Position numbers and translations under genes: made by a program. From Bacillota bacterium (GTDB taxonomy: Bacteria; Bacillota; Sulfobacillia; JAJYWN01): a DNA stretch of 55,439 nt. Within the stretch, counting starts at the first letter, position 1. Each line of letters begins with the position of its first letter. The DNA lies in assembly GCA_021791495.1 (NCBI GenBank), contig JAJYWN010000009.1, forward strand, positions 1 through 55,439, in the 5' to 3' direction. Shown here one piece after another: positions 1-55,439 of this stretch. The notes beneath the pieces were generated by a model. The model worked only from the letters and a program-made list of their open reading frames with translations. It was not told where the DNA came from and did no database searches.

Positions 1-144
1 TCCTGTCACTCTTCTGCACAGCGGCGCTGCTCATCAGCAGGCGCCTGTCCTTTCACACCTGCGCGGCGCGCGCCATACCGTGGTCTGGGAGTTTCGTACC
101 ACTCCTCCAGACTCATCGGAGGTGCGGAAAGGGAGGTGGCTGAC

Positions 145-1416
145 TTGAACGCCAACGGCGAAGGCATCCACCTGTATCGGGCCGGCCGCGTGGTCACCGT
201 CGCGCGGCGCGGTACCATCGTGGACGGGGCGGTCGCCGTCAAGGGTGACCGGTTCGCCGCGGTCGGCGGCTGGGAGGAGGTGGCCGCCCAGTTTCCCGGG
301 GCCGAGGTCGTGGTACACGACGCCGGGCCGGACGCCGTAATCTGCCCAGGGCTGGTCGACTGCCATGCACATAACCTGGAGTTCGGTCCGGGGACGGCCT
401 TCGGGGCGGCCGAGGAGATGCAGTTGGTCGGGGCCACGGAACTGGTGTTTCGCGCCATACGCGGGGGCGTCACAGCCCTTGGGGAACAGGTATTGGGGCA
501 CTACCAGTTTGCCTTGGGAGTGGAGAGTTACCGGCGCTACGCCGCCACGCTACCCCTTACGGTCGCCTTTTCGGCAGGCTGCGTTTCGGTGGGCACCGAG
601 CCGGTGACCCATTTGTGCAGCGTCAAGCCGGGCGGACCGGTGGCCCCCGAGGCGCTCCTGCGCGAAGAGACCCTGGAGTGCATGGCGGCCAATACGGACT
701 ACCCGGGTGAACATGCCATGGCCACCATCACGCCAGCTAACCTGCCCGCCCACCTGACGCCCAACGCCGGAAAGGTCTTCCTGAAAGCCCTCGACCTGCG
801 CCGGTTCGTGGATGCCTACCACCGCGCGGGGCGGCGCAGCGGTATGCACATCGAAGGAGACGCCACGGCCCGCTATTTCGTAAAGGTGGGCGGGGACGTT
901 ATCCACCACGGGCACGGGTTATCGCCGGCCGTCCTCCAACTGATGGCGACCTGCGGCGTTGACCTGGTGGCCACGCCGGCCGGGGGGACCCAGTCCCGCC
1001 CAAACTCCCCGGCCGACATCCTGGCCGCCGTGGAGGCCGGGGTCAAGGTTTCCATCGCCACCGACGCCGTCATGCCACTCCACCGGGACGCCAATTGGTA
1101 TGACCCCAATGGCAGAGCCGAGGGGCAGCCTTCAATCCTCCCTGGGCGAAACGTCTTCAGCGAGGATTTGGCGGCCGTGGCCCGACCGGCGCTGCAGTTA
1201 TTATCCGGCACGGGGATGGGCGAAAACGAGGCGCTGGCCCTCATCACCCGTAACCCGGCCCAGATATTGGGCCGGCCGGGGCTAACGGGGACTATCGAGA
1301 CGGGAAGCCAAGCGGACTTTCTGGTGGCTTCGGGCATCCCTGGGGTAGAGGTGGCCCATAAGACCGCAGTTAGCCGCGTCATCATTCGAGGCAAGCCCGT
1401 CATCGTTCGGACGTGA
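145..1416 (+). CDS. metal-dependent amidohydrolase (imidazolonepropionase-like)
   Basis: Cytoplasmic hydrolase of the amidohydrolase superfamily, about 423 aa. The N-terminal beta domain leads into the metal-binding HAH motif (VDCHAHN, about residue 74). Further expected ligands are the His in GMHIEGD, the HHGHG stretch and the Asp in IATDAVMP near the C-terminal third, so the catalytic set looks complete. The final segment (GRPGLTGTIETGSQADF) is the usual closing of the beta-sandwich. The substrate cannot be read from sequence; cyclic amides, imidazolones or prolidase-like peptides are all possible. I chose the TTG at 145 because GGGAGGTG at 131-138 is six bases upstream; a GTG at 136 overlaps that ribosome-binding site and is less likely. 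It is transcribed alone, tail-to-tail with the M28-type peptidase. Family confidence is high, substrate unknown. Confidence 0.85.
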   Translation: MNANGEGIHLYRAGRVVTVARRGTIVDGAVAVKGDRFAAVGGWEEVAAQFPGAEVVVHDAGPDAVICPGLVDCHAHNLEFGPGTAFGAAEEMQLVGATELVFRAIRGGVTALGEQVLGHYQFALGVESYRRYAATLPLTVAFSAGCVSVGTEPVTHLCSVKPGGPVAPEALLREETLECMAANTDYPGEHAMATITPANLPAHLTPNAGKVFLKALDLRRFVDAYHRAGRRSGMHIEGDATARYFVKVGGDVIHHGHGLSPAVLQLMATCGVDLVATPAGGTQSRPNSPADILAAVEAGVKVSIATDAVMPLHRDANWYDPNGRAEGQPSILPGRNVFSEDLAAVARPALQLLSGTGMGENEALALITRNPAQILGRPGLTGTIETGSQADFLVASGIPGVEVAHKTAVSRVIIRGKPVIVRT

Positions 1417-1945
1417 TGGGTACCCGTTGATGGTCGAATCGCCATAGTCAGATCGTTACGTCGGGGATGCTGGTTGACAGTAGGTTCACGGTTAACCAAC
1501 TCCTGGTGGGGCAGATTCTGGACCTCCCAGGTCAGTCGAACCTCACCAGTTTCCTGTTTCCACGGCTTCCACGGGCGGGGGGTATGACTTTGCGCTGGCA
1601 ATGCACAAAGTTTAGGGGCAAAAGGTCGGCTTTCCGGCCACTCAGAGGTGACAAAGCATCCGGAAACCCAGACACTTTCCCTCCTTCAAGCGCGCCACAT
1701 GCGCTCTAGCGAGGGACAAGGTTCCTATTTCTGCGACGGCGACGATCCGAAACCAGAGTGGCAATTCGTTTCTTTGAAACCTAGGCTGGCGCGCGGAGGT
1801 GCCAAGGTAATCTGACAGTATGGGGCGTAGAGGTGTCAAAAGAAGACCAAGCCACGTGGTCCCCGGGAAACACGGCAAGGCTTTCTCAACTGCCTAATCA
1901 GCGGGCCGCCCGGGCGGCCCGCTGATGCGCAAATACCAACCCCGA
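1417..1945. other. 529-bp intergenic region, no convincing gene
   Basis: Lies between the 3' ends of two convergent genes. Short ORFs on both strands here lack ribosome-binding sites and recognisable sequence. It contains three near-identical 11-mers of the form (A/G)GAGGTGNCAA at 1644, 1795 and 1829, and the perfect palindrome at 1897-1926 annotated separately. Nothing else stands out. Confidence 0.5.
1897..1926 (-). terminator. 30-bp perfect palindrome, likely terminator of the M28 gene
   Basis: A perfect 15+15 bp inverted repeat, centre between 1911 and 1912, arm ATCAGCGGGCCGCCC, starting 20 bp after the stop codon of the M28-type peptidase. It would fold into a very GC-rich hairpin in either RNA. 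The minus-strand sequence beyond it has no clean U-tract, so a factor-assisted or bidirectional terminator is more likely than a textbook intrinsic one. Confidence 0.6.
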
Positions 1946-3775
1946 CTACGCGGCTTTCGCCGCCCGGGCGGAGGCCTTTCTGAGCACGCAGCCCAACTGG
2001 TTACGTGCTCTGACCAGGTCAACCAGTAGGAGCCTGGCTTCGTCGGTGTCCGCCCCCAGGGCAGCCAGTTCCCGCACCCCCGCCAGCGTCGGCAAGAAGC
2101 CGAGGTCCAGCGCCGGGTCGTGAGCGAAAGCGCCGGCCGCCTGATAGGTCATGGGGATCAGGATGCGCCCGAGATCGTGTAGGCAGGCGTTCACTTCCGC
2201 CACCTTGGCCTCGGCCTCGAGGTCTGCCGCCACCTCGGCCCCGGACTCGACCTCGACCTCCACCTTTCCCCCACGCTCGGCCACCTTGCGGCACAGGTCT
2301 TCCAGCCGGGCAGCCTCGGCGATCTCACCGCTCAGGTCGAACCGCCCCGCGGCCGACGCCTGCAACCGCTCCAGATTAGCCCGAATGTCGGCCGCCGTGG
2401 CGGCGTAGTCCAGCGGCAGGACCTCATCACACAGCAACCGTTCCAGGGCGACGCTGAAGACCCTGGCGTCGCGTACCAAGCGCTCGGGATCGATCTTGTC
2501 GAGAGTGTCGTGGGGGGTGTGCCAGAACCAGCCCAAGCCGCTGCCGTCGTTCTGCACCGTCAAGCAACCGAACAGGGAGGGCACGCCGGGGCCCCAGAAG
2601 GACTGATCTGAACTCCGGTTGGCCCGCGTGGCCTCCAGGTGGTACTGCCCGCCGGTGGCCGTCTCCACGGCCCACCGGCCAAGGCCGGCCGTCTCCGGCA
2701 TGCTCAGGCTTACAAAACGATCGGCCCCAACCGCGCCCAAAGAGTCCACGTTCACATGGCAGACGCAGTTATCATGCAGGTCCCGCCAGTGGTTATCGGC
2801 GTACCAGGCCGACCCTGAATACCGCCCATGCGAGTGCCCGGACCAGAAAGCCACGCGCAGCCCGCGGCGCATCCGCGCCCGGTTCTCGGGCATGGCGAAC
2901 AGGCGGGCCATCTCCAACTGCGTCGCGTTGGCCGTGCCGTTATCCATCACGCCCAGATACCAGCTGTCCAAGTGACCGGAGAGCAAGACGAAAGCATCGG
3001 TTGCCGCCTCTTCACCGCAGTCTCCGGCCGCGGCCGCCGTCCCGGCTGCGGCTCTAACCGGCCGCAAGTCGCCGGTGACTATCGGTGTCTTCCGCCAGCC
3101 GACATCAATGGCCGCTGTGTAACGGATCACGACCTTCCCTTGGTGACACATCTCCCGGAGGCGGGTGCCGTCGTCGCGACCCACCGACAGAATGTGGACT
3201 TTCGGCAGCTGTGCCACCGTGCTGGCCCCCGGACTTCCCCACACCGGGGAGCAGCACATTTCGTGGGGATACTTGCCGCTGATGCAAACGATGCCCTTGG
3301 CGCCGGCGGCAGTGGCGTCGGCCGCCAACTGCGGCGTGGCGCGCCCTTCGATTAGGGCCGTCTTACCGGCCGCGCCGGCGGTTTTCAGGTCTTTAACACT
3401 TCCGCGGCCTCCGTACACCAATTCCCCTTCGACGCCGCCGGGCGGTGTGGCGAGGCCCATGGAATGGGTGATGCAGGCGAAGTCCCAGGTGGCCCCGACG
3501 GCTCCGGCGCCGCCAGTGGCTGCGGTGGCCCCGGTGGTTCCGGCGCCTCCACCGCCCGCCGACACCACCGCCAAACTGGCCTTCCCGGGCAGACTGATGT
3601 AGGCATCGTGCAAGATCAACCGGGATTCGTAGCCGAGGCCTTCCAGCACACCTTGGACATATTGGGCCGCCCGTAGCTCTTCTGGAGTACCGGAGAGCCT
3701 GACCCACTGCCCAATGGACTTCGTATACTCCATGAGACTCCGAGCGGACACTTGGTCGGTGATGGCTGCGGACAT
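1946..3775 (-). CDS. M28-family zinc peptidase-like protein with PA-like domain
   Basis: 609-aa aminopeptidase-type protein. After an N-terminal segment comes a PA-like insert (about residues 120-215, including GKTALIEG and AAGAKGIVCISG), then the peptidase core with LSGHLDSW (His/Asp ligands) and MDNGTANATQLEMARLF (bridging Asp). Where M28 enzymes usually have W-x-x-E-E-x-G this protein has WSGHSHGRYSGSAWY, so the catalytic/ligand Glu pair is missing. Similar GHSHGRY versions are, as I recall, a minor M28 subclass. Two Gly/Ala/Thr-rich low-complexity inserts occur (about residues 70-100 and 240-255). The ATG is supported by AGGAGG nine bases upstream. No clear signal peptide. Peptidase activity is inferred; a non-standard metal site or altered chemistry is possible. 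Confidence 0.8.
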   Translation of the reverse strand: MSAAITDQVSARSLMEYTKSIGQWVRLSGTPEELRAAQYVQGVLEGLGYESRLILHDAYISLPGKASLAVVSAGGGGAGTTGATAATGGAGAVGATWDFACITHSMGLATPPGGVEGELVYGGRGSVKDLKTAGAAGKTALIEGRATPQLAADATAAGAKGIVCISGKYPHEMCCSPVWGSPGASTVAQLPKVHILSVGRDDGTRLREMCHQGKVVIRYTAAIDVGWRKTPIVTGDLRPVRAAAGTAAAAGDCGEEAATDAFVLLSGHLDSWYLGVMDNGTANATQLEMARLFAMPENRARMRRGLRVAFWSGHSHGRYSGSAWYADNHWRDLHDNCVCHVNVDSLGAVGADRFVSLSMPETAGLGRWAVETATGGQYHLEATRANRSSDQSFWGPGVPSLFGCLTVQNDGSGLGWFWHTPHDTLDKIDPERLVRDARVFSVALERLLCDEVLPLDYAATAADIRANLERLQASAAGRFDLSGEIAEAARLEDLCRKVAERGGKVEVEVESGAEVAADLEAEAKVAEVNACLHDLGRILIPMTYQAAGAFAHDPALDLGFLPTLAGVRELAALGADTDEARLLLVDLVRARNQLGCVLRKASARAAKAA

Positions 3776-4102
3776 GATGATGTGCCTCCTATGGCTTGGT
3801 CATTCCTCTTTCTGGTCGCCACGCATGCTGTGAAATGTTGTAGACGGTGTGGTTTTCCTTCTCCGCGTCGGGTCGCCTCGCCTGCCAAACCACCCTACCT
3901 GCGAACAATGTCACCTAATCGGGCGCTTGCTGCCAAGGAATGGTAACCGCAAAGAGAGAACCACAGTTCGAAGGCGGTTCCGCGCTCAGACCGGACGCTC
4001 ACTAGGGAGCTTCAGCCCGAGCTTGGAGGTGGTAGAACGGGGTATCTCCCCGCTTCTCGAAGCGCTAACCCGCCGCCACCTGTTCTGGTGTATGATTACG
4101 GC
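3776..4102. other. intergenic region between divergent M28 gene and MFS gene
   Basis: About 330 bp expected to contain both divergent promoters. On the plus strand only a TATGAT box right before the MFS gene is noticeable; no convincing minus-strand promoter or RNA structure was seen. Confidence 0.4.
4091..4096 (+). promoter_or_regulatory. possible -10 box (TATGAT) for a leaderless MFS mRNA
   Basis: TATGAT ends six bases before the ATG at 4103, so transcription would start at or next to the start codon. There is no Shine-Dalgarno sequence before that ATG, which fits a leaderless mRNA. The region 17 bp upstream (ACCCGC) is not a recognisable -35, so the call is weak. Confidence 0.3.
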
Positions 4103-5368
4103 ATGCGCATTCATCGGGTCTCAGCCACCGGCGGCGCGTTCTCCGGGCAGCTGGGGCAAACGGTCTATACATTCCTGTTCTCCCTGCGCTTCCATGAGGC
4201 CTTCTGGGTCGTCTACCTGCGCTCTCGGGGGATGTCCTTCGCTGCCGTCGGCCTGACGGAGACCATCTTTCACATCGCATCCCTGCTCGGTGAAGTCCCA
4301 ACGGGATGGATCGCCGATCGCTGGGGACGAAAGAACAGCCTCATCATAGGACGAGTCCTGCATGTCAGTTCCGCCGTGGTGCTCCTGCAAGCCACCAGCC
4401 TGGCCGGCTTTGGCCTGGGCTTCGTCCTTTCCGCCTTCGGGTATAACTGCCATTCCGGCGCCTACGACGCCCTGGTCTATGACGATCTCAAGGCGGACGG
4501 ACGGGCCGCCGATTTCACAAGGGTGATGGGCGTCCTCAACGTCGTTTACCTTGTCGGAAATTCGATGGCGGCCTTGGCCGGCGGGTTCATCGCCCAACGG
4601 GCTTTGACGCTCCTCTACGTCGTAGGAATAGGCGTGGACACCTTGGCCATCGCGCTCCTAATCCCACTCCGCGAGCGCATGCCCCGGGAGAGTAGGGCCT
4701 CGATGCAGGCGATGGCATTCGGCAGTGGCAAAGGCCGCATCGACCTCGGGCGGGATTTGCGTGAGCTATGGGCCACCTTGAGAAATCCAAATCTGGCGAC
4801 TATCCTGCTCCTCTGGGCGGCCGTTTCGGCCCTGGCCACTTCCGTTTCCTTCTACGGTCAGAGCTACATGAAGGAAATGCTCTTGCCCTTGACCATCGTC
4901 GGAGCCACCGGGATGGCCGGCAACCTGTTGGCCGCCATCCCCTCCCGGTTAGCGTTCCGCCTCGAAGAACGGTTCGGCGACCGCCTGCCGCTGGCGGCCG
5001 GGAGCGCCCTCATTCCCACGGCGGTCCTGGGACTGGGGTTGGCCCAGATGGCCGGCGGCACGCTGGGCCAGGCGCTGGTGGTCGCGGCCCTCGTCGTCGT
5101 GGCCGTGTTGATAGAAGGGCTCTATCCCTTGTTCAGCAGCGCCGCGAATCACCTCGTCCCCTCCGAAAGGCGCGCGACTGTGCTTTCCTCCGGTTCGATG
5201 CTGTTCAGCCTGGTGATGATGGTGGTCTTCCCGGTGATCGGTCTCTTGGGCGACCGGGTGGGCCTCCGTTGGGGTTTCACTGCCGTGGGTGGACTTGGTA
5301 CTGTGCTGGCCGCTTTCCTGTTGCTCCGCGGCAAGATTCGCCCCATCCCATCAACGCCACGCCCATGA
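4103..5368 (+). CDS. MFS transporter, drug/proton antiporter type
   Basis: About 421 aa integral membrane transporter with some 12 predicted helices. The loop 2-3 signature GEVPTGWIADRWGRKNS is the classic MFS G-x-x-x-D-R-x-G-R-K motif. Efflux of small hydrophobic compounds is the usual role of such proteins, but the substrate cannot be inferred. The start is uncertain: a GTG at 4088 gives five more residues, but neither it nor the ATG at 4103 has a ribosome-binding site; see the TATGAT box at 4091. The stop is 73 bp before the GTG used for a second MFS gene, so the two probably form one transcription unit. Confidence 0.85.
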   Translation: MRIHRVSATGGAFSGQLGQTVYTFLFSLRFHEAFWVVYLRSRGMSFAAVGLTETIFHIASLLGEVPTGWIADRWGRKNSLIIGRVLHVSSAVVLLQATSLAGFGLGFVLSAFGYNCHSGAYDALVYDDLKADGRAADFTRVMGVLNVVYLVGNSMAALAGGFIAQRALTLLYVVGIGVDTLAIALLIPLRERMPRESRASMQAMAFGSGKGRIDLGRDLRELWATLRNPNLATILLLWAAVSALATSVSFYGQSYMKEMLLPLTIVGATGMAGNLLAAIPSRLAFRLEERFGDRLPLAAGSALIPTAVLGLGLAQMAGGTLGQALVVAALVVVAVLIEGLYPLFSSAANHLVPSERRATVLSSGSMLFSLVMMVVFPVIGLLGDRVGLRWGFTAVGGLGTVLAAFLLLRGKIRPIPSTPRP

Positions 5369-5441
5369 ATCGCGGAAAGGAAGATCGACCATAACCAGAC
5401 CACCAGCCATACCAAACCCCTTTGCCCGCACGGCGCGCAAC

Positions 5442-6629
5442 GTGCCCACCATGGCCGTCACCACAGCCGTCGTGGTGGGTTCGTCGCAGCTGTGGTCGCC
5501 CATCTTCTCCTTGATCCAGAGAGACCTGGGCGCCTCGGATCTGCAGATCAGTTTCGCCTTCTCGCTCTGGGCGGCCGTCGGCGCCGTGGCGCAGTACTAC
5601 GCCGGACGCCTGGCCGACCGCATCGGCCGGGTGCCGCTCATTTCCCTGCCCATGAACCTGGGCGGGGTGGCCTTAGTGCTGGCCGGGCTCATGCGTTCCT
5701 GGGTCCCCTTCGCCGCCGTCTATACGCTGTGGGCCATCGGGAACGCGGTGACCGGCCCCGTGTTTTCCCTTGTAACGGGGGAGTCGGTGGCGCCGAGGGA
5801 GCGCGGACGGGCTTTCGGGCTGATAGAGTCCGCCATTGGCTTCAGCCTTATCGTCGGGCCCTTGACCGGGGCCAAACTCCTCCCCTATGCCGGTGCCAGG
5901 GGACTGATGATCATCTCGGGCGTGCTAATTTTTGCCGCCGCCACCTTCAGGCTGCTATCGTTGCGTGAGACCCGCCCGGCCACCACCGGGTCGAGGTCTT
6001 TCGGCCTGCGGCATGTTTTCGAGGGCCGAATGCGGTTGGTGTTGACGGCGATCATTCTCTGGAACGTGGTCCTGGCCATGACCCTATGGGGTCCGTTCAT
6101 CTCCATGCACGCCTCTGACGCCATGGGTCTGTCCAAGGTGACGATCAATACCCTTTTCGCCCTGAGTGCGGTGGCGGAGACGCTGATAGGCTTGGTGGCG
6201 GGGCGGTTGGTGGAGCGGTTCGGCGCCCACAAAGTGCTCACCGCAGGAGCCTTGGGCATGGGCCTGGGCCTGCTCTTATGGTCGCTGCAGAGGTCGATGG
6301 TGGGGATCACCGCGTCCTTCCTGCTGATGGGCGTCTTCTTCATGACGGCCATGGTGGCCAACGACACGTTCCGCGTGACGGCCATCGAGGAATCGGTGCG
6401 CGGCCGGGCCCTGGGGGCCATCGGCATGCTGACTGGCTTTTCAACCGCGCTGGCCACGCCGGTCGCGGGTTATCTGAAGGAGCTGTCGCCCCTGGCGCCC
6501 TTCTGGATGGCGCTGGCCGCAGCCGTCGGGATGGTCTGGGCCATCACTGCCCTGACCAGGCATGATGCCCGGACCGGGTTTGCGGCGGAAGCCCAGGCAG
6601 AGGTTCAGTCCTTGGAAGTCAGGGGTTGA
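5442..6629 (+). CDS. MFS transporter, OxlT/monocarboxylate-like
   Basis: About 395 aa membrane transporter with about 12 helices and the loop motif YYAGRLADRIGRVPLI. The pattern is closer to the oxalate:formate or monocarboxylate MFS branch than to the upstream transporter, but the substrate is not resolvable. Start choice is difficult: GTG 5442 and ATG 5451 begin just before helix 1 and neither has a ribosome-binding site. An AGGAAG motif at 5378-5383 sits seven bases before an in-frame ATA at 5391, which would add 17 residues. A GTG at 5289 would overlap the upstream gene by 80 bp. It converges with the next gene, 21 bp away. Confidence 0.8.
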   Translation: MPTMAVTTAVVVGSSQLWSPIFSLIQRDLGASDLQISFAFSLWAAVGAVAQYYAGRLADRIGRVPLISLPMNLGGVALVLAGLMRSWVPFAAVYTLWAIGNAVTGPVFSLVTGESVAPRERGRAFGLIESAIGFSLIVGPLTGAKLLPYAGARGLMIISGVLIFAAATFRLLSLRETRPATTGSRSFGLRHVFEGRMRLVLTAIILWNVVLAMTLWGPFISMHASDAMGLSKVTINTLFALSAVAETLIGLVAGRLVERFGAHKVLTAGALGMGLGLLLWSLQRSMVGITASFLLMGVFFMTAMVANDTFRVTAIEESVRGRALGAIGMLTGFSTALATPVAGYLKELSPLAPFWMALAAAVGMVWAITALTRHDARTGFAAEAQAEVQSLEVRG

Positions 6630-6650
6630 CCTTCCGCTTCTCCTCGAAGG

Positions 6651-7757
6651 CTACTCGGCAAGGTCAACGATCTGGACGCGCTCGGAGGACAGCTCCGGCG
6701 GCACTTCCCCGACGTGGACCGGGCCCCCTTTCGGGTCAAAGCTCACATAGGCGTATAGGCCGCCCTTGTAGGGGATGAAGCGGTTAGTGGCTGTGATGGA
6801 CTCCTCCTCCGCCTCCGGAGCGGACTCGGACAGTGAAGTCAAGACGGCCAGGGTCCTTATGTTGGAATCGGGGTATTCCAGGAGGGCGACCGAATGGTCC
6901 AGTTGGAGCAGGAGGCCCGCGGCCAGGAGCGCCTTTTCCTCCGGTTGGCCCCTTCCCGACAGGAGCACCTTCTCCGGGGACGCCAGGTTTGGTTCCCCAT
7001 TGGCCCCTGCCCCCTCTGGCCGCGCTGGGGGGCGAAAACAAGTCTGGCAGAAGGTCAGGCAGTTCAGGACCTCTTCGAATGGGCTCATACCATGGACGTT
7101 AGTCTGGAGGCGAAACTCGCGGGCCATGGCTTGCGCCAGTTGAGCGGAGCCCCTCAGGCAGGAGAACCACTGGTGCTCCGGGCTGAGAACCTCTGTCGCC
7201 GGCCGGGTTTCTCCGCCTTCATCTTTCGGAACCTCAACATGCATCGTTAGAGGAATCCGGCGTTTTAGCGAGCTGGATCCAGGAGGCTCGAACACCCAGG
7301 AGAAGTCCCGGGGCACCGTATTGGTTGCGGCTTCCCGTCCCGCCGCCAAGGGTGGCAGATAGTAGTCAGACAGGGGTTTCCCCGTCGGATTGGAGAGGGT
7401 CGCCAGACCACGGAAGAGGTAGAACAAAGTGGCGCCGGTTAATAGCGGCCACGAACGCAGTTGTGAGGTCAGAAAGCCTTGGATCACGGTCACCAGAAGG
7501 ACCAAGACGGACATAGCGATGGAAAGGCCGTGCAAGCGTCCGTGCCGAAAGGCTCCATCAAACCATTCGATCCAGGCCGGAGTGGCGTCAGGTTGCGCCA
7601 GTACTTGGAAGTACTTGGTCCAGAGCCAACTTGCGGTCAGAACCAGAACGACCAAGGCCACCCAGAAGACGGTCCCACTCTGGGTGGTCTGGCTGGAGAT
7701 GGCACTCGCCAGCGGCCACAGAACCAGCAAAGTCGGAACCATGGCAATCCACGTCAT
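6651..7757 (-). CDS. membrane protein of unknown function, last gene of the tubulin-like operon
   Basis: 368 aa, no family recognised. The N-terminal 140 residues contain about four hydrophobic helices (starting MVPTLLVLWPLASAI and SGTVFWVALVVLVL, then GLSIAMSVLVLLVTV and the segment near LLTGATLFYLF). The rest is a soluble, probably cytoplasmic domain with scattered Cys (CLTFCQTCF) and a G/A-rich loop (RPEGAGANGEPN). ATG start with GGAGG eight bases upstream; 24 bp after the stop of the 856-aa gene, so it belongs to the same operon. Its likely role is membrane attachment or accessory to the vWA/tubulin-like module, by context only. Confidence 0.65.
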   Translation of the reverse strand: MTWIAMVPTLLVLWPLASAISSQTTQSGTVFWVALVVLVLTASWLWTKYFQVLAQPDATPAWIEWFDGAFRHGRLHGLSIAMSVLVLLVTVIQGFLTSQLRSWPLLTGATLFYLFRGLATLSNPTGKPLSDYYLPPLAAGREAATNTVPRDFSWVFEPPGSSSLKRRIPLTMHVEVPKDEGGETRPATEVLSPEHQWFSCLRGSAQLAQAMAREFRLQTNVHGMSPFEEVLNCLTFCQTCFRPPARPEGAGANGEPNLASPEKVLLSGRGQPEEKALLAAGLLLQLDHSVALLEYPDSNIRTLAVLTSLSESAPEAEEESITATNRFIPYKGGLYAYVSFDPKGGPVHVGEVPPELSSERVQIVDLAE

Positions 7758-7781
7758 GACCGAGACCTCCAGAAGTCGTGG

Positions 7782-10352
7782 TTAGAGGTGTCCGTGCTTT
7801 TTCCGGCGTTTGCGAGAACGTTTCTTCGGCGGGGATAGCTCCACCTCAGGCCCGTCGTCAGTCTCCTCCATAAGATCATCGTCAGGTTCGTCCTCAAGCT
7901 CCTCCCGAGGCGGCCCTTCAGGTGACTCTCCAGGCGGCTCGTCTTGAGTACCCTCTCCCCGAATCGACTCCTCCGGCTCGGGTCCGGACGCCTGTGGGGT
8001 TTCTCCGGCGACGTCGACAGCTTCCCCCTGGTCGGCCGCCTCCGGAGCCCCCGGCCCCGGTGAGGCCTGATCGGCCGGGTGACCTGTGGCCGCTTGCTCG
8101 GCGGCGCTGGAGGCGGCGATGGCTTCGCGGAGTTCCGCTACCCAAGGTATCTCCGCCAGCGCGAAGCACTGCCTGATTGTGACCACAGATAGGCGGTACG
8201 GGTCGCTCGTGGTCACGAAGGGCAGAGAAGCCTCCCCCGGAAGACCCTCGATACCCGTGGGGGACTCCGTCGCCCAGAACATCGCCGACGCCGGGGGGGT
8301 GCCGAGGATGCCGACGATCCTCGGGAGCCTGAGGCAGGGGTGAACGTGCCCAAGCTGCTGTCTTCCCCATTGGATGGTGGCGTCCTTATGCTCACCCGTC
8401 AGGTAGCCGGCAAAGGCCTTCTGCACCAGTTCCCTGGACGTTTCTTCCGCCGAATCCAAGGCTCTTTCGGTCAGGTCCTTCGCCGTAACGGACTTCCATC
8501 TGGCTCCGGCCCACCCCGCAAAGCCGAGGACGGCCTGGGCGTCCTCGACCAGATGCCCGGCCATGGCCGCGACACCGACGTCGTCAAGACAGCAGGTAGT
8601 CGTCGAGCTACGATGGGACTCCCGGGCGGTCGCCTGCTCCCGCAGGGATGATTCCGCCTTGTTCAGTTCTCCCACTAGACGGGTCACGGCCGTCCGTTCG
8701 GCTTGGGTGACCTCGGAAGCTTGTTTTAGGATACCGGATAGAGTCTGGTGGAGCAAGGCGTTCCCAGTGTGCGCATACTTGTCGACGATTTCCTGGAGGT
8801 ACCCGTCTTTCTTGGCTTTCAGCCTGCCGGAAGTCACGATGAGTCCGACGGTATGATTGACCGCTCCCAGCACGGCGACGACAAGGAATACCAGAAGGCC
8901 GAAGGTCACGGCGGGAGGGCGATCACGGACCCCCATATTGAACAGAGTCGAGAACAAGGGACCGAGAGACAAGGCCCCCACCCAGTTCCGGATGAACATG
9001 GCCGCATAGCCCAAACCCAGGGCGCTCACCAGAGTCCCCACGAAAAGCGGAAAGGACCGCGACATCGACCCTCCCAGCCGCCGCAGGTCGTTTCTGAACA
9101 CCTCACCCCGGTCACTCGATAGGTGCCCCTCCAGTGCCGCCGCATTCAGGCTCTCTTCACGCGCCCGGGTCTTCTGCCGGCCCTCCAGGTCCTCCAGCCA
9201 TTGCTTCAGAACGACAGGCTTCGTGCTACCCGACACCAGGAGCTGATCGACATCGTCGCCCAGTCCTTTGCCATAACGGGCGACCTTGGCCTCGGCAAAG
9301 GCGGCGAAAGCACGTCTCAGTTTCCCAACGTACCAGATACCCAGCTCGGTATCCCAGGTGGCAATCTCGTTGTGCCAGACCGCCGGGTTATGGTCGCTGA
9401 GGAAGGGCCGGCGGTTCAGTGCTCCCTGGTGCTGTTCCAGGATTTGGCTCAACTCACCCACCGCGGATTCGAGCGGAGCCGCGGTCTCGGCCATCTTAGG
9501 TGGCAAGAGGCCTCGCCCCTGACTCCGTTCGGGCTTGGCCCCTGAGGCATCCGCCTCCTGGTCTAGCTGAGTCTGATCGCGGATGCTCAAATGGGCAAGC
9601 TTGCGGGCGATGATCCGCCGCATGGTCATGACCGGGAACGCATAGGTGCGGAGGCCGAAGGTCGCGTAGTTCAGAGCGACCTTGCCGTCGCTTCCGCCGG
9701 AAAGACTGTACTCGTAGGACGCGTCGGCGGTGACCGCCGGGACTGGTTGGAGGTAGGTCCGCAGGGCTTCGTCACCGGCAAAGCTGGAGAACACAAGGAG
9801 GGAAAGAAACTGGGCTGTCGCGTCCAGAAGGTCCGCTTGGGGCAAGATCCCAACGTCTTCTAACTCCCGCGACGCCAGGAAGACCTTGGCCAGTACGTCG
9901 CCGCACGCCAGCCCCTCTAAGGCCGACAGACGGGCGTTCAGGTCCTGGGATTCCTTCCCCGGCTGATGGCTGTCGGGAAGCAGGGCGAGGCCGATAATCG
10001 GCTTCGTAAAGGCGGCGTAGGCGGCCGTGGCGACTTCGGAGAGGGCGTCCGACTGCGGGTCGGCCAGATCGGCAACGAGGTAAACATCGCAGGTCTGGCG
10101 GCTCAGGTAAGTGGGCACACGGACCGTGAACCCCTCCAGTTTGCCGAGCGCGTCCAGCTTCCTCTGGTCCAAAACGCCCATGCGGGCCGACCGCAGGTCC
10201 TCCGACAGGCCGGCCCGCCCCGGAGCAACGGTAATCGTGGCTACGATCTCCGAAACTTGTGGTGGAAGCAGCCGAAACGAGTCTCTCAGGAGATCCAGGA
10301 CCTCACTGCCCGCCGCACCAAAGCCGATGATAACCGAAGGCCTGATCTCCAA
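7782..10352 (-). CDS. diverged tubulin/FtsZ-like membrane-associated protein
   Basis: 856 aa. The N-terminus (SVIIGFGAAGSEVLDLL) looks like the first nucleotide-binding loop of the tubulin/FtsZ fold, as in the neighbouring gene, but I find no GGTG(S/A) loop further on, so GTP binding may be lost or altered. Hydrophobic segments at about residues 438-520 should anchor the protein in the membrane. A long helical middle follows, and the C-terminus (about 750-856) is Pro/Glu/Asp-rich and ends in a basic tail (KKRSRKRRKKHGHL). TTG start with a GAGAGG motif about ten bases upstream; the start is 4 bp past the previous stop, implying coupling. Likely a partner of the 969-aa tubulin-like protein. The family assignment is weaker than for that protein. 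Confidence 0.6.
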   Translation of the reverse strand: MEIRPSVIIGFGAAGSEVLDLLRDSFRLLPPQVSEIVATITVAPGRAGLSEDLRSARMGVLDQRKLDALGKLEGFTVRVPTYLSRQTCDVYLVADLADPQSDALSEVATAAYAAFTKPIIGLALLPDSHQPGKESQDLNARLSALEGLACGDVLAKVFLASRELEDVGILPQADLLDATAQFLSLLVFSSFAGDEALRTYLQPVPAVTADASYEYSLSGGSDGKVALNYATFGLRTYAFPVMTMRRIIARKLAHLSIRDQTQLDQEADASGAKPERSQGRGLLPPKMAETAAPLESAVGELSQILEQHQGALNRRPFLSDHNPAVWHNEIATWDTELGIWYVGKLRRAFAAFAEAKVARYGKGLGDDVDQLLVSGSTKPVVLKQWLEDLEGRQKTRAREESLNAAALEGHLSSDRGEVFRNDLRRLGGSMSRSFPLFVGTLVSALGLGYAAMFIRNWVGALSLGPLFSTLFNMGVRDRPPAVTFGLLVFLVVAVLGAVNHTVGLIVTSGRLKAKKDGYLQEIVDKYAHTGNALLHQTLSGILKQASEVTQAERTAVTRLVGELNKAESSLREQATARESHRSSTTTCCLDDVGVAAMAGHLVEDAQAVLGFAGWAGARWKSVTAKDLTERALDSAEETSRELVQKAFAGYLTGEHKDATIQWGRQQLGHVHPCLRLPRIVGILGTPPASAMFWATESPTGIEGLPGEASLPFVTTSDPYRLSVVTIRQCFALAEIPWVAELREAIAASSAAEQAATGHPADQASPGPGAPEAADQGEAVDVAGETPQASGPEPEESIRGEGTQDEPPGESPEGPPREELEDEPDDDLMEETDDGPEVELSPPKKRSRKRRKKHGHL

Positions 10353-10355
10353 GTC

Positions 10356-13265
10356 TCATCGCCTCTCATTCGCTGCCATCCGGGCCCTGAACGCAAGCTC
10401 CGCGAAGCGGGCCGATATGCGCCGGTTGATCTGACGCATCAGGTCGGCTTCATAATGGTCGCGCTCGACGGTTATGTCGGCGCTGATTCTTTTCTGAGCG
10501 CTGCTGTAGAAGTTCTCTAGGTCGCGGATATCCCTGGTCATCAACTCCTGTTCCCGGCGCTTGATAAGTTCGTCCAGCGCGAGCTTGACATTATCGGGCA
10601 GCCTCAGAAAAGCGTCCCGGACCACAGTGAGCTTGGGTGATCCTAAGTCCTCTACGGCCGCCCCCTCAGCGGTCCCTAGAGTCAAGGCGTAGTTCCCGTC
10701 CCCCGCCCTGCGGATGTACTGCATAGCCAGACCGAGGGCGAAGGACTGGCTGGCGTGGCTCACGATCTCTTCCTGCTCTCCGATGTCATCGAACCCGGCC
10801 CAGTCCCGGTGGATGTGCAGAGGCCTGGCCGCCTGACCGTCATCCCACAGGCGCTTCTCTTCCCGGTACTCATTACGCCATTCATCGATATAGGACAGGT
10901 CCTGCAGCTCAAGCCCGTATTCGACGGTGATGACCGTAACCTGATGGTGATTCCTCGAAGGCACGAAGACGGGGGCGGCCAGAAGCCTTTGGCTAAACGG
11001 ATCGCACCACGCCTGTCCTCCCCCTTCGCCTGGGATTCTCGGCACAGCGACGATAGTCGTTGAGCCAACTTGGGCCCTCTCCTGCCGGTAAACCCAGAAC
11101 GGGACGCAGAGTTCCAGGGCCCGGTTGACCAAGGCCCGGTACTCATCGGGGCGGCCCAGCAACTCCAGAATGTCGAGGAGTGATTTCTGGCGCAAATCGT
11201 TAACGTACTGCTCGGCGACCCTGTTGCGCAAGAGCGTCCGAAGATTCTCGCTCATGCTCTTGTCCTCACTTGTGGCAATCTTCCACAGCTTGTCGGAGAT
11301 GCTGATGAACACATCCGCTAAGTTCACCTGCATCTTCGTAGCCAGCAGTTTGAGGTCGGCTCCGTCGCCGGCGCTTCTCAAGACATACAGGTATTGAGCG
11401 TTATCACGCTCGTAGCCGGAAAGGATGGCCACCTGCTTCTGCTGCTCATCCTGGAACCACCGGAGGAGGCCTGCCTCGCCGGTAACCATGGTGGCCAGAG
11501 TCGATAGCCGATTGGAGTGGCGTTGAGCCTCCTGCGAGAGTTGGTGCAGAAGCCTCCTCTTGGCCTCCGCTGTGGCCTGGTCTCTCTGGGTGCTGAAGAA
11601 GGTGGCCGCCTTCCCGATCACTTCTTTGACTGCCGCTGCGATGTACTTACGGGCCAGGAATCGACGGTTGGTGGCCTCCCTGAGAATCTCCGCCAAGCCG
11701 GTCTTCAGGACCGCGGGCGAATCGACCGCGGTCTCGGGGCCCAGAGCCGTGGCGGCCTGACCCATGTCCGCCAGCCTCGTCGTGACTGCTCTCAGGAATT
11801 CGTTAGCTAGGGCAAGGCCGCCATCGGCGCTTGTGAAAAGCTGTTGAGTGCGTAATTCCAGTCTTCCGGCGATGGGGCCGAAGGCGCGCTGAACCTTCGC
11901 CCACAACTGTTCCTTGATCCCCCTGATCTGGTTCTCACAACTGCCCCAGACATCAAGGAACTGCCGGTTGGCCCCTTCGTCGCGCAGGTAAATGTCTTCC
12001 TCAGATAGGTTGATCTGACTGATCTCGTTCCCATCGATGGTCTGAAGCAGCGCATCCAAATCCGTCAGACTGGTCGCGCCCATGAACTCAGCAGCCTCTT
12101 TGGCAGCCCGGGCTACGACCTCCTGGTCCTCCGGGGTGGCGGCCGGTACGGCAGTCGTGGTGAGGTACCTCTTAAGGAGGCGGCCGGCGGTCTCGGCCGC
12201 GCAATACCGGGCGGCCACATCCCTTGGAAAGGAAATGATGACTGTCCCGAAGGACTGGCAGGCCGTGTCTTGCTGGGGCAAGTTGACTACCAGAGCGTTA
12301 TTCTGGAGTCCGGCGGTGGTCGCCGAGAGCGTGAACAAGCCTTCGGCCGCTAGATCGTACAGAATGGACAGCGACGAGATAACCTGCCGGTTACGAGTCC
12401 AGGCCTCGATGAGGTAAGTCGTGTCGAATACCCTGGCATATCCTTCATACGGGACCGCCCCGCCCTGGTTGGGGTAGCGAGGAGCGAACTGGTTGATGTT
12501 TCCGTTGAAGTAGGTCAGTTCCTTCAGCGCCGAGTAGCCGTTGGCCTTCCAGCGCCGGATGACCTGCTCATTGTTATTCGATGCGCCGTACTCAAAGACA
12601 TCGGGCATGATCAGGGTGGCGAAGATGGACACTTGCTGGAACTGTGGTATATGCCTGGTCATATGGGCGATGTCCAGAAACATGGAAGCGCCGGTCCCTC
12701 CGGCTATCGACCCCACCAGGTAGACGTTTAGATGCGCGGCGCCGGCGGGGTTGTTGAGGTTATTCTCGTTGTTGAACTCCCGGGCCCGGATCAGGACGCG
12801 GTCGAAAGCCTGCCGGACTTCCGCCCAGCGGTAGAACAAGGCCAGACGGCCCACGGCCCGCACCGCGCCCGCCCCTTGGTGGACGAAAGGTGGCGTGTAC
12901 GGGGCGCGGTAGGCGTCTCCAATGAACCACCAGTCGTCAATGACTTCTCTCACTCTAGCCGAGCGGATGGCTTCGACCGGGTTGAAGTTGCCGAGGTTCA
13001 GGAACTCCTTCTGCGGGTCGATGTGCCTGTACCTATCGGAATAGGGTTCAAGGTCGATGCACAAGAACTGGTAGGCGCTCTGCTGTTCGGAAGGCACCCG
13101 GCTCTTTACCAGGCCCTTGATACGGTTGACGATGTTGGCGCCGGAGCCACCCAGGCCCAAGAACACCGTCGGTGTCACATAGAGAAAATCTTGGGCCAGT
13201 CTTGCTTCCTGTTGGGGCGCTTCCCTCTCGTACAGCGCCTCGACTTCCTCCATCCGGTCATTCAT
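10356..13265 (-). CDS. tubulin-like protein (Tubulin_2-type, FtsZ/tubulin superfamily)
   Basis: 969 aa. Two hallmarks of the superfamily are visible: PTVFLGLGGSGANIVNRI near residue 32-48 (first glycine loop) and LVGSIAGGTGASMFLD near residue 179-193, matching the tubulin signature G-G-T-G-(S/A). After the about 400-residue GTPase-type region comes a long, mostly helical C-terminal half without recognisable domains. Such large bacterial tubulin-like proteins are known from operons with vWA proteins and have been proposed to act in membrane remodelling; that role is not demonstrated. The ATG has GGAGG nine bases upstream, overlapping the end of the vWA gene. Confidence in the superfamily is good, in the function low. 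Confidence 0.8.
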   Translation of the reverse strand: MNDRMEEVEALYEREAPQQEARLAQDFLYVTPTVFLGLGGSGANIVNRIKGLVKSRVPSEQQSAYQFLCIDLEPYSDRYRHIDPQKEFLNLGNFNPVEAIRSARVREVIDDWWFIGDAYRAPYTPPFVHQGAGAVRAVGRLALFYRWAEVRQAFDRVLIRAREFNNENNLNNPAGAAHLNVYLVGSIAGGTGASMFLDIAHMTRHIPQFQQVSIFATLIMPDVFEYGASNNNEQVIRRWKANGYSALKELTYFNGNINQFAPRYPNQGGAVPYEGYARVFDTTYLIEAWTRNRQVISSLSILYDLAAEGLFTLSATTAGLQNNALVVNLPQQDTACQSFGTVIISFPRDVAARYCAAETAGRLLKRYLTTTAVPAATPEDQEVVARAAKEAAEFMGATSLTDLDALLQTIDGNEISQINLSEEDIYLRDEGANRQFLDVWGSCENQIRGIKEQLWAKVQRAFGPIAGRLELRTQQLFTSADGGLALANEFLRAVTTRLADMGQAATALGPETAVDSPAVLKTGLAEILREATNRRFLARKYIAAAVKEVIGKAATFFSTQRDQATAEAKRRLLHQLSQEAQRHSNRLSTLATMVTGEAGLLRWFQDEQQKQVAILSGYERDNAQYLYVLRSAGDGADLKLLATKMQVNLADVFISISDKLWKIATSEDKSMSENLRTLLRNRVAEQYVNDLRQKSLLDILELLGRPDEYRALVNRALELCVPFWVYRQERAQVGSTTIVAVPRIPGEGGGQAWCDPFSQRLLAAPVFVPSRNHHQVTVITVEYGLELQDLSYIDEWRNEYREEKRLWDDGQAARPLHIHRDWAGFDDIGEQEEIVSHASQSFALGLAMQYIRRAGDGNYALTLGTAEGAAVEDLGSPKLTVVRDAFLRLPDNVKLALDELIKRREQELMTRDIRDLENFYSSAQKRISADITVERDHYEADLMRQINRRISARFAELAFRARMAANERR

Positions 13266-13271
13266 AGACCG

Positions 13272-16004
13272 TCACCTCCGCTGGTTCCTGTTTCGCAGGG
13301 AAGGGTTGTGATAGCGGAACTGATAAACGGTACCGCCGCATGCCAACCCGAATGTGTCTCCGTCATAGATGTCGGCCTGCTGCAGCCGCACCCCTCTGAC
13401 AGACAGGTCCACCGTCCCGTCGAGTCTCGTCAGGCGGATCGTCGATCGGCCTCCCGTCCCCTTGGCATGGGCTAGCCTGAGGGCTTGTGGCGCAAGCCCC
13501 TTCAGGAGAAGGTCGGCCTTCCTGGCGTCGCCGCCCAGAGTGACCCAGTTAGGGTGCAGAAGCAGCGATTTCCAGGCACGCACGGGGCTTTCAGTATGCC
13601 GCCGGGACAGCTCCACCACTGGAGCCGTGGTGCCTGTGCCGGAGACGTTCGCGCCGGCGATGGTGATGAGAGCAGGACCGGGCGGCGCCGCTTCCACCGC
13701 CGGCACGGGCGCAGGCGGCGAGGTCCCAATGATCGCCGGGACAATGTCCCAGGGGCTCACGGCTGCCGGCCCCGACGACAGATTTGCCGGGGAGGATCTG
13801 GGGGCCGCCACCGGCATGAGCCGCCCCCGGATCTTGGGAATCGCCAGCCACCTGGCGACTGAAGCCACCAGCAGCGCCAGCAAGGCGATGCCCAGGGCGA
13901 CCCAAACTTCACGCTGGTCCGCCAGCCAGCTGTTGAACACCAGAACGACCGGCAGTTCCAGTCTTTCGACCTGTTGATCCTTGACTGCCAGGGCTCTGAC
14001 ACCCGGAGGCGGCGTTATCGCCAGCGTGGCGCGGTACCGCCGGCTGAAGAAGAAACTGGGACGCGCCTGGGGAGCCGGAGTGAACTGGGCGATGAGATGC
14101 CCGGTTTCGGCCTTGGAGCCCGTGGCGCTATCGACCAGGACAAGGTTCGCCGGAAGGCTGGACGCCTTAGACCCTGAAACCATCGTCTGAAACTGGATCT
14201 TGCCGACATCCGGGTAGTTGCGGGCGGCCACCGGGACCACGGCCCGAAGCGGACTGCCTTTCGAGGCCAGCTTGTAGGGCCATACCACCACCCACTTGCT
14301 CGTGGTTGTCCGGACTTCGACCGGCTTTACGTCAAGGACCACGGGACGGTCACGATACCCGTCCACCACCACCGACGCCTGGTATCGCCCCGCCGGCTTG
14401 CCCGACGGCCCTTGGTCCTGGTACACGATGGAGTAGGAACGGTCCGCGCCGGGGGCGGCGTCGGTCAGAAAGACTTCCCGGCCATCCGGCAGGCTGAGCA
14501 GAAGACTCGGCGGCGAGCCGGCTCCGGCCCCGGCACTGGTCCCGGTCCTCTTCACCGTGAAGTTTACCGGGTCATAGGTGTTGGCTGGGCTCGGCCGCCA
14601 GTCGAGGACGGCGTGCTTCGGCTCCACTTTCACATAACTGAACGCTTCGCGAATCGGGTCGACCCGGCCCGGCGAATCGTACCAGAGCCCAAATCTGGCT
14701 ATGTACGAGCCCGGAGGTAGCGATGCCGTGGCGAGGGTGCTGGTGAAGATGTTCGACCCCTTCTTCTCGGCCGCCAGATCGACGGGCTGGGCGCGCCCAT
14801 CGCGACCGGCCAGCGGCTTGCCGTCTTCGGTGAGAAGCTCAGCCGTGACCCTTGTCTTAGCCAACACGCTGGAGATCAAAGGACGTCCCTGCCGGTCGTA
14901 GACGCCAAGCTTGGCGCGAAGGTCCTGCCCCTCTTCCAGAACGACATTGCTACTCGGTTCCTGGAGGATGAGCTGAAGATCGACCTTCTCCACCACCCAC
15001 GCCGCACCCGCCACTTGTCCGGTTTGCTCCACCTTCCAGATGCCTGGGGCCGGGCGCGCCACGGTGTGGACCACGTAGTTCGGCCCGTGCTGTTGACCCT
15101 GGGTTTCGACGGTGGAGGTGAAGGACACCGCGTTCTTGGGCGTTTTCAAGGTGATGCCACCCTGTGTCTTGGGCGGTTTGACGGCCAAGACCGAGAAGCG
15201 TGACGTGGCATCGATGACCGGTATATCCCCTTGGCTAACGCTCAGGAGGTTCAGAGCCTTGATTGACTTCAGCGTATTCAAGAAGGCCTTTGGCAGGTCG
15301 TCGGCCCTGGTCACCCTCTGCGGGTACGGCGCGCCGGTCTGATCGGCCAGGCTTTTCAGCCATTCATAGTCGGCCCCAGGGCCCAGGGCGATGGAGAGGA
15401 GTTTAATCTTCCCCGCGAATTCCGGGATGATCTGGGTGTTTATCTCCGTCATCTGGCTTGCCCTGTTCTTATCTCCAATCCCTTCGGGCTGACCGTCGGT
15501 CAGCATGACGATGAACTTGGGAGAATCGCCCTGGGACTGGCTCAGTTCCATACCCGCCTCTCTCAGAGCATCGACCATATTCGTGTTCTCGTCCGTGGCC
15601 GTGGGCCACTTGTCGAGTTCCTGTTTGAGGGCTCGGCGGGCATCGGCGCCGCCGATTCGGGAGAACTGGCCGATCACGTGGTTCCTATCTCCGAAAAGAA
15701 CGACCCCAAGGTTATCGAAATCGTCCAAAAGGTCGATGAAAGCCAGTGCCGCCGTGATACGGTAGTCCTTAGGGTCGCTGGGAGGGTCTCCCCTCTTATC
15801 CATGCTGCCGGAGTTGTCGATGAGCAGCACGACGTCGACCGGGCGGTCCCCCGGAGCTGTTTGGTTGCCATTCCCGCGTCCTAACCCAAGTCGGCCGGTG
15901 AGGCCAGAGAGGCTTGCTCCCAAGCTAGAACAAGACGTAGCTGTGGCAATCAGGGTAGCCGTAAACAAAGACAATAATGCCACCAGAGCAACTCGTCGGA
16001 GCAA
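13272..16004 (-). CDS. vWA-domain membrane protein with C-terminal FHA-like domain
   Basis: 910 aa, first gene of the four-gene operon. Residues 1-25 form a signal sequence with a possible lipobox (ATSC, Cys25). The vWA domain follows (about 55-250) with a full MIDAS: DNSGS near residue 62, a Thr in TDENTNM and the Asp of LTDGQPEG. Then come beta-rich, probably extracytoplasmic domains (about 260-690), one membrane helix (VWVALGIALLALLVASV, about 698-722), a Pro/Ala linker and a C-terminal domain (about 810-905). The elements VTLGG and YDGDTFGLACGGTVYQF resemble a forkhead-associated fold. So an outside sensor or adhesion domain appears linked to an inside phosphopeptide-binding-like domain. 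TTG start preceded by GGGGGGAAC; the true start could shift slightly. Confidence 0.75.
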   Translation of the reverse strand: MLRRVALVALLSLFTATLIATATSCSSLGASLSGLTGRLGLGRGNGNQTAPGDRPVDVVLLIDNSGSMDKRGDPPSDPKDYRITAALAFIDLLDDFDNLGVVLFGDRNHVIGQFSRIGGADARRALKQELDKWPTATDENTNMVDALREAGMELSQSQGDSPKFIVMLTDGQPEGIGDKNRASQMTEINTQIIPEFAGKIKLLSIALGPGADYEWLKSLADQTGAPYPQRVTRADDLPKAFLNTLKSIKALNLLSVSQGDIPVIDATSRFSVLAVKPPKTQGGITLKTPKNAVSFTSTVETQGQQHGPNYVVHTVARPAPGIWKVEQTGQVAGAAWVVEKVDLQLILQEPSSNVVLEEGQDLRAKLGVYDRQGRPLISSVLAKTRVTAELLTEDGKPLAGRDGRAQPVDLAAEKKGSNIFTSTLATASLPPGSYIARFGLWYDSPGRVDPIREAFSYVKVEPKHAVLDWRPSPANTYDPVNFTVKRTGTSAGAGAGSPPSLLLSLPDGREVFLTDAAPGADRSYSIVYQDQGPSGKPAGRYQASVVVDGYRDRPVVLDVKPVEVRTTTSKWVVVWPYKLASKGSPLRAVVPVAARNYPDVGKIQFQTMVSGSKASSLPANLVLVDSATGSKAETGHLIAQFTPAPQARPSFFFSRRYRATLAITPPPGVRALAVKDQQVERLELPVVLVFNSWLADQREVWVALGIALLALLVASVARWLAIPKIRGRLMPVAAPRSSPANLSSGPAAVSPWDIVPAIIGTSPPAPVPAVEAAPPGPALITIAGANVSGTGTTAPVVELSRRHTESPVRAWKSLLLHPNWVTLGGDARKADLLLKGLAPQALRLAHAKGTGGRSTIRLTRLDGTVDLSVRGVRLQQADIYDGDTFGLACGGTVYQFRYHNPSLRNRNQRR

Positions 16005-16198
16005 ACCCCGTTCCCCCCAAAAAGCACCGCGGGCACCCCAGGTACAACCCCAATACCATGCAGGTCCCTATTGCAATAGTGGATTCGGTCTCCGGCCGGT
16101 GAGAGCGAAAGGTCCCCGTGGACCTAGGGACGCAACTCGGCTCTGTGGTATTCGTTTAGATTTGTTCCATTCCTGCCAATATCCGACATCATAGTTGT
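16005..16198. other. upstream region of the vWA/tubulin-like operon
   Basis: Should carry the leftward operon promoter. I see only a perfect 10-bp palindrome TATTGCAATA at 16069-16078, with a poor -10/-35 arrangement around it. No gene is supported here. Confidence 0.3.
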
Positions 16199-16511
16199 CT
16201 AATGGATGAAGAGGAAACGTCGTCCAGAAAGATGACAGAGTCCTTTCGGGGGGTAGGGAGGAAAGGCTTTGGAAGTGATAGGACCCGGGGCAAGGCGGTA
16301 CTGGAGCTCGGTACAGGAGCTCGGTATTGCTGTCATATCGGATCTGGAGGGTGTCGCCTCTGACCCCCTTGCGGTCGACGTTCCGGAAGCTGGCGGTAAA
16401 GGGCCTGCCATCGTAAACCAAGAGGGCCCGGCGGGACTCCCCGCGCGCCAATTTCAGGCGGTCGTGCCGTGCGAACTCCTCGGTGGCACTGGGCGCAATT
16501 GAGGCTAAAGA
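16199..16511 (-). pseudogene. remnant of a gene's 3' end, frameshifted by a 13-bp duplication
   Basis: Reading leftward, the frame from 16511 to about 16310 has protein-like sequence (including EEFARHDRLKLARG, FTASFRNVDRKGV and DTLQIRYDSNTELL) but begins right after a stop codon and has no start with a ribosome-binding site, so the 5' part is missing. An 11-bp direct repeat at 16303-16313 and 16316-16326 (period 13) shifts the frame; removing one unit would join it to the frame that stops at 16199. I do not recognise the family. It is probably a decayed gene left by rearrangement at the edge of the A+T-richer island. Confidence 0.35.
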
Positions 16512-16586
16512 TTAACCAAGAACCAAGGTGACATCTTCAAGGATAATGGTTTGCAGGCACACTTCCTGTGAGGCGACGACGCTCTA

Positions 16587-16615
16587 TTGCCCTGTAGTCC
16601 GCAGCGTTGTATAAT
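16587..16615 (+). promoter_or_regulatory. sigma-A-like promoter, TTGCCC-17-TATAAT
   Basis: A perfect TATAAT at 16610-16615 preceded at exactly 17 bp by TTGCCC (16587-16592). Transcription would start near 16622 and run rightward into a hairpin at 16671-16688, giving either a short RNA of about 70-80 nt or an attenuated leader for the island genes further right. Confidence 0.55.
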
Positions 16616-16670
16616 GATGGCAAATCTGCACTGGCGTTCCCAGAGGATGTCCAGTTATTAATGCGAGAGA

Positions 16671-16688
16671 GACCGCCTTTCGGCGGCC
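16671..16688. terminator. strong hairpin, probably bidirectional terminator
   Basis: On the minus strand GGCCGCC-GAAA-GGCGGUC forms a 7-bp stem with one G.U pair and a stable GNRA-type tetraloop. On the plus strand the same position has an A/C mismatch, so the fold is better leftward. Flanking GAG/CTC can extend it. It lies 11 bp beyond the stop of the leftward hypothetical ORF ending at 16699 and about 50 nt downstream of the rightward promoter at 16587. Confidence 0.5.
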
Positions 16689-16698
16689 TTCTCACTTT

Positions 16699-17112
16699 CT
16701 ACGGGTGTTTTATCTGGGATACCTCGTCAATGACCGCCCGAGTTATCTCCTCTCTCTCATCCGCAGCGTCCCACAACTGAGAGTGATACGTGCCTCTATC
16801 GACGTTAAGTACCTTGAGGAGATCAGGGAAGACCTTGAGGCCGTCAAGCCATCGTAGCGCGGGAAGCAACTGAGGGTGATTGGGTAGGTTCCGAGGATTT
16901 CTGGAAAGCCATGGACGAGGTAACGCCGAAGTAGTCGCGTGGGCACGCCGTACGTGTTGGACCACAGAGTCCTGAGCATAGACAGACTGGCTCTTCGTTC
17001 GGTCTTCGGCACTCCAGATCGCTGGGAGTCTATGGCGAAGGAACTTGAGAACACACTCGCCGCCCTTCAGAAGAACCCGAGCAAAGGTGACGTTCTCATG
17101 CGCGCCCTCCAT
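16699..17112 (-). CDS. hypothetical protein, possibly a fragment
   Basis: 137 aa, no family recognised. The C-terminal half reads like real protein with balanced codon use (for example WLDGLKVFPDLLKVLNVDRG and REEITRAVIDEV), and the hairpin at 16671-16688 sits just after its stop as a terminator would. No ribosome-binding site supports a start, and it overlaps, in antisense, the rightward ORF starting at 16939; only one of the two is likely to be real over 16939-17112. It may be the tail of a truncated gene. Confidence 0.35.
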   Translation of the reverse strand: MEGAHENVTFARVLLKGGECVLKFLRHRLPAIWSAEDRTKSQSVYAQDSVVQHVRRAHATTSALPRPWLSRNPRNLPNHPQLLPALRWLDGLKVFPDLLKVLNVDRGTYHSQLWDAADEREEITRAVIDEVSQIKHP

Positions 17113-17562
17113 AAATGGCGCCGTGTGAAATGGGCGTCAAGACCTAGCGGCTATGAGGACATGCCGCGAGAGTGTGTGCACGATGAGCACGTGGTATGCT
17201 CCTGCTACCAGCGAGTTTTGGCCAATCTGGCGAGGTGTGGTCTAGTGAGAGGACGGCCCAAGTCCCGGTCCAAGGCGCAGATGGTGGTTCAACGTGATCA
17301 GCCCGGTGAACCGTGTGGGATAGTGGACTTGAGCGGTCTGACGGATAAGTCGGGCATGAGCAACGTGGAATGGCCGATAGTGGTTCGGGAGAATGACCAG
17401 GATGTTCTGGGTGCTACTGTCCAGGGACGTGCTAGAGGGCCTAACGTGGTGGGCCTCGTTGACCCCTGCTCCGTGATCGGTTCCGAACGAGAAGTCGCAG
17501 TTCTCACTGCGGCCGGACGTCAAGGACAAGATACGACAGACTTCTCTGTTCGTTTGCTTTGA
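16939..17562 (+). CDS. hypothetical protein upstream of the phosphoesterase/ATPase operon
   Basis: 207 aa, unrecognised. The middle part (residues about 32-115) is helical and ends in a segment that could be a winged helix (QRVLANLARCGLVRGR). The last 80 residues are featureless. GTG start at 16939 without a ribosome-binding site; an internal ATG at 17032 has GGGAG only three bases away. Codon use resembles the island genes. The stop is 79 bp before the phosphoesterase start, on the same strand, so it could be the first island gene or a decayed one. It conflicts with the leftward ORF ending at 16699. Confidence 0.35.
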   Translation: MGTPYVLDHRVLSIDRLALRSVFGTPDRWESMAKELENTLAALQKNPSKGDVLMRALHKWRRVKWASRPSGYEDMPRECVHDEHVVCSCYQRVLANLARCGLVRGRPKSRSKAQMVVQRDQPGEPCGIVDLSGLTDKSGMSNVEWPIVVRENDQDVLGATVQGRARGPNVVGLVDPCSVIGSEREVAVLTAAGRQGQDTTDFSVRLL

Positions 17563-17641
17563 CTTAAGAGTCTGTGAAGGAACGTAATGGAGGATATTGA
17601 AACAATCAGGTATTAACAAGCAAAGTATGGAGATGCGTGTC

Positions 17642-18877
17642 ATGGCTCTGCCGAGTCTTAAGCTGCTTCAAATCGGTGACATTCATTGGCCAGGGGCTGA
17701 CCCCAGAGGCGTCGATTCCAAAGACGCTGGCTTTGACCCAGTGTTGGGGAATAGGCTAGTGCCAAATGCCACCCAAGTGGTTCTCCGCCATCTGATGTCA
17801 GAATCGTACCACCCGGACGCAATTGTCCTGATGGGTGACCTGGCCGACAAAGGAGCTATTACTTCCTATCAGGAGTGTTTGGACAAGATCATAACGGTTT
17901 TTGGAGATGACCTTTTCAAGATCCTGATAGCGTGTGGGAACCATGATGTTGACCGGTCTCGGTGTTCTGACAACGACCTCTTTCAGAAATTCGACCCTCT
18001 CAATGATGTGATTCGGCATAGGTCATTGCCAGAGATGTCTACGCGTGCTCCAGTGTTCCTGCCACTGACGGGGCAAGGCCACCAAGCGATACTCGTCAGT
18101 CTCAACTCATGCATGGGGTGCGGTGTCAAGCGACGGTTTATAAACCAACGTCCGCCCAAAGCTCTTGAGTGGTACACAGCGTATCGGTTCAGAGCTATGG
18201 ACCGAAGGAAGGATCGATCAAGGTTTGAGGAACTTGACACCCCAGCGTTCCATGGTGACCATCTCCTGGCGGCTAGGTCACAGATTCAGCAGGAGGCTCT
18301 CAGCGTTCTGCCAATTGTCGTGGCGCATCATAACATCCTTCCTCAGGAGACTCCTCGCCTTATGGCATACGGGGAATTAGTCAATGGCGGCTTGGCCCGC
18401 AGTTATCTCCTCTCACTAGACAGACCGATCCTATACCTTCACGGTCACATACATGAAGACCCGATTGAAGTGGTAGCCACCCCAGGCAAACAGCATAGTC
18501 GTTTGATAACGGTTTCGGCACCACCTCTGCGTGATGGCTTTAACATGCTGACCGTGGAGTATAGTTCATCTGGTTATCCGCTTGGGTGCCGAGTTGACTC
18601 ATGGCGACGCGAGCGCGGCGGATGTGTGAGTAAGGCGGCCGAGATCCGAGTTAGGTTTTGGGAACCAGGCGATGCGTCAGCTGTTCTGAGCCCCCAAACG
18701 TTAGCAATCATGCGATTTGTTGCTGGTCGCGGTGATCAGGAGTTCCATTTTTCCGATATCACCGAATCCGGTCTTGATATGCCGGACAGCCTTTTGGAGC
18801 TCGAGTGGCTAGGTCTCATAGAAATAACCAATAGACAGGGAGCGCCGTATTTGTGGTTGGTAAGGAGGTCTGCCTAA
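17642..18877 (+). CDS. calcineurin-like metallophosphoesterase with C-terminal winged-helix-like region
   Basis: 411 aa. All metallophosphoesterase motifs are visible: GDIH (Asp13, His15), MGDLADKG (Asp66), GNHD (about 99-102), VVAHHN and HGHIH (about 268-271), so a two-metal phosphodiesterase, nuclease or phosphatase centre is intact. The last about 70 residues (from ALIMRF-like IMRFVAGRGD to the end) look like a winged helix that could bind DNA or its partner. Starts: I prefer ATG 17642 with GGAG nine bases upstream; ATG 17627 or TTG 17597 (GGAGG three bases upstream) would add 5 or 15 residues. The stop overlaps the ATPase start (TAATG), so the two are translationally coupled. More A+T-rich than the flanking operons. 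A role in an antiviral or genome-maintenance system is inferred from the neighbours. Confidence 0.85.
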   Translation: MALPSLKLLQIGDIHWPGADPRGVDSKDAGFDPVLGNRLVPNATQVVLRHLMSESYHPDAIVLMGDLADKGAITSYQECLDKIITVFGDDLFKILIACGNHDVDRSRCSDNDLFQKFDPLNDVIRHRSLPEMSTRAPVFLPLTGQGHQAILVSLNSCMGCGVKRRFINQRPPKALEWYTAYRFRAMDRRKDRSRFEELDTPAFHGDHLLAARSQIQQEALSVLPIVVAHHNILPQETPRLMAYGELVNGGLARSYLLSLDRPILYLHGHIHEDPIEVVATPGKQHSRLITVSAPPLRDGFNMLTVEYSSSGYPLGCRVDSWRRERGGCVSKAAEIRVRFWEPGDASAVLSPQTLAIMRFVAGRGDQEFHFSDITESGLDMPDSLLELEWLGLIEITNRQGAPYLWLVRRSA

Positions 18878-20802
18878 TGGACTCGTCTCCGTTCTCCCCC
18901 TGGCGGAGTGAATACGAGGGCAAGCCTCCGATATGGTTGCCTCCCGATTTCTGGCAGCTTGAATCATCCCAACCAGTCTATCTCACGGGATCACGTGGAA
19001 CTGGCAAGACATTCTTACTTAGGGCAATGCATTGGCGAGAACGGTTGGAGAACCCTCACCTCAGAGAGGTATTGGGAGAACCGTTTGCAGGTCGGTACAT
19101 CGGCCTCTATCTGAAGATGCCTGATTTCATCGCCAAGAATTTTGCTAATTGGCCCCCCAAGCCGAGTGGCACGAGCGACGTCGCCTGGGAGGAGGTGCAA
19201 GGCCAGAGGTTTTCTTTGTATTTTGAGACCATATCGTTGTACTTGCTATGCGAGGCCACAGTAGAACTGAGAAGCAAGGCATTTCTGAAATACCATGCAA
19301 GTGATGAGCTCGAGACTGTTCGACGCATTCTTGACACTCGCCCGGAGATTCGGAATTTCATGATGCCAGGGAAAGATCGTTCTATCTATGACCTCTATCT
19401 TGCGTTCAAGAGGATGCAGGAGCAGATAAGATCAGCCGCACTATGGTCAGAAGCTAATCCGAATGCAAACCTCTTTCCTGGGCTTCAGATAGGGAAGTAC
19501 CTGAAGGAAGTCGGTTCGAGTGTTCTTTCGCTTTGCTCAAGAGGTGAGAGCGGTGATTGGAGAGCGAAGATCTGCATTGATGAAGCCGAGTGTCTGTCTG
19601 ATCTCCAGCAGAAGGTGATTAACACCCTGATCCGGGTAATTGAACACCCGATCTCAGTGAATGTCGCGTACGTCCGGCACAGATCAGACATAAGTTCGAC
19701 TTTCCTGCCAAATATGACTCTTGGTGATGCCGACCGAATGGTTAGGGACTTGGACAGGGAGTTCGAAGAGGAGGAAAAGAAGTTTCCGCAGCTGGCATGC
19801 GGAGTAGCCACAACCAGGTTCAGATCGAAGACAGGAATCCCAGACCTGGACCTCGGTACCATATTGGGCAAATACGACACCAATGAGCTTCTCGAGCATT
19901 ACTTGCGAAGATCGGAAAGCCCAGAGGCTGCGGAACTTCTGAAGGAAGGCGAGTCACTCTCGAACAAGCCGTTCTTCTCCGGTACGAGAAGGAAGGAAGG
20001 CGCTAGGGTCTACGAAGCGTACTTGATCCGGAAACTTGGGCTTTCCCTCAGTAACACGGAGGATCGGAAGAGGCGGCGCCTACTATCAAGTACGGAGATC
20101 CGCAAACGAAATGTTGCTGCATTACTGTGCGCGGTAAACGAGTATGGACATGGCCGTGTTCCGCTTGCCGGTCTCGACAAAGTGCTGTCCCTGTGTAACA
20201 ACCAAATCCGGGACTTTCTACGAGAGATGGATTGCTTGTTCGTGCGGTCTGGGAAGAATCCAGTAGTATTCAGCAGTTCCCTAATGAGCATTCAGGACCA
20301 GACCGAAGCCCTGGCTCGCGCGAGCAATAGTAAGTTCGAGAGCATCAGGAAATGGATCAAGGTAAACCCTGAGAAGGTCGAGGGGCTTGTGACAAGCCTA
20401 GGGCTGATCCTTGGGATGGTTCAGACGAATTACAGGAACCCGGAACAGACCCTTGGGACTAAGCCAGAGGCTGGGCGGATTGTGGTACGGAATGACGGGT
20501 CCGACGATTACGGAACCCTCATCTCTCTGGTCTTGGATGCCGAAGAGGGTGGGTTTGTTTCGACGACGACAGATGACAGCGGCAGGGTGGCTGAAATAAC
20601 CCTGCACCGGCTGTTTGCACCGCGTTTTGGGTTCTCATATAGGAAACCTCAATATGAGCTTTCTGTCCAACCGACTGATCTCCTGAATCTGATTCAGATG
20701 CCGGATGACCAAAAACGTAAAGGTGCGGAGCGTTTGGCAACCCCCCCACCGGAGAAAACGGGTCCTAGCCAAACCCAATTGAGTATTGAACTTACCGACT
20801 AA
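18877..20802 (+). CDS. ORC/CDC6-like P-loop ATPase
   Basis: 641 aa. Walker A GSRGTGKT at about 38-45, Walker B KICIDEAE at about 231-238; a helical lid region follows, then a winged-helix-like segment (about 411-455, starting RNVAALLCAVNEYG) and a C-terminal beta region with LHRLFAPRFGFSYR (about 567-580), a pattern I associate with ORC-CDC6-like ATPases found in defence islands. It probably uses ATP to load or signal to the phosphoesterase encoded just upstream. The ATG overlaps the upstream stop by one base (TAATG) and AAGGAGG lies eight bases before it; a longer GTG version starting at 18853 would bury that site. Not a known STAND or SMC type as far as I can see. Confidence 0.8.
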   Translation: MDSSPFSPWRSEYEGKPPIWLPPDFWQLESSQPVYLTGSRGTGKTFLLRAMHWRERLENPHLREVLGEPFAGRYIGLYLKMPDFIAKNFANWPPKPSGTSDVAWEEVQGQRFSLYFETISLYLLCEATVELRSKAFLKYHASDELETVRRILDTRPEIRNFMMPGKDRSIYDLYLAFKRMQEQIRSAALWSEANPNANLFPGLQIGKYLKEVGSSVLSLCSRGESGDWRAKICIDEAECLSDLQQKVINTLIRVIEHPISVNVAYVRHRSDISSTFLPNMTLGDADRMVRDLDREFEEEEKKFPQLACGVATTRFRSKTGIPDLDLGTILGKYDTNELLEHYLRRSESPEAAELLKEGESLSNKPFFSGTRRKEGARVYEAYLIRKLGLSLSNTEDRKRRRLLSSTEIRKRNVAALLCAVNEYGHGRVPLAGLDKVLSLCNNQIRDFLREMDCLFVRSGKNPVVFSSSLMSIQDQTEALARASNSKFESIRKWIKVNPEKVEGLVTSLGLILGMVQTNYRNPEQTLGTKPEAGRIVVRNDGSDDYGTLISLVLDAEEGGFVSTTTDDSGRVAEITLHRLFAPRFGFSYRKPQYELSVQPTDLLNLIQMPDDQKRKGAERLATPPPEKTGPSQTQLSIELTD

Positions 20803-20821
20803 ACCAGAGTGAGGGAGCACC

Positions 20822-21799
20822 ATGGACTTCAAGAAGGCGTTTCTAAGGGGTTCATCTTGGTATGGAAATACCAAGGATCTGACGCTAGGTACATTTGATC
20901 TGGGCTTCTTTGTGCCTTCTTGGGAAGAACGTTGCACTTCCATCACCACAGTCACAGACGCGGTCTTCGGGCAGGCCCAGATGATCAAGTTCGATAAGTC
21001 AACAGAGAGCTACGAGCACAGCCTTGATGAGTTCTTGCACCGTAGGTCGCGGAACGTGTTGTTGCAGATCTCTGGGTCAGTATCAGACCTTAGACCGTTA
21101 GGAGAGAGGATCCTGTCGAGTATTAGACAAACCCGTACTCTGAAGGGGCAAGCTCTCTCAGTATTCGTCGATATCTCGTGCTGCCCGCGGTATTTCCTGT
21201 TGTATGTCCTTGGAGCTTGTTTTCGCACTGGTTTGTGCAAGTCGGTTAGCCTGTTCTATGGCGAGGGGGAGTACGGCGAGAACGGTGGAGAATTCGTATT
21301 CACCGAAGGCGATTGGGAACTGGTAACAGTCCCCTTCTTCGAAGGCGAAGTTGATCCAGGGCGTAGGATGTACTACCTTGTTTCGGTCGGGTTTGAGGGG
21401 CGAAAGGCATTCCGTATGATGTCCAAGCTTGAGCCGGATAGGATATCAGTACTACTTCCGTACCCAGGGTTTAATGAACGATACTCTCAACAAGTCGTGG
21501 ATGAGAATGCAGCTTTAATACAGGAGTTCTCCGTGCCCGAAACCCAAGTGATCAGGGTTCCCGCTGGGGACGCCTTAGGCGCATGGGAAGCCACTAGCGC
21601 ACTTCAAACGAATCCGGATGAGAATCTGTCAGTCATATGCCTTGGCCCAAAACCACATAGCCTTGGTATCGGTCTCGCTGCGATAACCAATCCGAGAGTT
21701 CAGGTTCTTTACTGCAAGCCTTCAATGTTTCACAAACGAACGGTACGGCCTACAGGTTTCGCATGGTTCTACCAGATTACCGACCTATCAGCAATATGA
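20822..21799 (+). CDS. unknown island protein, third gene of the putative system
   Basis: 325 aa, no name I can support. Two parts: the N-terminal half with VFVDISCCPRYFLLYVLG (about 118-135) followed by a strand rich in Tyr/Glu (LFYGEGEYGENG), and a C-terminal Rossmann-like half starting LVSVGFEGRKAF with VLLPYPGF and LSVICLGPKPHSLG. The D-I-S-x-x-P-R motif and the GFEG-R-A motif look like conserved functional sites; I have an impression of similar proteins beside phosphoesterase/ATPase pairs, but cannot name a family. ATG with GAGGGAG a few bases upstream, 19 bp after the ATPase stop. No membrane segment. Confidence 0.7.
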   Translation: MDFKKAFLRGSSWYGNTKDLTLGTFDLGFFVPSWEERCTSITTVTDAVFGQAQMIKFDKSTESYEHSLDEFLHRRSRNVLLQISGSVSDLRPLGERILSSIRQTRTLKGQALSVFVDISCCPRYFLLYVLGACFRTGLCKSVSLFYGEGEYGENGGEFVFTEGDWELVTVPFFEGEVDPGRRMYYLVSVGFEGRKAFRMMSKLEPDRISVLLPYPGFNERYSQQVVDENAALIQEFSVPETQVIRVPAGDALGAWEATSALQTNPDENLSVICLGPKPHSLGIGLAAITNPRVQVLYCKPSMFHKRTVRPTGFAWFYQITDLSAI

Positions 21800-21851
21800 C
21801 CTCTGTAGTCGGGTTATGTTGTCACCAATTCGCTCTGTGGGGTAATCAAGG

Positions 21852-22652
21852 TTGCTTACCGATGAGAGTATCCCTTTCAAGTGGGCGGGAGGCAAGCGCT
21901 GGCTGTCAGGCTCGCTTGTGAGAGAATTCCCGAGGATTGGCGGTACGTACTATGAGCCTTTCGCAGGTGCCTGTGCAGTCTTCTTTGCTTTCGGCTACGT
22001 CCCTGCCAAGCTTTCAGATACTAATGCAGAATTGATCAACACGTTGAGAGTCATAAGAGATGCTCCGGAGATGCTGCTCTCATCCCTGAGTGGACTAGAC
22101 GTCAGTCGCGAGACGCATGCGCGTTTGCGTAGTACCATTCCCGCAGACTCAATACAACGAGCAGCACGGTTCATATACCTTGTTAATACTTCTTGGAACG
22201 GGTTATATCGGGTCAATAAGCAGGGTCAGTTCAATGTGCCTTTTGGCTGCAAACCAGGAACGTCAATGCCGAGCCCAAAGCGCATAGGGAGCGCCTCTGC
22301 CCTCCTTCGAGGTGTGGACATAGCATGCGAGGACTTTGAGGCGGCTGTAGAGGGAGCAAAACCTGGAGACCTTGTCTATTTCGATCCCCCATACACGGCC
22401 AAGCACGGTCCAAACGGTTTTCGCCGCTATAACCAGAGGATATTCTCCTGGTCCGACCAGATTCGGCTAGCTTCTTGCGCGGAGAGCTTGCGCCACCAGG
22501 GAGTGTTTACTGTGGTCAGTTCTCCCTATTCCCAGGATGTTCGGAACCTCTATCCAAGCTTTAGAGCGGTAGAATACGGAAGAGCAAGCTGCATTAGCGG
22601 CACCTCCAAGGGCCGAACCGATCTTCGCGAATATGTACTTTTCGGGTGGTGA
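21852..22652 (+). CDS. Dam-type (D12 class) DNA adenine N6-methyltransferase
   Basis: 266 aa. Has the D12-class signature set: FKWAGGKRWL at the N-terminus (SAM loop equivalent), YYEPFAGACAVFFAFG, and the catalytic YFDPPY motif (DPPY class) in the second half, then an SPYS segment near the C-terminus. It therefore methylates adenine in DNA; GATC is typical for the family but the target cannot be read here. TTG start at 21852 is forced: an in-frame stop lies nine bases upstream and no other start precedes the first motif. It is 52 bp downstream of the unknown gene in the same operon. It could mark self DNA for the phosphoesterase/ATPase pair, or be a solitary epigenetic enzyme. Confidence 0.9.
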   Translation: MLTDESIPFKWAGGKRWLSGSLVREFPRIGGTYYEPFAGACAVFFAFGYVPAKLSDTNAELINTLRVIRDAPEMLLSSLSGLDVSRETHARLRSTIPADSIQRAARFIYLVNTSWNGLYRVNKQGQFNVPFGCKPGTSMPSPKRIGSASALLRGVDIACEDFEAAVEGAKPGDLVYFDPPYTAKHGPNGFRRYNQRIFSWSDQIRLASCAESLRHQGVFTVVSSPYSQDVRNLYPSFRAVEYGRASCISGTSKGRTDLREYVLFGW

Positions 22653-22780
22653 AACTCCCGGTCACGAGGAACCCGATTTCTTGTGAAACGATGGCTCTGC
22701 AACACCGTACCCTGTAGATAGCCTGAGGGGCTGCCCAAGACGCGGCCCTTTGCCTGTAGCGTCTTTCGAAGTCAGGGGTG

Positions 22781-23770
22781 CTAATCCGCCGTCTTCTTCC
22801 CCTCCGCCGGCGCCGCCTGCGCCGTCTCTTCCCTGATCGCCGGCCGCGGCAGCAGGCCCGCCCGCTCGGCGATGACCGGCACCGCGCTCTCCCAGGCGAT
22901 GGCCATGATGTGAACGCCGTGCACGCCCGGGATCTGGCGCATCGCCTTGATGGTCTCCACGGCGATGTTGAGACCTTCCTCTTCCTTGTTCTCGGCCTTG
23001 GCCATCCGCTCGATGAGGGAGTCCGGCACCATCATGCCTGGCACCGTCTTCATGTACCGCAGCGCCTTGTCGGACTTGGCCGGCGTCACGCCCGCCAGGA
23101 TGTGGACCCGCTTGTCCAGCCCGCGCTTGACGACCAGCTCCATGAACCGGGCGAACCGCTCCAGGTCGAAAACGCACTGGGTCTGGATGAAGTCGGCGCC
23201 GGCGTTGATCTTCTTCTCCAGCCGCAGCACCCGGAACTCGAAGGGGTCGGCGAAGGGGTTGGCGGCCGCGCCGATGTACATCTTGGGCGGCGCCACCTTG
23301 ATCTCCTCGCCGCTCAAGAGGACGTGGTCGTCGCGCATCCGCCTCACCATGTTGATGAGCTGGATGGAGTCGATGTCGTAAACGTTCTTGGCGGTCTGCT
23401 GGTTGCCGAAGCTCTGGTGGTCGCCGGACAGGCAGACCAGGTTCCGGATGCCCAGGCTGTAGGCGCCGAGGATGTCGCTCTGCATGGCGATGCGGTTGCG
23501 GTCACGGCACACCATTTGCATGATGGGCTCGCCGCCCGCCTCCTTCACGTGCACCGACGCCGCCAAGGAAGACAGCCGCACGATAGCGGTCTGATTATCC
23601 GTCAGGTTCTGCCCGTCGGTGACGTCCTTCATCATGGCCGCGTTGGAACGCACGCCCTTGCTGGAAGCGCTTTTCGGGGGCCCGATCTCCGCCGTCACGG
23701 CGAAGTCGCCCTGGCTCAGAATGCGCTCCAGCTTGCTGTCGGTCTTGAACGCCGCTGCTGCCGGGCTCAT
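22781..23770 (-). CDS. metF: methylenetetrahydrofolate reductase catalytic subunit MetF
   Basis: 329 aa FMN/FAD-dependent TIM-barrel enzyme that reduces 5,10-methylene-THF to 5-methyl-THF in the methyl branch. Recognised by VTAEIGPPKSASSKG near the N-terminus, LVCLSGDHQSFG, the GADFIQTQCVFD segment and VPDSLIERM, in the family order. The length fits a short MetF that works with MetV. It has a short Ala-rich C-terminal tail. ATG overlaps the metV stop (ATGA), so the pair is translationally coupled. Last gene of the leftward hdrCBA-mvhD-metVF unit. In Moorella these six proteins form one complex; the same is inferred here. Confidence 0.95.
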   Translation of the reverse strand: MSPAAAAFKTDSKLERILSQGDFAVTAEIGPPKSASSKGVRSNAAMMKDVTDGQNLTDNQTAIVRLSSLAASVHVKEAGGEPIMQMVCRDRNRIAMQSDILGAYSLGIRNLVCLSGDHQSFGNQQTAKNVYDIDSIQLINMVRRMRDDHVLLSGEEIKVAPPKMYIGAAANPFADPFEFRVLRLEKKINAGADFIQTQCVFDLERFARFMELVVKRGLDKRVHILAGVTPAKSDKALRYMKTVPGMMVPDSLIERMAKAENKEEEGLNIAVETIKAMRQIPGVHGVHIMAIAWESAVPVIAERAGLLPRPAIREETAQAAPAEGKKTAD

Positions 23771-24438
23771 ATCCTGATCTCCTCCTTGACGACCTTCCGC
23801 GGGCCGCCGTCGCGGGACTTGGACCAGTCCTTCGGGGGCTCGATCTCAAGGAGCCGGTCGACCTTGCCCAGCTTGGTCATGCGGTCGTAGATGAGCTGCC
23901 AGGCGCAGTCCGTCTCCTCGTTGACCTCGCACTTGCCGTTATGCGACCCGCCGCATGGCCCGTTCAAGATGCTCTTCGAGCACCGGATGACCGGGCAGAT
24001 GCCGCCCGTCTTGTAGAGGATGCAGTCGCCGCAGAGTCCGCACTTCTCGGTCCAGACGCCCTGCTCCAGGGCACCGCCGGCGAACTTGGTGTTCAGCCCG
24101 GGGACGACCCAGACCGGATACCGCTCCGCAAGGTACTGGACCCCGACGCCGCACGCCAGCGATAGGATGGCGTCTACCTCGCCCGCGACCTTGACGATCT
24201 GTTCGATGTACTCCGGCTCGCACTGGCGCTCCAGGGTCTCGGTGAGGATCTCCGCTCCCGGGTTCCGCCCCGAGGTGGCCCAGAGTAGCCGAAGGGCCGA
24301 AGCCATGGTGTTCACTTCTTTCTCGCCGCCCGCCTGGCAGACGGTGACGCACTCGCGGCACCCGACGATGAGGACCTTTTTGGCCCCCTCGAGCAGACGA
24401 TCGATTTCGGCGATAGGTTTCTGCTCGGCGACTATCAC
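23767..24438 (-). CDS. metV: MetV, zinc/Fe-S partner of MetF
   Basis: 223 aa methylenetetrahydrofolate reductase C-terminal-domain protein. It contains several Cys groups: CRECVTVC near residue 27-34, CGLCGDC, and CPVIRCSKSILNGPCGG, the last typical of MetV. It binds metal or Fe-S and relays electrons from the Hdr/MvhD proteins to MetF. GTG start overlapping the mvhD stop (GTGA) and its stop overlapping the metF start (ATGA), so mvhD-metV-metF are tightly coupled. The assignment is firm; the exact cofactor is not visible from sequence. Confidence 0.92.
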   Translation of the reverse strand: MIVAEQKPIAEIDRLLEGAKKVLIVGCRECVTVCQAGGEKEVNTMASALRLLWATSGRNPGAEILTETLERQCEPEYIEQIVKVAGEVDAILSLACGVGVQYLAERYPVWVVPGLNTKFAGGALEQGVWTEKCGLCGDCILYKTGGICPVIRCSKSILNGPCGGSHNGKCEVNEETDCAWQLIYDRMTKLGKVDRLLEIEPPKDWSKSRDGGPRKVVKEEIRI

Positions 24439-25094
24439 TTGGCACCCACCTCGCTATTGGTTTGGGCTGTCGGGCCGCCGGCGGCGGCCGCATAGGCCGC
24501 ACGCTGCGCCTTCTTCACCGGCGACGGGCCCAGCTTCAGGATGCGTTCCGTCATTTCGTCAGCTATCTGGGCGAAGCGCGGCCCCTGGGAGCCGGCCACG
24601 TTGAAGAACTCGACCCGCTCGCCGCCCACGCCCACCTGGTCCAAGAGCTTTTTCAAGCCGTTGACCCTCTTCTTCGCGCGGATGTTACCCTTCAGGAAGT
24701 GGCAGTCGCCCTCCAGACACCCCGCCACGTACACCCCGTCGGCCCCTTTCTCGAAGGCTTCAAGGATAAGGGCGATGTCGGTCTTCCCCGAACACGGCAT
24801 CTCAATGACGCGCATGTCCGGCGAGTACTGGAGCCGCATGGAGCCGGCCAGATCGGCGGCGGAATAGGCGCAGAAGTAGCAGCAGAAGGCCAGGATCTTC
24901 GGGCGCCACGGCCCCTGCCCGTCCACACCGGCGGCACCGGCCGCTCCGGCCTCAAGGCCTACCGCGGCCTCCATGGTCGCGGCGATTTCACCGTTGCCCA
25001 CAACGATGCCCGCCTTCTCCGCCTCGGCGGCGCAGGTCGGGCAATCGGTCGGCATGGCCACGACAGTGAGGGAAGCTTTGTGTTCTTCGGTCAT
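24435..25094 (-). CDS. mvhD: MvhD-like electron-transfer subunit
   Basis: About 219 aa. The core MvhD/FrhD domain carries a CCYFCAY motif, then MPCSGK, and GCLEGDCHF, giving the Cys set for a [2Fe-2S] cluster that passes electrons between HdrA and a partner. The N-terminal part has an extra CPTCAAEAE segment and a Gly/Ala-rich stretch (GLEAGAAGAAG) before the core, and the C-terminal tail is Ala-rich. The start is open between ATG 25094 and the tandem GTG codons at 25103-25106, all behind GGGGGAGG. Between hdrA and metV, as in Moorella-type clusters, it links HdrABC to MetFV. Confidence 0.9.
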   Translation of the reverse strand: MTEEHKASLTVVAMPTDCPTCAAEAEKAGIVVGNGEIAATMEAAVGLEAGAAGAAGVDGQGPWRPKILAFCCYFCAYSAADLAGSMRLQYSPDMRVIEMPCSGKTDIALILEAFEKGADGVYVAGCLEGDCHFLKGNIRAKKRVNGLKKLLDQVGVGGERVEFFNVAGSQGPRFAQIADEMTERILKLGPSPVKKAQRAAYAAAAGGPTAQTNSEVGAK

Positions 25095-25112
25095 CTCGTC
25101 CACCACCTCCCC

Positions 25113-28100
25113 CTAGTCCGACACGGCCAGGAACGCACCGGCGACCTTCGCCAGGAGTTGCTGGTCCTTGTAGTGCTGGAGCTGGATAGCCTTGGCCGGG
25201 CACTCGCCCGCGCAGGTCCCGCACCCCTGGCACATGACGGCTTCGATCTCCGCCGCGCCGTCTTTGTTGATCTTGGGAACGTTGAAGGGGCACACCCGCA
25301 CGCACGTGAGGCAGGCCGCGCACTTTTCCGGGTCCACCGTGGCGACGACGCCGCCCACCATCAGGTTCTTCTGCGACAGGATGTTCATGGCCCGCGCCAC
25401 CGCGCCCTGGGCCTGGTAGATGCTTTCCGTGGCGAACTTCGGCGAATGAGCTCCGCCGCACAGGAACACGCCCTGGCTGGGGAAGTCCATCGGCGCCAGC
25501 TTGGCGTGGGTCTCCATGAAAAACCCGTCCTCGTTCAAGGGGATCTTCAGCATGGTGCCCAGCTCCGCCGCACCCTCGTTCGGCACGGTGGCCGCCGCCA
25601 GCACCACCAGATCCGGCGAAAGCCGCAGTGTCTCGCCGGTGGTGGAATCATCCACCGTCACGGCCAGCCGCCCGCTGGGCAGCGCCTCTCTCGTGATCTC
25701 CGGCGGCTTGTCGTCGGGGAAGCGGATGAACATGACGCCCGCCTCGCGCGCCTTACGGTAGTAGTGCTCCATGAACCCGTAGGTCCGCATGTCGCGGAAC
25801 AGGATGTAGACCTCGGCCTTCGGGTTCCTCTTCTTCACCGCCAGGGCGTTCTTCACCGACTCGGCGCAGCAGGTGCGGCTGCAGTACTTGTGGTTATCGT
25901 CGCGCGAGCCCACGCACTGCACCATGACGATCTGCCGGGCCTGCGCCGTCCAGGGATCGCCCTCTTTCACCAATTCCTCGAACTCTAACCCCGTGATGAC
26001 GTCGTCGTCGGTGCCGTACATGTAGCTCTCCGGCCGCATCTCCTGCCCGCCAGTGGCCACCACCACGACACCGTGCTCCAGCTTCTGCATGGGCCGCGGC
26101 CCCGTGGACCCTTGCTCGCCCCACCCCAGACTGATGGTGGTGGTGAAAGCCCCGGCGTGCCCGCCGAAGTCCTCGATCCGGGCTTCGGTGAAGGTGTGGA
26201 TGAGCGGGTTGGTCTCCACCTGATGGATCAGGCCGTGCAGGTACCCCTGGATGTCCTCCGACTCCAAAGTGAAGTGCAGCCGCCGCAGGTTGCCGCCCAG
26301 CTCTTTCTCTTTCTCCAGCAGGTACGTCTCGATACCCTGGCCGGCGAAGGTCAAGGCCGCCGTCATGCCGGCCACCCCGCCTCCCACCACCAGGGCCCGC
26401 GGCGTGACCGGAACCGGCAGCAAGGTGAGGGGTTCGTGCCGCCGCACCTTACTAACGGCCATCCGTACCAGGTCCTTCGCCTTCGACGTGGCCAGCGCCG
26501 GGTTATCCCGGTGCACCCAGGAGCATTGGTCGCGGATGTTGGCCATCTCGAAGAGGAACTGGTTTAGCCCGCCCTCCCGCAGAGCCTCGCGGAAGAGGGG
26601 CTGGTGCGTCCGGATGGTGCAGCTGGCCACCACCACTCGGTTCAAGTTGTGTTCCTTGATGTGGGCGCTGATCTTGGCCAGGGTGTCCTGGGAACAGGTG
26701 AAAAGGTTGTCCTCCGCGACCACCACTCCCGGCAGCTTCTTGGCCGACTCGACCACGCCCTTGACGTCGACCACGCTGGCGATGTTGATGCCGCAGTGGC
26801 AGATGTAGACGCCTATGCGCGGCTCATCGCCCTTGACGTTGCGCTCCGGCGGGTAGACCTTGCGCCGCGCCATGGTGCCGCGCGCCCCCGCCAGCATCGC
26901 GCCGGCCTGGGCCGCCGCCGCGCTGGCGTTCATCACCGTCTCCGGAATATCGCGTGGCCCCTGGAAAGCGCCGGCCACGAAGACCCCGCGCCGCGACGTC
27001 TCCGTGGGGCGCGCCCAATGCGTCCAGGCGAACCCGTCCTCGTTCAGCCGGACCCCGGTCGCCTCAGCGAGCTGGGCCGCGGCCTTGGGCGGGCGCACGC
27101 CCACCGCCAGGACCACCAGATTGAAGGTCTCGCTGACGATCTCGCCGCCCGACAGGTACTTGATCACCAGATCGCCGGTGACCGGATCTTCCTTCACCGA
27201 CGAAATCATCCCCGACACATAGCGCACGCCGGTCTTCTTGGCCGAGTCCACGTAGCGGTCGAATCCCTTGCCGTAAGACCGCACATCAAGGTAGAAGATG
27301 GTCGGGTGCACCCGTTTGTCGTGCTCCCGGGCGATCAGCGCTTCCTTAGTCGAGTACATGCAGCAGATGGAGGAGCAATACCCCGCCCCGCCGTTGGCCG
27401 CCGCCTCGCCGCACTCGCGCGAGCCCACGCACTGGATGAAGGCGATCTTCTCGGGGACCTTATCGTCCGACAGCCGCTCGACGTGGCCTTTCGAAGGGCC
27501 CGTTGCCGAAAGCAGGCGCTCGAACTCCAGGCTGGTCATGACGTTCTGGTAGGTGCCGTACCCGTACTGGCCGCGGACATGCGGGTCGAACAGGTCATAT
27601 CCGGGGGCCAGAATGGCCGCCCCCACCGGCACTTCAACGATCTCTTCCTTATCGTCGTGGTGCACGGCCTTTTTCTGGCAAGCCGCCTCGCACTGGAGGC
27701 ACTCCGAACAAACGCCGCAGTTCAGGCAGCGCTTGGCCTCGGCGATGGCCGTCTCACGGTCATAGCCGATGAGCACCTCGCCGAAACTGGCCGTCCCTTC
27801 CTTCACCATCTCGGCCAACTGCGGGTTACGCCGTACCTGACGGCGCCGCCCCGGGGCGATGGCCACGTTATCCGGCACCGGGAGTTTCGGGGGCTTCGGC
27901 AGCCCGCGCCCGGCCCGCAAGTCGGTCCCGCGCAGATAGCGGTCGATGGAGATAGCCGCCTCGCGCCCCGACGCCACGCTGTCCACGATAGAGGCCGGCC
28001 CATTGACGGAGTCGCCGGCGGCGAAGACGCCTTCCACCGGTGTGCCCTTGGTGAGCGGATCTACCACGATGGTGCCCTGACGCGTGGCTTCCAGCCCTTC

Positions 28101-29849
28101 GAGCCCCTTCAAGAGCTCAAGGTCCGAAGTCTGGCCGATGGCCATGATGATGGTATCGCAGTCGAAGACCGTCTCCGACCCATCGATGAACTTAGGGTTG
28201 AAGCGGTGGTCGGCATCGAAGACCGAAGCGACCTTCAAGGTCTCGATGCCCTTCACCCACCCGTTTTCGTCGCCCAGGATGCGCTTCGGTCCGAAACGGT
28301 GGTGCATGATGATGCCCTCTTCGAGGGCCTCTTCCACTTCCCAGTCGTGGGCCGGCATCTCCTCGGGCGACTCCAGGCAGACCAGGTGCACTTCTTTCGC
28401 GCCCAGGCGCAAGGCCGAACGGGCCGCGTCCAAGGCCACCGTCTGGTCGGACTGCTGCCGTCCAAGGCGCAGGGCCGAGCGGGCCGCGTCGATGGCCACG
28501 TTGCCCCCACCGATGATGAGTACCTTCTCGCCCACCCGCGGCTGGCGCCCGAGGTTGATGTCGCGGAGGAAGTCCACGCCGTACATGACGCCCTTGGCGT
28601 CGGAGCCGTCAATGCGTAAGGAGCGGCTTTTCTGCATACCCACGGCCAACAGGATGGCCTGGTATCCATCGTCCCGCAGCTGCTGCAGGGTGATGTCTTT
28701 CCCCACCTGCACGCCGCCCCGGAACTGGATCCCATGGTCCAGGAGCCACTGCACCTCGCGGTCCAGCAGCTCATCGGAGAGCCGGTAACGCGGGATGCCG
28801 TAGCGCATCATCCCGCCGGGTTTCTCCATGGCGTCGAAGACGGTCACGGGGTACCCCAGTTTCGTCAGTTCATAGGCGGCCGTCAGGCCGGCCGGCCCGC
28901 CGCCCACCACCGCCACCTTCTCCGACCGGTCCAGGGAGGCCAGCTGCGGCTTGGCCGCTCCCTCCCAGCCGTAGTCGGCGGCCGCCCGCTTCAGAGCGGC
29001 GATGGAGATGGGGTCGTCGATGGTGCCGCGGTTGCATTCGCCCTCGCAGGGGTGATGGCAGACCCGGCCGCAAATGCCGGCAAAGGGCATATTCCGTCGG
29101 ACCACATCCAGGGCCTCGGAGAACTTACCCTGAGAGATCAGGGCCGTGTAGCCCTGGACGTTGCACCCGGCCGGACAGGTGTTCCGGCATGGCGGGATAC
29201 CCCGCTTCTCGATCAGATACTTATTGGGCACTGCCTGTGGAAAAAGCTTGTGGATGGCCTTACGGGACGAAAGCCCCTGGTTAAAGCGGTCGGCCACCTC
29301 GACCGGGCACACCGCCTCGCAGTCGCCGCAGGCCGTGCATTCCTTGATGTCCACGTACCGCGGGCGTTTCCGGATGGTGGCGGTGAAATTGCCGGCCTGC
29401 CCGTTCAGCTTCAAGAGATCCGAGTTTGTATACAGCTCGATGTTGGGATGGTTCTGGGTATCGGTCATCCGTGGGCCCATCAGGCACATGGCGCAGTCGT
29501 TGGTGGGGAAAGTCTTGTCTAGCTGCGACATCTTCCCGCCCACCGACGAGTCGGCGGTCACCAGATGCACCAGGTACCCGGCGTTGGCCAGGTCCAGGGA
29601 GGCCTGCATCCCGGCGATACCGGCCCCAAGAACCAGGACCGAACCGACCTTGGCCTTCCCCAACACCCCTTCGGTCTCGCCAGCGCCCGCGCCCGGCTTA
29701 ACGGCCGAAGCCGTCGCCACCGCCGCTCCTCCCGTGCCGCCGCTCCCAGCCCCCGCCCCGGTCCGCGGGCTGCCTCTGCGAGTGCCCCCGCGTCGGGCCG
29801 CTTCCGCTGCCAGAGGCCGCTTCTCCACGACTTCTTTCCCTACACTCAT
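25113..29849 (-). CDS. hdrA: giant HdrA: HdrA / NfnB(GltD)-like / HdrA fusion
   Basis: About 1578 aa, much longer than ordinary HdrA (roughly 650-1000). Order: Gly/Ala-rich leader (1-65); HdrA FAD loop LGAGIAGMQAS (about 70); ferredoxin-like CTACGDCEAVCP (about 170); NfnB/GltD-like Cys region CRNTCPAGCN (about 216); GltD FAD loop VVGGGPAGLTAA (about 311); NAD(P)H loop IIGGGNVAID (about 443); CLNCGVCSECLQC (about 706); remaining HdrA half with CVGSREC (about 804); a complete second HdrA with CHCG (about 1018), FAD loop VVGGGVAGMTAA (about 1150) and CVGSRDD; and two C-terminal [4Fe-4S] motifs (about 1507-1555). Such a build predicts NAD(P)H-linked flavin-based bifurcation coupled to MetFV. ATG 29849 has GAGGTG nine bases upstream; GTG 29861 is an alternative. 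A 20-residue internal duplication sits in the NAD(P)H domain. Confidence 0.92.
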   Translation of the reverse strand: MSVGKEVVEKRPLAAEAARRGGTRRGSPRTGAGAGSGGTGGAAVATASAVKPGAGAGETEGVLGKAKVGSVLVLGAGIAGMQASLDLANAGYLVHLVTADSSVGGKMSQLDKTFPTNDCAMCLMGPRMTDTQNHPNIELYTNSDLLKLNGQAGNFTATIRKRPRYVDIKECTACGDCEAVCPVEVADRFNQGLSSRKAIHKLFPQAVPNKYLIEKRGIPPCRNTCPAGCNVQGYTALISQGKFSEALDVVRRNMPFAGICGRVCHHPCEGECNRGTIDDPISIAALKRAAADYGWEGAAKPQLASLDRSEKVAVVGGGPAGLTAAYELTKLGYPVTVFDAMEKPGGMMRYGIPRYRLSDELLDREVQWLLDHGIQFRGGVQVGKDITLQQLRDDGYQAILLAVGMQKSRSLRIDGSDAKGVMYGVDFLRDINLGRQPRVGEKVLIIGGGNVAIDAARSALRLGRQQSDQTVALDAARSALRLGAKEVHLVCLESPEEMPAHDWEVEEALEEGIIMHHRFGPKRILGDENGWVKGIETLKVASVFDADHRFNPKFIDGSETVFDCDTIIMAIGQTSDLELLKGLEGLEATRQGTIVVDPLTKGTPVEGVFAAGDSVNGPASIVDSVASGREAAISIDRYLRGTDLRAGRGLPKPPKLPVPDNVAIAPGRRRQVRRNPQLAEMVKEGTASFGEVLIGYDRETAIAEAKRCLNCGVCSECLQCEAACQKKAVHHDDKEEIVEVPVGAAILAPGYDLFDPHVRGQYGYGTYQNVMTSLEFERLLSATGPSKGHVERLSDDKVPEKIAFIQCVGSRECGEAAANGGAGYCSSICCMYSTKEALIAREHDKRVHPTIFYLDVRSYGKGFDRYVDSAKKTGVRYVSGMISSVKEDPVTGDLVIKYLSGGEIVSETFNLVVLAVGVRPPKAAAQLAEATGVRLNEDGFAWTHWARPTETSRRGVFVAGAFQGPRDIPETVMNASAAAAQAGAMLAGARGTMARRKVYPPERNVKGDEPRIGVYICHCGINIASVVDVKGVVESAKKLPGVVVAEDNLFTCSQDTLAKISAHIKEHNLNRVVVASCTIRTHQPLFREALREGGLNQFLFEMANIRDQCSWVHRDNPALATSKAKDLVRMAVSKVRRHEPLTLLPVPVTPRALVVGGGVAGMTAALTFAGQGIETYLLEKEKELGGNLRRLHFTLESEDIQGYLHGLIHQVETNPLIHTFTEARIEDFGGHAGAFTTTISLGWGEQGSTGPRPMQKLEHGVVVVATGGQEMRPESYMYGTDDDVITGLEFEELVKEGDPWTAQARQIVMVQCVGSRDDNHKYCSRTCCAESVKNALAVKKRNPKAEVYILFRDMRTYGFMEHYYRKAREAGVMFIRFPDDKPPEITREALPSGRLAVTVDDSTTGETLRLSPDLVVLAAATVPNEGAAELGTMLKIPLNEDGFFMETHAKLAPMDFPSQGVFLCGGAHSPKFATESIYQAQGAVARAMNILSQKNLMVGGVVATVDPEKCAACLTCVRVCPFNVPKINKDGAAEIEAVMCQGCGTCAGECPAKAIQLQHYKDQQLLAKVAGAFLAVSD
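28405..28500 (-). repeat. 60-bp-period tandem duplication inside hdrA
   Basis: Two copies of about 35 bp, at 28405-28439 and 28465-28499, are nearly identical with a few substitutions and lie exactly 60 bp apart. In protein this duplicates (A)(I/L)DAARSALRLG with RQQSDQTV between, adding 20 residues in frame after the GGGNVAID nucleotide loop. NfnB/GltD relatives have, to my knowledge, a single copy. Confidence 0.75.
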
Positions 29850-29862
29850 CTGGGTGGCCACC

Positions 29863-30852
29863 TCACAGAAGCCCGTGCGCGGCCAGCACGGGAACAGGAT
29901 CGGTGATATGCCGCTTTAGCCAGGACCGGACCCCCCTGGTGCCCAGGGCCAATCCCAAAAGCTCGGTGAAGTAGAAGATGGGGACGGGCGCCTCAGCCGA
30001 GCCGCCGCCCGCGGCGCCCGTGACGCCGGTGACCCCGCCGTTGCCGGCCGCCGTCGCCGCCGCACCTATGCCTTGCGGCTGCCGGGTGTCCAAGTTCGCC
30101 TGGCACATCGGGCAGGCCGTGACGATGGCCTGGGCTCCGGCCCGCCGGGCAGCCCCGGTAATGGTCCCGGTGAGCTGTACCACGTACTCCGGCCTGGTCA
30201 AGGTCAGACTGGCGCCGCAGCACTCGGTCTTATAGGACCACCGCACCACCGTGGCGCCGGCCGCTTCCATGATGCGGTCCATGCTCTTCGGCTGCTCGGG
30301 GTCCTCGAAAGCCACCGCTCCCGGCGGCCTCTGCAGCAGGCACCCGTAGTAGGTGGCCACCTTCAGGCCCGTCAGCGGCTTCTTTCCGGCCACCCCCGCC
30401 GCCACCGCCTTCAGCCCTTCGGGAGCCGACAGCGGTTCCAAGGGGTGGAGGACCCGCAACTTACCTTCATACCGCCGCCCGGTGGCCGCCTGGACCTCGT
30501 CGTTGATGCGCCTGCCCTCGGCCTGGTCCGTCGCCACCTCGTGATGGGCCTGCCGGAAGGCCGAGTAGCATGCCGCGCAGGGGACGATGAGGTCGCGCCC
30601 CGCCCGTTCGGCGAGCGAAAGATTGCGGAGAGGTAAGGCCGTGGCCAGGAAGTTACTGGTGGCGTGGGCCGACGTGGCCCCGCAGCAAGACCAGTCGTCC
30701 AGTTCGTGCAGACTGAGGCCGAGTGCTGCCGCCACGGCCCGGAAGGATTCGTCGAACTCGCTGGCGGTAGAGTGCAGGGAACATCCTGGATAGTAAGTGT
30801 AGTCCCTGGTCAGCGTCGCCGCCGTGGTCATCTGCGTTGCCGGGGTAGCCAT
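29863..30852 (-). CDS. hdrB: HdrB-like subunit (heterodisulfide reductase, CCG domains)
   Basis: 329 aa. Two CCG-type motifs mark HdrB: DDWSCCGATSAHATSN followed by PCAACYSAF, and ECCGASLTLTRP followed by ACPMCQANLD; these bind the non-cubane [4Fe-4S] clusters. In acetogens the protein is a redox subunit of the MetFV-HdrABC-MvhD complex rather than a CoM-S-S-CoB reductase. A Gly/Ala/Thr-rich insert (GIGAAATAAGNGG, about residues 255-285) separates the second motif from the C-terminal segment. ATG at 30852 overlaps the hdrC stop (TGATG); a longer start inside hdrC would give an Arg-rich leader and is rejected. Confidence 0.92.
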   Translation of the reverse strand: MATPATQMTTAATLTRDYTYYPGCSLHSTASEFDESFRAVAAALGLSLHELDDWSCCGATSAHATSNFLATALPLRNLSLAERAGRDLIVPCAACYSAFRQAHHEVATDQAEGRRINDEVQAATGRRYEGKLRVLHPLEPLSAPEGLKAVAAGVAGKKPLTGLKVATYYGCLLQRPPGAVAFEDPEQPKSMDRIMEAAGATVVRWSYKTECCGASLTLTRPEYVVQLTGTITGAARRAGAQAIVTACPMCQANLDTRQPQGIGAAATAAGNGGVTGVTGAAGGGSAEAPVPIFYFTELLGLALGTRGVRSWLKRHITDPVPVLAAHGLL

Positions 30853-31544
30853 CAGTCCAGCCCCCCTTCGCCCATGGCGCCGCCTCCGTCGCCGGCTCCG
30901 CACGAGCCGGCTCCGCCCATGTCCCCGTCGGCGTCGCCGCCCGTCCCGCCTGCCGCGGCGCCTCCCCTGCCGCCTCCGGCCGCACCCGCGCCTCGGGCGT
31001 CGTCCGCCCCGGCGGCCCGCCGGAACAGCCTATCTACCTCTCGCAGGTGGTGGATACGCTTGGGCAGGAGCTTGAGCTTGCCCTTCCGTAACATGGCCAG
31101 CCCCAGCGCCAGGTCGGCGGTGTAGGTGCCGCTGCGCATCTTATAGAGCCCGATCATCCCCAGCTCGTAAGAGCGCCCCAGGCCGCGCACGCTCGACAGG
31201 AAGGAGGAATGGAAGGCGGCCACGTAGCGGTCACCCGGTGTTACCCGGGCAGCCGTCGCGGCCGCCTTCAAGGCGTCATTGACCTTGGATATGTCGATAC
31301 CGTTGGGACACCGTGCCTGGCAGGTCTTGCAGCCCGTGCAAACCCAGGGGGTCCGCGCGGCGATGAGCCTCGCCCTGGCCCCTAGCTGCACCAGGCGTAC
31401 CACCTGATGGGGCAGGATGTCCATGGCGAACGCCATCGGGCACCCGCCCGAACACTTCATGCACTGATAGCACCGCCGGATCGGTTGCCCGCTTCTCTCT
31501 TCGATGCTGATGGCGAAAAATGGTACGGGAACAATGGCCGTCAC
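30852..31544 (-). CDS. hdrC: HdrC-like ferredoxin subunit with Gly-rich tail
   Basis: 230 aa. Two [4Fe-4S] motifs, CYQCMKCSGGCP (about 25-36) and CTGCKTCQARCP (about 69-80), followed by the usual helical HdrC body to about residue 175. The last about 50 residues are nearly all Gly, Ala and Asp (for example GGGRGGAAAGGTGGDADGD) and must be disordered. GTG start with AGGGGG six bases upstream. First gene of hdrCBA-mvhD-metVF; 276 bp and a hairpin separate it from acsE, so it probably has its own promoter, though I could not find a good one. Confidence 0.9.
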   Translation of the reverse strand: MTAIVPVPFFAISIEERSGQPIRRCYQCMKCSGGCPMAFAMDILPHQVVRLVQLGARARLIAARTPWVCTGCKTCQARCPNGIDISKVNDALKAAATAARVTPGDRYVAAFHSSFLSSVRGLGRSYELGMIGLYKMRSGTYTADLALGLAMLRKGKLKLLPKRIHHLREVDRLFRRAAGADDARGAGAAGGGRGGAAAGGTGGDADGDMGGAGSCGAGDGGGAMGEGGLD

Positions 31545-31785
31545 GGGACACCCCCTGATGGGTTCTCGCAGGTTCTTTACCTTTGCCCGTTTTCTTTAGG
31601 GACGCGCCGGCCAACCGGGAGTATTCAGTTTGACGAGTGTGTTTCGACCCCTGCTACAGGTGTACTCCGTCGAATGAGCCCACGGCCCGATCGTGAGAGC
31701 CCACAGGTGTGTCACTTGTTTTGAACGGGGAGCCTATGCTGTTCCGCGCGAAAATCGCCGCGCCGCCCTGCGTCGTCTAAACAGA

Positions 31786-31808
31786 GACCGTCCGGCGGGC
31801 GGACGGTC
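31786..31808 (-). terminator. hairpin after acsE
   Basis: Perfect 9-bp stem GACCGTCCG/CGGACGGTC with a 5-base loop, starting 13 bp past the acsE stop codon. On the minus strand it is followed by TCTGTTTAG, a modest U-rich stretch. It probably ends the acs transcript and isolates the hdr-met genes. Confidence 0.65.
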
Positions 31809-31820
31809 CGTTATCCGGGT

Positions 31821-33714
<1,894 letters not shown>

Positions 33715-33774
33715 TCCTACCCCTCCTTGTACCACATACTTTGAGGCCGCAAACCAAAAGGGAGGGCCCGTGGC

Positions 33775-34533
33775 CTATCTCAGGCCAGGGACCTTCCCCA
33801 TGATTTCATAGACGGCCTTCACCGCCGCGGAACCGGCGGGAAGTTCGAAAAGCGGTTTCCCATCAAGGTCAAACTGCTCGACGTTTTCGTCTTCAGGAAC
33901 GGTACCGATCACATCGAGGCCGGTCTTCTCGATTTCTCCGGCCAGACGGGCCATATCCCCGTCTCGGACCTTACTGACCACAAGGTAGACGTGGTCGACC
34001 TGCGTCTTCAACTCATCGATGACTTCCTTCACGCGGCCCGCCGAACGGATGCCGCGCGCGCTGGCGTCGGACAGGACGAACAGATAGTCGACGTCCTGTG
34101 CCACGCGCCGGGACAGGTGCTCCAGCCCAGCCTCGTTATCCAACACCAGGTAGTCATAGTTCTTTGACAGGGCGCCCATGTTGGCCTTGACCAGGTCGTT
34201 CGGGTAGCAGTAGCACCCCGGCCCCTCCGGCTGCCCCATGGCGATGAGGTCCACGAAATCACTTTCGGCGATAGCCGATGCCAGCCGGTACTCGATAAAC
34301 TGCTGTTTGCTCATGCCGGCCGGCAACGGACCCAAGTTCTTCGTTTCGGCGATGAAGTCGGAGATGAAATGTTCCAGCTTCAGGCCCAACGCCTCGTTGA
34401 GGTTGGAGTTCGGGTCGGCGTCAATGGCCAAGATGGCCTTCTGCTTTTTCTCGGTCAGGTACCTGATGACCAGCGCCGTGAACGTCGTTTTGCCTGTCCC
34501 GCCTTTCCCTGCTACCGCTATGGTAGTGGGCAT
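33775..34533 (-). CDS. cooC: CooC-type nickel-insertion ATPase (second copy)
   Basis: 252 aa MinD/ParA-like ATPase with deviant Walker A GKGGTGKTT near the N-terminus, AIDADPNSNLNEALG and DNEAGLEHLSRR. The Cys pair CYC (GPGCYCYPND) used by CooC proteins to bind Ni at the dimer interface is present. It should help insert or reduce nickel in ACS or CODH. It differs clearly from the other CooC at 42381-43154; position after acsV suggests a role with ACS (AcsF-like), an inference. ATG 34533 with GGAGG eight bases upstream, 14 bp after the acsV stop. Confidence 0.9.
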   Translation of the reverse strand: MPTTIAVAGKGGTGKTTFTALVIRYLTEKKQKAILAIDADPNSNLNEALGLKLEHFISDFIAETKNLGPLPAGMSKQQFIEYRLASAIAESDFVDLIAMGQPEGPGCYCYPNDLVKANMGALSKNYDYLVLDNEAGLEHLSRRVAQDVDYLFVLSDASARGIRSAGRVKEVIDELKTQVDHVYLVVSKVRDGDMARLAGEIEKTGLDVIGTVPEDENVEQFDLDGKPLFELPAGSAAVKAVYEIMGKVPGLR

Positions 34534-34547
34534 GTCCAACACCTCCC

Positions 34548-36596
34548 TTACGAGTGTTGTCCCTCGTTTTCGTTATTTACTTGCGTCTGCGCCTGCGACT
34601 GTGCTTCGCCCGCACCCACCGCGGCCTCGTTACTGGCTGCGGCCGTGCCGGCGGCGCCCGCCGCATTCGCATCGGGCGACGGCACCGCCGCCACCGACGG
34701 GAATAGCGACAGGTCCGTGTGCGGCAGGAACAGCGCCGACACGAACTCTTCCATGAACGTGTTGCCCTCAGACAGTTCCAAGTTCGTCATCTGGTGGGCC
34801 AGCGTCTCCGCCTTGTCGCGGGCCACCCGCGACATCAGTGCCAGCCGCGACCCCTTCACCGAGCTGTTGCCGATGAACGAGTACCTCTCCGGCGGGAGGT
34901 CGGGCAGAAGGCCGATCTCGATGGAGTCCCGCAGGTTCAGGTAACTGCCGAAGGCACCGGCGATGAACACCCGCGAGATTGCCTCCGGGGGCAGTTCCAT
35001 GGTCTGCAACATCGTGCGGATGGCCGCGTAGGCGGCGCCCTTCGCGCGCAGCAGGTTCTTCACGTCGGACTCGCTGATGACGATGTCCTGGTTCCCCTGC
35101 TCGGTGTCTTCCGCCCAGACCAGCACGAACTCGGGCCCCTCCGCCCCCGTCCGCCAGCGGCGGTTCGGCACGCGGTGGAAGGCCCCGGCGCGGTCGATGA
35201 TCCCCACCGAACGCAGCTTGGCCAGGGCGTCGATGAGGCCCGTGCCGGCGATCCCGCGCGGTCGCGCCCCACCTATGGTTGTAACCTTGACTTCGTAGGT
35301 CCCCGGTTCGATCTCCAGGCGCTGGATGGCCCCCGGGACGGCCCGCATCCCAAAGGTTATGCCGCCGCCCTCGAAGCACGGCCCCATGGAGCAGGAACAG
35401 GTGATCATCCAGTCCTTGTTCCCCAGGACCATCTCGCCGTTGGTGCCGATGTCGATGAAGAGGGTGACCTCTTCGTGCTCCTCCACGTCGATAGCCAGCA
35501 TGCCGGAGACGATGTCGCCTCCGACGTAACTGGCCACGGCGGGCAGGGTCAGCACCGGCGCCACTGGGTTAATCTGCAGCCCGGCTTCGGCGGCCCGAAT
35601 GACCGGGAAGCTGGTGGCCGCGGGGATATAGGGTTCCAGACGGATGTAGCCGGGCCACAATCCGAGGAAGAGGTGGGCCATGGTGGTGTTCCCCGCCACC
35701 ACGGCGGCCACGATTTCCTCCTGGTCCAGGTCTCGGGCCAGCAAAGCCGACTCGATGAGCCCGTTCAGTGTTTCCACGACAGCTTTACGCAGGTCGTTCA
35801 GGCCACCCTTTTCCTCGGTGGCGTGGATGATGCGCGTGATGACGTCGTCCCCGTACATGGCCTGCCGGTTATAGGTGCCCCGGCGCTCCAGCACGGTCCC
35901 GGTACTCATATCCACCAGGTGGACGACGTTGGACGTCGTGCCGATATCGATGGCCAGCCCGTAGGGCGGCGCCTCACTGTGGCCGGCCTCCACCCGTACG
36001 ATCTCTAGGCGGGGTCCGGTCTCTCTGCAACTGATCTCGGCCAGGGTGACGGTGGCGTCCCACGACCCTTGACGCAGGGTCTCCGGCAGGGCCCGCAAGG
36101 CGTCGAGGGAGATTGTGATATCCCCTTCCACTCCCTGCTCCTTCAGCCCGAGCAAGAGTCGGGATAGGTCGCTCCCGTTTTCCGTCACGCTGGGTTCGGG
36201 CAGTTTGACCTTGACCTTCCGGCAGAGGGGCGACAGGCCGAACTCCGCCAGACGGTCGTAAGTGTTTTCCGCCAGGACCCGCCCCGTCGATCCGTCCGCC
36301 AGTTGGTGGTCGGCCAGACGGCTGTCGGCCGGTATCTCGACGACGAGGTCGTCGGTGACCAGGGTGCGGCATGCCAGGACCAAGCCCTGCTTCTTGGCGC
36401 GCGGAGAGAGGTTCCCCCCACCCACCTCGGGTTTGCCCTCAAGGATCTTCACGGCGCAGCGGCCACAGGTACCCTCGCCGCCGCAGACGCTTTTCAGTTC
36501 CAGGCCGGCCGCCGCCGCCGCCCGGTGGAGGTCCATTCCCTCCGGGACCTGGACGACGCGGTTGTCCGGCATAAACCTGACTGTGCGTCGGTTCAT
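34548..36596 (-). CDS. acsV: AcsV/RACo, reductive activator of the corrinoid protein
   Basis: 682 aa. N-terminal [2Fe-2S] ferredoxin domain (CGGEGTCGRC at about 38-47 plus LACRT near 76), linker, then an ASKHA-type ATPase domain with IDIGTTSNVVHLV (about 212) and FIDIGTNGE (about 378), and a Cys-rich TCSCSMGPCFEGGG segment. It couples ATP hydrolysis to one-electron reduction of oxidised Co(II) in AcsCD. The last about 45 residues are an Ala/Gly/Gln-rich tail not expected in the family. ATG with only a weak GGGGGC upstream; a stem-loop at 36617-36645 lies 21 nt before the start. Between acsC and the second cooC. Confidence 0.93.
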   Translation of the reverse strand: MNRRTVRFMPDNRVVQVPEGMDLHRAAAAAGLELKSVCGGEGTCGRCAVKILEGKPEVGGGNLSPRAKKQGLVLACRTLVTDDLVVEIPADSRLADHQLADGSTGRVLAENTYDRLAEFGLSPLCRKVKVKLPEPSVTENGSDLSRLLLGLKEQGVEGDITISLDALRALPETLRQGSWDATVTLAEISCRETGPRLEIVRVEAGHSEAPPYGLAIDIGTTSNVVHLVDMSTGTVLERRGTYNRQAMYGDDVITRIIHATEEKGGLNDLRKAVVETLNGLIESALLARDLDQEEIVAAVVAGNTTMAHLFLGLWPGYIRLEPYIPAATSFPVIRAAEAGLQINPVAPVLTLPAVASYVGGDIVSGMLAIDVEEHEEVTLFIDIGTNGEMVLGNKDWMITCSCSMGPCFEGGGITFGMRAVPGAIQRLEIEPGTYEVKVTTIGGARPRGIAGTGLIDALAKLRSVGIIDRAGAFHRVPNRRWRTGAEGPEFVLVWAEDTEQGNQDIVISESDVKNLLRAKGAAYAAIRTMLQTMELPPEAISRVFIAGAFGSYLNLRDSIEIGLLPDLPPERYSFIGNSSVKGSRLALMSRVARDKAETLAHQMTNLELSEGNTFMEEFVSALFLPHTDLSLFPSVAAVPSPDANAAGAAGTAAASNEAAVGAGEAQSQAQTQVNNENEGQHS

Positions 36597-36616
36597 CTGA
36601 ACGTTAGCCCCCTGGT

Positions 36617-36645
36617 CGGCGGGCCGGTACGTGGCCGACCCGCCG
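36617..36645 (-). promoter_or_regulatory. intergenic hairpin between acsC and acsV
   Basis: An 11-bp stem (one G.U pair on the minus strand) closes a 7-base loop in the 121-bp gap between acsC and acsV. There is no U-tract after it, so it is more likely an mRNA processing or stabilising element, or a partial attenuator that lowers acsV relative to acsABC, than a full terminator. Confidence 0.35.
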
Positions 36646-36717
36646 TTCGATTCCCGCGATACGGAGAACCGCTAAAACCCATGACTCGCTGACTTAGTAT
36701 GATCGACCGGCCCCAGA

Positions 36718-38058
36718 CTAGGCTGAGAACCGCTGCTTGGCGAAGGCCGGGATGCCCGCCGCCTCGCGCGGGCCCACGAGGACCTTCCACCCGGTGAGCT
36801 CACCGAGCTTGCCGGAAAGAACGGCCACGTAGCCCGGGATGATGATGTTCCGGTGACCGACCTTCTCCTCGACGCCCGACGACTTCACCGCGGCGGCGAT
36901 GCTCTCCGAAGTGAACTTGCCGGCCGCCCAGGCCGTCAGGACGGAAGTACCGTCGGTGCCGACCGAAAGGATCCAGGCCGGAATCTTGCTGGCCGAGACT
37001 TCGCCTTCCACCGTGTAGTAGGTGAGGGAGAAGTTCGTCGTGACGTAGACCGGCGAATCCGTCGTGGCCGCGCCCACCGCATTCAGCTTCGCTTCCACCT
37101 GGATCGGCTTCTGCGGGTCGGTGTAGACGTTCTGGCGGAGGGTCAGGAGTGGCAGGACCTGTTCCTTCACATCCGTCTTGATCACCACGATGCTGGCGTA
37201 CTTGGCCACGTAGACCGAGGCCTGCACGATCTCGGCCAAGGGGTCCTCCTCGCTGGTAACGGCGATGGTCGGGAACCCCAGCGGGCGGAACTTCTTTTTG
37301 ATCGCCAGCCGGCGGCACTGGGTCAGCGCCACTAAGACCTTCGCGGTTTCCCGCTGCCCGGCGTCGAGAATGACGTCCTTGACCCCGGCGGCCGAAGCCT
37401 TCTCGGCCAGCGCCGCCGTCTCATCCAGGTCCTTGCCGTGGATGGTCAGGGGCACTGTATGCTTCTTCGCCAGGGCCAACATGGCATCGAGGTTCTCGAC
37501 CGTCGCCCCATAAAGCAGGGGTTTCCGGGCCGCCACGGCCTCGGCCGCCTTGCCCATGGCATCCGCGCTGTCGGTCATGAGGATGAGCGCCAGGGACGTC
37601 TTGTCCGCCACCTTCTTGACGAAAGCCGCGTACTCGTCGGCGCCGCCGCCCACCTGTTTGATGGCGACAAGGTTAACGGTATACTTCAGCCCGACGCGTT
37701 CGAACTTCAGGTCGTTGATCTTGGCGATCTTCGCGTCCAGGGCCGCGTCATCGAGGTCGCTGCCGACCAGGATGGCCACGCCGGTCTCGTGGAAGAAGGT
37801 CTTGTCGTGACGGAAGATGACCGTCTCGTCGCCGATAGCCACTTCGTTCGGCGCGGTACCGATCTTCACCAGGCGTATCGGCGGGGCTGAAGCCGCTCCC
37901 AGGTTCTCCTTGGCCGCGTCCGAAACGTAAGGACAGGACTCCAGAGCCGCCTTGCCTGAAGCCAGCGCCATAGCGAAGGCCAGGCAGGTCGGCGGGCCGC
38001 ACTCTCCGCAGTTCTTCTTCGGCAGCTGTTTGTAGATGTCGAGACCCGTGAGACCCAA
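36718..38058 (-). CDS. acsC: AcsC, corrinoid/Fe-S protein large subunit
   Basis: 446 aa. The N-terminal [4Fe-4S] domain has Cys17, Cys20, Cys25 and Cys42 (KKNCGECGPPTCLAF ... ESCPYV), the low-potential cluster that keeps cobalt reduced; a TIM barrel and a C-terminal cobamide-binding region follow. Works as a heterodimer with AcsD. The TTG start is well supported by GGGAGG eight bases upstream and gives the standard N-terminus MGLTGLDIYKQLPKKNC. Follows acsB by 33 bp. Confidence 0.95.
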   Translation of the reverse strand: MGLTGLDIYKQLPKKNCGECGPPTCLAFAMALASGKAALESCPYVSDAAKENLGAASAPPIRLVKIGTAPNEVAIGDETVIFRHDKTFFHETGVAILVGSDLDDAALDAKIAKINDLKFERVGLKYTVNLVAIKQVGGGADEYAAFVKKVADKTSLALILMTDSADAMGKAAEAVAARKPLLYGATVENLDAMLALAKKHTVPLTIHGKDLDETAALAEKASAAGVKDVILDAGQRETAKVLVALTQCRRLAIKKKFRPLGFPTIAVTSEEDPLAEIVQASVYVAKYASIVVIKTDVKEQVLPLLTLRQNVYTDPQKPIQVEAKLNAVGAATTDSPVYVTTNFSLTYYTVEGEVSASKIPAWILSVGTDGTSVLTAWAAGKFTSESIAAAVKSSGVEEKVGHRNIIIPGYVAVLSGKLGELTGWKVLVGPREAAGIPAFAKQRFSA

Positions 38059-38091
38059 CTTACGTTCCTCCCTTTCCCTCTAGCCTGCCGC

Positions 38092-40284
38092 TTACCCGAT
38101 GATGGGGGCCATGGCCAACGCCGGGTGCCCCTTCTCCTCAAGATACGGCAGGATCTGGTCGATGGTGGTGCCGACGGTCTCGTCGGCGATCTGGTTGATG
38201 AATTCCTCGCCAAGACCCAGTTCCTTCGCCCGGGCGACCAAGTCGTCGTGGAGGAACTCCTTCAGTTCCTTCGGCATCCAGACGACACGCGCTAGGCCAC
38301 CGTCGGCGGTGATGAACTTGCGGCTCACGATGTAGGTGCGGCCGATCCCCATGAAGCCCGGGGTCTGCGTGCCGCCGCCCACCATGCCGGCCAAGGTCGA
38401 GAAGGTCATGCCGCAAGGCGTCTCACCCTTGTGCTCGCGGGTGGTGATCATGATGCCGTTGGCCTCCGGCAAGATGGTCATGATAGCTTCGAAGCAGCCG
38501 CAGGAAGTCATCGGATCCTCCATGAGGGTGTACAGGTTAACACGCTCGATGGTCCGGTTGGACCCCTGGAAGACCGCGTCATTAACGTTTCCCCACATGC
38601 CCTTGACGTCGTCGGTGGCCGGTCCCTTGACGATGGGATAGTTCGGCCCGGTCGGGTTGATCTCGTAGGAGGCCTTGCCGTCCAGCCAGGACACGGCACC
38701 GCACAGGCCGACGCGCTCGGGGGTGATAATGCAGATGTGGTTGGGCGCGAAGGACTGGCAGAGCTTGCAGGTGTAGAACTCCTCCACCTTGTCGTCAGTG
38801 AGCCCGCGCATGCGGTCGTCGCGGGAGCGATAGGCCTCGCGGGCCTGCTTGAGCCCCTCCGCCACGGCGGCCGAGTCGGTCAGGATCCGGACCTGAACGC
38901 GGTCGACGATGGCCGGGAACTCCGACTTGAACTTGGCGATGAGGATGTCGCCGTAGTGCCTGAACAAGGCGCCCTTGGCCGCCGCTTCTTTACTGATACG
39001 CAGCCAGGCCAGGTCACGCTGGGCGGTGTGCCACAGACCTTCGGCGTAGTTGACGAAGTAGTGGATGCGGCGCTCCAGGACGGGCTCGAAGTCCACCTGC
39101 ATCTTGCGGCCGTAGATGTCCACCATGATGCCGAAGTCGAGGCGGTCGCCGGCCTTGAAGGAGGTGATCTCCGGACCGATGACCTCGATCTTGCCGTCGG
39201 TGATATGGTCCTGGTCCACCATGCGTACCAGTTCAAACGCGTTGGTGCGGCCGCCACCCATCTCGACGAAGACGTCGTTCTTCCGGATGGTCTCGCCTTC
39301 GAAGGCCGGCCCGAAGTTCATCGGGATGTCAATCTTGACATCCGTCATCTTGATGCCGCGCAGTTCCATGGCGTAGGCCACGAGGTCGTCGTAGTTTGTG
39401 TGGGACACATAGAAGTCCGGGATCTGTTCGTCCAGCTCCTGGTCGGTGATGACCGGGAAGCCGAGGAAGATGGCGCCGAAGTGGGCCGCCACTTTCACCT
39501 CGTCGATCTCGCCGAGGTGGAGGACGAAAGCACGGACACGCCGCCGCTGGTAATCACGGTGGTCTTCGCGCAGCCCCGGCGGGATGCCTCCGAAGGCCAT
39601 GCCGGCGCGCAAGGCGTAGTTCACGGCGTGGATGACCTGCGTGAAGTTACCGATCGGGAAGGCGATGTAGTCCACGCCCAGCTTAACGTTCTCCTCGAGC
39701 AACTGCTCGATGATCTCGTCGGACATGAAGATCATCATGCCTTTGCCCATCAGCTCTTCCACCAGTTTGGCGGCGGCTTTCGAGCTCTTGGCGCGGCCGA
39801 CGATGACGGCCTGGCCGGGGATGGTCCAGTCAACGAGCTTGATGCCGTATTTGCGCAGGATGGGGTCGGTGAGGAACCCGCTCCAAGGCTCGTGGTGGAC
39901 GACGTCCTTATTCAGATAGTGGGTGGCTTCGATGACTTCCGCCGCGTAGAGGGTGGATTCGCCCCAGAGCAGGGAGTTCTCGAAAGTCAGGTCCGTCTTG
40001 ATCTGGGCGCGCATGCGGTTCAGGATGGGCCGCAGTTCACCCAGCTTAGTCACTTTCTCGCCGGAAAGGGCGGTGATGACCGGAAGGTAGTAAGCGGTAT
40101 CCGGATAGGACACCGGCGCGTCGGGTCCGTGCTCGGCGATGGCCTGGTTCAGCAGGATCTCGGCGTAGCTGGTGGCGATGATCGCGCCGTCGTAGGCCCG
40201 CTTCAGGAGCTTCTTCGGAGTGGGCTTGTCTGGTCCCATGACGGCCTCGTAGATCTTTTCGAACTCTTCACGAACGACTGCCAT
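38092..40284 (-). CDS. acsB: acetyl-CoA synthase catalytic subunit AcsB
   Basis: 730 aa, nearly the same length as the Moorella enzyme. A-cluster ligands are in exactly the expected positions: Cys506, Cys509, Cys518 and Cys528 for the [4Fe-4S] cube and bridging nickel, and Cys595-Gly596-Cys597 for the distal nickel. It condenses CO from CODH, the methyl from AcsC and CoA into acetyl-CoA. ATG with AGGGAGG ten bases upstream, 27 bp after acsA. The Phe/Trp-rich CO-channel region looks intact. Highly confident. Confidence 0.98.
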   Translation of the reverse strand: MAVVREEFEKIYEAVMGPDKPTPKKLLKRAYDGAIIATSYAEILLNQAIAEHGPDAPVSYPDTAYYLPVITALSGEKVTKLGELRPILNRMRAQIKTDLTFENSLLWGESTLYAAEVIEATHYLNKDVVHHEPWSGFLTDPILRKYGIKLVDWTIPGQAVIVGRAKSSKAAAKLVEELMGKGMMIFMSDEIIEQLLEENVKLGVDYIAFPIGNFTQVIHAVNYALRAGMAFGGIPPGLREDHRDYQRRRVRAFVLHLGEIDEVKVAAHFGAIFLGFPVITDQELDEQIPDFYVSHTNYDDLVAYAMELRGIKMTDVKIDIPMNFGPAFEGETIRKNDVFVEMGGGRTNAFELVRMVDQDHITDGKIEVIGPEITSFKAGDRLDFGIMVDIYGRKMQVDFEPVLERRIHYFVNYAEGLWHTAQRDLAWLRISKEAAAKGALFRHYGDILIAKFKSEFPAIVDRVQVRILTDSAAVAEGLKQAREAYRSRDDRMRGLTDDKVEEFYTCKLCQSFAPNHICIITPERVGLCGAVSWLDGKASYEINPTGPNYPIVKGPATDDVKGMWGNVNDAVFQGSNRTIERVNLYTLMEDPMTSCGCFEAIMTILPEANGIMITTREHKGETPCGMTFSTLAGMVGGGTQTPGFMGIGRTYIVSRKFITADGGLARVVWMPKELKEFLHDDLVARAKELGLGEEFINQIADETVGTTIDQILPYLEEKGHPALAMAPIIG

Positions 40285-40311
40285 TGTCTGTTATCCTCCC
40301 TTCCGGCGCCC

Positions 40312-42300
40312 TTAGTAGCCAGCGGCCAGCGGCGTGCCGTACTTCTCCGCCGTGGCGCGGTGGACCCTAAGCTTCCAGCTGCGGTACTCCAGGGCGTCGA
40401 CCAGGGCTTTCGCCGCCTTGGCGTGGTCGGGCTCGAAGATGAAGTAGCCGCCGTAGACGTCGTGGGCGATCTGCGTCGCCACACCGTATACCAACTGGCT
40501 GCCTTCGATGTGCGGCATGACGCCGACGTGAGTGGGCAGGCCCATGGCGACGGCCCAGGTGCCGATGGCGACGGCCTTCTCGTGCATGGCTTCGGGGGCG
40601 GTGGCCACGAAGGGGACCTTCGGGGTGTCCACGCCCATTTCGTCGGCCATCATCATCAGGAGGTCGGAGGCCCGGGTGTTATCCACGCAGGAACCCATGT
40701 GGAAGGCCAGCGGCAGGCCGTACTTGGGCTTGGCCGCCTCTTCCAGGCGCTTCAGGAACTTCTTCAGTCCCTCGCCGGCATAGGCGTCCACCGCGGCGGG
40801 AGTCAGCAGGCCGGCCTTGGCCATGGCACCGGCGGCACAGCCGGTGGCCACGACGAAAACGTCGTTCTTCGCCAGTGCCTTCAGAATGGAGAGGTGGCCG
40901 GTGTCCTGCGGCTGCTTCATGTTGTTGCAGCCGGCGAAGAGCGCCACGCCCTTGATCTCGCCCGACTCGATGGCGTCGGTGAGGACCTTAATGGGCTTCT
41001 CCGGATTGACTTTCGAGAACACGTCCAGGAGGGCTTCCAGGCTCCATCCGGCGACGACCTTGTTGCGCACGTTGGGAACGTGCACCTTTGACGGGTCGCG
41101 GTGCTTGTAGGCCGCGATGGCCAGCCGCACCATTTCCTTGGCCTTCTCCATGGCTCCTTCGCTGTGGAAGTCGAAGTGGTGGGAGCCGGGGATCTTGGCC
41201 TGCTCGCTGGTGGTGATGAGCCGGGTGTGGAAGCACTCGGACAAGGTGCGCACGGCGGGGGCGATGCACTGGACATCGACGATCATGGCGTCCAGGGCGC
41301 CGGTCATGATGGCCAGTTCCTGGCCGGCCGTGTTGGTCGCCAGGTACACGCCTTCGCGCATCAAGAGCTCGTTACCGGTGCAGCAGATGCCCACCACGTT
41401 GACGCCCTTGGCACCGACCGCCTTGGCTTCGCCCTGCAGTTCGCGGGCGGCGTCCACCACGATGGAGGACAGGGTCGGGTTATGGCCGTGGGTGGCGATA
41501 TTGACGTAGTCGGGGTCAATGACACCCAGGTTCGCCTCGGAGATGACCGGCTTCGGCGTGCCGAAAAGTATGTCGTGGATGTCCGTAGCGATGTGCATGC
41601 CGGTGTAGTCGGCCAGGGAGGTTTTGATGGCGCCGAAAACGATGTTTACCGGATCGGCGTCCATGCCCATAGTGGTCTGGGCCAGGTCCTGGGCGATGGT
41701 CTGGTCGATGGCCGTCGGCGTCACGTTGCAGTGCTTGAACTTGGCCTTGCGACCCTCGGTAATGGTATTCGTCAGGAAGGTGCACGCTTCGGGTTCCCAG
41801 CGGCCGTAGTCCTGGAGGGCCGCCAAGGCCACTTCCTTCGCCAGCTGGTTATCGGACTTGCCGTCGGTCGGGATGCCGACCATCTTGGCCACCCGGTGCA
41901 GCTTGGCGGGGTCCTCGATCTTGTAGTCGGGAGCCTTTCCCTCGGCCATGTGCAAGAGGGTCATGGCCACATGCCGGCCGTGATCAGAGTGCGACGACGA
42001 GCCACCCGCTACGTAGCGCGCGATGTTCCGCGCCACGATGGTGTACTCGGTAGCACCGCAGATACCGCGGTCCTGGCCGGGCCTCTTTGGGACGATGCGG
42101 CACGGTCCCTGGATGCAGACGCGGCAGCAGATGCCCTGGATCCCGAAACCGCACTGCGGCTGTTGCGCCTGGTAGCGGTCCCAGGCGGTCTCATACTCAC
42201 CGCCGCAGGACGTGCACTGCTGCAGCATTTCTGCACTGGCTGGGTCGGCCGTGCGGGTCGATACATCGACCTTCTTCTTTAAGGTCACTTGTTCGTCCAT
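40312..42300 (-). CDS. acsA: carbon monoxide dehydrogenase catalytic subunit (AcsA/CooS)
   Basis: About 662 aa Ni-Fe-S CODH. N-terminal Cys motifs for the D- and B-clusters are present (CTSCGGEYE, then CGFGIQGICCRVCIQGPCR and GICGATEYTIV), with later C-cluster ligands in HDI, CCTGNELL, GCNNMKQP, GCAAGAMAKAG and HMGSCVDN. It reduces CO2 to CO and passes it to AcsB. ATG 42300 gives the family-like start MDEQVTLKKK; an upstream in-frame start would add 22 unrelated residues. GGGGAAG lies about eight bases before it. Third gene after the promoter at 43966. Confidence 0.97.
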   Translation of the reverse strand: MDEQVTLKKKVDVSTRTADPASAEMLQQCTSCGGEYETAWDRYQAQQPQCGFGIQGICCRVCIQGPCRIVPKRPGQDRGICGATEYTIVARNIARYVAGGSSSHSDHGRHVAMTLLHMAEGKAPDYKIEDPAKLHRVAKMVGIPTDGKSDNQLAKEVALAALQDYGRWEPEACTFLTNTITEGRKAKFKHCNVTPTAIDQTIAQDLAQTTMGMDADPVNIVFGAIKTSLADYTGMHIATDIHDILFGTPKPVISEANLGVIDPDYVNIATHGHNPTLSSIVVDAARELQGEAKAVGAKGVNVVGICCTGNELLMREGVYLATNTAGQELAIMTGALDAMIVDVQCIAPAVRTLSECFHTRLITTSEQAKIPGSHHFDFHSEGAMEKAKEMVRLAIAAYKHRDPSKVHVPNVRNKVVAGWSLEALLDVFSKVNPEKPIKVLTDAIESGEIKGVALFAGCNNMKQPQDTGHLSILKALAKNDVFVVATGCAAGAMAKAGLLTPAAVDAYAGEGLKKFLKRLEEAAKPKYGLPLAFHMGSCVDNTRASDLLMMMADEMGVDTPKVPFVATAPEAMHEKAVAIGTWAVAMGLPTHVGVMPHIEGSQLVYGVATQIAHDVYGGYFIFEPDHAKAAKALVDALEYRSWKLRVHRATAEKYGTPLAAGY

Positions 42301-42380
42301 TCTGTCTTCCCCATCCTCCTTTACCGAAAGGTCCAAACTCGGTCGAACCTGATGAACCCTGTCCAAACTCTGCCCGAGCC

Positions 42381-43154
42381 CTAAACTCTGCTGTTAACCT
42401 CCAGAAGGTGGTCCACCATCGGGGGCACGGCGGGGTCGCCCGCCACAGCCCGTCCGGCTTCTTCCGAACTCTCCAGGATGTCTTCGTTAAACGGGATGAT
42501 CCCGAGGATCTCCGCGTCGGCGAAACGGTCCCGGAAACGGGCCAGTTCCTTCTCGTTACGCACCTTGTTCACCACAAAGAACACGCGCCCAATGCCGATC
42601 TCCCGGGCCAGCTTGGCGATGACCTGGGCCGTGTCCATGCTGACGGTGGTGGGCTCCGTGACCACTACCATGGCATCGACCGACCGGGCCGTCCCACGGG
42701 TCAGGTGCTCGATGCCGGCCCCCATGTCCATGACGACCAGTTCGTTGCGGCCCAGAAGGACCGAACTCATCACGGCTCCCAGGAACGAGTTCTCCCGGCA
42801 ATAGCACGCCGTGCCGCCCTGCTTCACGCCGCCCATGCGGAGGAGGCGGATGGAGCCCTTCCCATCCAACGGCACATCCACGGCATACTTCTCTAAGATG
42901 TCATCCACCTGCGGGTTCAGCGTCAACCAGCTGCCGTTGCCACCCGCGCGTTCGGAAACCAGGTCTTTCAGTTCCACCAAGGGATGGACCGCGGTCAAGG
43001 TGTCCCGAGACAGACCCAACGCCGCACCGAGGCTCACATCAGGATCGGCGTCGACGGCATAGACGTCAAAGCCCCGCGCCGCGAAGTCCCGCGCGAGGTT
43101 CGCCGAGAGAGTGGTCTTGCCTACTCCGCCTTTTCCCGCTACTGCTATCTTCAT
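42381..43154 (-). CDS. cooC: CooC-type nickel-insertion ATPase (first copy)
   Basis: 257 aa. Deviant Walker A GKGGVGKTT, DADPDVSLGAALG, the nickel-binding CYC motif in ACYCRENSF (about residue 114), and MGAGIEHLTRGTARSVD. This is the CODH-associated form, directly upstream of acsA. A frame extends further upstream without family similarity and overlaps the DUF3786 gene, so ATG 43154 is used; its ribosome-binding site (GGTGAGAG) is weak. Fifty-five bp follow the DUF3786 stop. Confidence 0.93.
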   Translation of the reverse strand: MKIAVAGKGGVGKTTLSANLARDFAARGFDVYAVDADPDVSLGAALGLSRDTLTAVHPLVELKDLVSERAGGNGSWLTLNPQVDDILEKYAVDVPLDGKGSIRLLRMGGVKQGGTACYCRENSFLGAVMSSVLLGRNELVVMDMGAGIEHLTRGTARSVDAMVVVTEPTTVSMDTAQVIAKLAREIGIGRVFFVVNKVRNEKELARFRDRFADAEILGIIPFNEDILESSEEAGRAVAGDPAVPPMVDHLLEVNSRV

Positions 43155-43209
43155 GCTCTCACCCGATTCCGCCGGACGCCACGTCGTCGCCTGGCCCCGG
43201 CGGAAGCTC

Positions 43210-43872
43210 TCACGCGTACGCCGCTGCCAAGCGGGCGCAGGCCCGCACTGTCTCCCCGGCCAAGACCACCAGATCTTCGGTGGGCAGATAGTCGGGGGCT
43301 GTGGAGTCGAAAAGGATATTGGCCGAAGCCAGAAACTCGTCGTCACCTTCCCACACCGCCAGAGTCAGGGGTACGCGCGGCAAGGTGTTGATCACCACGC
43401 CGTAATGACCGACCTTAACCGGATGGCCCCCTAAAGCCGTGCCGGCCTGGACCAGCGCCGCGCCGTGAGAACCGAAAACGGCGGCCAGTGGCTTGATGGT
43501 CCGGGCAGTGAAAGGCGCGACGTATATGTCCCCTCCGGGCAGTTCCCGGAAAGCCTTCAACCGGCCCGAAGGCCGGGTCCCTGACGCTTTCAGAAGATAA
43601 TGGAGCATGAGAATCCGATGAGTCACGGGCACGCCGCGGTCCTCCGGGTCCCGCGGGCGATCGATGTCCGAATCCACTCTGTTTACCTGCCCCGAAGGGT
43701 ACTCCACCGTATACTCCTCACCCAGGAACACCACATGCCAACGATGTGCGGACGGGTCGTAGCGCACCGCGGCCAGATCGGCGACGACCGACGGGTTCTT
43801 GGCCACCAACTGAGAGCATGCCAGTTTGAAGGCCCTTTCGTAGGCCGTGATGGTGCCCTTGTCCGTCGACAT
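43210..43872 (-). CDS. DUF3786-like protein, first gene of the acs operon
   Basis: 220 aa. The overall pattern (YPSGQVN near residue 60, VPVTHRILMLHYLLKASGTRP, FRELPGGDIYVAPF, LPRVPLTLAVWEGDDEF, ANILFDSTAPDYLPTEDLVVLAGE) matches DUF3786, which I associate with acetogen and corrinoid-pathway loci; the biochemical role is unknown. ATG start about 87 nt downstream of the predicted transcription start. Being cotranscribed with cooC and acsA it may help CODH or corrinoid protein maturation; that is inference. Confidence 0.8.
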   Translation of the reverse strand: MSTDKGTITAYERAFKLACSQLVAKNPSVVADLAAVRYDPSAHRWHVVFLGEEYTVEYPSGQVNRVDSDIDRPRDPEDRGVPVTHRILMLHYLLKASGTRPSGRLKAFRELPGGDIYVAPFTARTIKPLAAVFGSHGAALVQAGTALGGHPVKVGHYGVVINTLPRVPLTLAVWEGDDEFLASANILFDSTAPDYLPTEDLVVLAGETVRACARLAAAYA

Positions 43873-44332
43873 AACGCCCCCAAAACCCCTAGACTGGGGA
43901 TTAACTCCGGCAGTCCGTCAATTCGTAATTTTCTGTTTACATAATAGGGGCTCTATTCACGCCGAATTATATAATGCACGTGCCCCCCGGGTCAATTGTA
44001 GCAGGGAAATCAGGCAATTTTCGCGCACTTACCGCGGGATTGCGCCCATTTTCTCCCGTTATCTCCTGGATTCAGGTGCGCTTGTCGTCACAAAGTACCA
44101 AGTCTCCTCAACGGCTCTCGGCGACCACGTCCCCGTCTACGATCACACGCTTTCGATTTCTCAAGGGCGCCAGGTTCCTCCTGCGTCGACCGGCGGCGCT
44201 CGGCAGCATTTATGACCACAACCTTCCGCAGGTACGAAGGAAAACGCTGTTAGCACGCCAACTTAGCTACTTATCTTTGTCCGGGAAGGCTTCTTCCTGG
44301 TAGGTGCTACCTCTAAGGAGAGGACGTGCCCC
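43873..44332. other. 460-bp divergent intergenic region
   Basis: More A+T-rich than its surroundings near 43920-43980. Holds the acs promoter (annotated) and should hold the promoter of the rightward FMN oxidoreductase, which I could not pick out. A CCCC/GGGG hairpin followed by TTTT is possible in the 87-nt acs leader (minus strand, about 43880-43905), hinting at attenuation. No gene or known riboswitch pattern recognised. Confidence 0.4.
43966..43995 (-). promoter_or_regulatory. sigma-A-like promoter of the acs operon
   Basis: On the minus strand TTGACC (43995-43990), 18-bp spacer, TATAAT (43971-43966) inside TATATAAT. Transcription would start near 43959 and reach the DUF3786 start after about 87 nt. 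This is the best promoter in the window and drives DUF3786-cooC-acsABC-acsV-cooC-acsDE. Confidence 0.7.
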
Positions 44333-45355
44333 GTGAGACTACCCGAGATCAGAATCGCCAAACTCCGGCCACATCTGCCGATCGTGCAGGGCGGGATGGC
44401 CGTTCGTCTTTCAACTCACCGTCTGGCCGCCGCCGTGGCCGAGGCCGGCGGGATCGGTATCATCGCCGGAACGGGAATGACCGCGCGTGAACTGGTACGC
44501 GAGATCCGCCGGGCGCGCGCTCTGACCAAGGGTATCATCGGTGTCAACGTGATGTTCGCGGTATCTGCCTTCGCCGACTTGGTGAAAGCCTCCATCGCCG
44601 AGAAGATCGATCTGGTGGTATCGGGTGCCGGATTCTCCAGGGACATGTTCGGTTGGGGGAAGGAAAGCGGCACCCCCATCGTACCCATCGTCTCCACGGC
44701 GCGCCTGGCCAAGACCGCCGAGAAGCTGGGGGCCAGCGCAGTCGTGGTGGAGGGTTTCGAGGCCGGCGGGCACCTTGGGACCAATGAGTCCATGAAGAAG
44801 ATCGTGCCTGAGGTAGCTTCGGCGGTGTCCATTCCGGTGATCGCGGCCGGCGGAATCGTGGAGGCCGAGGACATCTGGGAAGCCATGAGCTTGGGGGCCG
44901 ACGGCGTCCAGATGGGCATCCGCTTTTCGGCCAGTGTCGAAGGGAACGGGCACGACCGGCTCAAACAGGCCTACCTTGACGCCACCGCCGACGACATCGT
45001 CCTCATCAAGAGCCCCGTGGGCCTTCCGGGGCGGGCCATTCGGAACGTATTCTCGGAACGACTGGCCGCGGGCGAGACCTTCCCCCCGGAACATTGCATC
45101 CAGTGCCTGAAGGTCTGCTCGAAGACCTTCTGCATCCGCCAGGCCCTGATCAACGCCCAGCAAGGCAAACTGGAGAACGGCATTATCTTCTCCGGCAAGA
45201 ACGTGGACCGCATCCGCGAGATCCTGCCGGTGCGCGAGATCATCCGCCGCCTAACCAGCAAGCTGGCGACCATGCCGGCCTTGCCGCCTTTCCCGCGGCC
45301 GGCGGCCCAACCACGGGTAGTCATCCCGGCGGCGTCGGCCGGAGCCGGGGTCTAG
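44333..45355 (+). CDS. FMN-dependent oxidoreductase, NMO/FabK-like, with Cys-rich motif
   Basis: 340 aa TIM barrel of the nitronate monooxygenase / FabK enoyl-ACP reductase / 2-nitropropane dioxygenase group. N-terminal PIVQGGMAVRLSTH and AEAGGIGIIAG, then VEGFEAGGHLG and AAGGI ... GADGVQMGIRF form the FMN site. Near residue 255-270 a Cys group (CIQCLKVCSKTFC) could bind Fe-S or zinc, which fits anaerobic members rather than oxygen-using nitronate enzymes. GTG start with AAGGAGAGG nine bases upstream. Divergent from the acs operon. Its stop codon and that of the next, opposite gene share the palindrome CTAG. Substrate unknown. Confidence 0.85.
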   Translation: MRLPEIRIAKLRPHLPIVQGGMAVRLSTHRLAAAVAEAGGIGIIAGTGMTARELVREIRRARALTKGIIGVNVMFAVSAFADLVKASIAEKIDLVVSGAGFSRDMFGWGKESGTPIVPIVSTARLAKTAEKLGASAVVVEGFEAGGHLGTNESMKKIVPEVASAVSIPVIAAGGIVEAEDIWEAMSLGADGVQMGIRFSASVEGNGHDRLKQAYLDATADDIVLIKSPVGLPGRAIRNVFSERLAAGETFPPEHCIQCLKVCSKTFCIRQALINAQQGKLENGIIFSGKNVDRIREILPVREIIRRLTSKLATMPALPPFPRPAAQPRVVIPAASAGAGV

Positions 45356-46227
45356 TTGCCCGAAAGGCCCATGAACTTTTCGAAAACCTCTCCGGTCGGC
45401 AGTTCGACCCGGACGCCAACCTTCTCCAGTTTGCCCAGGCCTGAGGCATCCAAGGTGCCCGTCCAGGCCTGCTGGGGATGGGGCGGTTCGCGTAGGGAAG
45501 CGCTCAACTGCTTACCGCTATCACCGACCGCCAGGAGATCGATCTTCTTCGCGGGGCCCGCGATGTAAGTCACTTCCGCTGTGAGACTGCCATTGCGCTG
45601 CTTGGTGATGCTGACGATGGCGTGTCCGCTGGGCTTCATGCCGGAGAAGCGGCCCGGAGCTCCACTCTTCGTTACCCCGCCCGTCGAGGCATGGATGATG
45701 TAATCGACGAATCCCTGGTCTCCGAAGCCTGGGGCGGTGCTCTCCGTCTGGACCTGGGTCGGCCTGCCGGTGACCTGGGTGAAGTGGAAGTCGAAGATCG
45801 GTGTCTGGGGCTGTGATGGCAGAGGGATTACTGCCTCATAGGCCGCTCCGGCCCGTCGCACATCGGCTTCCTGCCAGGAACCATCGTCCACGCGGTAGCT
45901 CAGGCCGACCGTGGCGCCTTCCGCCAATTCCCGGAAAGTCCAGGTGAGGCGGGCCGATGCCCCTTGACCGTCAGCGGAGGTAGAGGGAGTGACGTCGATC
46001 TGCGGAGCCGAGTACCAGGCCTGGGCTGCCTCTATGTTCGAAAGAGATCCTTGCAGTGAAGTGACCCGGCTCTCGAGGGAGTTCAGAGCGGAAGTCCACG
46101 CCGACGGCAACGTTTCGACGCGATCGGCGATTCTCCGGATCGCCCGGAAAAGATAGAGGTTAAGTGCCAAGCTGAGTATCAGGAGTCCTACTACGAGTGT
46201 CCGCCAGCGGCGTCCGGTGTCGTCCAA
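45352..46227 (-). CDS. membrane-anchored exported protein of unknown function
   Basis: 291 aa. A short cytoplasmic N-terminus, one membrane helix (TLVVGLLILSLALNLYLF, about 11-28), a coiled-coil-like stretch (RIADRVETLP ... LESRVTSLQGSLSNIEAAQ), then beta-rich extracytoplasmic repeats (LTWTFRELAEGATVGLSYRV, VSITKQRNGSLTAEVTYIA). No family named. TTG start is supported by AGGAGG nine bases upstream; a longer frame is rejected. Ends on the shared CTAG with the convergent FMN oxidoreductase gene. Possibly an envelope or sensory-type protein. Confidence 0.7.
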   Translation of the reverse strand: MDDTGRRWRTLVVGLLILSLALNLYLFRAIRRIADRVETLPSAWTSALNSLESRVTSLQGSLSNIEAAQAWYSAPQIDVTPSTSADGQGASARLTWTFRELAEGATVGLSYRVDDGSWQEADVRRAGAAYEAVIPLPSQPQTPIFDFHFTQVTGRPTQVQTESTAPGFGDQGFVDYIIHASTGGVTKSGAPGRFSGMKPSGHAIVSITKQRNGSLTAEVTYIAGPAKKIDLLAVGDSGKQLSASLREPPHPQQAWTGTLDASGLGKLEKVGVRVELPTGEVFEKFMGLSGN

Positions 46228-46423
46228 TGGTGCTATCCTCCTGGATGTGAAGTCCTGCTGCGAAATGCGGTGGCCCCCGGCTGGGTGCCAAGCCCCATTC
46301 ACGTAAGACGCGTCCGGCGCCGGTGAAGTTCCGAGGTGGACCGGTGACAGGCCGGCGGAGGAGAAGGTCCGGCCGGCGCCGAACTCACTCCGCAGAGTTC
46401 AAGAGCGACTGCAGGGGTCGGTA

Positions 46424-46849
46424 GTGCGGCAACTAGGTCTGGATGTCCGTAGTCACCAGCGTGCGGTTTGGACCGTCCTGTCTTTCTGGCTTGCCCTGCT
46501 CATCCTTACGGCCATCACTTGGAACCGGGGCATGCCCGGCTGGGTCTTCTTCCTACATCTACTCCTGCTGCCACTCATGGTGGGGGCCGCCACCAGTGAG
46601 TTCCGGGTGAACAGCGGGCTGGCCGGCCTGGTGGTGAGCTTTCTGGACCTGCTTATCGTGACGGTGGTCCCCTTGGGCACCATGGCCATCTCACGGCAGC
46701 CCCTCCCCGAGCCACAGGCTTTCAGCGGGCTCGGGGCTGTTCTGGAATTCTTCGAGTTTGTTGTCCTCATGGGCGTGCCGGGCTTCCTAATGGGGCTCCT
46801 GGGCGGGGCGCTGTGGAGGATAAGGCCGGGGCGCCGCCAAAGTCTCTAG
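46424..46849 (+). CDS. small four-helix membrane protein
   Basis: 141 aa with about four hydrophobic segments (TVLSFWLALLILTAI, WVFFLHLLLLPLMVGAA, GLAGLVVSFLDLLIVTVV and FFEFVVLMGVPGFLMGLLGG). GTG start with GGGGTC about five bases upstream. No recognisable motif; a transporter component or membrane scaffold is possible but unsupported. It stands alone before the S9 peptidase gene (85-bp gap). Confidence 0.6.
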   Translation: MRQLGLDVRSHQRAVWTVLSFWLALLILTAITWNRGMPGWVFFLHLLLLPLMVGAATSEFRVNSGLAGLVVSFLDLLIVTVVPLGTMAISRQPLPEPQAFSGLGAVLEFFEFVVLMGVPGFLMGLLGGALWRIRPGRRQSL

Positions 46850-46934
46850 AGAACAGTCTAGCAGAAGACGGTTCTGCACCGCGTTCGACCTATACCGGTA
46901 CCATCGCGTCCAGAATGCGACTGGAGGAGCCTCT

Positions 46935-49199
46935 ATGACTTCGAACAAGGCAGCGGCGGCGTACCCCATCACCCTTAACGACGTCCTGGATATCCGTTAC
47001 ATCGTGAAATGGGACTGGTCGCCCGACGGGCGGCAGATCGGGCTCATCTGGGATAACGGCGGAATCCTCGACCTCTGGGTGGTGGACGTCGATGGCCCGG
47101 GCACCGGCCCGCGCCAGATCTCCAAGGCCAAACGGTCGGTGGCCGACTTCGGGTGGCGGCCGGGCCGGCCGGCGGGCCGAAACGAACTGGCCTTCATCCA
47201 AGACGGCAACGTATGGTTGACTGATGCCCCTGCCGAATCCAGCCCGGCTGCCAACTCCGGCGCCGCGGGCGCGGCAGGTGAGACGGGTGAGACGGCGGTT
47301 TCGCTCGAGTCGGACAAGCCCCGCCTCCTGATTCAGTCGGAGGCCAAGCACACTTTCCTGTCCTGGAGCCCCGATGGGGAGACGCTGGCGGTGGCGCGCG
47401 ACGGGGCAGTCTGGCTCCTGACTTTGTGCAGCGGTACCCAGGTGCAGGTGGCGGTGCCGGGAAAGGTCCAAGGAGGCGGCAGAGACGGGCGTCCCCCTCT
47501 CACTTGGTCCCCGAACGGCTCCAAGCTGGCCTTTACCTTCGGCGACGACGGGCGCCTGCCGGTGGTCGGGGTCGCTTCCAGCGATGGCAAACTCCTCTGG
47601 CGGAACCGCTCTTCCGACCCGGCCGCCAACCCCACGTGGGTGGATGAGAACACCCTATTCTTCGCGGTTTCTCATAAAACCGTTACGGAGGCCGACTTCT
47701 ACCTGGTGGACTTGGCCAAGGCCGATCTGGCCAAGGCGGCGTCCGACGAGGCCGCTGACTGCCTCACCCGTATCCTGAACCTGACGGCCGACGGGCAGGG
47801 ATCGCTGTTCAGCCTGGCCGCCTGGCCCGCGCCAGACGGGCAATCCCTGCTGCTCCTCCTTGAAAGCGTCGGATGGCTGCACCTCTACCAATGCAGTCGC
47901 GACGGATCCCGCTGGCGCCGGCTCACCGACGGCTATTGCGAGGACTTCGGGCACGCGGGAGATGAGCCGGCTTGGGATTCGGGCGGCCGGTACGTGGCCT
48001 ACGCCTCGAACCTTGGATCGGCGGGCGAGCGCCGGCTCTGGCTGGTGGACACCATGTCCATCGGGGTGGATGGTCGCAACGGTCCGGAGTGCCGGCCATT
48101 CGTCGTGCTGCCCGGGCAGAACACCCAGCCGCGCTGGTCGCCTGACGGAAAACGGCTGGCTTTCCTGCATTGTGACGCCTGGAGGGCGCCGGATCTGTGG
48201 GTGCTGGACATGGACGTGGCGGCGTGGGCCTCCGCCCAGCCGGCCCTTCCTGCCGTGCCTGCCCACGCGTTACGCTTCGGTGACCCTCGCCCAGGTGAAC
48301 TCGCGTTGTCCGTGGACCTGCCCCCCGTCGCCCCGCGCCAGCTCACTTTCGGTATGCCGGCGGTCTGGTCGGAGAAGACCGTCTCGCACCCGGAGGAAGT
48401 CGTCTACAAGGGCGCCCTGGACTGGGACATCCACGGCTACCTCTACAAACCGCAGGACTTCGACCCGGCGCGTCGCTACCCCGGCATCGTCTGGGTGCAC
48501 GGCGGCCCGGTACGGCAGATGCGGCCCGGCTTCAACCCCATGCGCAGCTACACGCTGTTCCACGCCTTCAACATGTACCTGGCGCAGAAAGGCTACGTCA
48601 TCCTTGAGGTGAACTACCGCGGCGGCACAGGCTACGGGCGCGCCTTCAGGGCCGGCCTCATCCACAAGATGGGCGTCGACGACGTGGTGGACGTGGTCAA
48701 TGGCGGCCGCTACCTGAAAGGGCTTCCGTATGTGGACCCGGAGAAGGTAGCGGTGTACGGGCTCAGCTACGGCGGCTACATGACCCTGCACGCCCTGGGG
48801 CAGTACCCCGACGAGTTCTGCATGGGCATCAACATCGCCGGCGTCTACGATTCCGCCCAGTGGACCAAGTGGATCGAGTCACGGAACGGGCGGCATGCCG
48901 GCGGTTTCAAGGTCAACTTCGGCGGCACCCCCGAAGAGAGCCCGGAACTCTACCGCATCGGGTCGCCCTGCACCTACATCGCCAATGTGCGGCGTCCGCT
49001 CATCAACGTCCAGGGCACCAAAGACATGAATGTGGACTTCGCCCAACTTGACCGTATCGTCAAGGACTGCGTCGACCTGGGCAAGGAGTACGAGGCCTAC
49101 TACTATCCGGACGAGGTGCACACCTTCGCGCTAAAGAAGAGCTGGCTGGACGCCTACCCGAAGATCGAGCGGGAGTTCGAGAAGCGACTCAAGAGGTAA
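46935..49199 (+). CDS. S9 family peptidase (acylaminoacyl/dipeptidyl peptidase type)
   Basis: 754 aa. N-terminal beta-propeller with WSPDG-type blades (DWSPDGRQIG, SWSPDGETLAVA, TWSPNGSKLAF, RWSPDGKRLAF) and a C-terminal alpha/beta-hydrolase (from about 490) with catalytic Ser in GLSYGGYM (about 610), Asp in GTKDMN (about 697) and His in DEVHTF (about 728). The intact triad predicts cleavage of short peptides in the cytoplasm. A Ser/Ala/Gly-rich insert (SGAAGAAGETGET, about residue 110) interrupts the propeller. ATG with GGAGGA upstream. A 90-aa gene follows within 5 bp. Confidence 0.92.
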   Translation: MTSNKAAAAYPITLNDVLDIRYIVKWDWSPDGRQIGLIWDNGGILDLWVVDVDGPGTGPRQISKAKRSVADFGWRPGRPAGRNELAFIQDGNVWLTDAPAESSPAANSGAAGAAGETGETAVSLESDKPRLLIQSEAKHTFLSWSPDGETLAVARDGAVWLLTLCSGTQVQVAVPGKVQGGGRDGRPPLTWSPNGSKLAFTFGDDGRLPVVGVASSDGKLLWRNRSSDPAANPTWVDENTLFFAVSHKTVTEADFYLVDLAKADLAKAASDEAADCLTRILNLTADGQGSLFSLAAWPAPDGQSLLLLLESVGWLHLYQCSRDGSRWRRLTDGYCEDFGHAGDEPAWDSGGRYVAYASNLGSAGERRLWLVDTMSIGVDGRNGPECRPFVVLPGQNTQPRWSPDGKRLAFLHCDAWRAPDLWVLDMDVAAWASAQPALPAVPAHALRFGDPRPGELALSVDLPPVAPRQLTFGMPAVWSEKTVSHPEEVVYKGALDWDIHGYLYKPQDFDPARRYPGIVWVHGGPVRQMRPGFNPMRSYTLFHAFNMYLAQKGYVILEVNYRGGTGYGRAFRAGLIHKMGVDDVVDVVNGGRYLKGLPYVDPEKVAVYGLSYGGYMTLHALGQYPDEFCMGINIAGVYDSAQWTKWIESRNGRHAGGFKVNFGGTPEESPELYRIGSPCTYIANVRRPLINVQGTKDMNVDFAQLDRIVKDCVDLGKEYEAYYYPDEVHTFALKKSWLDAYPKIEREFEKRLKR

Positions 49200-49203
49200 G
49201 CGT

Positions 49204-49476
49204 ATGGCCGGAGATAAGCTCCGAAGCTACAAGCGGATACATGGGCATGAGCATCCCACGGATGAAGAGGGCGGGAAGATCAGTCGCGACCTCAACTCGT
49301 ATACCGCTCACGCCAAGCGTCAGGACCGGTTGATCGACAAGCTCTTGGAGAACCCACTGGACGACGATATGGCCGCCAGGCTTGGCGACTCGGTCTTCCT
49401 TACCGTCAAGCATATGAGGAAGTTCAAAACGCACAAGGCACGGTTGAAGGATCTCGAGCGTGACGGGCTGGAGTGA
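49204..49476 (+). CDS. small hypothetical protein, coupled to the S9 peptidase
   Basis: 90 aa, charged and helical (KRQDRLIDKLLENPLDDDMA, LTVKHMRKFKTHKARLKDLE), without recognised family or signal. AGAGG at the end of the S9 gene acts as its ribosome-binding site, with the ATG just past that stop. The last 53 bp overlap, tail-to-tail, the end of the leftward toroid gene. Confidence 0.6.
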   Translation: MAGDKLRSYKRIHGHEHPTDEEGGKISRDLNSYTAHAKRQDRLIDKLLENPLDDDMAARLGDSVFLTVKHMRKFKTHKARLKDLERDGLE

Positions 49477-50410
49477 CATACCATTTCATCACCCGGAGGG
49501 CCCGCAGCGTGTTCCACCGGCTGGGTTCCCCCACTTTTTCCATCCTGAAATGGACGTTTCCGGGGTGTCCGCTTTGCAGAGGCCATCTTCCGTCAGCCCT
49601 CCGTTTTCGTTGGAGGACCGCCAGGGCCGGTGCCATGCGCTCGTCATAGGGGACCCCTGCGGCCTGGAAATGGTCGAGGGCACGTAGGATGTCGTAGAAC
49701 CACCGGTGCGGATATGAAAGCACCAAGAATTGCGGTCTGATGACCGCCCCGGTTGTATCGGAGAGAAAGAGCCGGTGCCTTAGGATGAATCCGACGCCGG
49801 CTCGCTCTGCCTCTCTCACCTCGTCCGGACGCCGGACGTGCCCCGCCCTCCTATACTCATGCAGCCCCTCGAGGACAGATATGGTGGTATGGAGCGAGGA
49901 GTGCGTGGCGCCACGCCGGTACTCGCAGTTCCAGCCCCAATCGGCCATTTGTACCCGCAGGAGGTAGTCGACCACGCCGTGCAGGCGCGGGTCCTCGCGG
50001 CCGAAAGAAGAGGCATACCTCAGGGCCATCCCGTTGAGGCACACATCGCTGATGACCCGGCTCTTGGCAAAGTTGATGCTGCCGTCGGGTGTGACAGCGG
50101 AGTCGAACATCAACTGGACGCTGCGGCGCGCCTGGGCGTTGTCGGCCGGTAGTCCCAGGCAATGGAGGTCCTGTAGGGTGTAATGAGTGCAGGTCCACTT
50201 GGGCTGGTAGAACCCCCTGCCCCAGTGCCCGTTGGGGTTCTGGAGGGCCAGGAAACGGGCGCCCCATCCCTCGTACTCGATGCGGCGCTGAAGGTCGGCG
50301 ACGATAGCGGCACCCGAGCCGAGCAGATCGCGGTGGACCTGGTATTGGATGGCGACGTCGCCTTCCAGAAGCCACTGGATAACACCGTCGTCCCAAGGGT
50401 AGGCCGGCAT
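49424..50410 (-). CDS. alpha/alpha-toroid protein (prenyltransferase/squalene cyclase-like repeats)
   Basis: 328 aa. Repeated motifs of the terpene-cyclase/prenyltransferase toroid are visible: NPNGHWGRGFYQPKW, TPDGSINF, MADWGWNCEY and RADGRWPLQSGHPG, about 60-70 residues apart, each with helices between. The catalytic DxDD of squalene-hopene cyclases is not seen, so it is probably not a true cyclase; uncharacterised proteins with this fold are common. ATG 50410 with GGAGG six bases upstream. Third gene of a leftward operon after the ATC-hydrolase-like gene (40-bp gap); its 3' end overlaps the small convergent gene by 53 bp. Confidence 0.75.
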   Translation of the reverse strand: MPAYPWDDGVIQWLLEGDVAIQYQVHRDLLGSGAAIVADLQRRIEYEGWGARFLALQNPNGHWGRGFYQPKWTCTHYTLQDLHCLGLPADNAQARRSVQLMFDSAVTPDGSINFAKSRVISDVCLNGMALRYASSFGREDPRLHGVVDYLLRVQMADWGWNCEYRRGATHSSLHTTISVLEGLHEYRRAGHVRRPDEVREAERAGVGFILRHRLFLSDTTGAVIRPQFLVLSYPHRWFYDILRALDHFQAAGVPYDERMAPALAVLQRKRRADGRWPLQSGHPGNVHFRMEKVGEPSRWNTLRALRVMKWYVTPARHARDPSTVPCAF

Positions 50411-50450
50411 AAGGCACCTCCGTTTTCTCAAACATCTCTCCCTGCGCCGA

Positions 50451-51068
50451 TTATTCTTTTCGGTAGGCGATGACCATCCGGCAGTTGCCGCCCTCGGCGC
50501 AGGTCTTGCCGGGAAAGTCAAGTTCTAGGTGAGGGAAGGCGGCGGCCATGCCGTAGTCGGCGTGGATCATGATGTCGCGGCAGAGTTGGGCCAGCTCGTC
50601 GTCGGTAGCCCCCGCGGCCTTGGCGGCGGCAATATGGGGGCAGTGGCCGAAAACCTTTACCGCCCGCTCTTCGTTCAGTTGCTCGAAGCGTTGGTCCCAA
50701 GCCAGGACGCCTGATCGTGAAGAGCCGCCCTTCATCCAGTCGGCGGCGGTGACGCGGGCGGTGCCGGTGGGTCCGGTGGCGCCGTCACCGACCTTGGTCG
50801 ATTCGCCGGCATGGGCGCTCTCCGCAGCCGCACGGATGCCCTTGCTTTTCAGTTGCCCAAAGCGCCGGCAGGCTTCAGCCATCAAGCCCTTGGCGTCCAG
50901 CTCCGGGCACCGCTCCTCCAGCACCTTCCACATCAGGTACACCGTGAGCCCCCGGTCGCCGATATTGGCGCGCAGTTCGCGCCGAAAGTCCTCGGTGGTG
51001 GCAGGTTCGCCAACCTTGAGGGCGGCCAGAAACTCCTCGATCCGTTTGGCGTCGGTCTCTTCCCTCAT
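50451..51068 (-). CDS. L-2-amino-thiazoline-4-carboxylate hydrolase-like protein
   Basis: 205 aa. The C-terminal part (FGHCPHIAAAKAAG, DDELAQLCRDIMIHADYG and GKTCAEGGNCRMVIAY) has the Cys/His pattern of the ATC hydrolase (PF14196-type) family. The family name comes from cysteine synthesis from thiazolines, but most members are uncharacterised, so the substrate here is open. A Gly/Thr-rich linker (DGATGPTGTA) splits the N-terminal helices from the core. ATG seven bases after the stop of the 408-aa gene; cotranscribed with it and with the toroid gene. Confidence 0.75.
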   Translation of the reverse strand: MREETDAKRIEEFLAALKVGEPATTEDFRRELRANIGDRGLTVYLMWKVLEERCPELDAKGLMAEACRRFGQLKSKGIRAAAESAHAGESTKVGDGATGPTGTARVTAADWMKGGSSRSGVLAWDQRFEQLNEERAVKVFGHCPHIAAAKAAGATDDELAQLCRDIMIHADYGMAAAFPHLELDFPGKTCAEGGNCRMVIAYRKE

Positions 51069-51075
51069 TTCGCTT

Positions 51076-52302
51076 TCACGCTCCCTCCAGCAGCCATTCC
51101 CTGAACCGGTCGGCCAAGGCCACCTCGGAACACCAGGTCATGTAACGGGCCTCGCCCGGACGCGGCGGGGGCGGGTGGAAAAGCCAACCCTCTTCGGCCA
51201 TGAGGCAGTTGGCGACTCCGAAGACGTCGTGCCAAAGCTCCACGAAGAAGGTTGTCGGATCTACGCCGTTGCGTGCCGGGGATGTGCCCCGGACGGCGTG
51301 GACAACCTCCTGATAATTCGCACCGATCCAAGAACTTATGACTCCCGCCACCACCGCCAACGCGGCGCGGATGGCCGGCCAGTGCTCGACTCGGAATAGC
51401 TGGATCTGCCTCTGCGAAGGCTGACCGTCCTGGCCACCCGTGATGTATCCCAAAGCCGAAAGGAGTTGCCCCGCCGCCCCCTGTCCATTGGGCGTGGCCA
51501 AAGCCGCACCCGCGGTGTCTATCAGGCCTGAAATCTGGGTCCGGACCAGCCGGCCCAAGGCGTCCAGAACTCCATCCGGTGCCGAACCCGTTAGCCGCAG
51601 GCGCCACAAGGTGTCCGGAATTCCGTGTCGTGGCCCGTCATTGTCGCCAAAGCCGGTGAAGAGGTACTTGTCTCCCTGGGCGCTATGGCTGCTGCAGTAG
51701 AGTTTGGTCGGGTGATGGCCGTCACCGGTGGTTTCCGAACCAAGGATCGTGAATCTGCCGCCGTCAGGGTACTCGATACCAGGGTGAACTAGGCCGCGCC
51801 GCTCGAGTCGGGCCAGAGCCAGCCAGTCCAGTCCCATGCACCCGACCACCGCCATCCGGATCTCCGGCCGGGGCCGCTCCCAGACGGCCTGGTCCAGGGC
51901 CGCGTCGATGGCGGCCCGCTCCGCCAGGACATCACGGGCCAGGCTCGCCGCGTAGGGGGCGAGACCAGCGAACAGCTCCTCCTGGTCACCCCGGGTAAGC
52001 AGGGGGAAAGTGATTTGCCAGCGACCGTCGTCCCGCTGTTCCGCCGCCCGTAAGGCGACGACGCGGGCGAGGGCGCCGTTCAAGTCGTCGAGTGACGGGG
52101 CCGGCCGGCCTTGGGACACGGCTCTCTCCACCATGCGGCGGGCCAGTTCCGATTTGGTCAGGGGTTCTTCATTCAGCAGAAGCACGATGGCCTGTGCGGT
52201 AGGCTCACGCAGTACATCACCGGGGTTATAGCGCGGATCGGGTCCCGTACTGCCGCAGATGCCGAAAGAGAAACGACGGTCTTCGGGCGCCGAGTCGGAC
52301 AA
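51076..52302 (-). CDS. unknown protein with N-terminal winged-helix-like domain
   Basis: 408 aa. Residues 33-105 resemble an ArsR-type winged helix (AIVLLLNEEPLTKSELARRM, then a DGRWQITFPLL wing). The rest is soluble, with MAVVGCMGLDWLALARLERRG and several His/Cys but no named family. TTG start at 52302 with GGGAGG eight bases upstream. First gene of the leftward operon, so it could regulate or serve the ATC-hydrolase-like and toroid proteins. Divergent from the M1-like peptidase gene. Confidence 0.65.
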   Translation of the reverse strand: MSDSAPEDRRFSFGICGSTGPDPRYNPGDVLREPTAQAIVLLLNEEPLTKSELARRMVERAVSQGRPAPSLDDLNGALARVVALRAAEQRDDGRWQITFPLLTRGDQEELFAGLAPYAASLARDVLAERAAIDAALDQAVWERPRPEIRMAVVGCMGLDWLALARLERRGLVHPGIEYPDGGRFTILGSETTGDGHHPTKLYCSSHSAQGDKYLFTGFGDNDGPRHGIPDTLWRLRLTGSAPDGVLDALGRLVRTQISGLIDTAGAALATPNGQGAAGQLLSALGYITGGQDGQPSQRQIQLFRVEHWPAIRAALAVVAGVISSWIGANYQEVVHAVRGTSPARNGVDPTTFFVELWHDVFGVANCLMAEEGWLFHPPPPRPGEARYMTWCSEVALADRFREWLLEGA

Positions 52303-52455
52303 GGGGCATCCCTCCCGTCATGCTGGTTTTGCACCGCGATGCGGAAGTCCTCCGGCCTCAGAGGAAAGCCCAAAAGAGGAGGACGTTCCGGGTAGGCGAA
52401 AAGGAAGGGCCCAGGAGCCGATGCCGGAAGTGGCTAAGTGCGGGGGGTAAGCACG

Positions 52456-53805
52456 TTGCCCAGGAACCGAATCCTTCATCACGACCTCTCGGTAAGCCTG
52501 GTCCCCGAAAAGAGTTTCCTTGCAGCCAAGGACCGCCTGAATATCGCGGGAGGAGCCGGGGATGTCGACCTTCTCCTCTACTTGGGGAACCACTTTGCAT
52601 TGACCGGAGCGTGGCAAGACGGCCACCGTCTGGGCATCGAAGTGGTGGAGGAACGGCGGCGTTCCCGGCGGCATCGTTTGATAGGTTGGGATAGCTCGGG
52701 ACCCCCGGTCGAGGTCCGGTGGGAAGGCACCTACGATAGCTTCGAAGGGTCCAAGGTCTGCATTATCAGCTCCCAACTGATCGAGCTGTCGAGTTTCGGT
52801 TACTGGTTCCCCTCGGTCTCACCGTACAGCGAATACGAGAGCTTCACCTATGGCCTTGAGGTCGACCTCCAACCGGACTGGGATTTGGTCACGGTGGGGA
52901 CCTCCGAGCACGGTGATGTCAAGCGGCGGAGCTATCGGCGCCAACGCCCGATCGGTGACATCTTCCTTTGCGCCGTGCCCCGCTTCGATTGCACCCTGGA
53001 CCAGGGTGATGGTGGGGTGACCAGAGTCTACAGTGTGGGATTGGACGAGAAGACACGCCACGCGGTGTCGTACGATTACCGCCGGTGCATCACCTTGATG
53101 GCCAGGCATTTCGGGCCCATGCTGCCGGGCCGGGGTGGTGTCGTGGTCATCTCACCGCGAGGGGCAGAGGGCGAGCAATGGGGATTCGAACGCGGCGATC
53201 TCTGGGTTATTGGCGACCTCTTCGCCCAGGAGATCGTGGAGACCAACTGGCGCCCACCGTATTCCACCGGGCCGATGTCCCTGTCCTTGCATGAGACCAT
53301 CCATTCCTGGTTTGGATTGGGCCTGGAGTTCAACGACCCGTGGCTGGTCGAGGCCATCACGCAGTACCTGCAGGTGGTCCTGGGGGAGGAGTTGTTCCAG
53401 CAGCCGGGCCTGGCCGAGGCTTGTTTTGACTCCTACGTGCCGAGAGTCCTCACCAAGCTGGAGAAAGACGACCGGGCTATCTCCGCTCTGACTTGGCTGG
53501 ACAATCCTTACGAGCAATGGTACCTCAAGGGAAGCTGGGCGCTCTGGGACCTCGAGGCCGCTACCGGTCGCGGCCCGGTGTTGGCTGCGCTGGCATCCAT
53601 CTACCGCCGGCATGCGGGGGAGCGGATAGCCTACGCCGAATTCGAGGTAGAGCTAGACGGCTTCCTTGGCACGGCTGCGGCAGTGAAAGGCCATCTAAGA
53701 CACTGGTTTGGCGGCAACGGTTTCGCACCCTTGGTCCGTCGTGACGTGGCAAGTGACACCCTCCCCGAAGCCAAGGCTGGGGACAGGTCAGGGGCGTCGG
53801 GATAG
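52456..53805 (+). CDS. M1-like zinc metallopeptidase (HExxH)
   Basis: About 449 aa. The N-terminal region starts HHDLSVSLVPEKSFL, like the M1 aminopeptidase beta domain. The catalytic zinc motif HETIHSW is present, followed by WLVEAITQYL as the counterpart of the M1 W-L-N-E-G-x-x segment; the spacing between HExxH and this Glu is about three residues shorter than in classic M1 enzymes. A helical C-terminal part follows. No GAMEN motif was noticed, so exopeptidase activity is uncertain. Starts: TTG 52456 with GGGGGG eight bases upstream, or GTG 52438 (six residues longer) with a weaker GGAAG. Confidence 0.75.
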   Translation: MPRNRILHHDLSVSLVPEKSFLAAKDRLNIAGGAGDVDLLLYLGNHFALTGAWQDGHRLGIEVVEERRRSRRHRLIGWDSSGPPVEVRWEGTYDSFEGSKVCIISSQLIELSSFGYWFPSVSPYSEYESFTYGLEVDLQPDWDLVTVGTSEHGDVKRRSYRRQRPIGDIFLCAVPRFDCTLDQGDGGVTRVYSVGLDEKTRHAVSYDYRRCITLMARHFGPMLPGRGGVVVISPRGAEGEQWGFERGDLWVIGDLFAQEIVETNWRPPYSTGPMSLSLHETIHSWFGLGLEFNDPWLVEAITQYLQVVLGEELFQQPGLAEACFDSYVPRVLTKLEKDDRAISALTWLDNPYEQWYLKGSWALWDLEAATGRGPVLAALASIYRRHAGERIAYAEFEVELDGFLGTAAAVKGHLRHWFGGNGFAPLVRRDVASDTLPEAKAGDRSGASG

Positions 53806-53937
53806 GCAGCCGCTACGCGCACGTACCGCGGGCGGCAGAGGCTCAAACGACCAGGGAAACATTCTCTCGGCTTCGCCGCCATACCGACTTCCACGGCTAC
53901 CCCAGACGAGGCCGTCTACGGCTATGCCACCGCACAG

Positions 53938-54210
53938 ATGAGTCAAAGTGTCGGGCAGATGCTTTCGGTCATCACGAAGGAGCTGGCTGCCGCCACGGGG
54001 CTCAGCACCTACCCCGCGCCCTACTTCGGTGTCTCCAGCCCCTGGGTGGAGCAGGTGGAGATTACGGTGGGCACGAAGGTGGATGACAAGACGTGGCGGT
54101 ACACGGTGAAGGCGTTCATGGCCACGTCCACCGGCCCCTCCGGTGTGGACACTCAAAACGTAGAGGTAACCAAAGTCGGTAACGAGTGGCGGGTGAGCAA
54201 GAACAAGTGA
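53938..54210 (+). CDS. short beta-rich unknown protein, perhaps 5'-truncated
   Basis: 90 aa from the ATG, which has no ribosome-binding site. The reading frame stays open upstream and about 25 residues before the ATG (including IPTSTATPDEAVYGYATAQ) look like genuine protein, as if the start and a signal peptide were lost or frameshifted. The C-terminal half alternates strands (VEQVEITVGTKVDDKTWRY, NVEVTKVGNEWRV); a faint likeness to DUF3888-type secreted proteins is not secure. Its stop overlaps a GTG of the S66 gene (GTGA). Confidence 0.5.
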   Translation: MSQSVGQMLSVITKELAAATGLSTYPAPYFGVSSPWVEQVEITVGTKVDDKTWRYTVKAFMATSTGPSGVDTQNVEVTKVGNEWRVSKNK

Positions 54211-55316
54211 ACGGAGCAGGAACTGGAGACAGGAACCGAACCGGCGACCGAACCATCACAAGGCCAACAGCGTTGCGCAAGGGCGACACTGTCGGCGTGA
54301 TCGCCCCGTCCTGGTGCGGACCGGCCGTCTTTCCGCATCGGCTGGAACGGGGGATTGGCTTCCTGGAGTCCGCCGGCTACGAGGTCGTCCTGGCCCAGAA
54401 CGCCCGCGGGCGGCGCGGGCATCTCTCCGGCACGGCCGAAGAGCGGGTGGCCGACATCCACCAGATGTTCGCCGATCCCCGCGTGAAGGCCATCATCTCA
54501 GCTATCGGGGGTAACCACTCGTGCCACTTGCTGCCGCTGCTGGACTGGGACCTGATCCGGCATAACCCCAAGGTGTTCATGGGGTTTTCAGATGCGACCG
54601 TCCTGAATCTGGCTGTTCACGCGAAGACCGGACTGGTCACGTTCAACGGCCCGTCGGTCATGAACGATCTGGCCGAGTTCCCTGCTCCCCTGCCCTACAC
54701 TGCTAGGAACATGTGGAAGGTGATCGGCGAGGTAGCTCCGGCGGGCACCTTGCTGCCGGCGGCCGAATGGACCGAGGAATTCCTGGACTGGGGTACCAAG
54801 GATGACCTGACCAGACCCCGCGCCCTGCAGCCGTCTCCCGGGTGGACGTGGCTGAAGACCGGGGCAGACTCTGCCTCTGCTGGCGGCGGAGTCGTGGGCG
54901 CATCTGCTCGCGGGGCCGTCCAGGGACCGCTCATCGGTGGCTGTTTGGAATCCATGGAGCATCTCCGTGGGACACCTTACTGGCCGGAGATGGCGGGGGC
55001 CATCCTCCTCTTCGAAACATCCGAAGAAACGCCCAGCCCTGCCTGGGTCGATGCCGTCCTGCAAGACTACGAAAACATGGGCGTTTTCGCGAAAATCGCC
55101 GGACTTCTGGTGGGGCGCCCGATGGGCTATTCCGAGGAGCAAAAAGGCCAGCTCCGCCAAGTCCTTCTCGACCGCACCAAGGGGTACGCGTTCCCCGTGG
55201 TAGCCGACATGGACTTCGGCCACACGTCGCCCCAGCTGACCCTGCCCATCGGGTGCCTGGCCGAAGTCAACTCTGAGACCAGACAAATCTCCCTGCTCGA
55301 GGCAGCTGTGCGGTGA
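54207..55316 (+). CDS. S66 family LD-carboxypeptidase / MccF-like serine peptidase
   Basis: About 369 aa. S66 landmarks are present: GDTVGVIAPS at the N-terminus, AIISAIGG, the nucleophile Ser in GFSDATVL, the Glu of LLFETSEE and the His of MDFGHTSP, i.e. the Ser-Glu-His triad. Such enzymes trim muropeptides (LD-carboxypeptidase) or hydrolyse microcin-C-type conjugates (MccF); the sequence does not decide between them. A Ser/Ala/Gly-rich insert (SASAGGGVVGASARG, near residue 220-240) precedes the Glu region. GTG 54207 overlaps the upstream stop (GTGA); a GTG at 54186 would add seven residues. No signal peptide, so a cytoplasmic enzyme. Confidence 0.88.
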   Translation: MNGAGTGDRNRTGDRTITRPTALRKGDTVGVIAPSWCGPAVFPHRLERGIGFLESAGYEVVLAQNARGRRGHLSGTAEERVADIHQMFADPRVKAIISAIGGNHSCHLLPLLDWDLIRHNPKVFMGFSDATVLNLAVHAKTGLVTFNGPSVMNDLAEFPAPLPYTARNMWKVIGEVAPAGTLLPAAEWTEEFLDWGTKDDLTRPRALQPSPGWTWLKTGADSASAGGGVVGASARGAVQGPLIGGCLESMEHLRGTPYWPEMAGAILLFETSEETPSPAWVDAVLQDYENMGVFAKIAGLLVGRPMGYSEEQKGQLRQVLLDRTKGYAFPVVADMDFGHTSPQLTLPIGCLAEVNSETRQISLLEAAVR

Positions 55317-55439
55317 CCTCGCGGAGCTAGTAGAGCGGTTCCTAAATGGCTTGGTGGTCTGATGGGTGGTGCCGTCCAGCGGCACGTGATATTTCCCCAC
55401 CTGGGTCGCGGGGAGGGGGCGGGCCGGGGTAGCTTCCCG

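Follow-up and report, generated by a model that had tools for sequence, protein, structure and literature searches.

Calcineurin-CE, HD-CE and PRTase-CE proteins were reportedly predicted by Nicastro et al. in 2023 to be nucleotide-targeting immune effectors. Two other kinds of described system lie close by: BREX and MADS, which are methylation-linked and have STAND or ORC/Cdc6-type ATPases, and the CBASS effectors Cap4 and Cap5 together with the CARF effectors of type III CRISPR, which have CARF/SAVED-like folds. Here we describe a four-gene cassette in a 55,439-nucleotide stretch of a Bacillota bacterium genome (contig JAJYWN010000009.1; hereafter the window). As its effector families are said to have been predicted as nucleotide-targeting in 2023, the cassette is a variant of a known system type. 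The families PF24389, PF24390, PF24391 and PF24408 are all present in the loci that we examined and are shared with the systems attributed to Nicastro et al., but the window's own phosphoesterase matches the general PF00149 only, and PF24408 (wHTH-Calcineurin_assc) matches a divergent relative (L086) instead. With BREX and MADS the cassette shares a methylase and an ORC/Cdc6-type ATPase, whose fold matches BrxC (Z ~10) and whose sequence has a weak PADLOC mad8 match (4.7e-4); it differs from them in its effector and lacks PglZ, the kinase and the other core genes, and none of the four genes has a BREX match in PADLOC. The CARF/SAVED-like fold of its third protein is shared with CBASS and type III CRISPR effectors, but sensor and effector are separate proteins here, an AAA+ ATPase is added and there is no cyclase: no CD-NTase occurs among the four genes and no SMODS (PF18144) match in the window's genome, which sets the cassette apart from CBASS. 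Likewise, none of the four genes matched a restriction endonuclease family in profile searches, whereas a type II restriction-modification system would include a cognate endonuclease. The original remark that this combination could not be matched to a named system needs qualifying: CARF6 and PF24389 with a phosphoesterase, PRTase-CE or HD-CE are named families, while the operon itself is unnamed in PADLOC.

A conserved cassette with an exchangeable predicted effector

The cassette (17642-22652) consists of four intact open reading frames, all on the + strand.

17642-18877, + strand: gene 1, calcineurin-like metallophosphoesterase (MPE), 411 aa; predicted effector
18877-20802, + strand: gene 2, ORC/CDC6-like AAA+ ATPase, 641 aa; predicted sensor/switch
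20822-21799, + strand: gene 3, CARF6-family protein, 325 aa; predicted nucleotide sensor/regulator
21852-22652, + strand: gene 4, Dam-family N6-adenine DNA methyltransferase, 266 aa, TTG start

The genes are spaced by -1, +19 and +52 bp, and a Shine-Dalgarno sequence (GGAGG) lies immediately 5' of the ATPase gene. On either side is a leftward operon, the first gene 3' of Dam being a leftward methylenetetrahydrofolate-reductase-like gene. G+C content is ~0.51-0.54 over the cassette and ~0.60-0.66 farther away on both flanks, with the dip starting near 16,000, 5' of gene 1. The open reading frame and G+C checks therefore agree with the original description of four rightward, A+T-rich genes with these exact spacings between leftward operons. 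The block had also been called inserted; composition fits this, but a search around the cassette for insertion marks turned up neither a tRNA nor a flanking direct repeat nor an integrase, and such repeats as occur are short and chance-like, so that composition is what speaks for insertion. No ATPase relative was present in the 40 nearest genomes searched, which leaves no close copy for comparison.

Of 27 further loci, 26 keep the MPE-ATPase-CARF6 gene order and the remaining one has a broken ATPase; the four-gene form with Dam recurs in three others. This recurrence is far beyond chance and matches the expectation of a conserved multi-gene system: the four genes form a genuine conserved cassette that represents one branch within a larger predicted anti-virus family. 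In sister branches PRTase-CE (PF24390) or HD-CE (PF24391) replaces the MPE in the effector slot, and each of the three effectors corresponds to one ATPase branch, except for one divergent MPE locus. In many genomes PF24389 matched weakly (mostly <40 bits), and we discarded these matches as apparent P-loop cross-matches.

The ATPase and a candidate clamp-binding motif

The ATPase matches PF24389 (ORC-CDC6-like) over residues 20-592 (2.4e-52; 178.9 bits against a gathering cut-off of 27), and its Walker A (GSRGTGKT) and Walker B (CIDEAE) motifs are intact. An AF2 model (pLDDT 84.6) is nearest to Cdc6/Orc1, MuB, BrxC and RFC (Z ~9-11); profile and model together uphold its earlier assignment as an ORC-like ATPase with both Walker motifs. 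A sequence search of solved structures gave weak ORC4 matches only, which were set aside.

The C-terminal tail holds a further feature.

20776-20793, + strand: candidate beta-clamp (DnaN) binding motif QLSIEL, ATPase residues 634-639, C-terminal tail

We drew the beta-clamp binding consensus from PMC12309361 and PMC3836487 and looked in exposed tails for peptides of the QxxLF or QxxLx(L/F) type. QLSIEL fits the QxxLx(L/F) type by sequence, and the tail around it is predicted to be disordered (pLDDT <50) and exposed in the model. Out of sample, a strict form of the motif was found in 18 of 29 divergent ATPase homologues, a count that includes L108, whose match is not terminal and probably should not count; shuffled tails gave a mean of 1.4 and a maximum of 7 in 20,000 shuffles, and the CARF6 tails used as a comparison gave 0 of 29. 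The remaining 11 of the 29 ATPase tails lack it, including those of L101 and of L100, which belongs to the window's own clade. In the plasmid homologue L037 the peptide is QLSLPL, identical to the Hda motif, where the window has QLSIEL; it is the same type of peptide as the clamp peptides of Hda and of polymerases, but here it is C-terminal in a predicted defence ATPase. These sequence comparisons suggest that the ATPase carries a clamp-docking tag, a candidate motif that is new here.

The phosphoesterase and the methylase

The MPE matches PF00149 (7.2e-9), all five of its motifs (GDIH, GD, GNHD, AHH and GHIH) are intact as first described, and its catalytic residues are invariant in an alignment with seven relatives. 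A sequence search of solved structures returned a weak match only, to Lmo2642, which we did not retain. Gene 4 matches PF02086 (1.5e-41) and TIGR00571 (3.7e-51), and its DPPY motif is likewise intact. Dam is the fourth gene in four related loci, namely the window, a Desulfobacterales MAG, a Planctomycetota MAG and a viral contig, and the ATPases of these loci form one clade (support 99/97). Most MPE-type loci, from Alphaproteobacteria, have no adjacent methylase, so that a mark made by an enzyme of the same locus cannot trigger every member; Dam is confined to one sub-branch of the MPE-type loci. Of the 17 loci in the PRTase and HD branches, 14 have an adjoining methylase of another class. The proposal that the methylase is part of the system accordingly holds for a recurring partner, with Dam itself limited to that sub-branch.

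Such linkage to a methylase, in four loci of one clade, invites a restriction-modification-like reading in which the MPE is an SbcD/Mre11-type DNA nuclease that the ATPase loads onto unmethylated DNA, while Dam protects the host. PF00149 also takes in nucleases of the SbcD/Mre11 type, and ORC-like ATPases load factors on DNA. We consider this reading unlikely, however: the NCBIfam models give the MPE a poorer match to SbcD (0.14) than to cAMP phosphodiesterase (8.7e-4) or anti-phage phosphoesterase (7.7e-4), all far below their cut-offs; the PRTase-CE and HD-CE proteins that occupy the same slot in sister branches have nucleotides as their common expected substrates; and most MPE loci are without a methylase. 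Judged from these sequence data, hydrolysis of nucleotides is a likelier activity of the MPE than nuclease activity. Its proposed role as the effector is thus favored by the exchange of this slot, and the nuclease version of that role is the less likely one.

It is less probable still that the three-gene core is the whole system and Dam an independent neighbor, an orphan or phage-type methylase. The 52-bp gap, the TTG start and the alphaproteobacterial loci without Dam would fit such a neighbor, as would the bootstrap support of only 76% for a single clade of the system Dams; this phylogeny fits co-inheritance but lacks firm branching. Against it, L043, L044 and L100 have Dam in the same place as the window and ATPases that group with the window's, and other methylase classes adjoin the sister branches.

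Distribution and neighboring genes

Many copies are plasmid-borne, and others lie on large non-plasmid contigs. Of 152 plasmid records with a match to one ATPase, 129 come from Klebsiella, and a PRTase-type operon with a methylase was seen in the Klebsiella plasmid pKPHS2. Viral contigs gave no match to a single ATPase sequence and two matches (IMG/VR) to the ATPase alignment; tblastn of the ATPase against phage records gave none. ThyX lies within ~2.5 kb in 10 loci, which cover all three effector types and of which five belong to one rhizobial clade, and dGTPase and dUTPase genes are near other loci. Further neighbors include AbiE, an anti-phage dGTPase, restriction genes, NACHT and type I restriction-modification specificity genes, in keeping with the predicted association with defence genes. 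The plasmid copies and the two on IMG/VR contigs, together with an ORC-like ATPase that has a clamp-binding-like tail, could also point to a module for mobile-element maintenance or competition (addiction or replication control) in place of anti-phage defence; we hold this to be improbable, given the copies on large non-plasmid contigs and neighbors that are typical defence genes.

A predicted tandem-CARF protein

The third gene had been left without a name. Profile and structure checks of its 325-aa product instead place it in the PADLOC family CARF6 (1.3e-22, the best among 12 CARF6 models matched), a single model of which fits an MPE-type relative at 639 bits. Its AF2 model (pLDDT 91.1) has two Rossmann-like (CARF) domains and resembles the folds of Csm6, Cam1, Cap4 and Cap5, with Z 11.8 over 112 aa to the Cam1 CARF, Z 11.7 to Csm6 and Z ~8-9 over ~200 aa to SAVED proteins. 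We therefore predict from the model that gene 3 encodes a tandem-CARF, SAVED-like ligand-binding protein. CARF families are said to have been surveyed in a census by Makarova et al. in 2020; the PADLOC name covers a domain family and not the operon, and gene 3 has no fused effector domain. The top Foldseek matches by E-value (KCC transporter domains and universal stress proteins) had TM-scores of ~0.3 or less and were rejected. Three conserved loops were compared among 18 relatives.

21170-21190, + strand: DISCCPR, residues 117-123, loop following a core strand in the N-terminal CARF-like domain; D117 is invariant and P122 almost so
21389-21409, + strand: GFEGRKA, residues 190-196, loop following the first strand in the C-terminal CARF-like domain; G190 invariant
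21644-21661, + strand: GPKPHS, residues 275-280, CARF-type loop of the C-terminal domain; G275 and K277 invariant

That this protein binds cyclic oligoadenylates as their receptor, the source being a type III CRISPR or CBASS pathway elsewhere in the cell and the operon an ancillary effector of it, would suit its resemblance to Csm6, Cam1, Cap4 and Cap5 but is very improbable, as the window's genome (~97% complete) has no match to Csm1-type Cas10 (TIGR02578) or to a SMODS CD-NTase (PF18144), and among 14 carrier genomes Csm1 passes its cut-off in only 2 and CD-NTase in none.

Proposed mechanism and implications

Our preferred reading, which we put forward tentatively and at somewhat less than an even chance, is a modular, methylation-linked anti-invader system in which clamp-docked, methylation-guided sensing leads to nucleotide destruction. 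The Dam-type enzyme would mark the cell's own DNA, and the C-terminal QLSIEL of the ATPase would hold it to the DnaN sliding clamp on newly synthesized DNA, where it may check for the methylation mark or for abnormal replication. Once triggered, the ATPase and the predicted tandem-CARF protein, which would bind a nucleotide-type ligand, may release the MPE, which would then destroy free nucleotides and stop replication, resulting in abortive infection. The candidate docking motif and the recurrent methylase partnership, both new evidence, are what suggest surveillance of replication for foreign DNA that lacks the mark. We infer nucleotide destruction by the MPE from the effector swapping and from the thymidylate and dNTP genes among the neighbors. 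A more elaborate form, replication-coupled surveillance, is possible but rather doubtful: here a clamp-riding ATPase would read the co-encoded methylase's mark on new DNA and the CARF sensor would set off one of three exchangeable effectors that destroy nucleotides, so that self-recognition of the restriction-modification type would be coupled to abortive infection.

If the clamp-docking motif works, invader detection would amount to sitting on replicating DNA, which is direct and testable. An exchangeable methylase and nucleotide effector around one conserved sensor pair would join the logic of restriction-modification with nucleotide-depletion immunity. As a PRTase-type relative with a methylase is carried on Klebsiella plasmids, the class may bear on the phage susceptibility of clinical strains.

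The cassette and its CARF6 protein

The original prediction described four rightward genes, more A+T-rich than their flanks, and this was confirmed: all four are intact, the spacings of -1, 19 and 52 bp are exact, and G+C content is ~0.51-0.54 against 0.60-0.66 in the surroundings. The genes are as follows:

17642-18877, + strand: calcineurin-like metallophosphoesterase (MPE; PF00149)
18877-20802, + strand: ORC-CDC6-like ATPase (PF24389, 2.4e-52)
20822-21799, + strand: CARF6 protein (gene 3)
21852-22652, + strand: Dam-family methylase (TIGR00571, 3.7e-51)

Immediately 5' of the cassette is a ~1.6-kb low-G+C stretch without a clear gene (16004-17642). Judged by sequence only, a methylenetetrahydrofolate-reductase-like operon adjoins an ORF for a very large, 1,582-aa flavin/iron-sulfur HdrA-like fused protein (25113-29861, - strand).

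The original prediction had no name for gene 3. While it had no convincing match in Pfam, NCBIfam or PHROGs, PADLOC profiles assigned it to the CARF6 family (1.3e-22). The structure prediction suggested alongside the profile search yielded a confident AlphaFold2 model (18 sequences, mean pLDDT 91.1) that shows two Rossmann-like domains. For its C-terminal half the matches are CARF domains from Cam1 (Z 11.8, rmsd 2.4 Å over 112 residues) and Csm6 (Z 11.7), and for the entire chain they are SAVED domains from Cap4/Cap5 and from a SAVED-CHAT protein (Z ~8-9, ~200 residues). The motifs DISxxPR and GFEGR, which had looked conserved, are indeed so at D117, P122 and G190, as are G275 and K277 of GPKPH. 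These positions sit in loops after core strands, the ligand-binding place in CARF proteins, and in the model they may form a ligand pocket. The window's genome gave no match to Csm1-type Cas10 or to a SMODS cyclase.

Conservation of the gene set

In 27 further loci (six plasmids and 21 genome contigs), the MPE gene preceded the ATPase gene in every case, with three loci ending at a contig edge within the MPE gene. The neighborhood survey proposed for homologs of the ATPase and gene 3 found them adjacent, on the same strand and overlapping or abutting, in 26 of the 27. The sole locus without a detected CARF6 gene, L062, has a broken ATPase frame (6989-8176) and an intact MPE gene.

Dam was present in only two of these loci, L043 from a Desulfobacterales MAG and L044 from a Planctomycetota MAG, beginning ~20-26 bp past CARF6. 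A viral contig located later, L100, carries the same four genes; in its system methylase (8945-9829) DPPY is replaced by DAPY, and upstream the contig encodes another Dam-like protein (2201-3091). In a maximum-likelihood tree, the ATPases of these three loci and the window form one supported clade (99/97). Their Dams group as a single clade in 76% of bootstrap trees, a value that agrees with shared inheritance without being decisive. The window Dam scores ~200 bits against those of L043 and L044, versus at most ~172 bits against any plasmid or phage Dam. Among its nearest relatives outside the system is the Dam of a Zymomonas plasmid (L117), whose neighbors, a DGQHR-domain gene and one for an unknown 440-aa protein, may belong to another defense module.

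Effectors and methylases in the wider family

The names of Pfam families PF24389-PF24391 and PF24408 are attributed to Nicastro et al. 2023. That study is cited in PMC10853773. Strong PF24389 ATPases are uncommon, with three full-length examples in 398 genomes of the window's own phylum, and 7/324 and 9/398 genomes positive in two other phyla, some with partial sequences; an ATPase alignment search found 2/395 on the Desulfobacterota side. The following gene nearly always encodes a CARF6-like protein, and the preceding one usually an MPE, PRTase-CE (PF24390) or HD-CE (PF24391). PRTase and HD ATPases are each confined to one side of a tree branch, while the MPE effector requires two changes on the tree because of divergent locus L086, where a Dam gene lies 5' of the MPE gene.

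The idea that the methylase is a partner is correct and extends further than the window alone could reveal: of 17 loci with a PRTase or HD effector, 14 have an adjoining DNA methylase gene (on the opposite strand in L108), of the N6 or N6/N4 class beside PRTase and C5 beside HD. The alphaproteobacterial MPE branch has no adjoining methylase; in one member, L047, a large ORF with an NPPW motif lies separately, at a distance of 1.2 kb. Klebsiella pneumoniae plasmid pKPHS2 (L102, KPHS_p200550 to KPHS_p200520) and L109 carry a methylase-PRTase-ATPase-CARF6 operon annotated as hypothetical except for the methylase, and the ATPase query has matches in 129 plasmid records from Klebsiella.

A candidate clamp-binding motif in the ATPase tail

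The first ATPases aligned end in QLSLPL, QGSLF, QMSLF and the like, and that of the window in QLSIEL. The published DnaN beta-clamp-binding consensus is QL[S/D]LF or QxxLF (PMC12309361), and clamp binding by Hda depends on QLSLPL (PMC3836487). Using new sequences only (29 representatives at <60% identity, each with a CARF6 partner), we scored the strict motif within the final 30 residues. It occurred in 18 of 29 tails, including a match in L108 that is probably not the terminal motif, whereas 20,000 shuffles gave 1.44 on average and never more than 7; internal windows averaged 0.64, and CARF6 tails had none (0/29). Several misses carry near-motifs (L048 HMSLEL, L052 QLDLLI, L086 EPTLF, L106 GPLF). 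The tail is predicted to be disordered. The motif is present and suggests binding to the clamp, but the tail may engage another partner instead. An Enterobacter ATPase ends in QLGLL, and a near-identical Klebsiella ATPase ends differently, as if a frameshift had removed the motif.

Neighboring genes and proposed mechanism

Ten loci spanning all three effector types (L037, L041, L046, L047, L063, L085, L088, L089, L105 and L110) have ThyX, identified through an RHRx7S motif, at most ~2.5 kb from the ATPase or CARF6 gene; five of these loci are from one rhizobial clade. dGTPase genes lie beside L038 and L092, and dUTPase genes beside L092 and L103; L043 neighbors a gene for a thymidylate-synthase-domain protein. 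These neighbors fit, indirectly, an effector that attacks nucleotides. Defense genes (AbiE, restriction, NACHT, type I RM specificity) also occur near the loci.

What the analysis shows is the gene content and its conservation, the predicted fold, the enrichment of the motif and the recurrence of the methylase; each functional step of the mechanism that we favor is inferred. The methylase would mark self DNA; the strongest objection to the mechanism is the alphaproteobacterial branch, which, having no methylase, must rely on another cue or a host mark. The clamp-docked ATPase would inspect DNA under replication, the CARF protein would gate or tune the response through a nucleotide-type ligand, and the MPE would deplete nucleotides.
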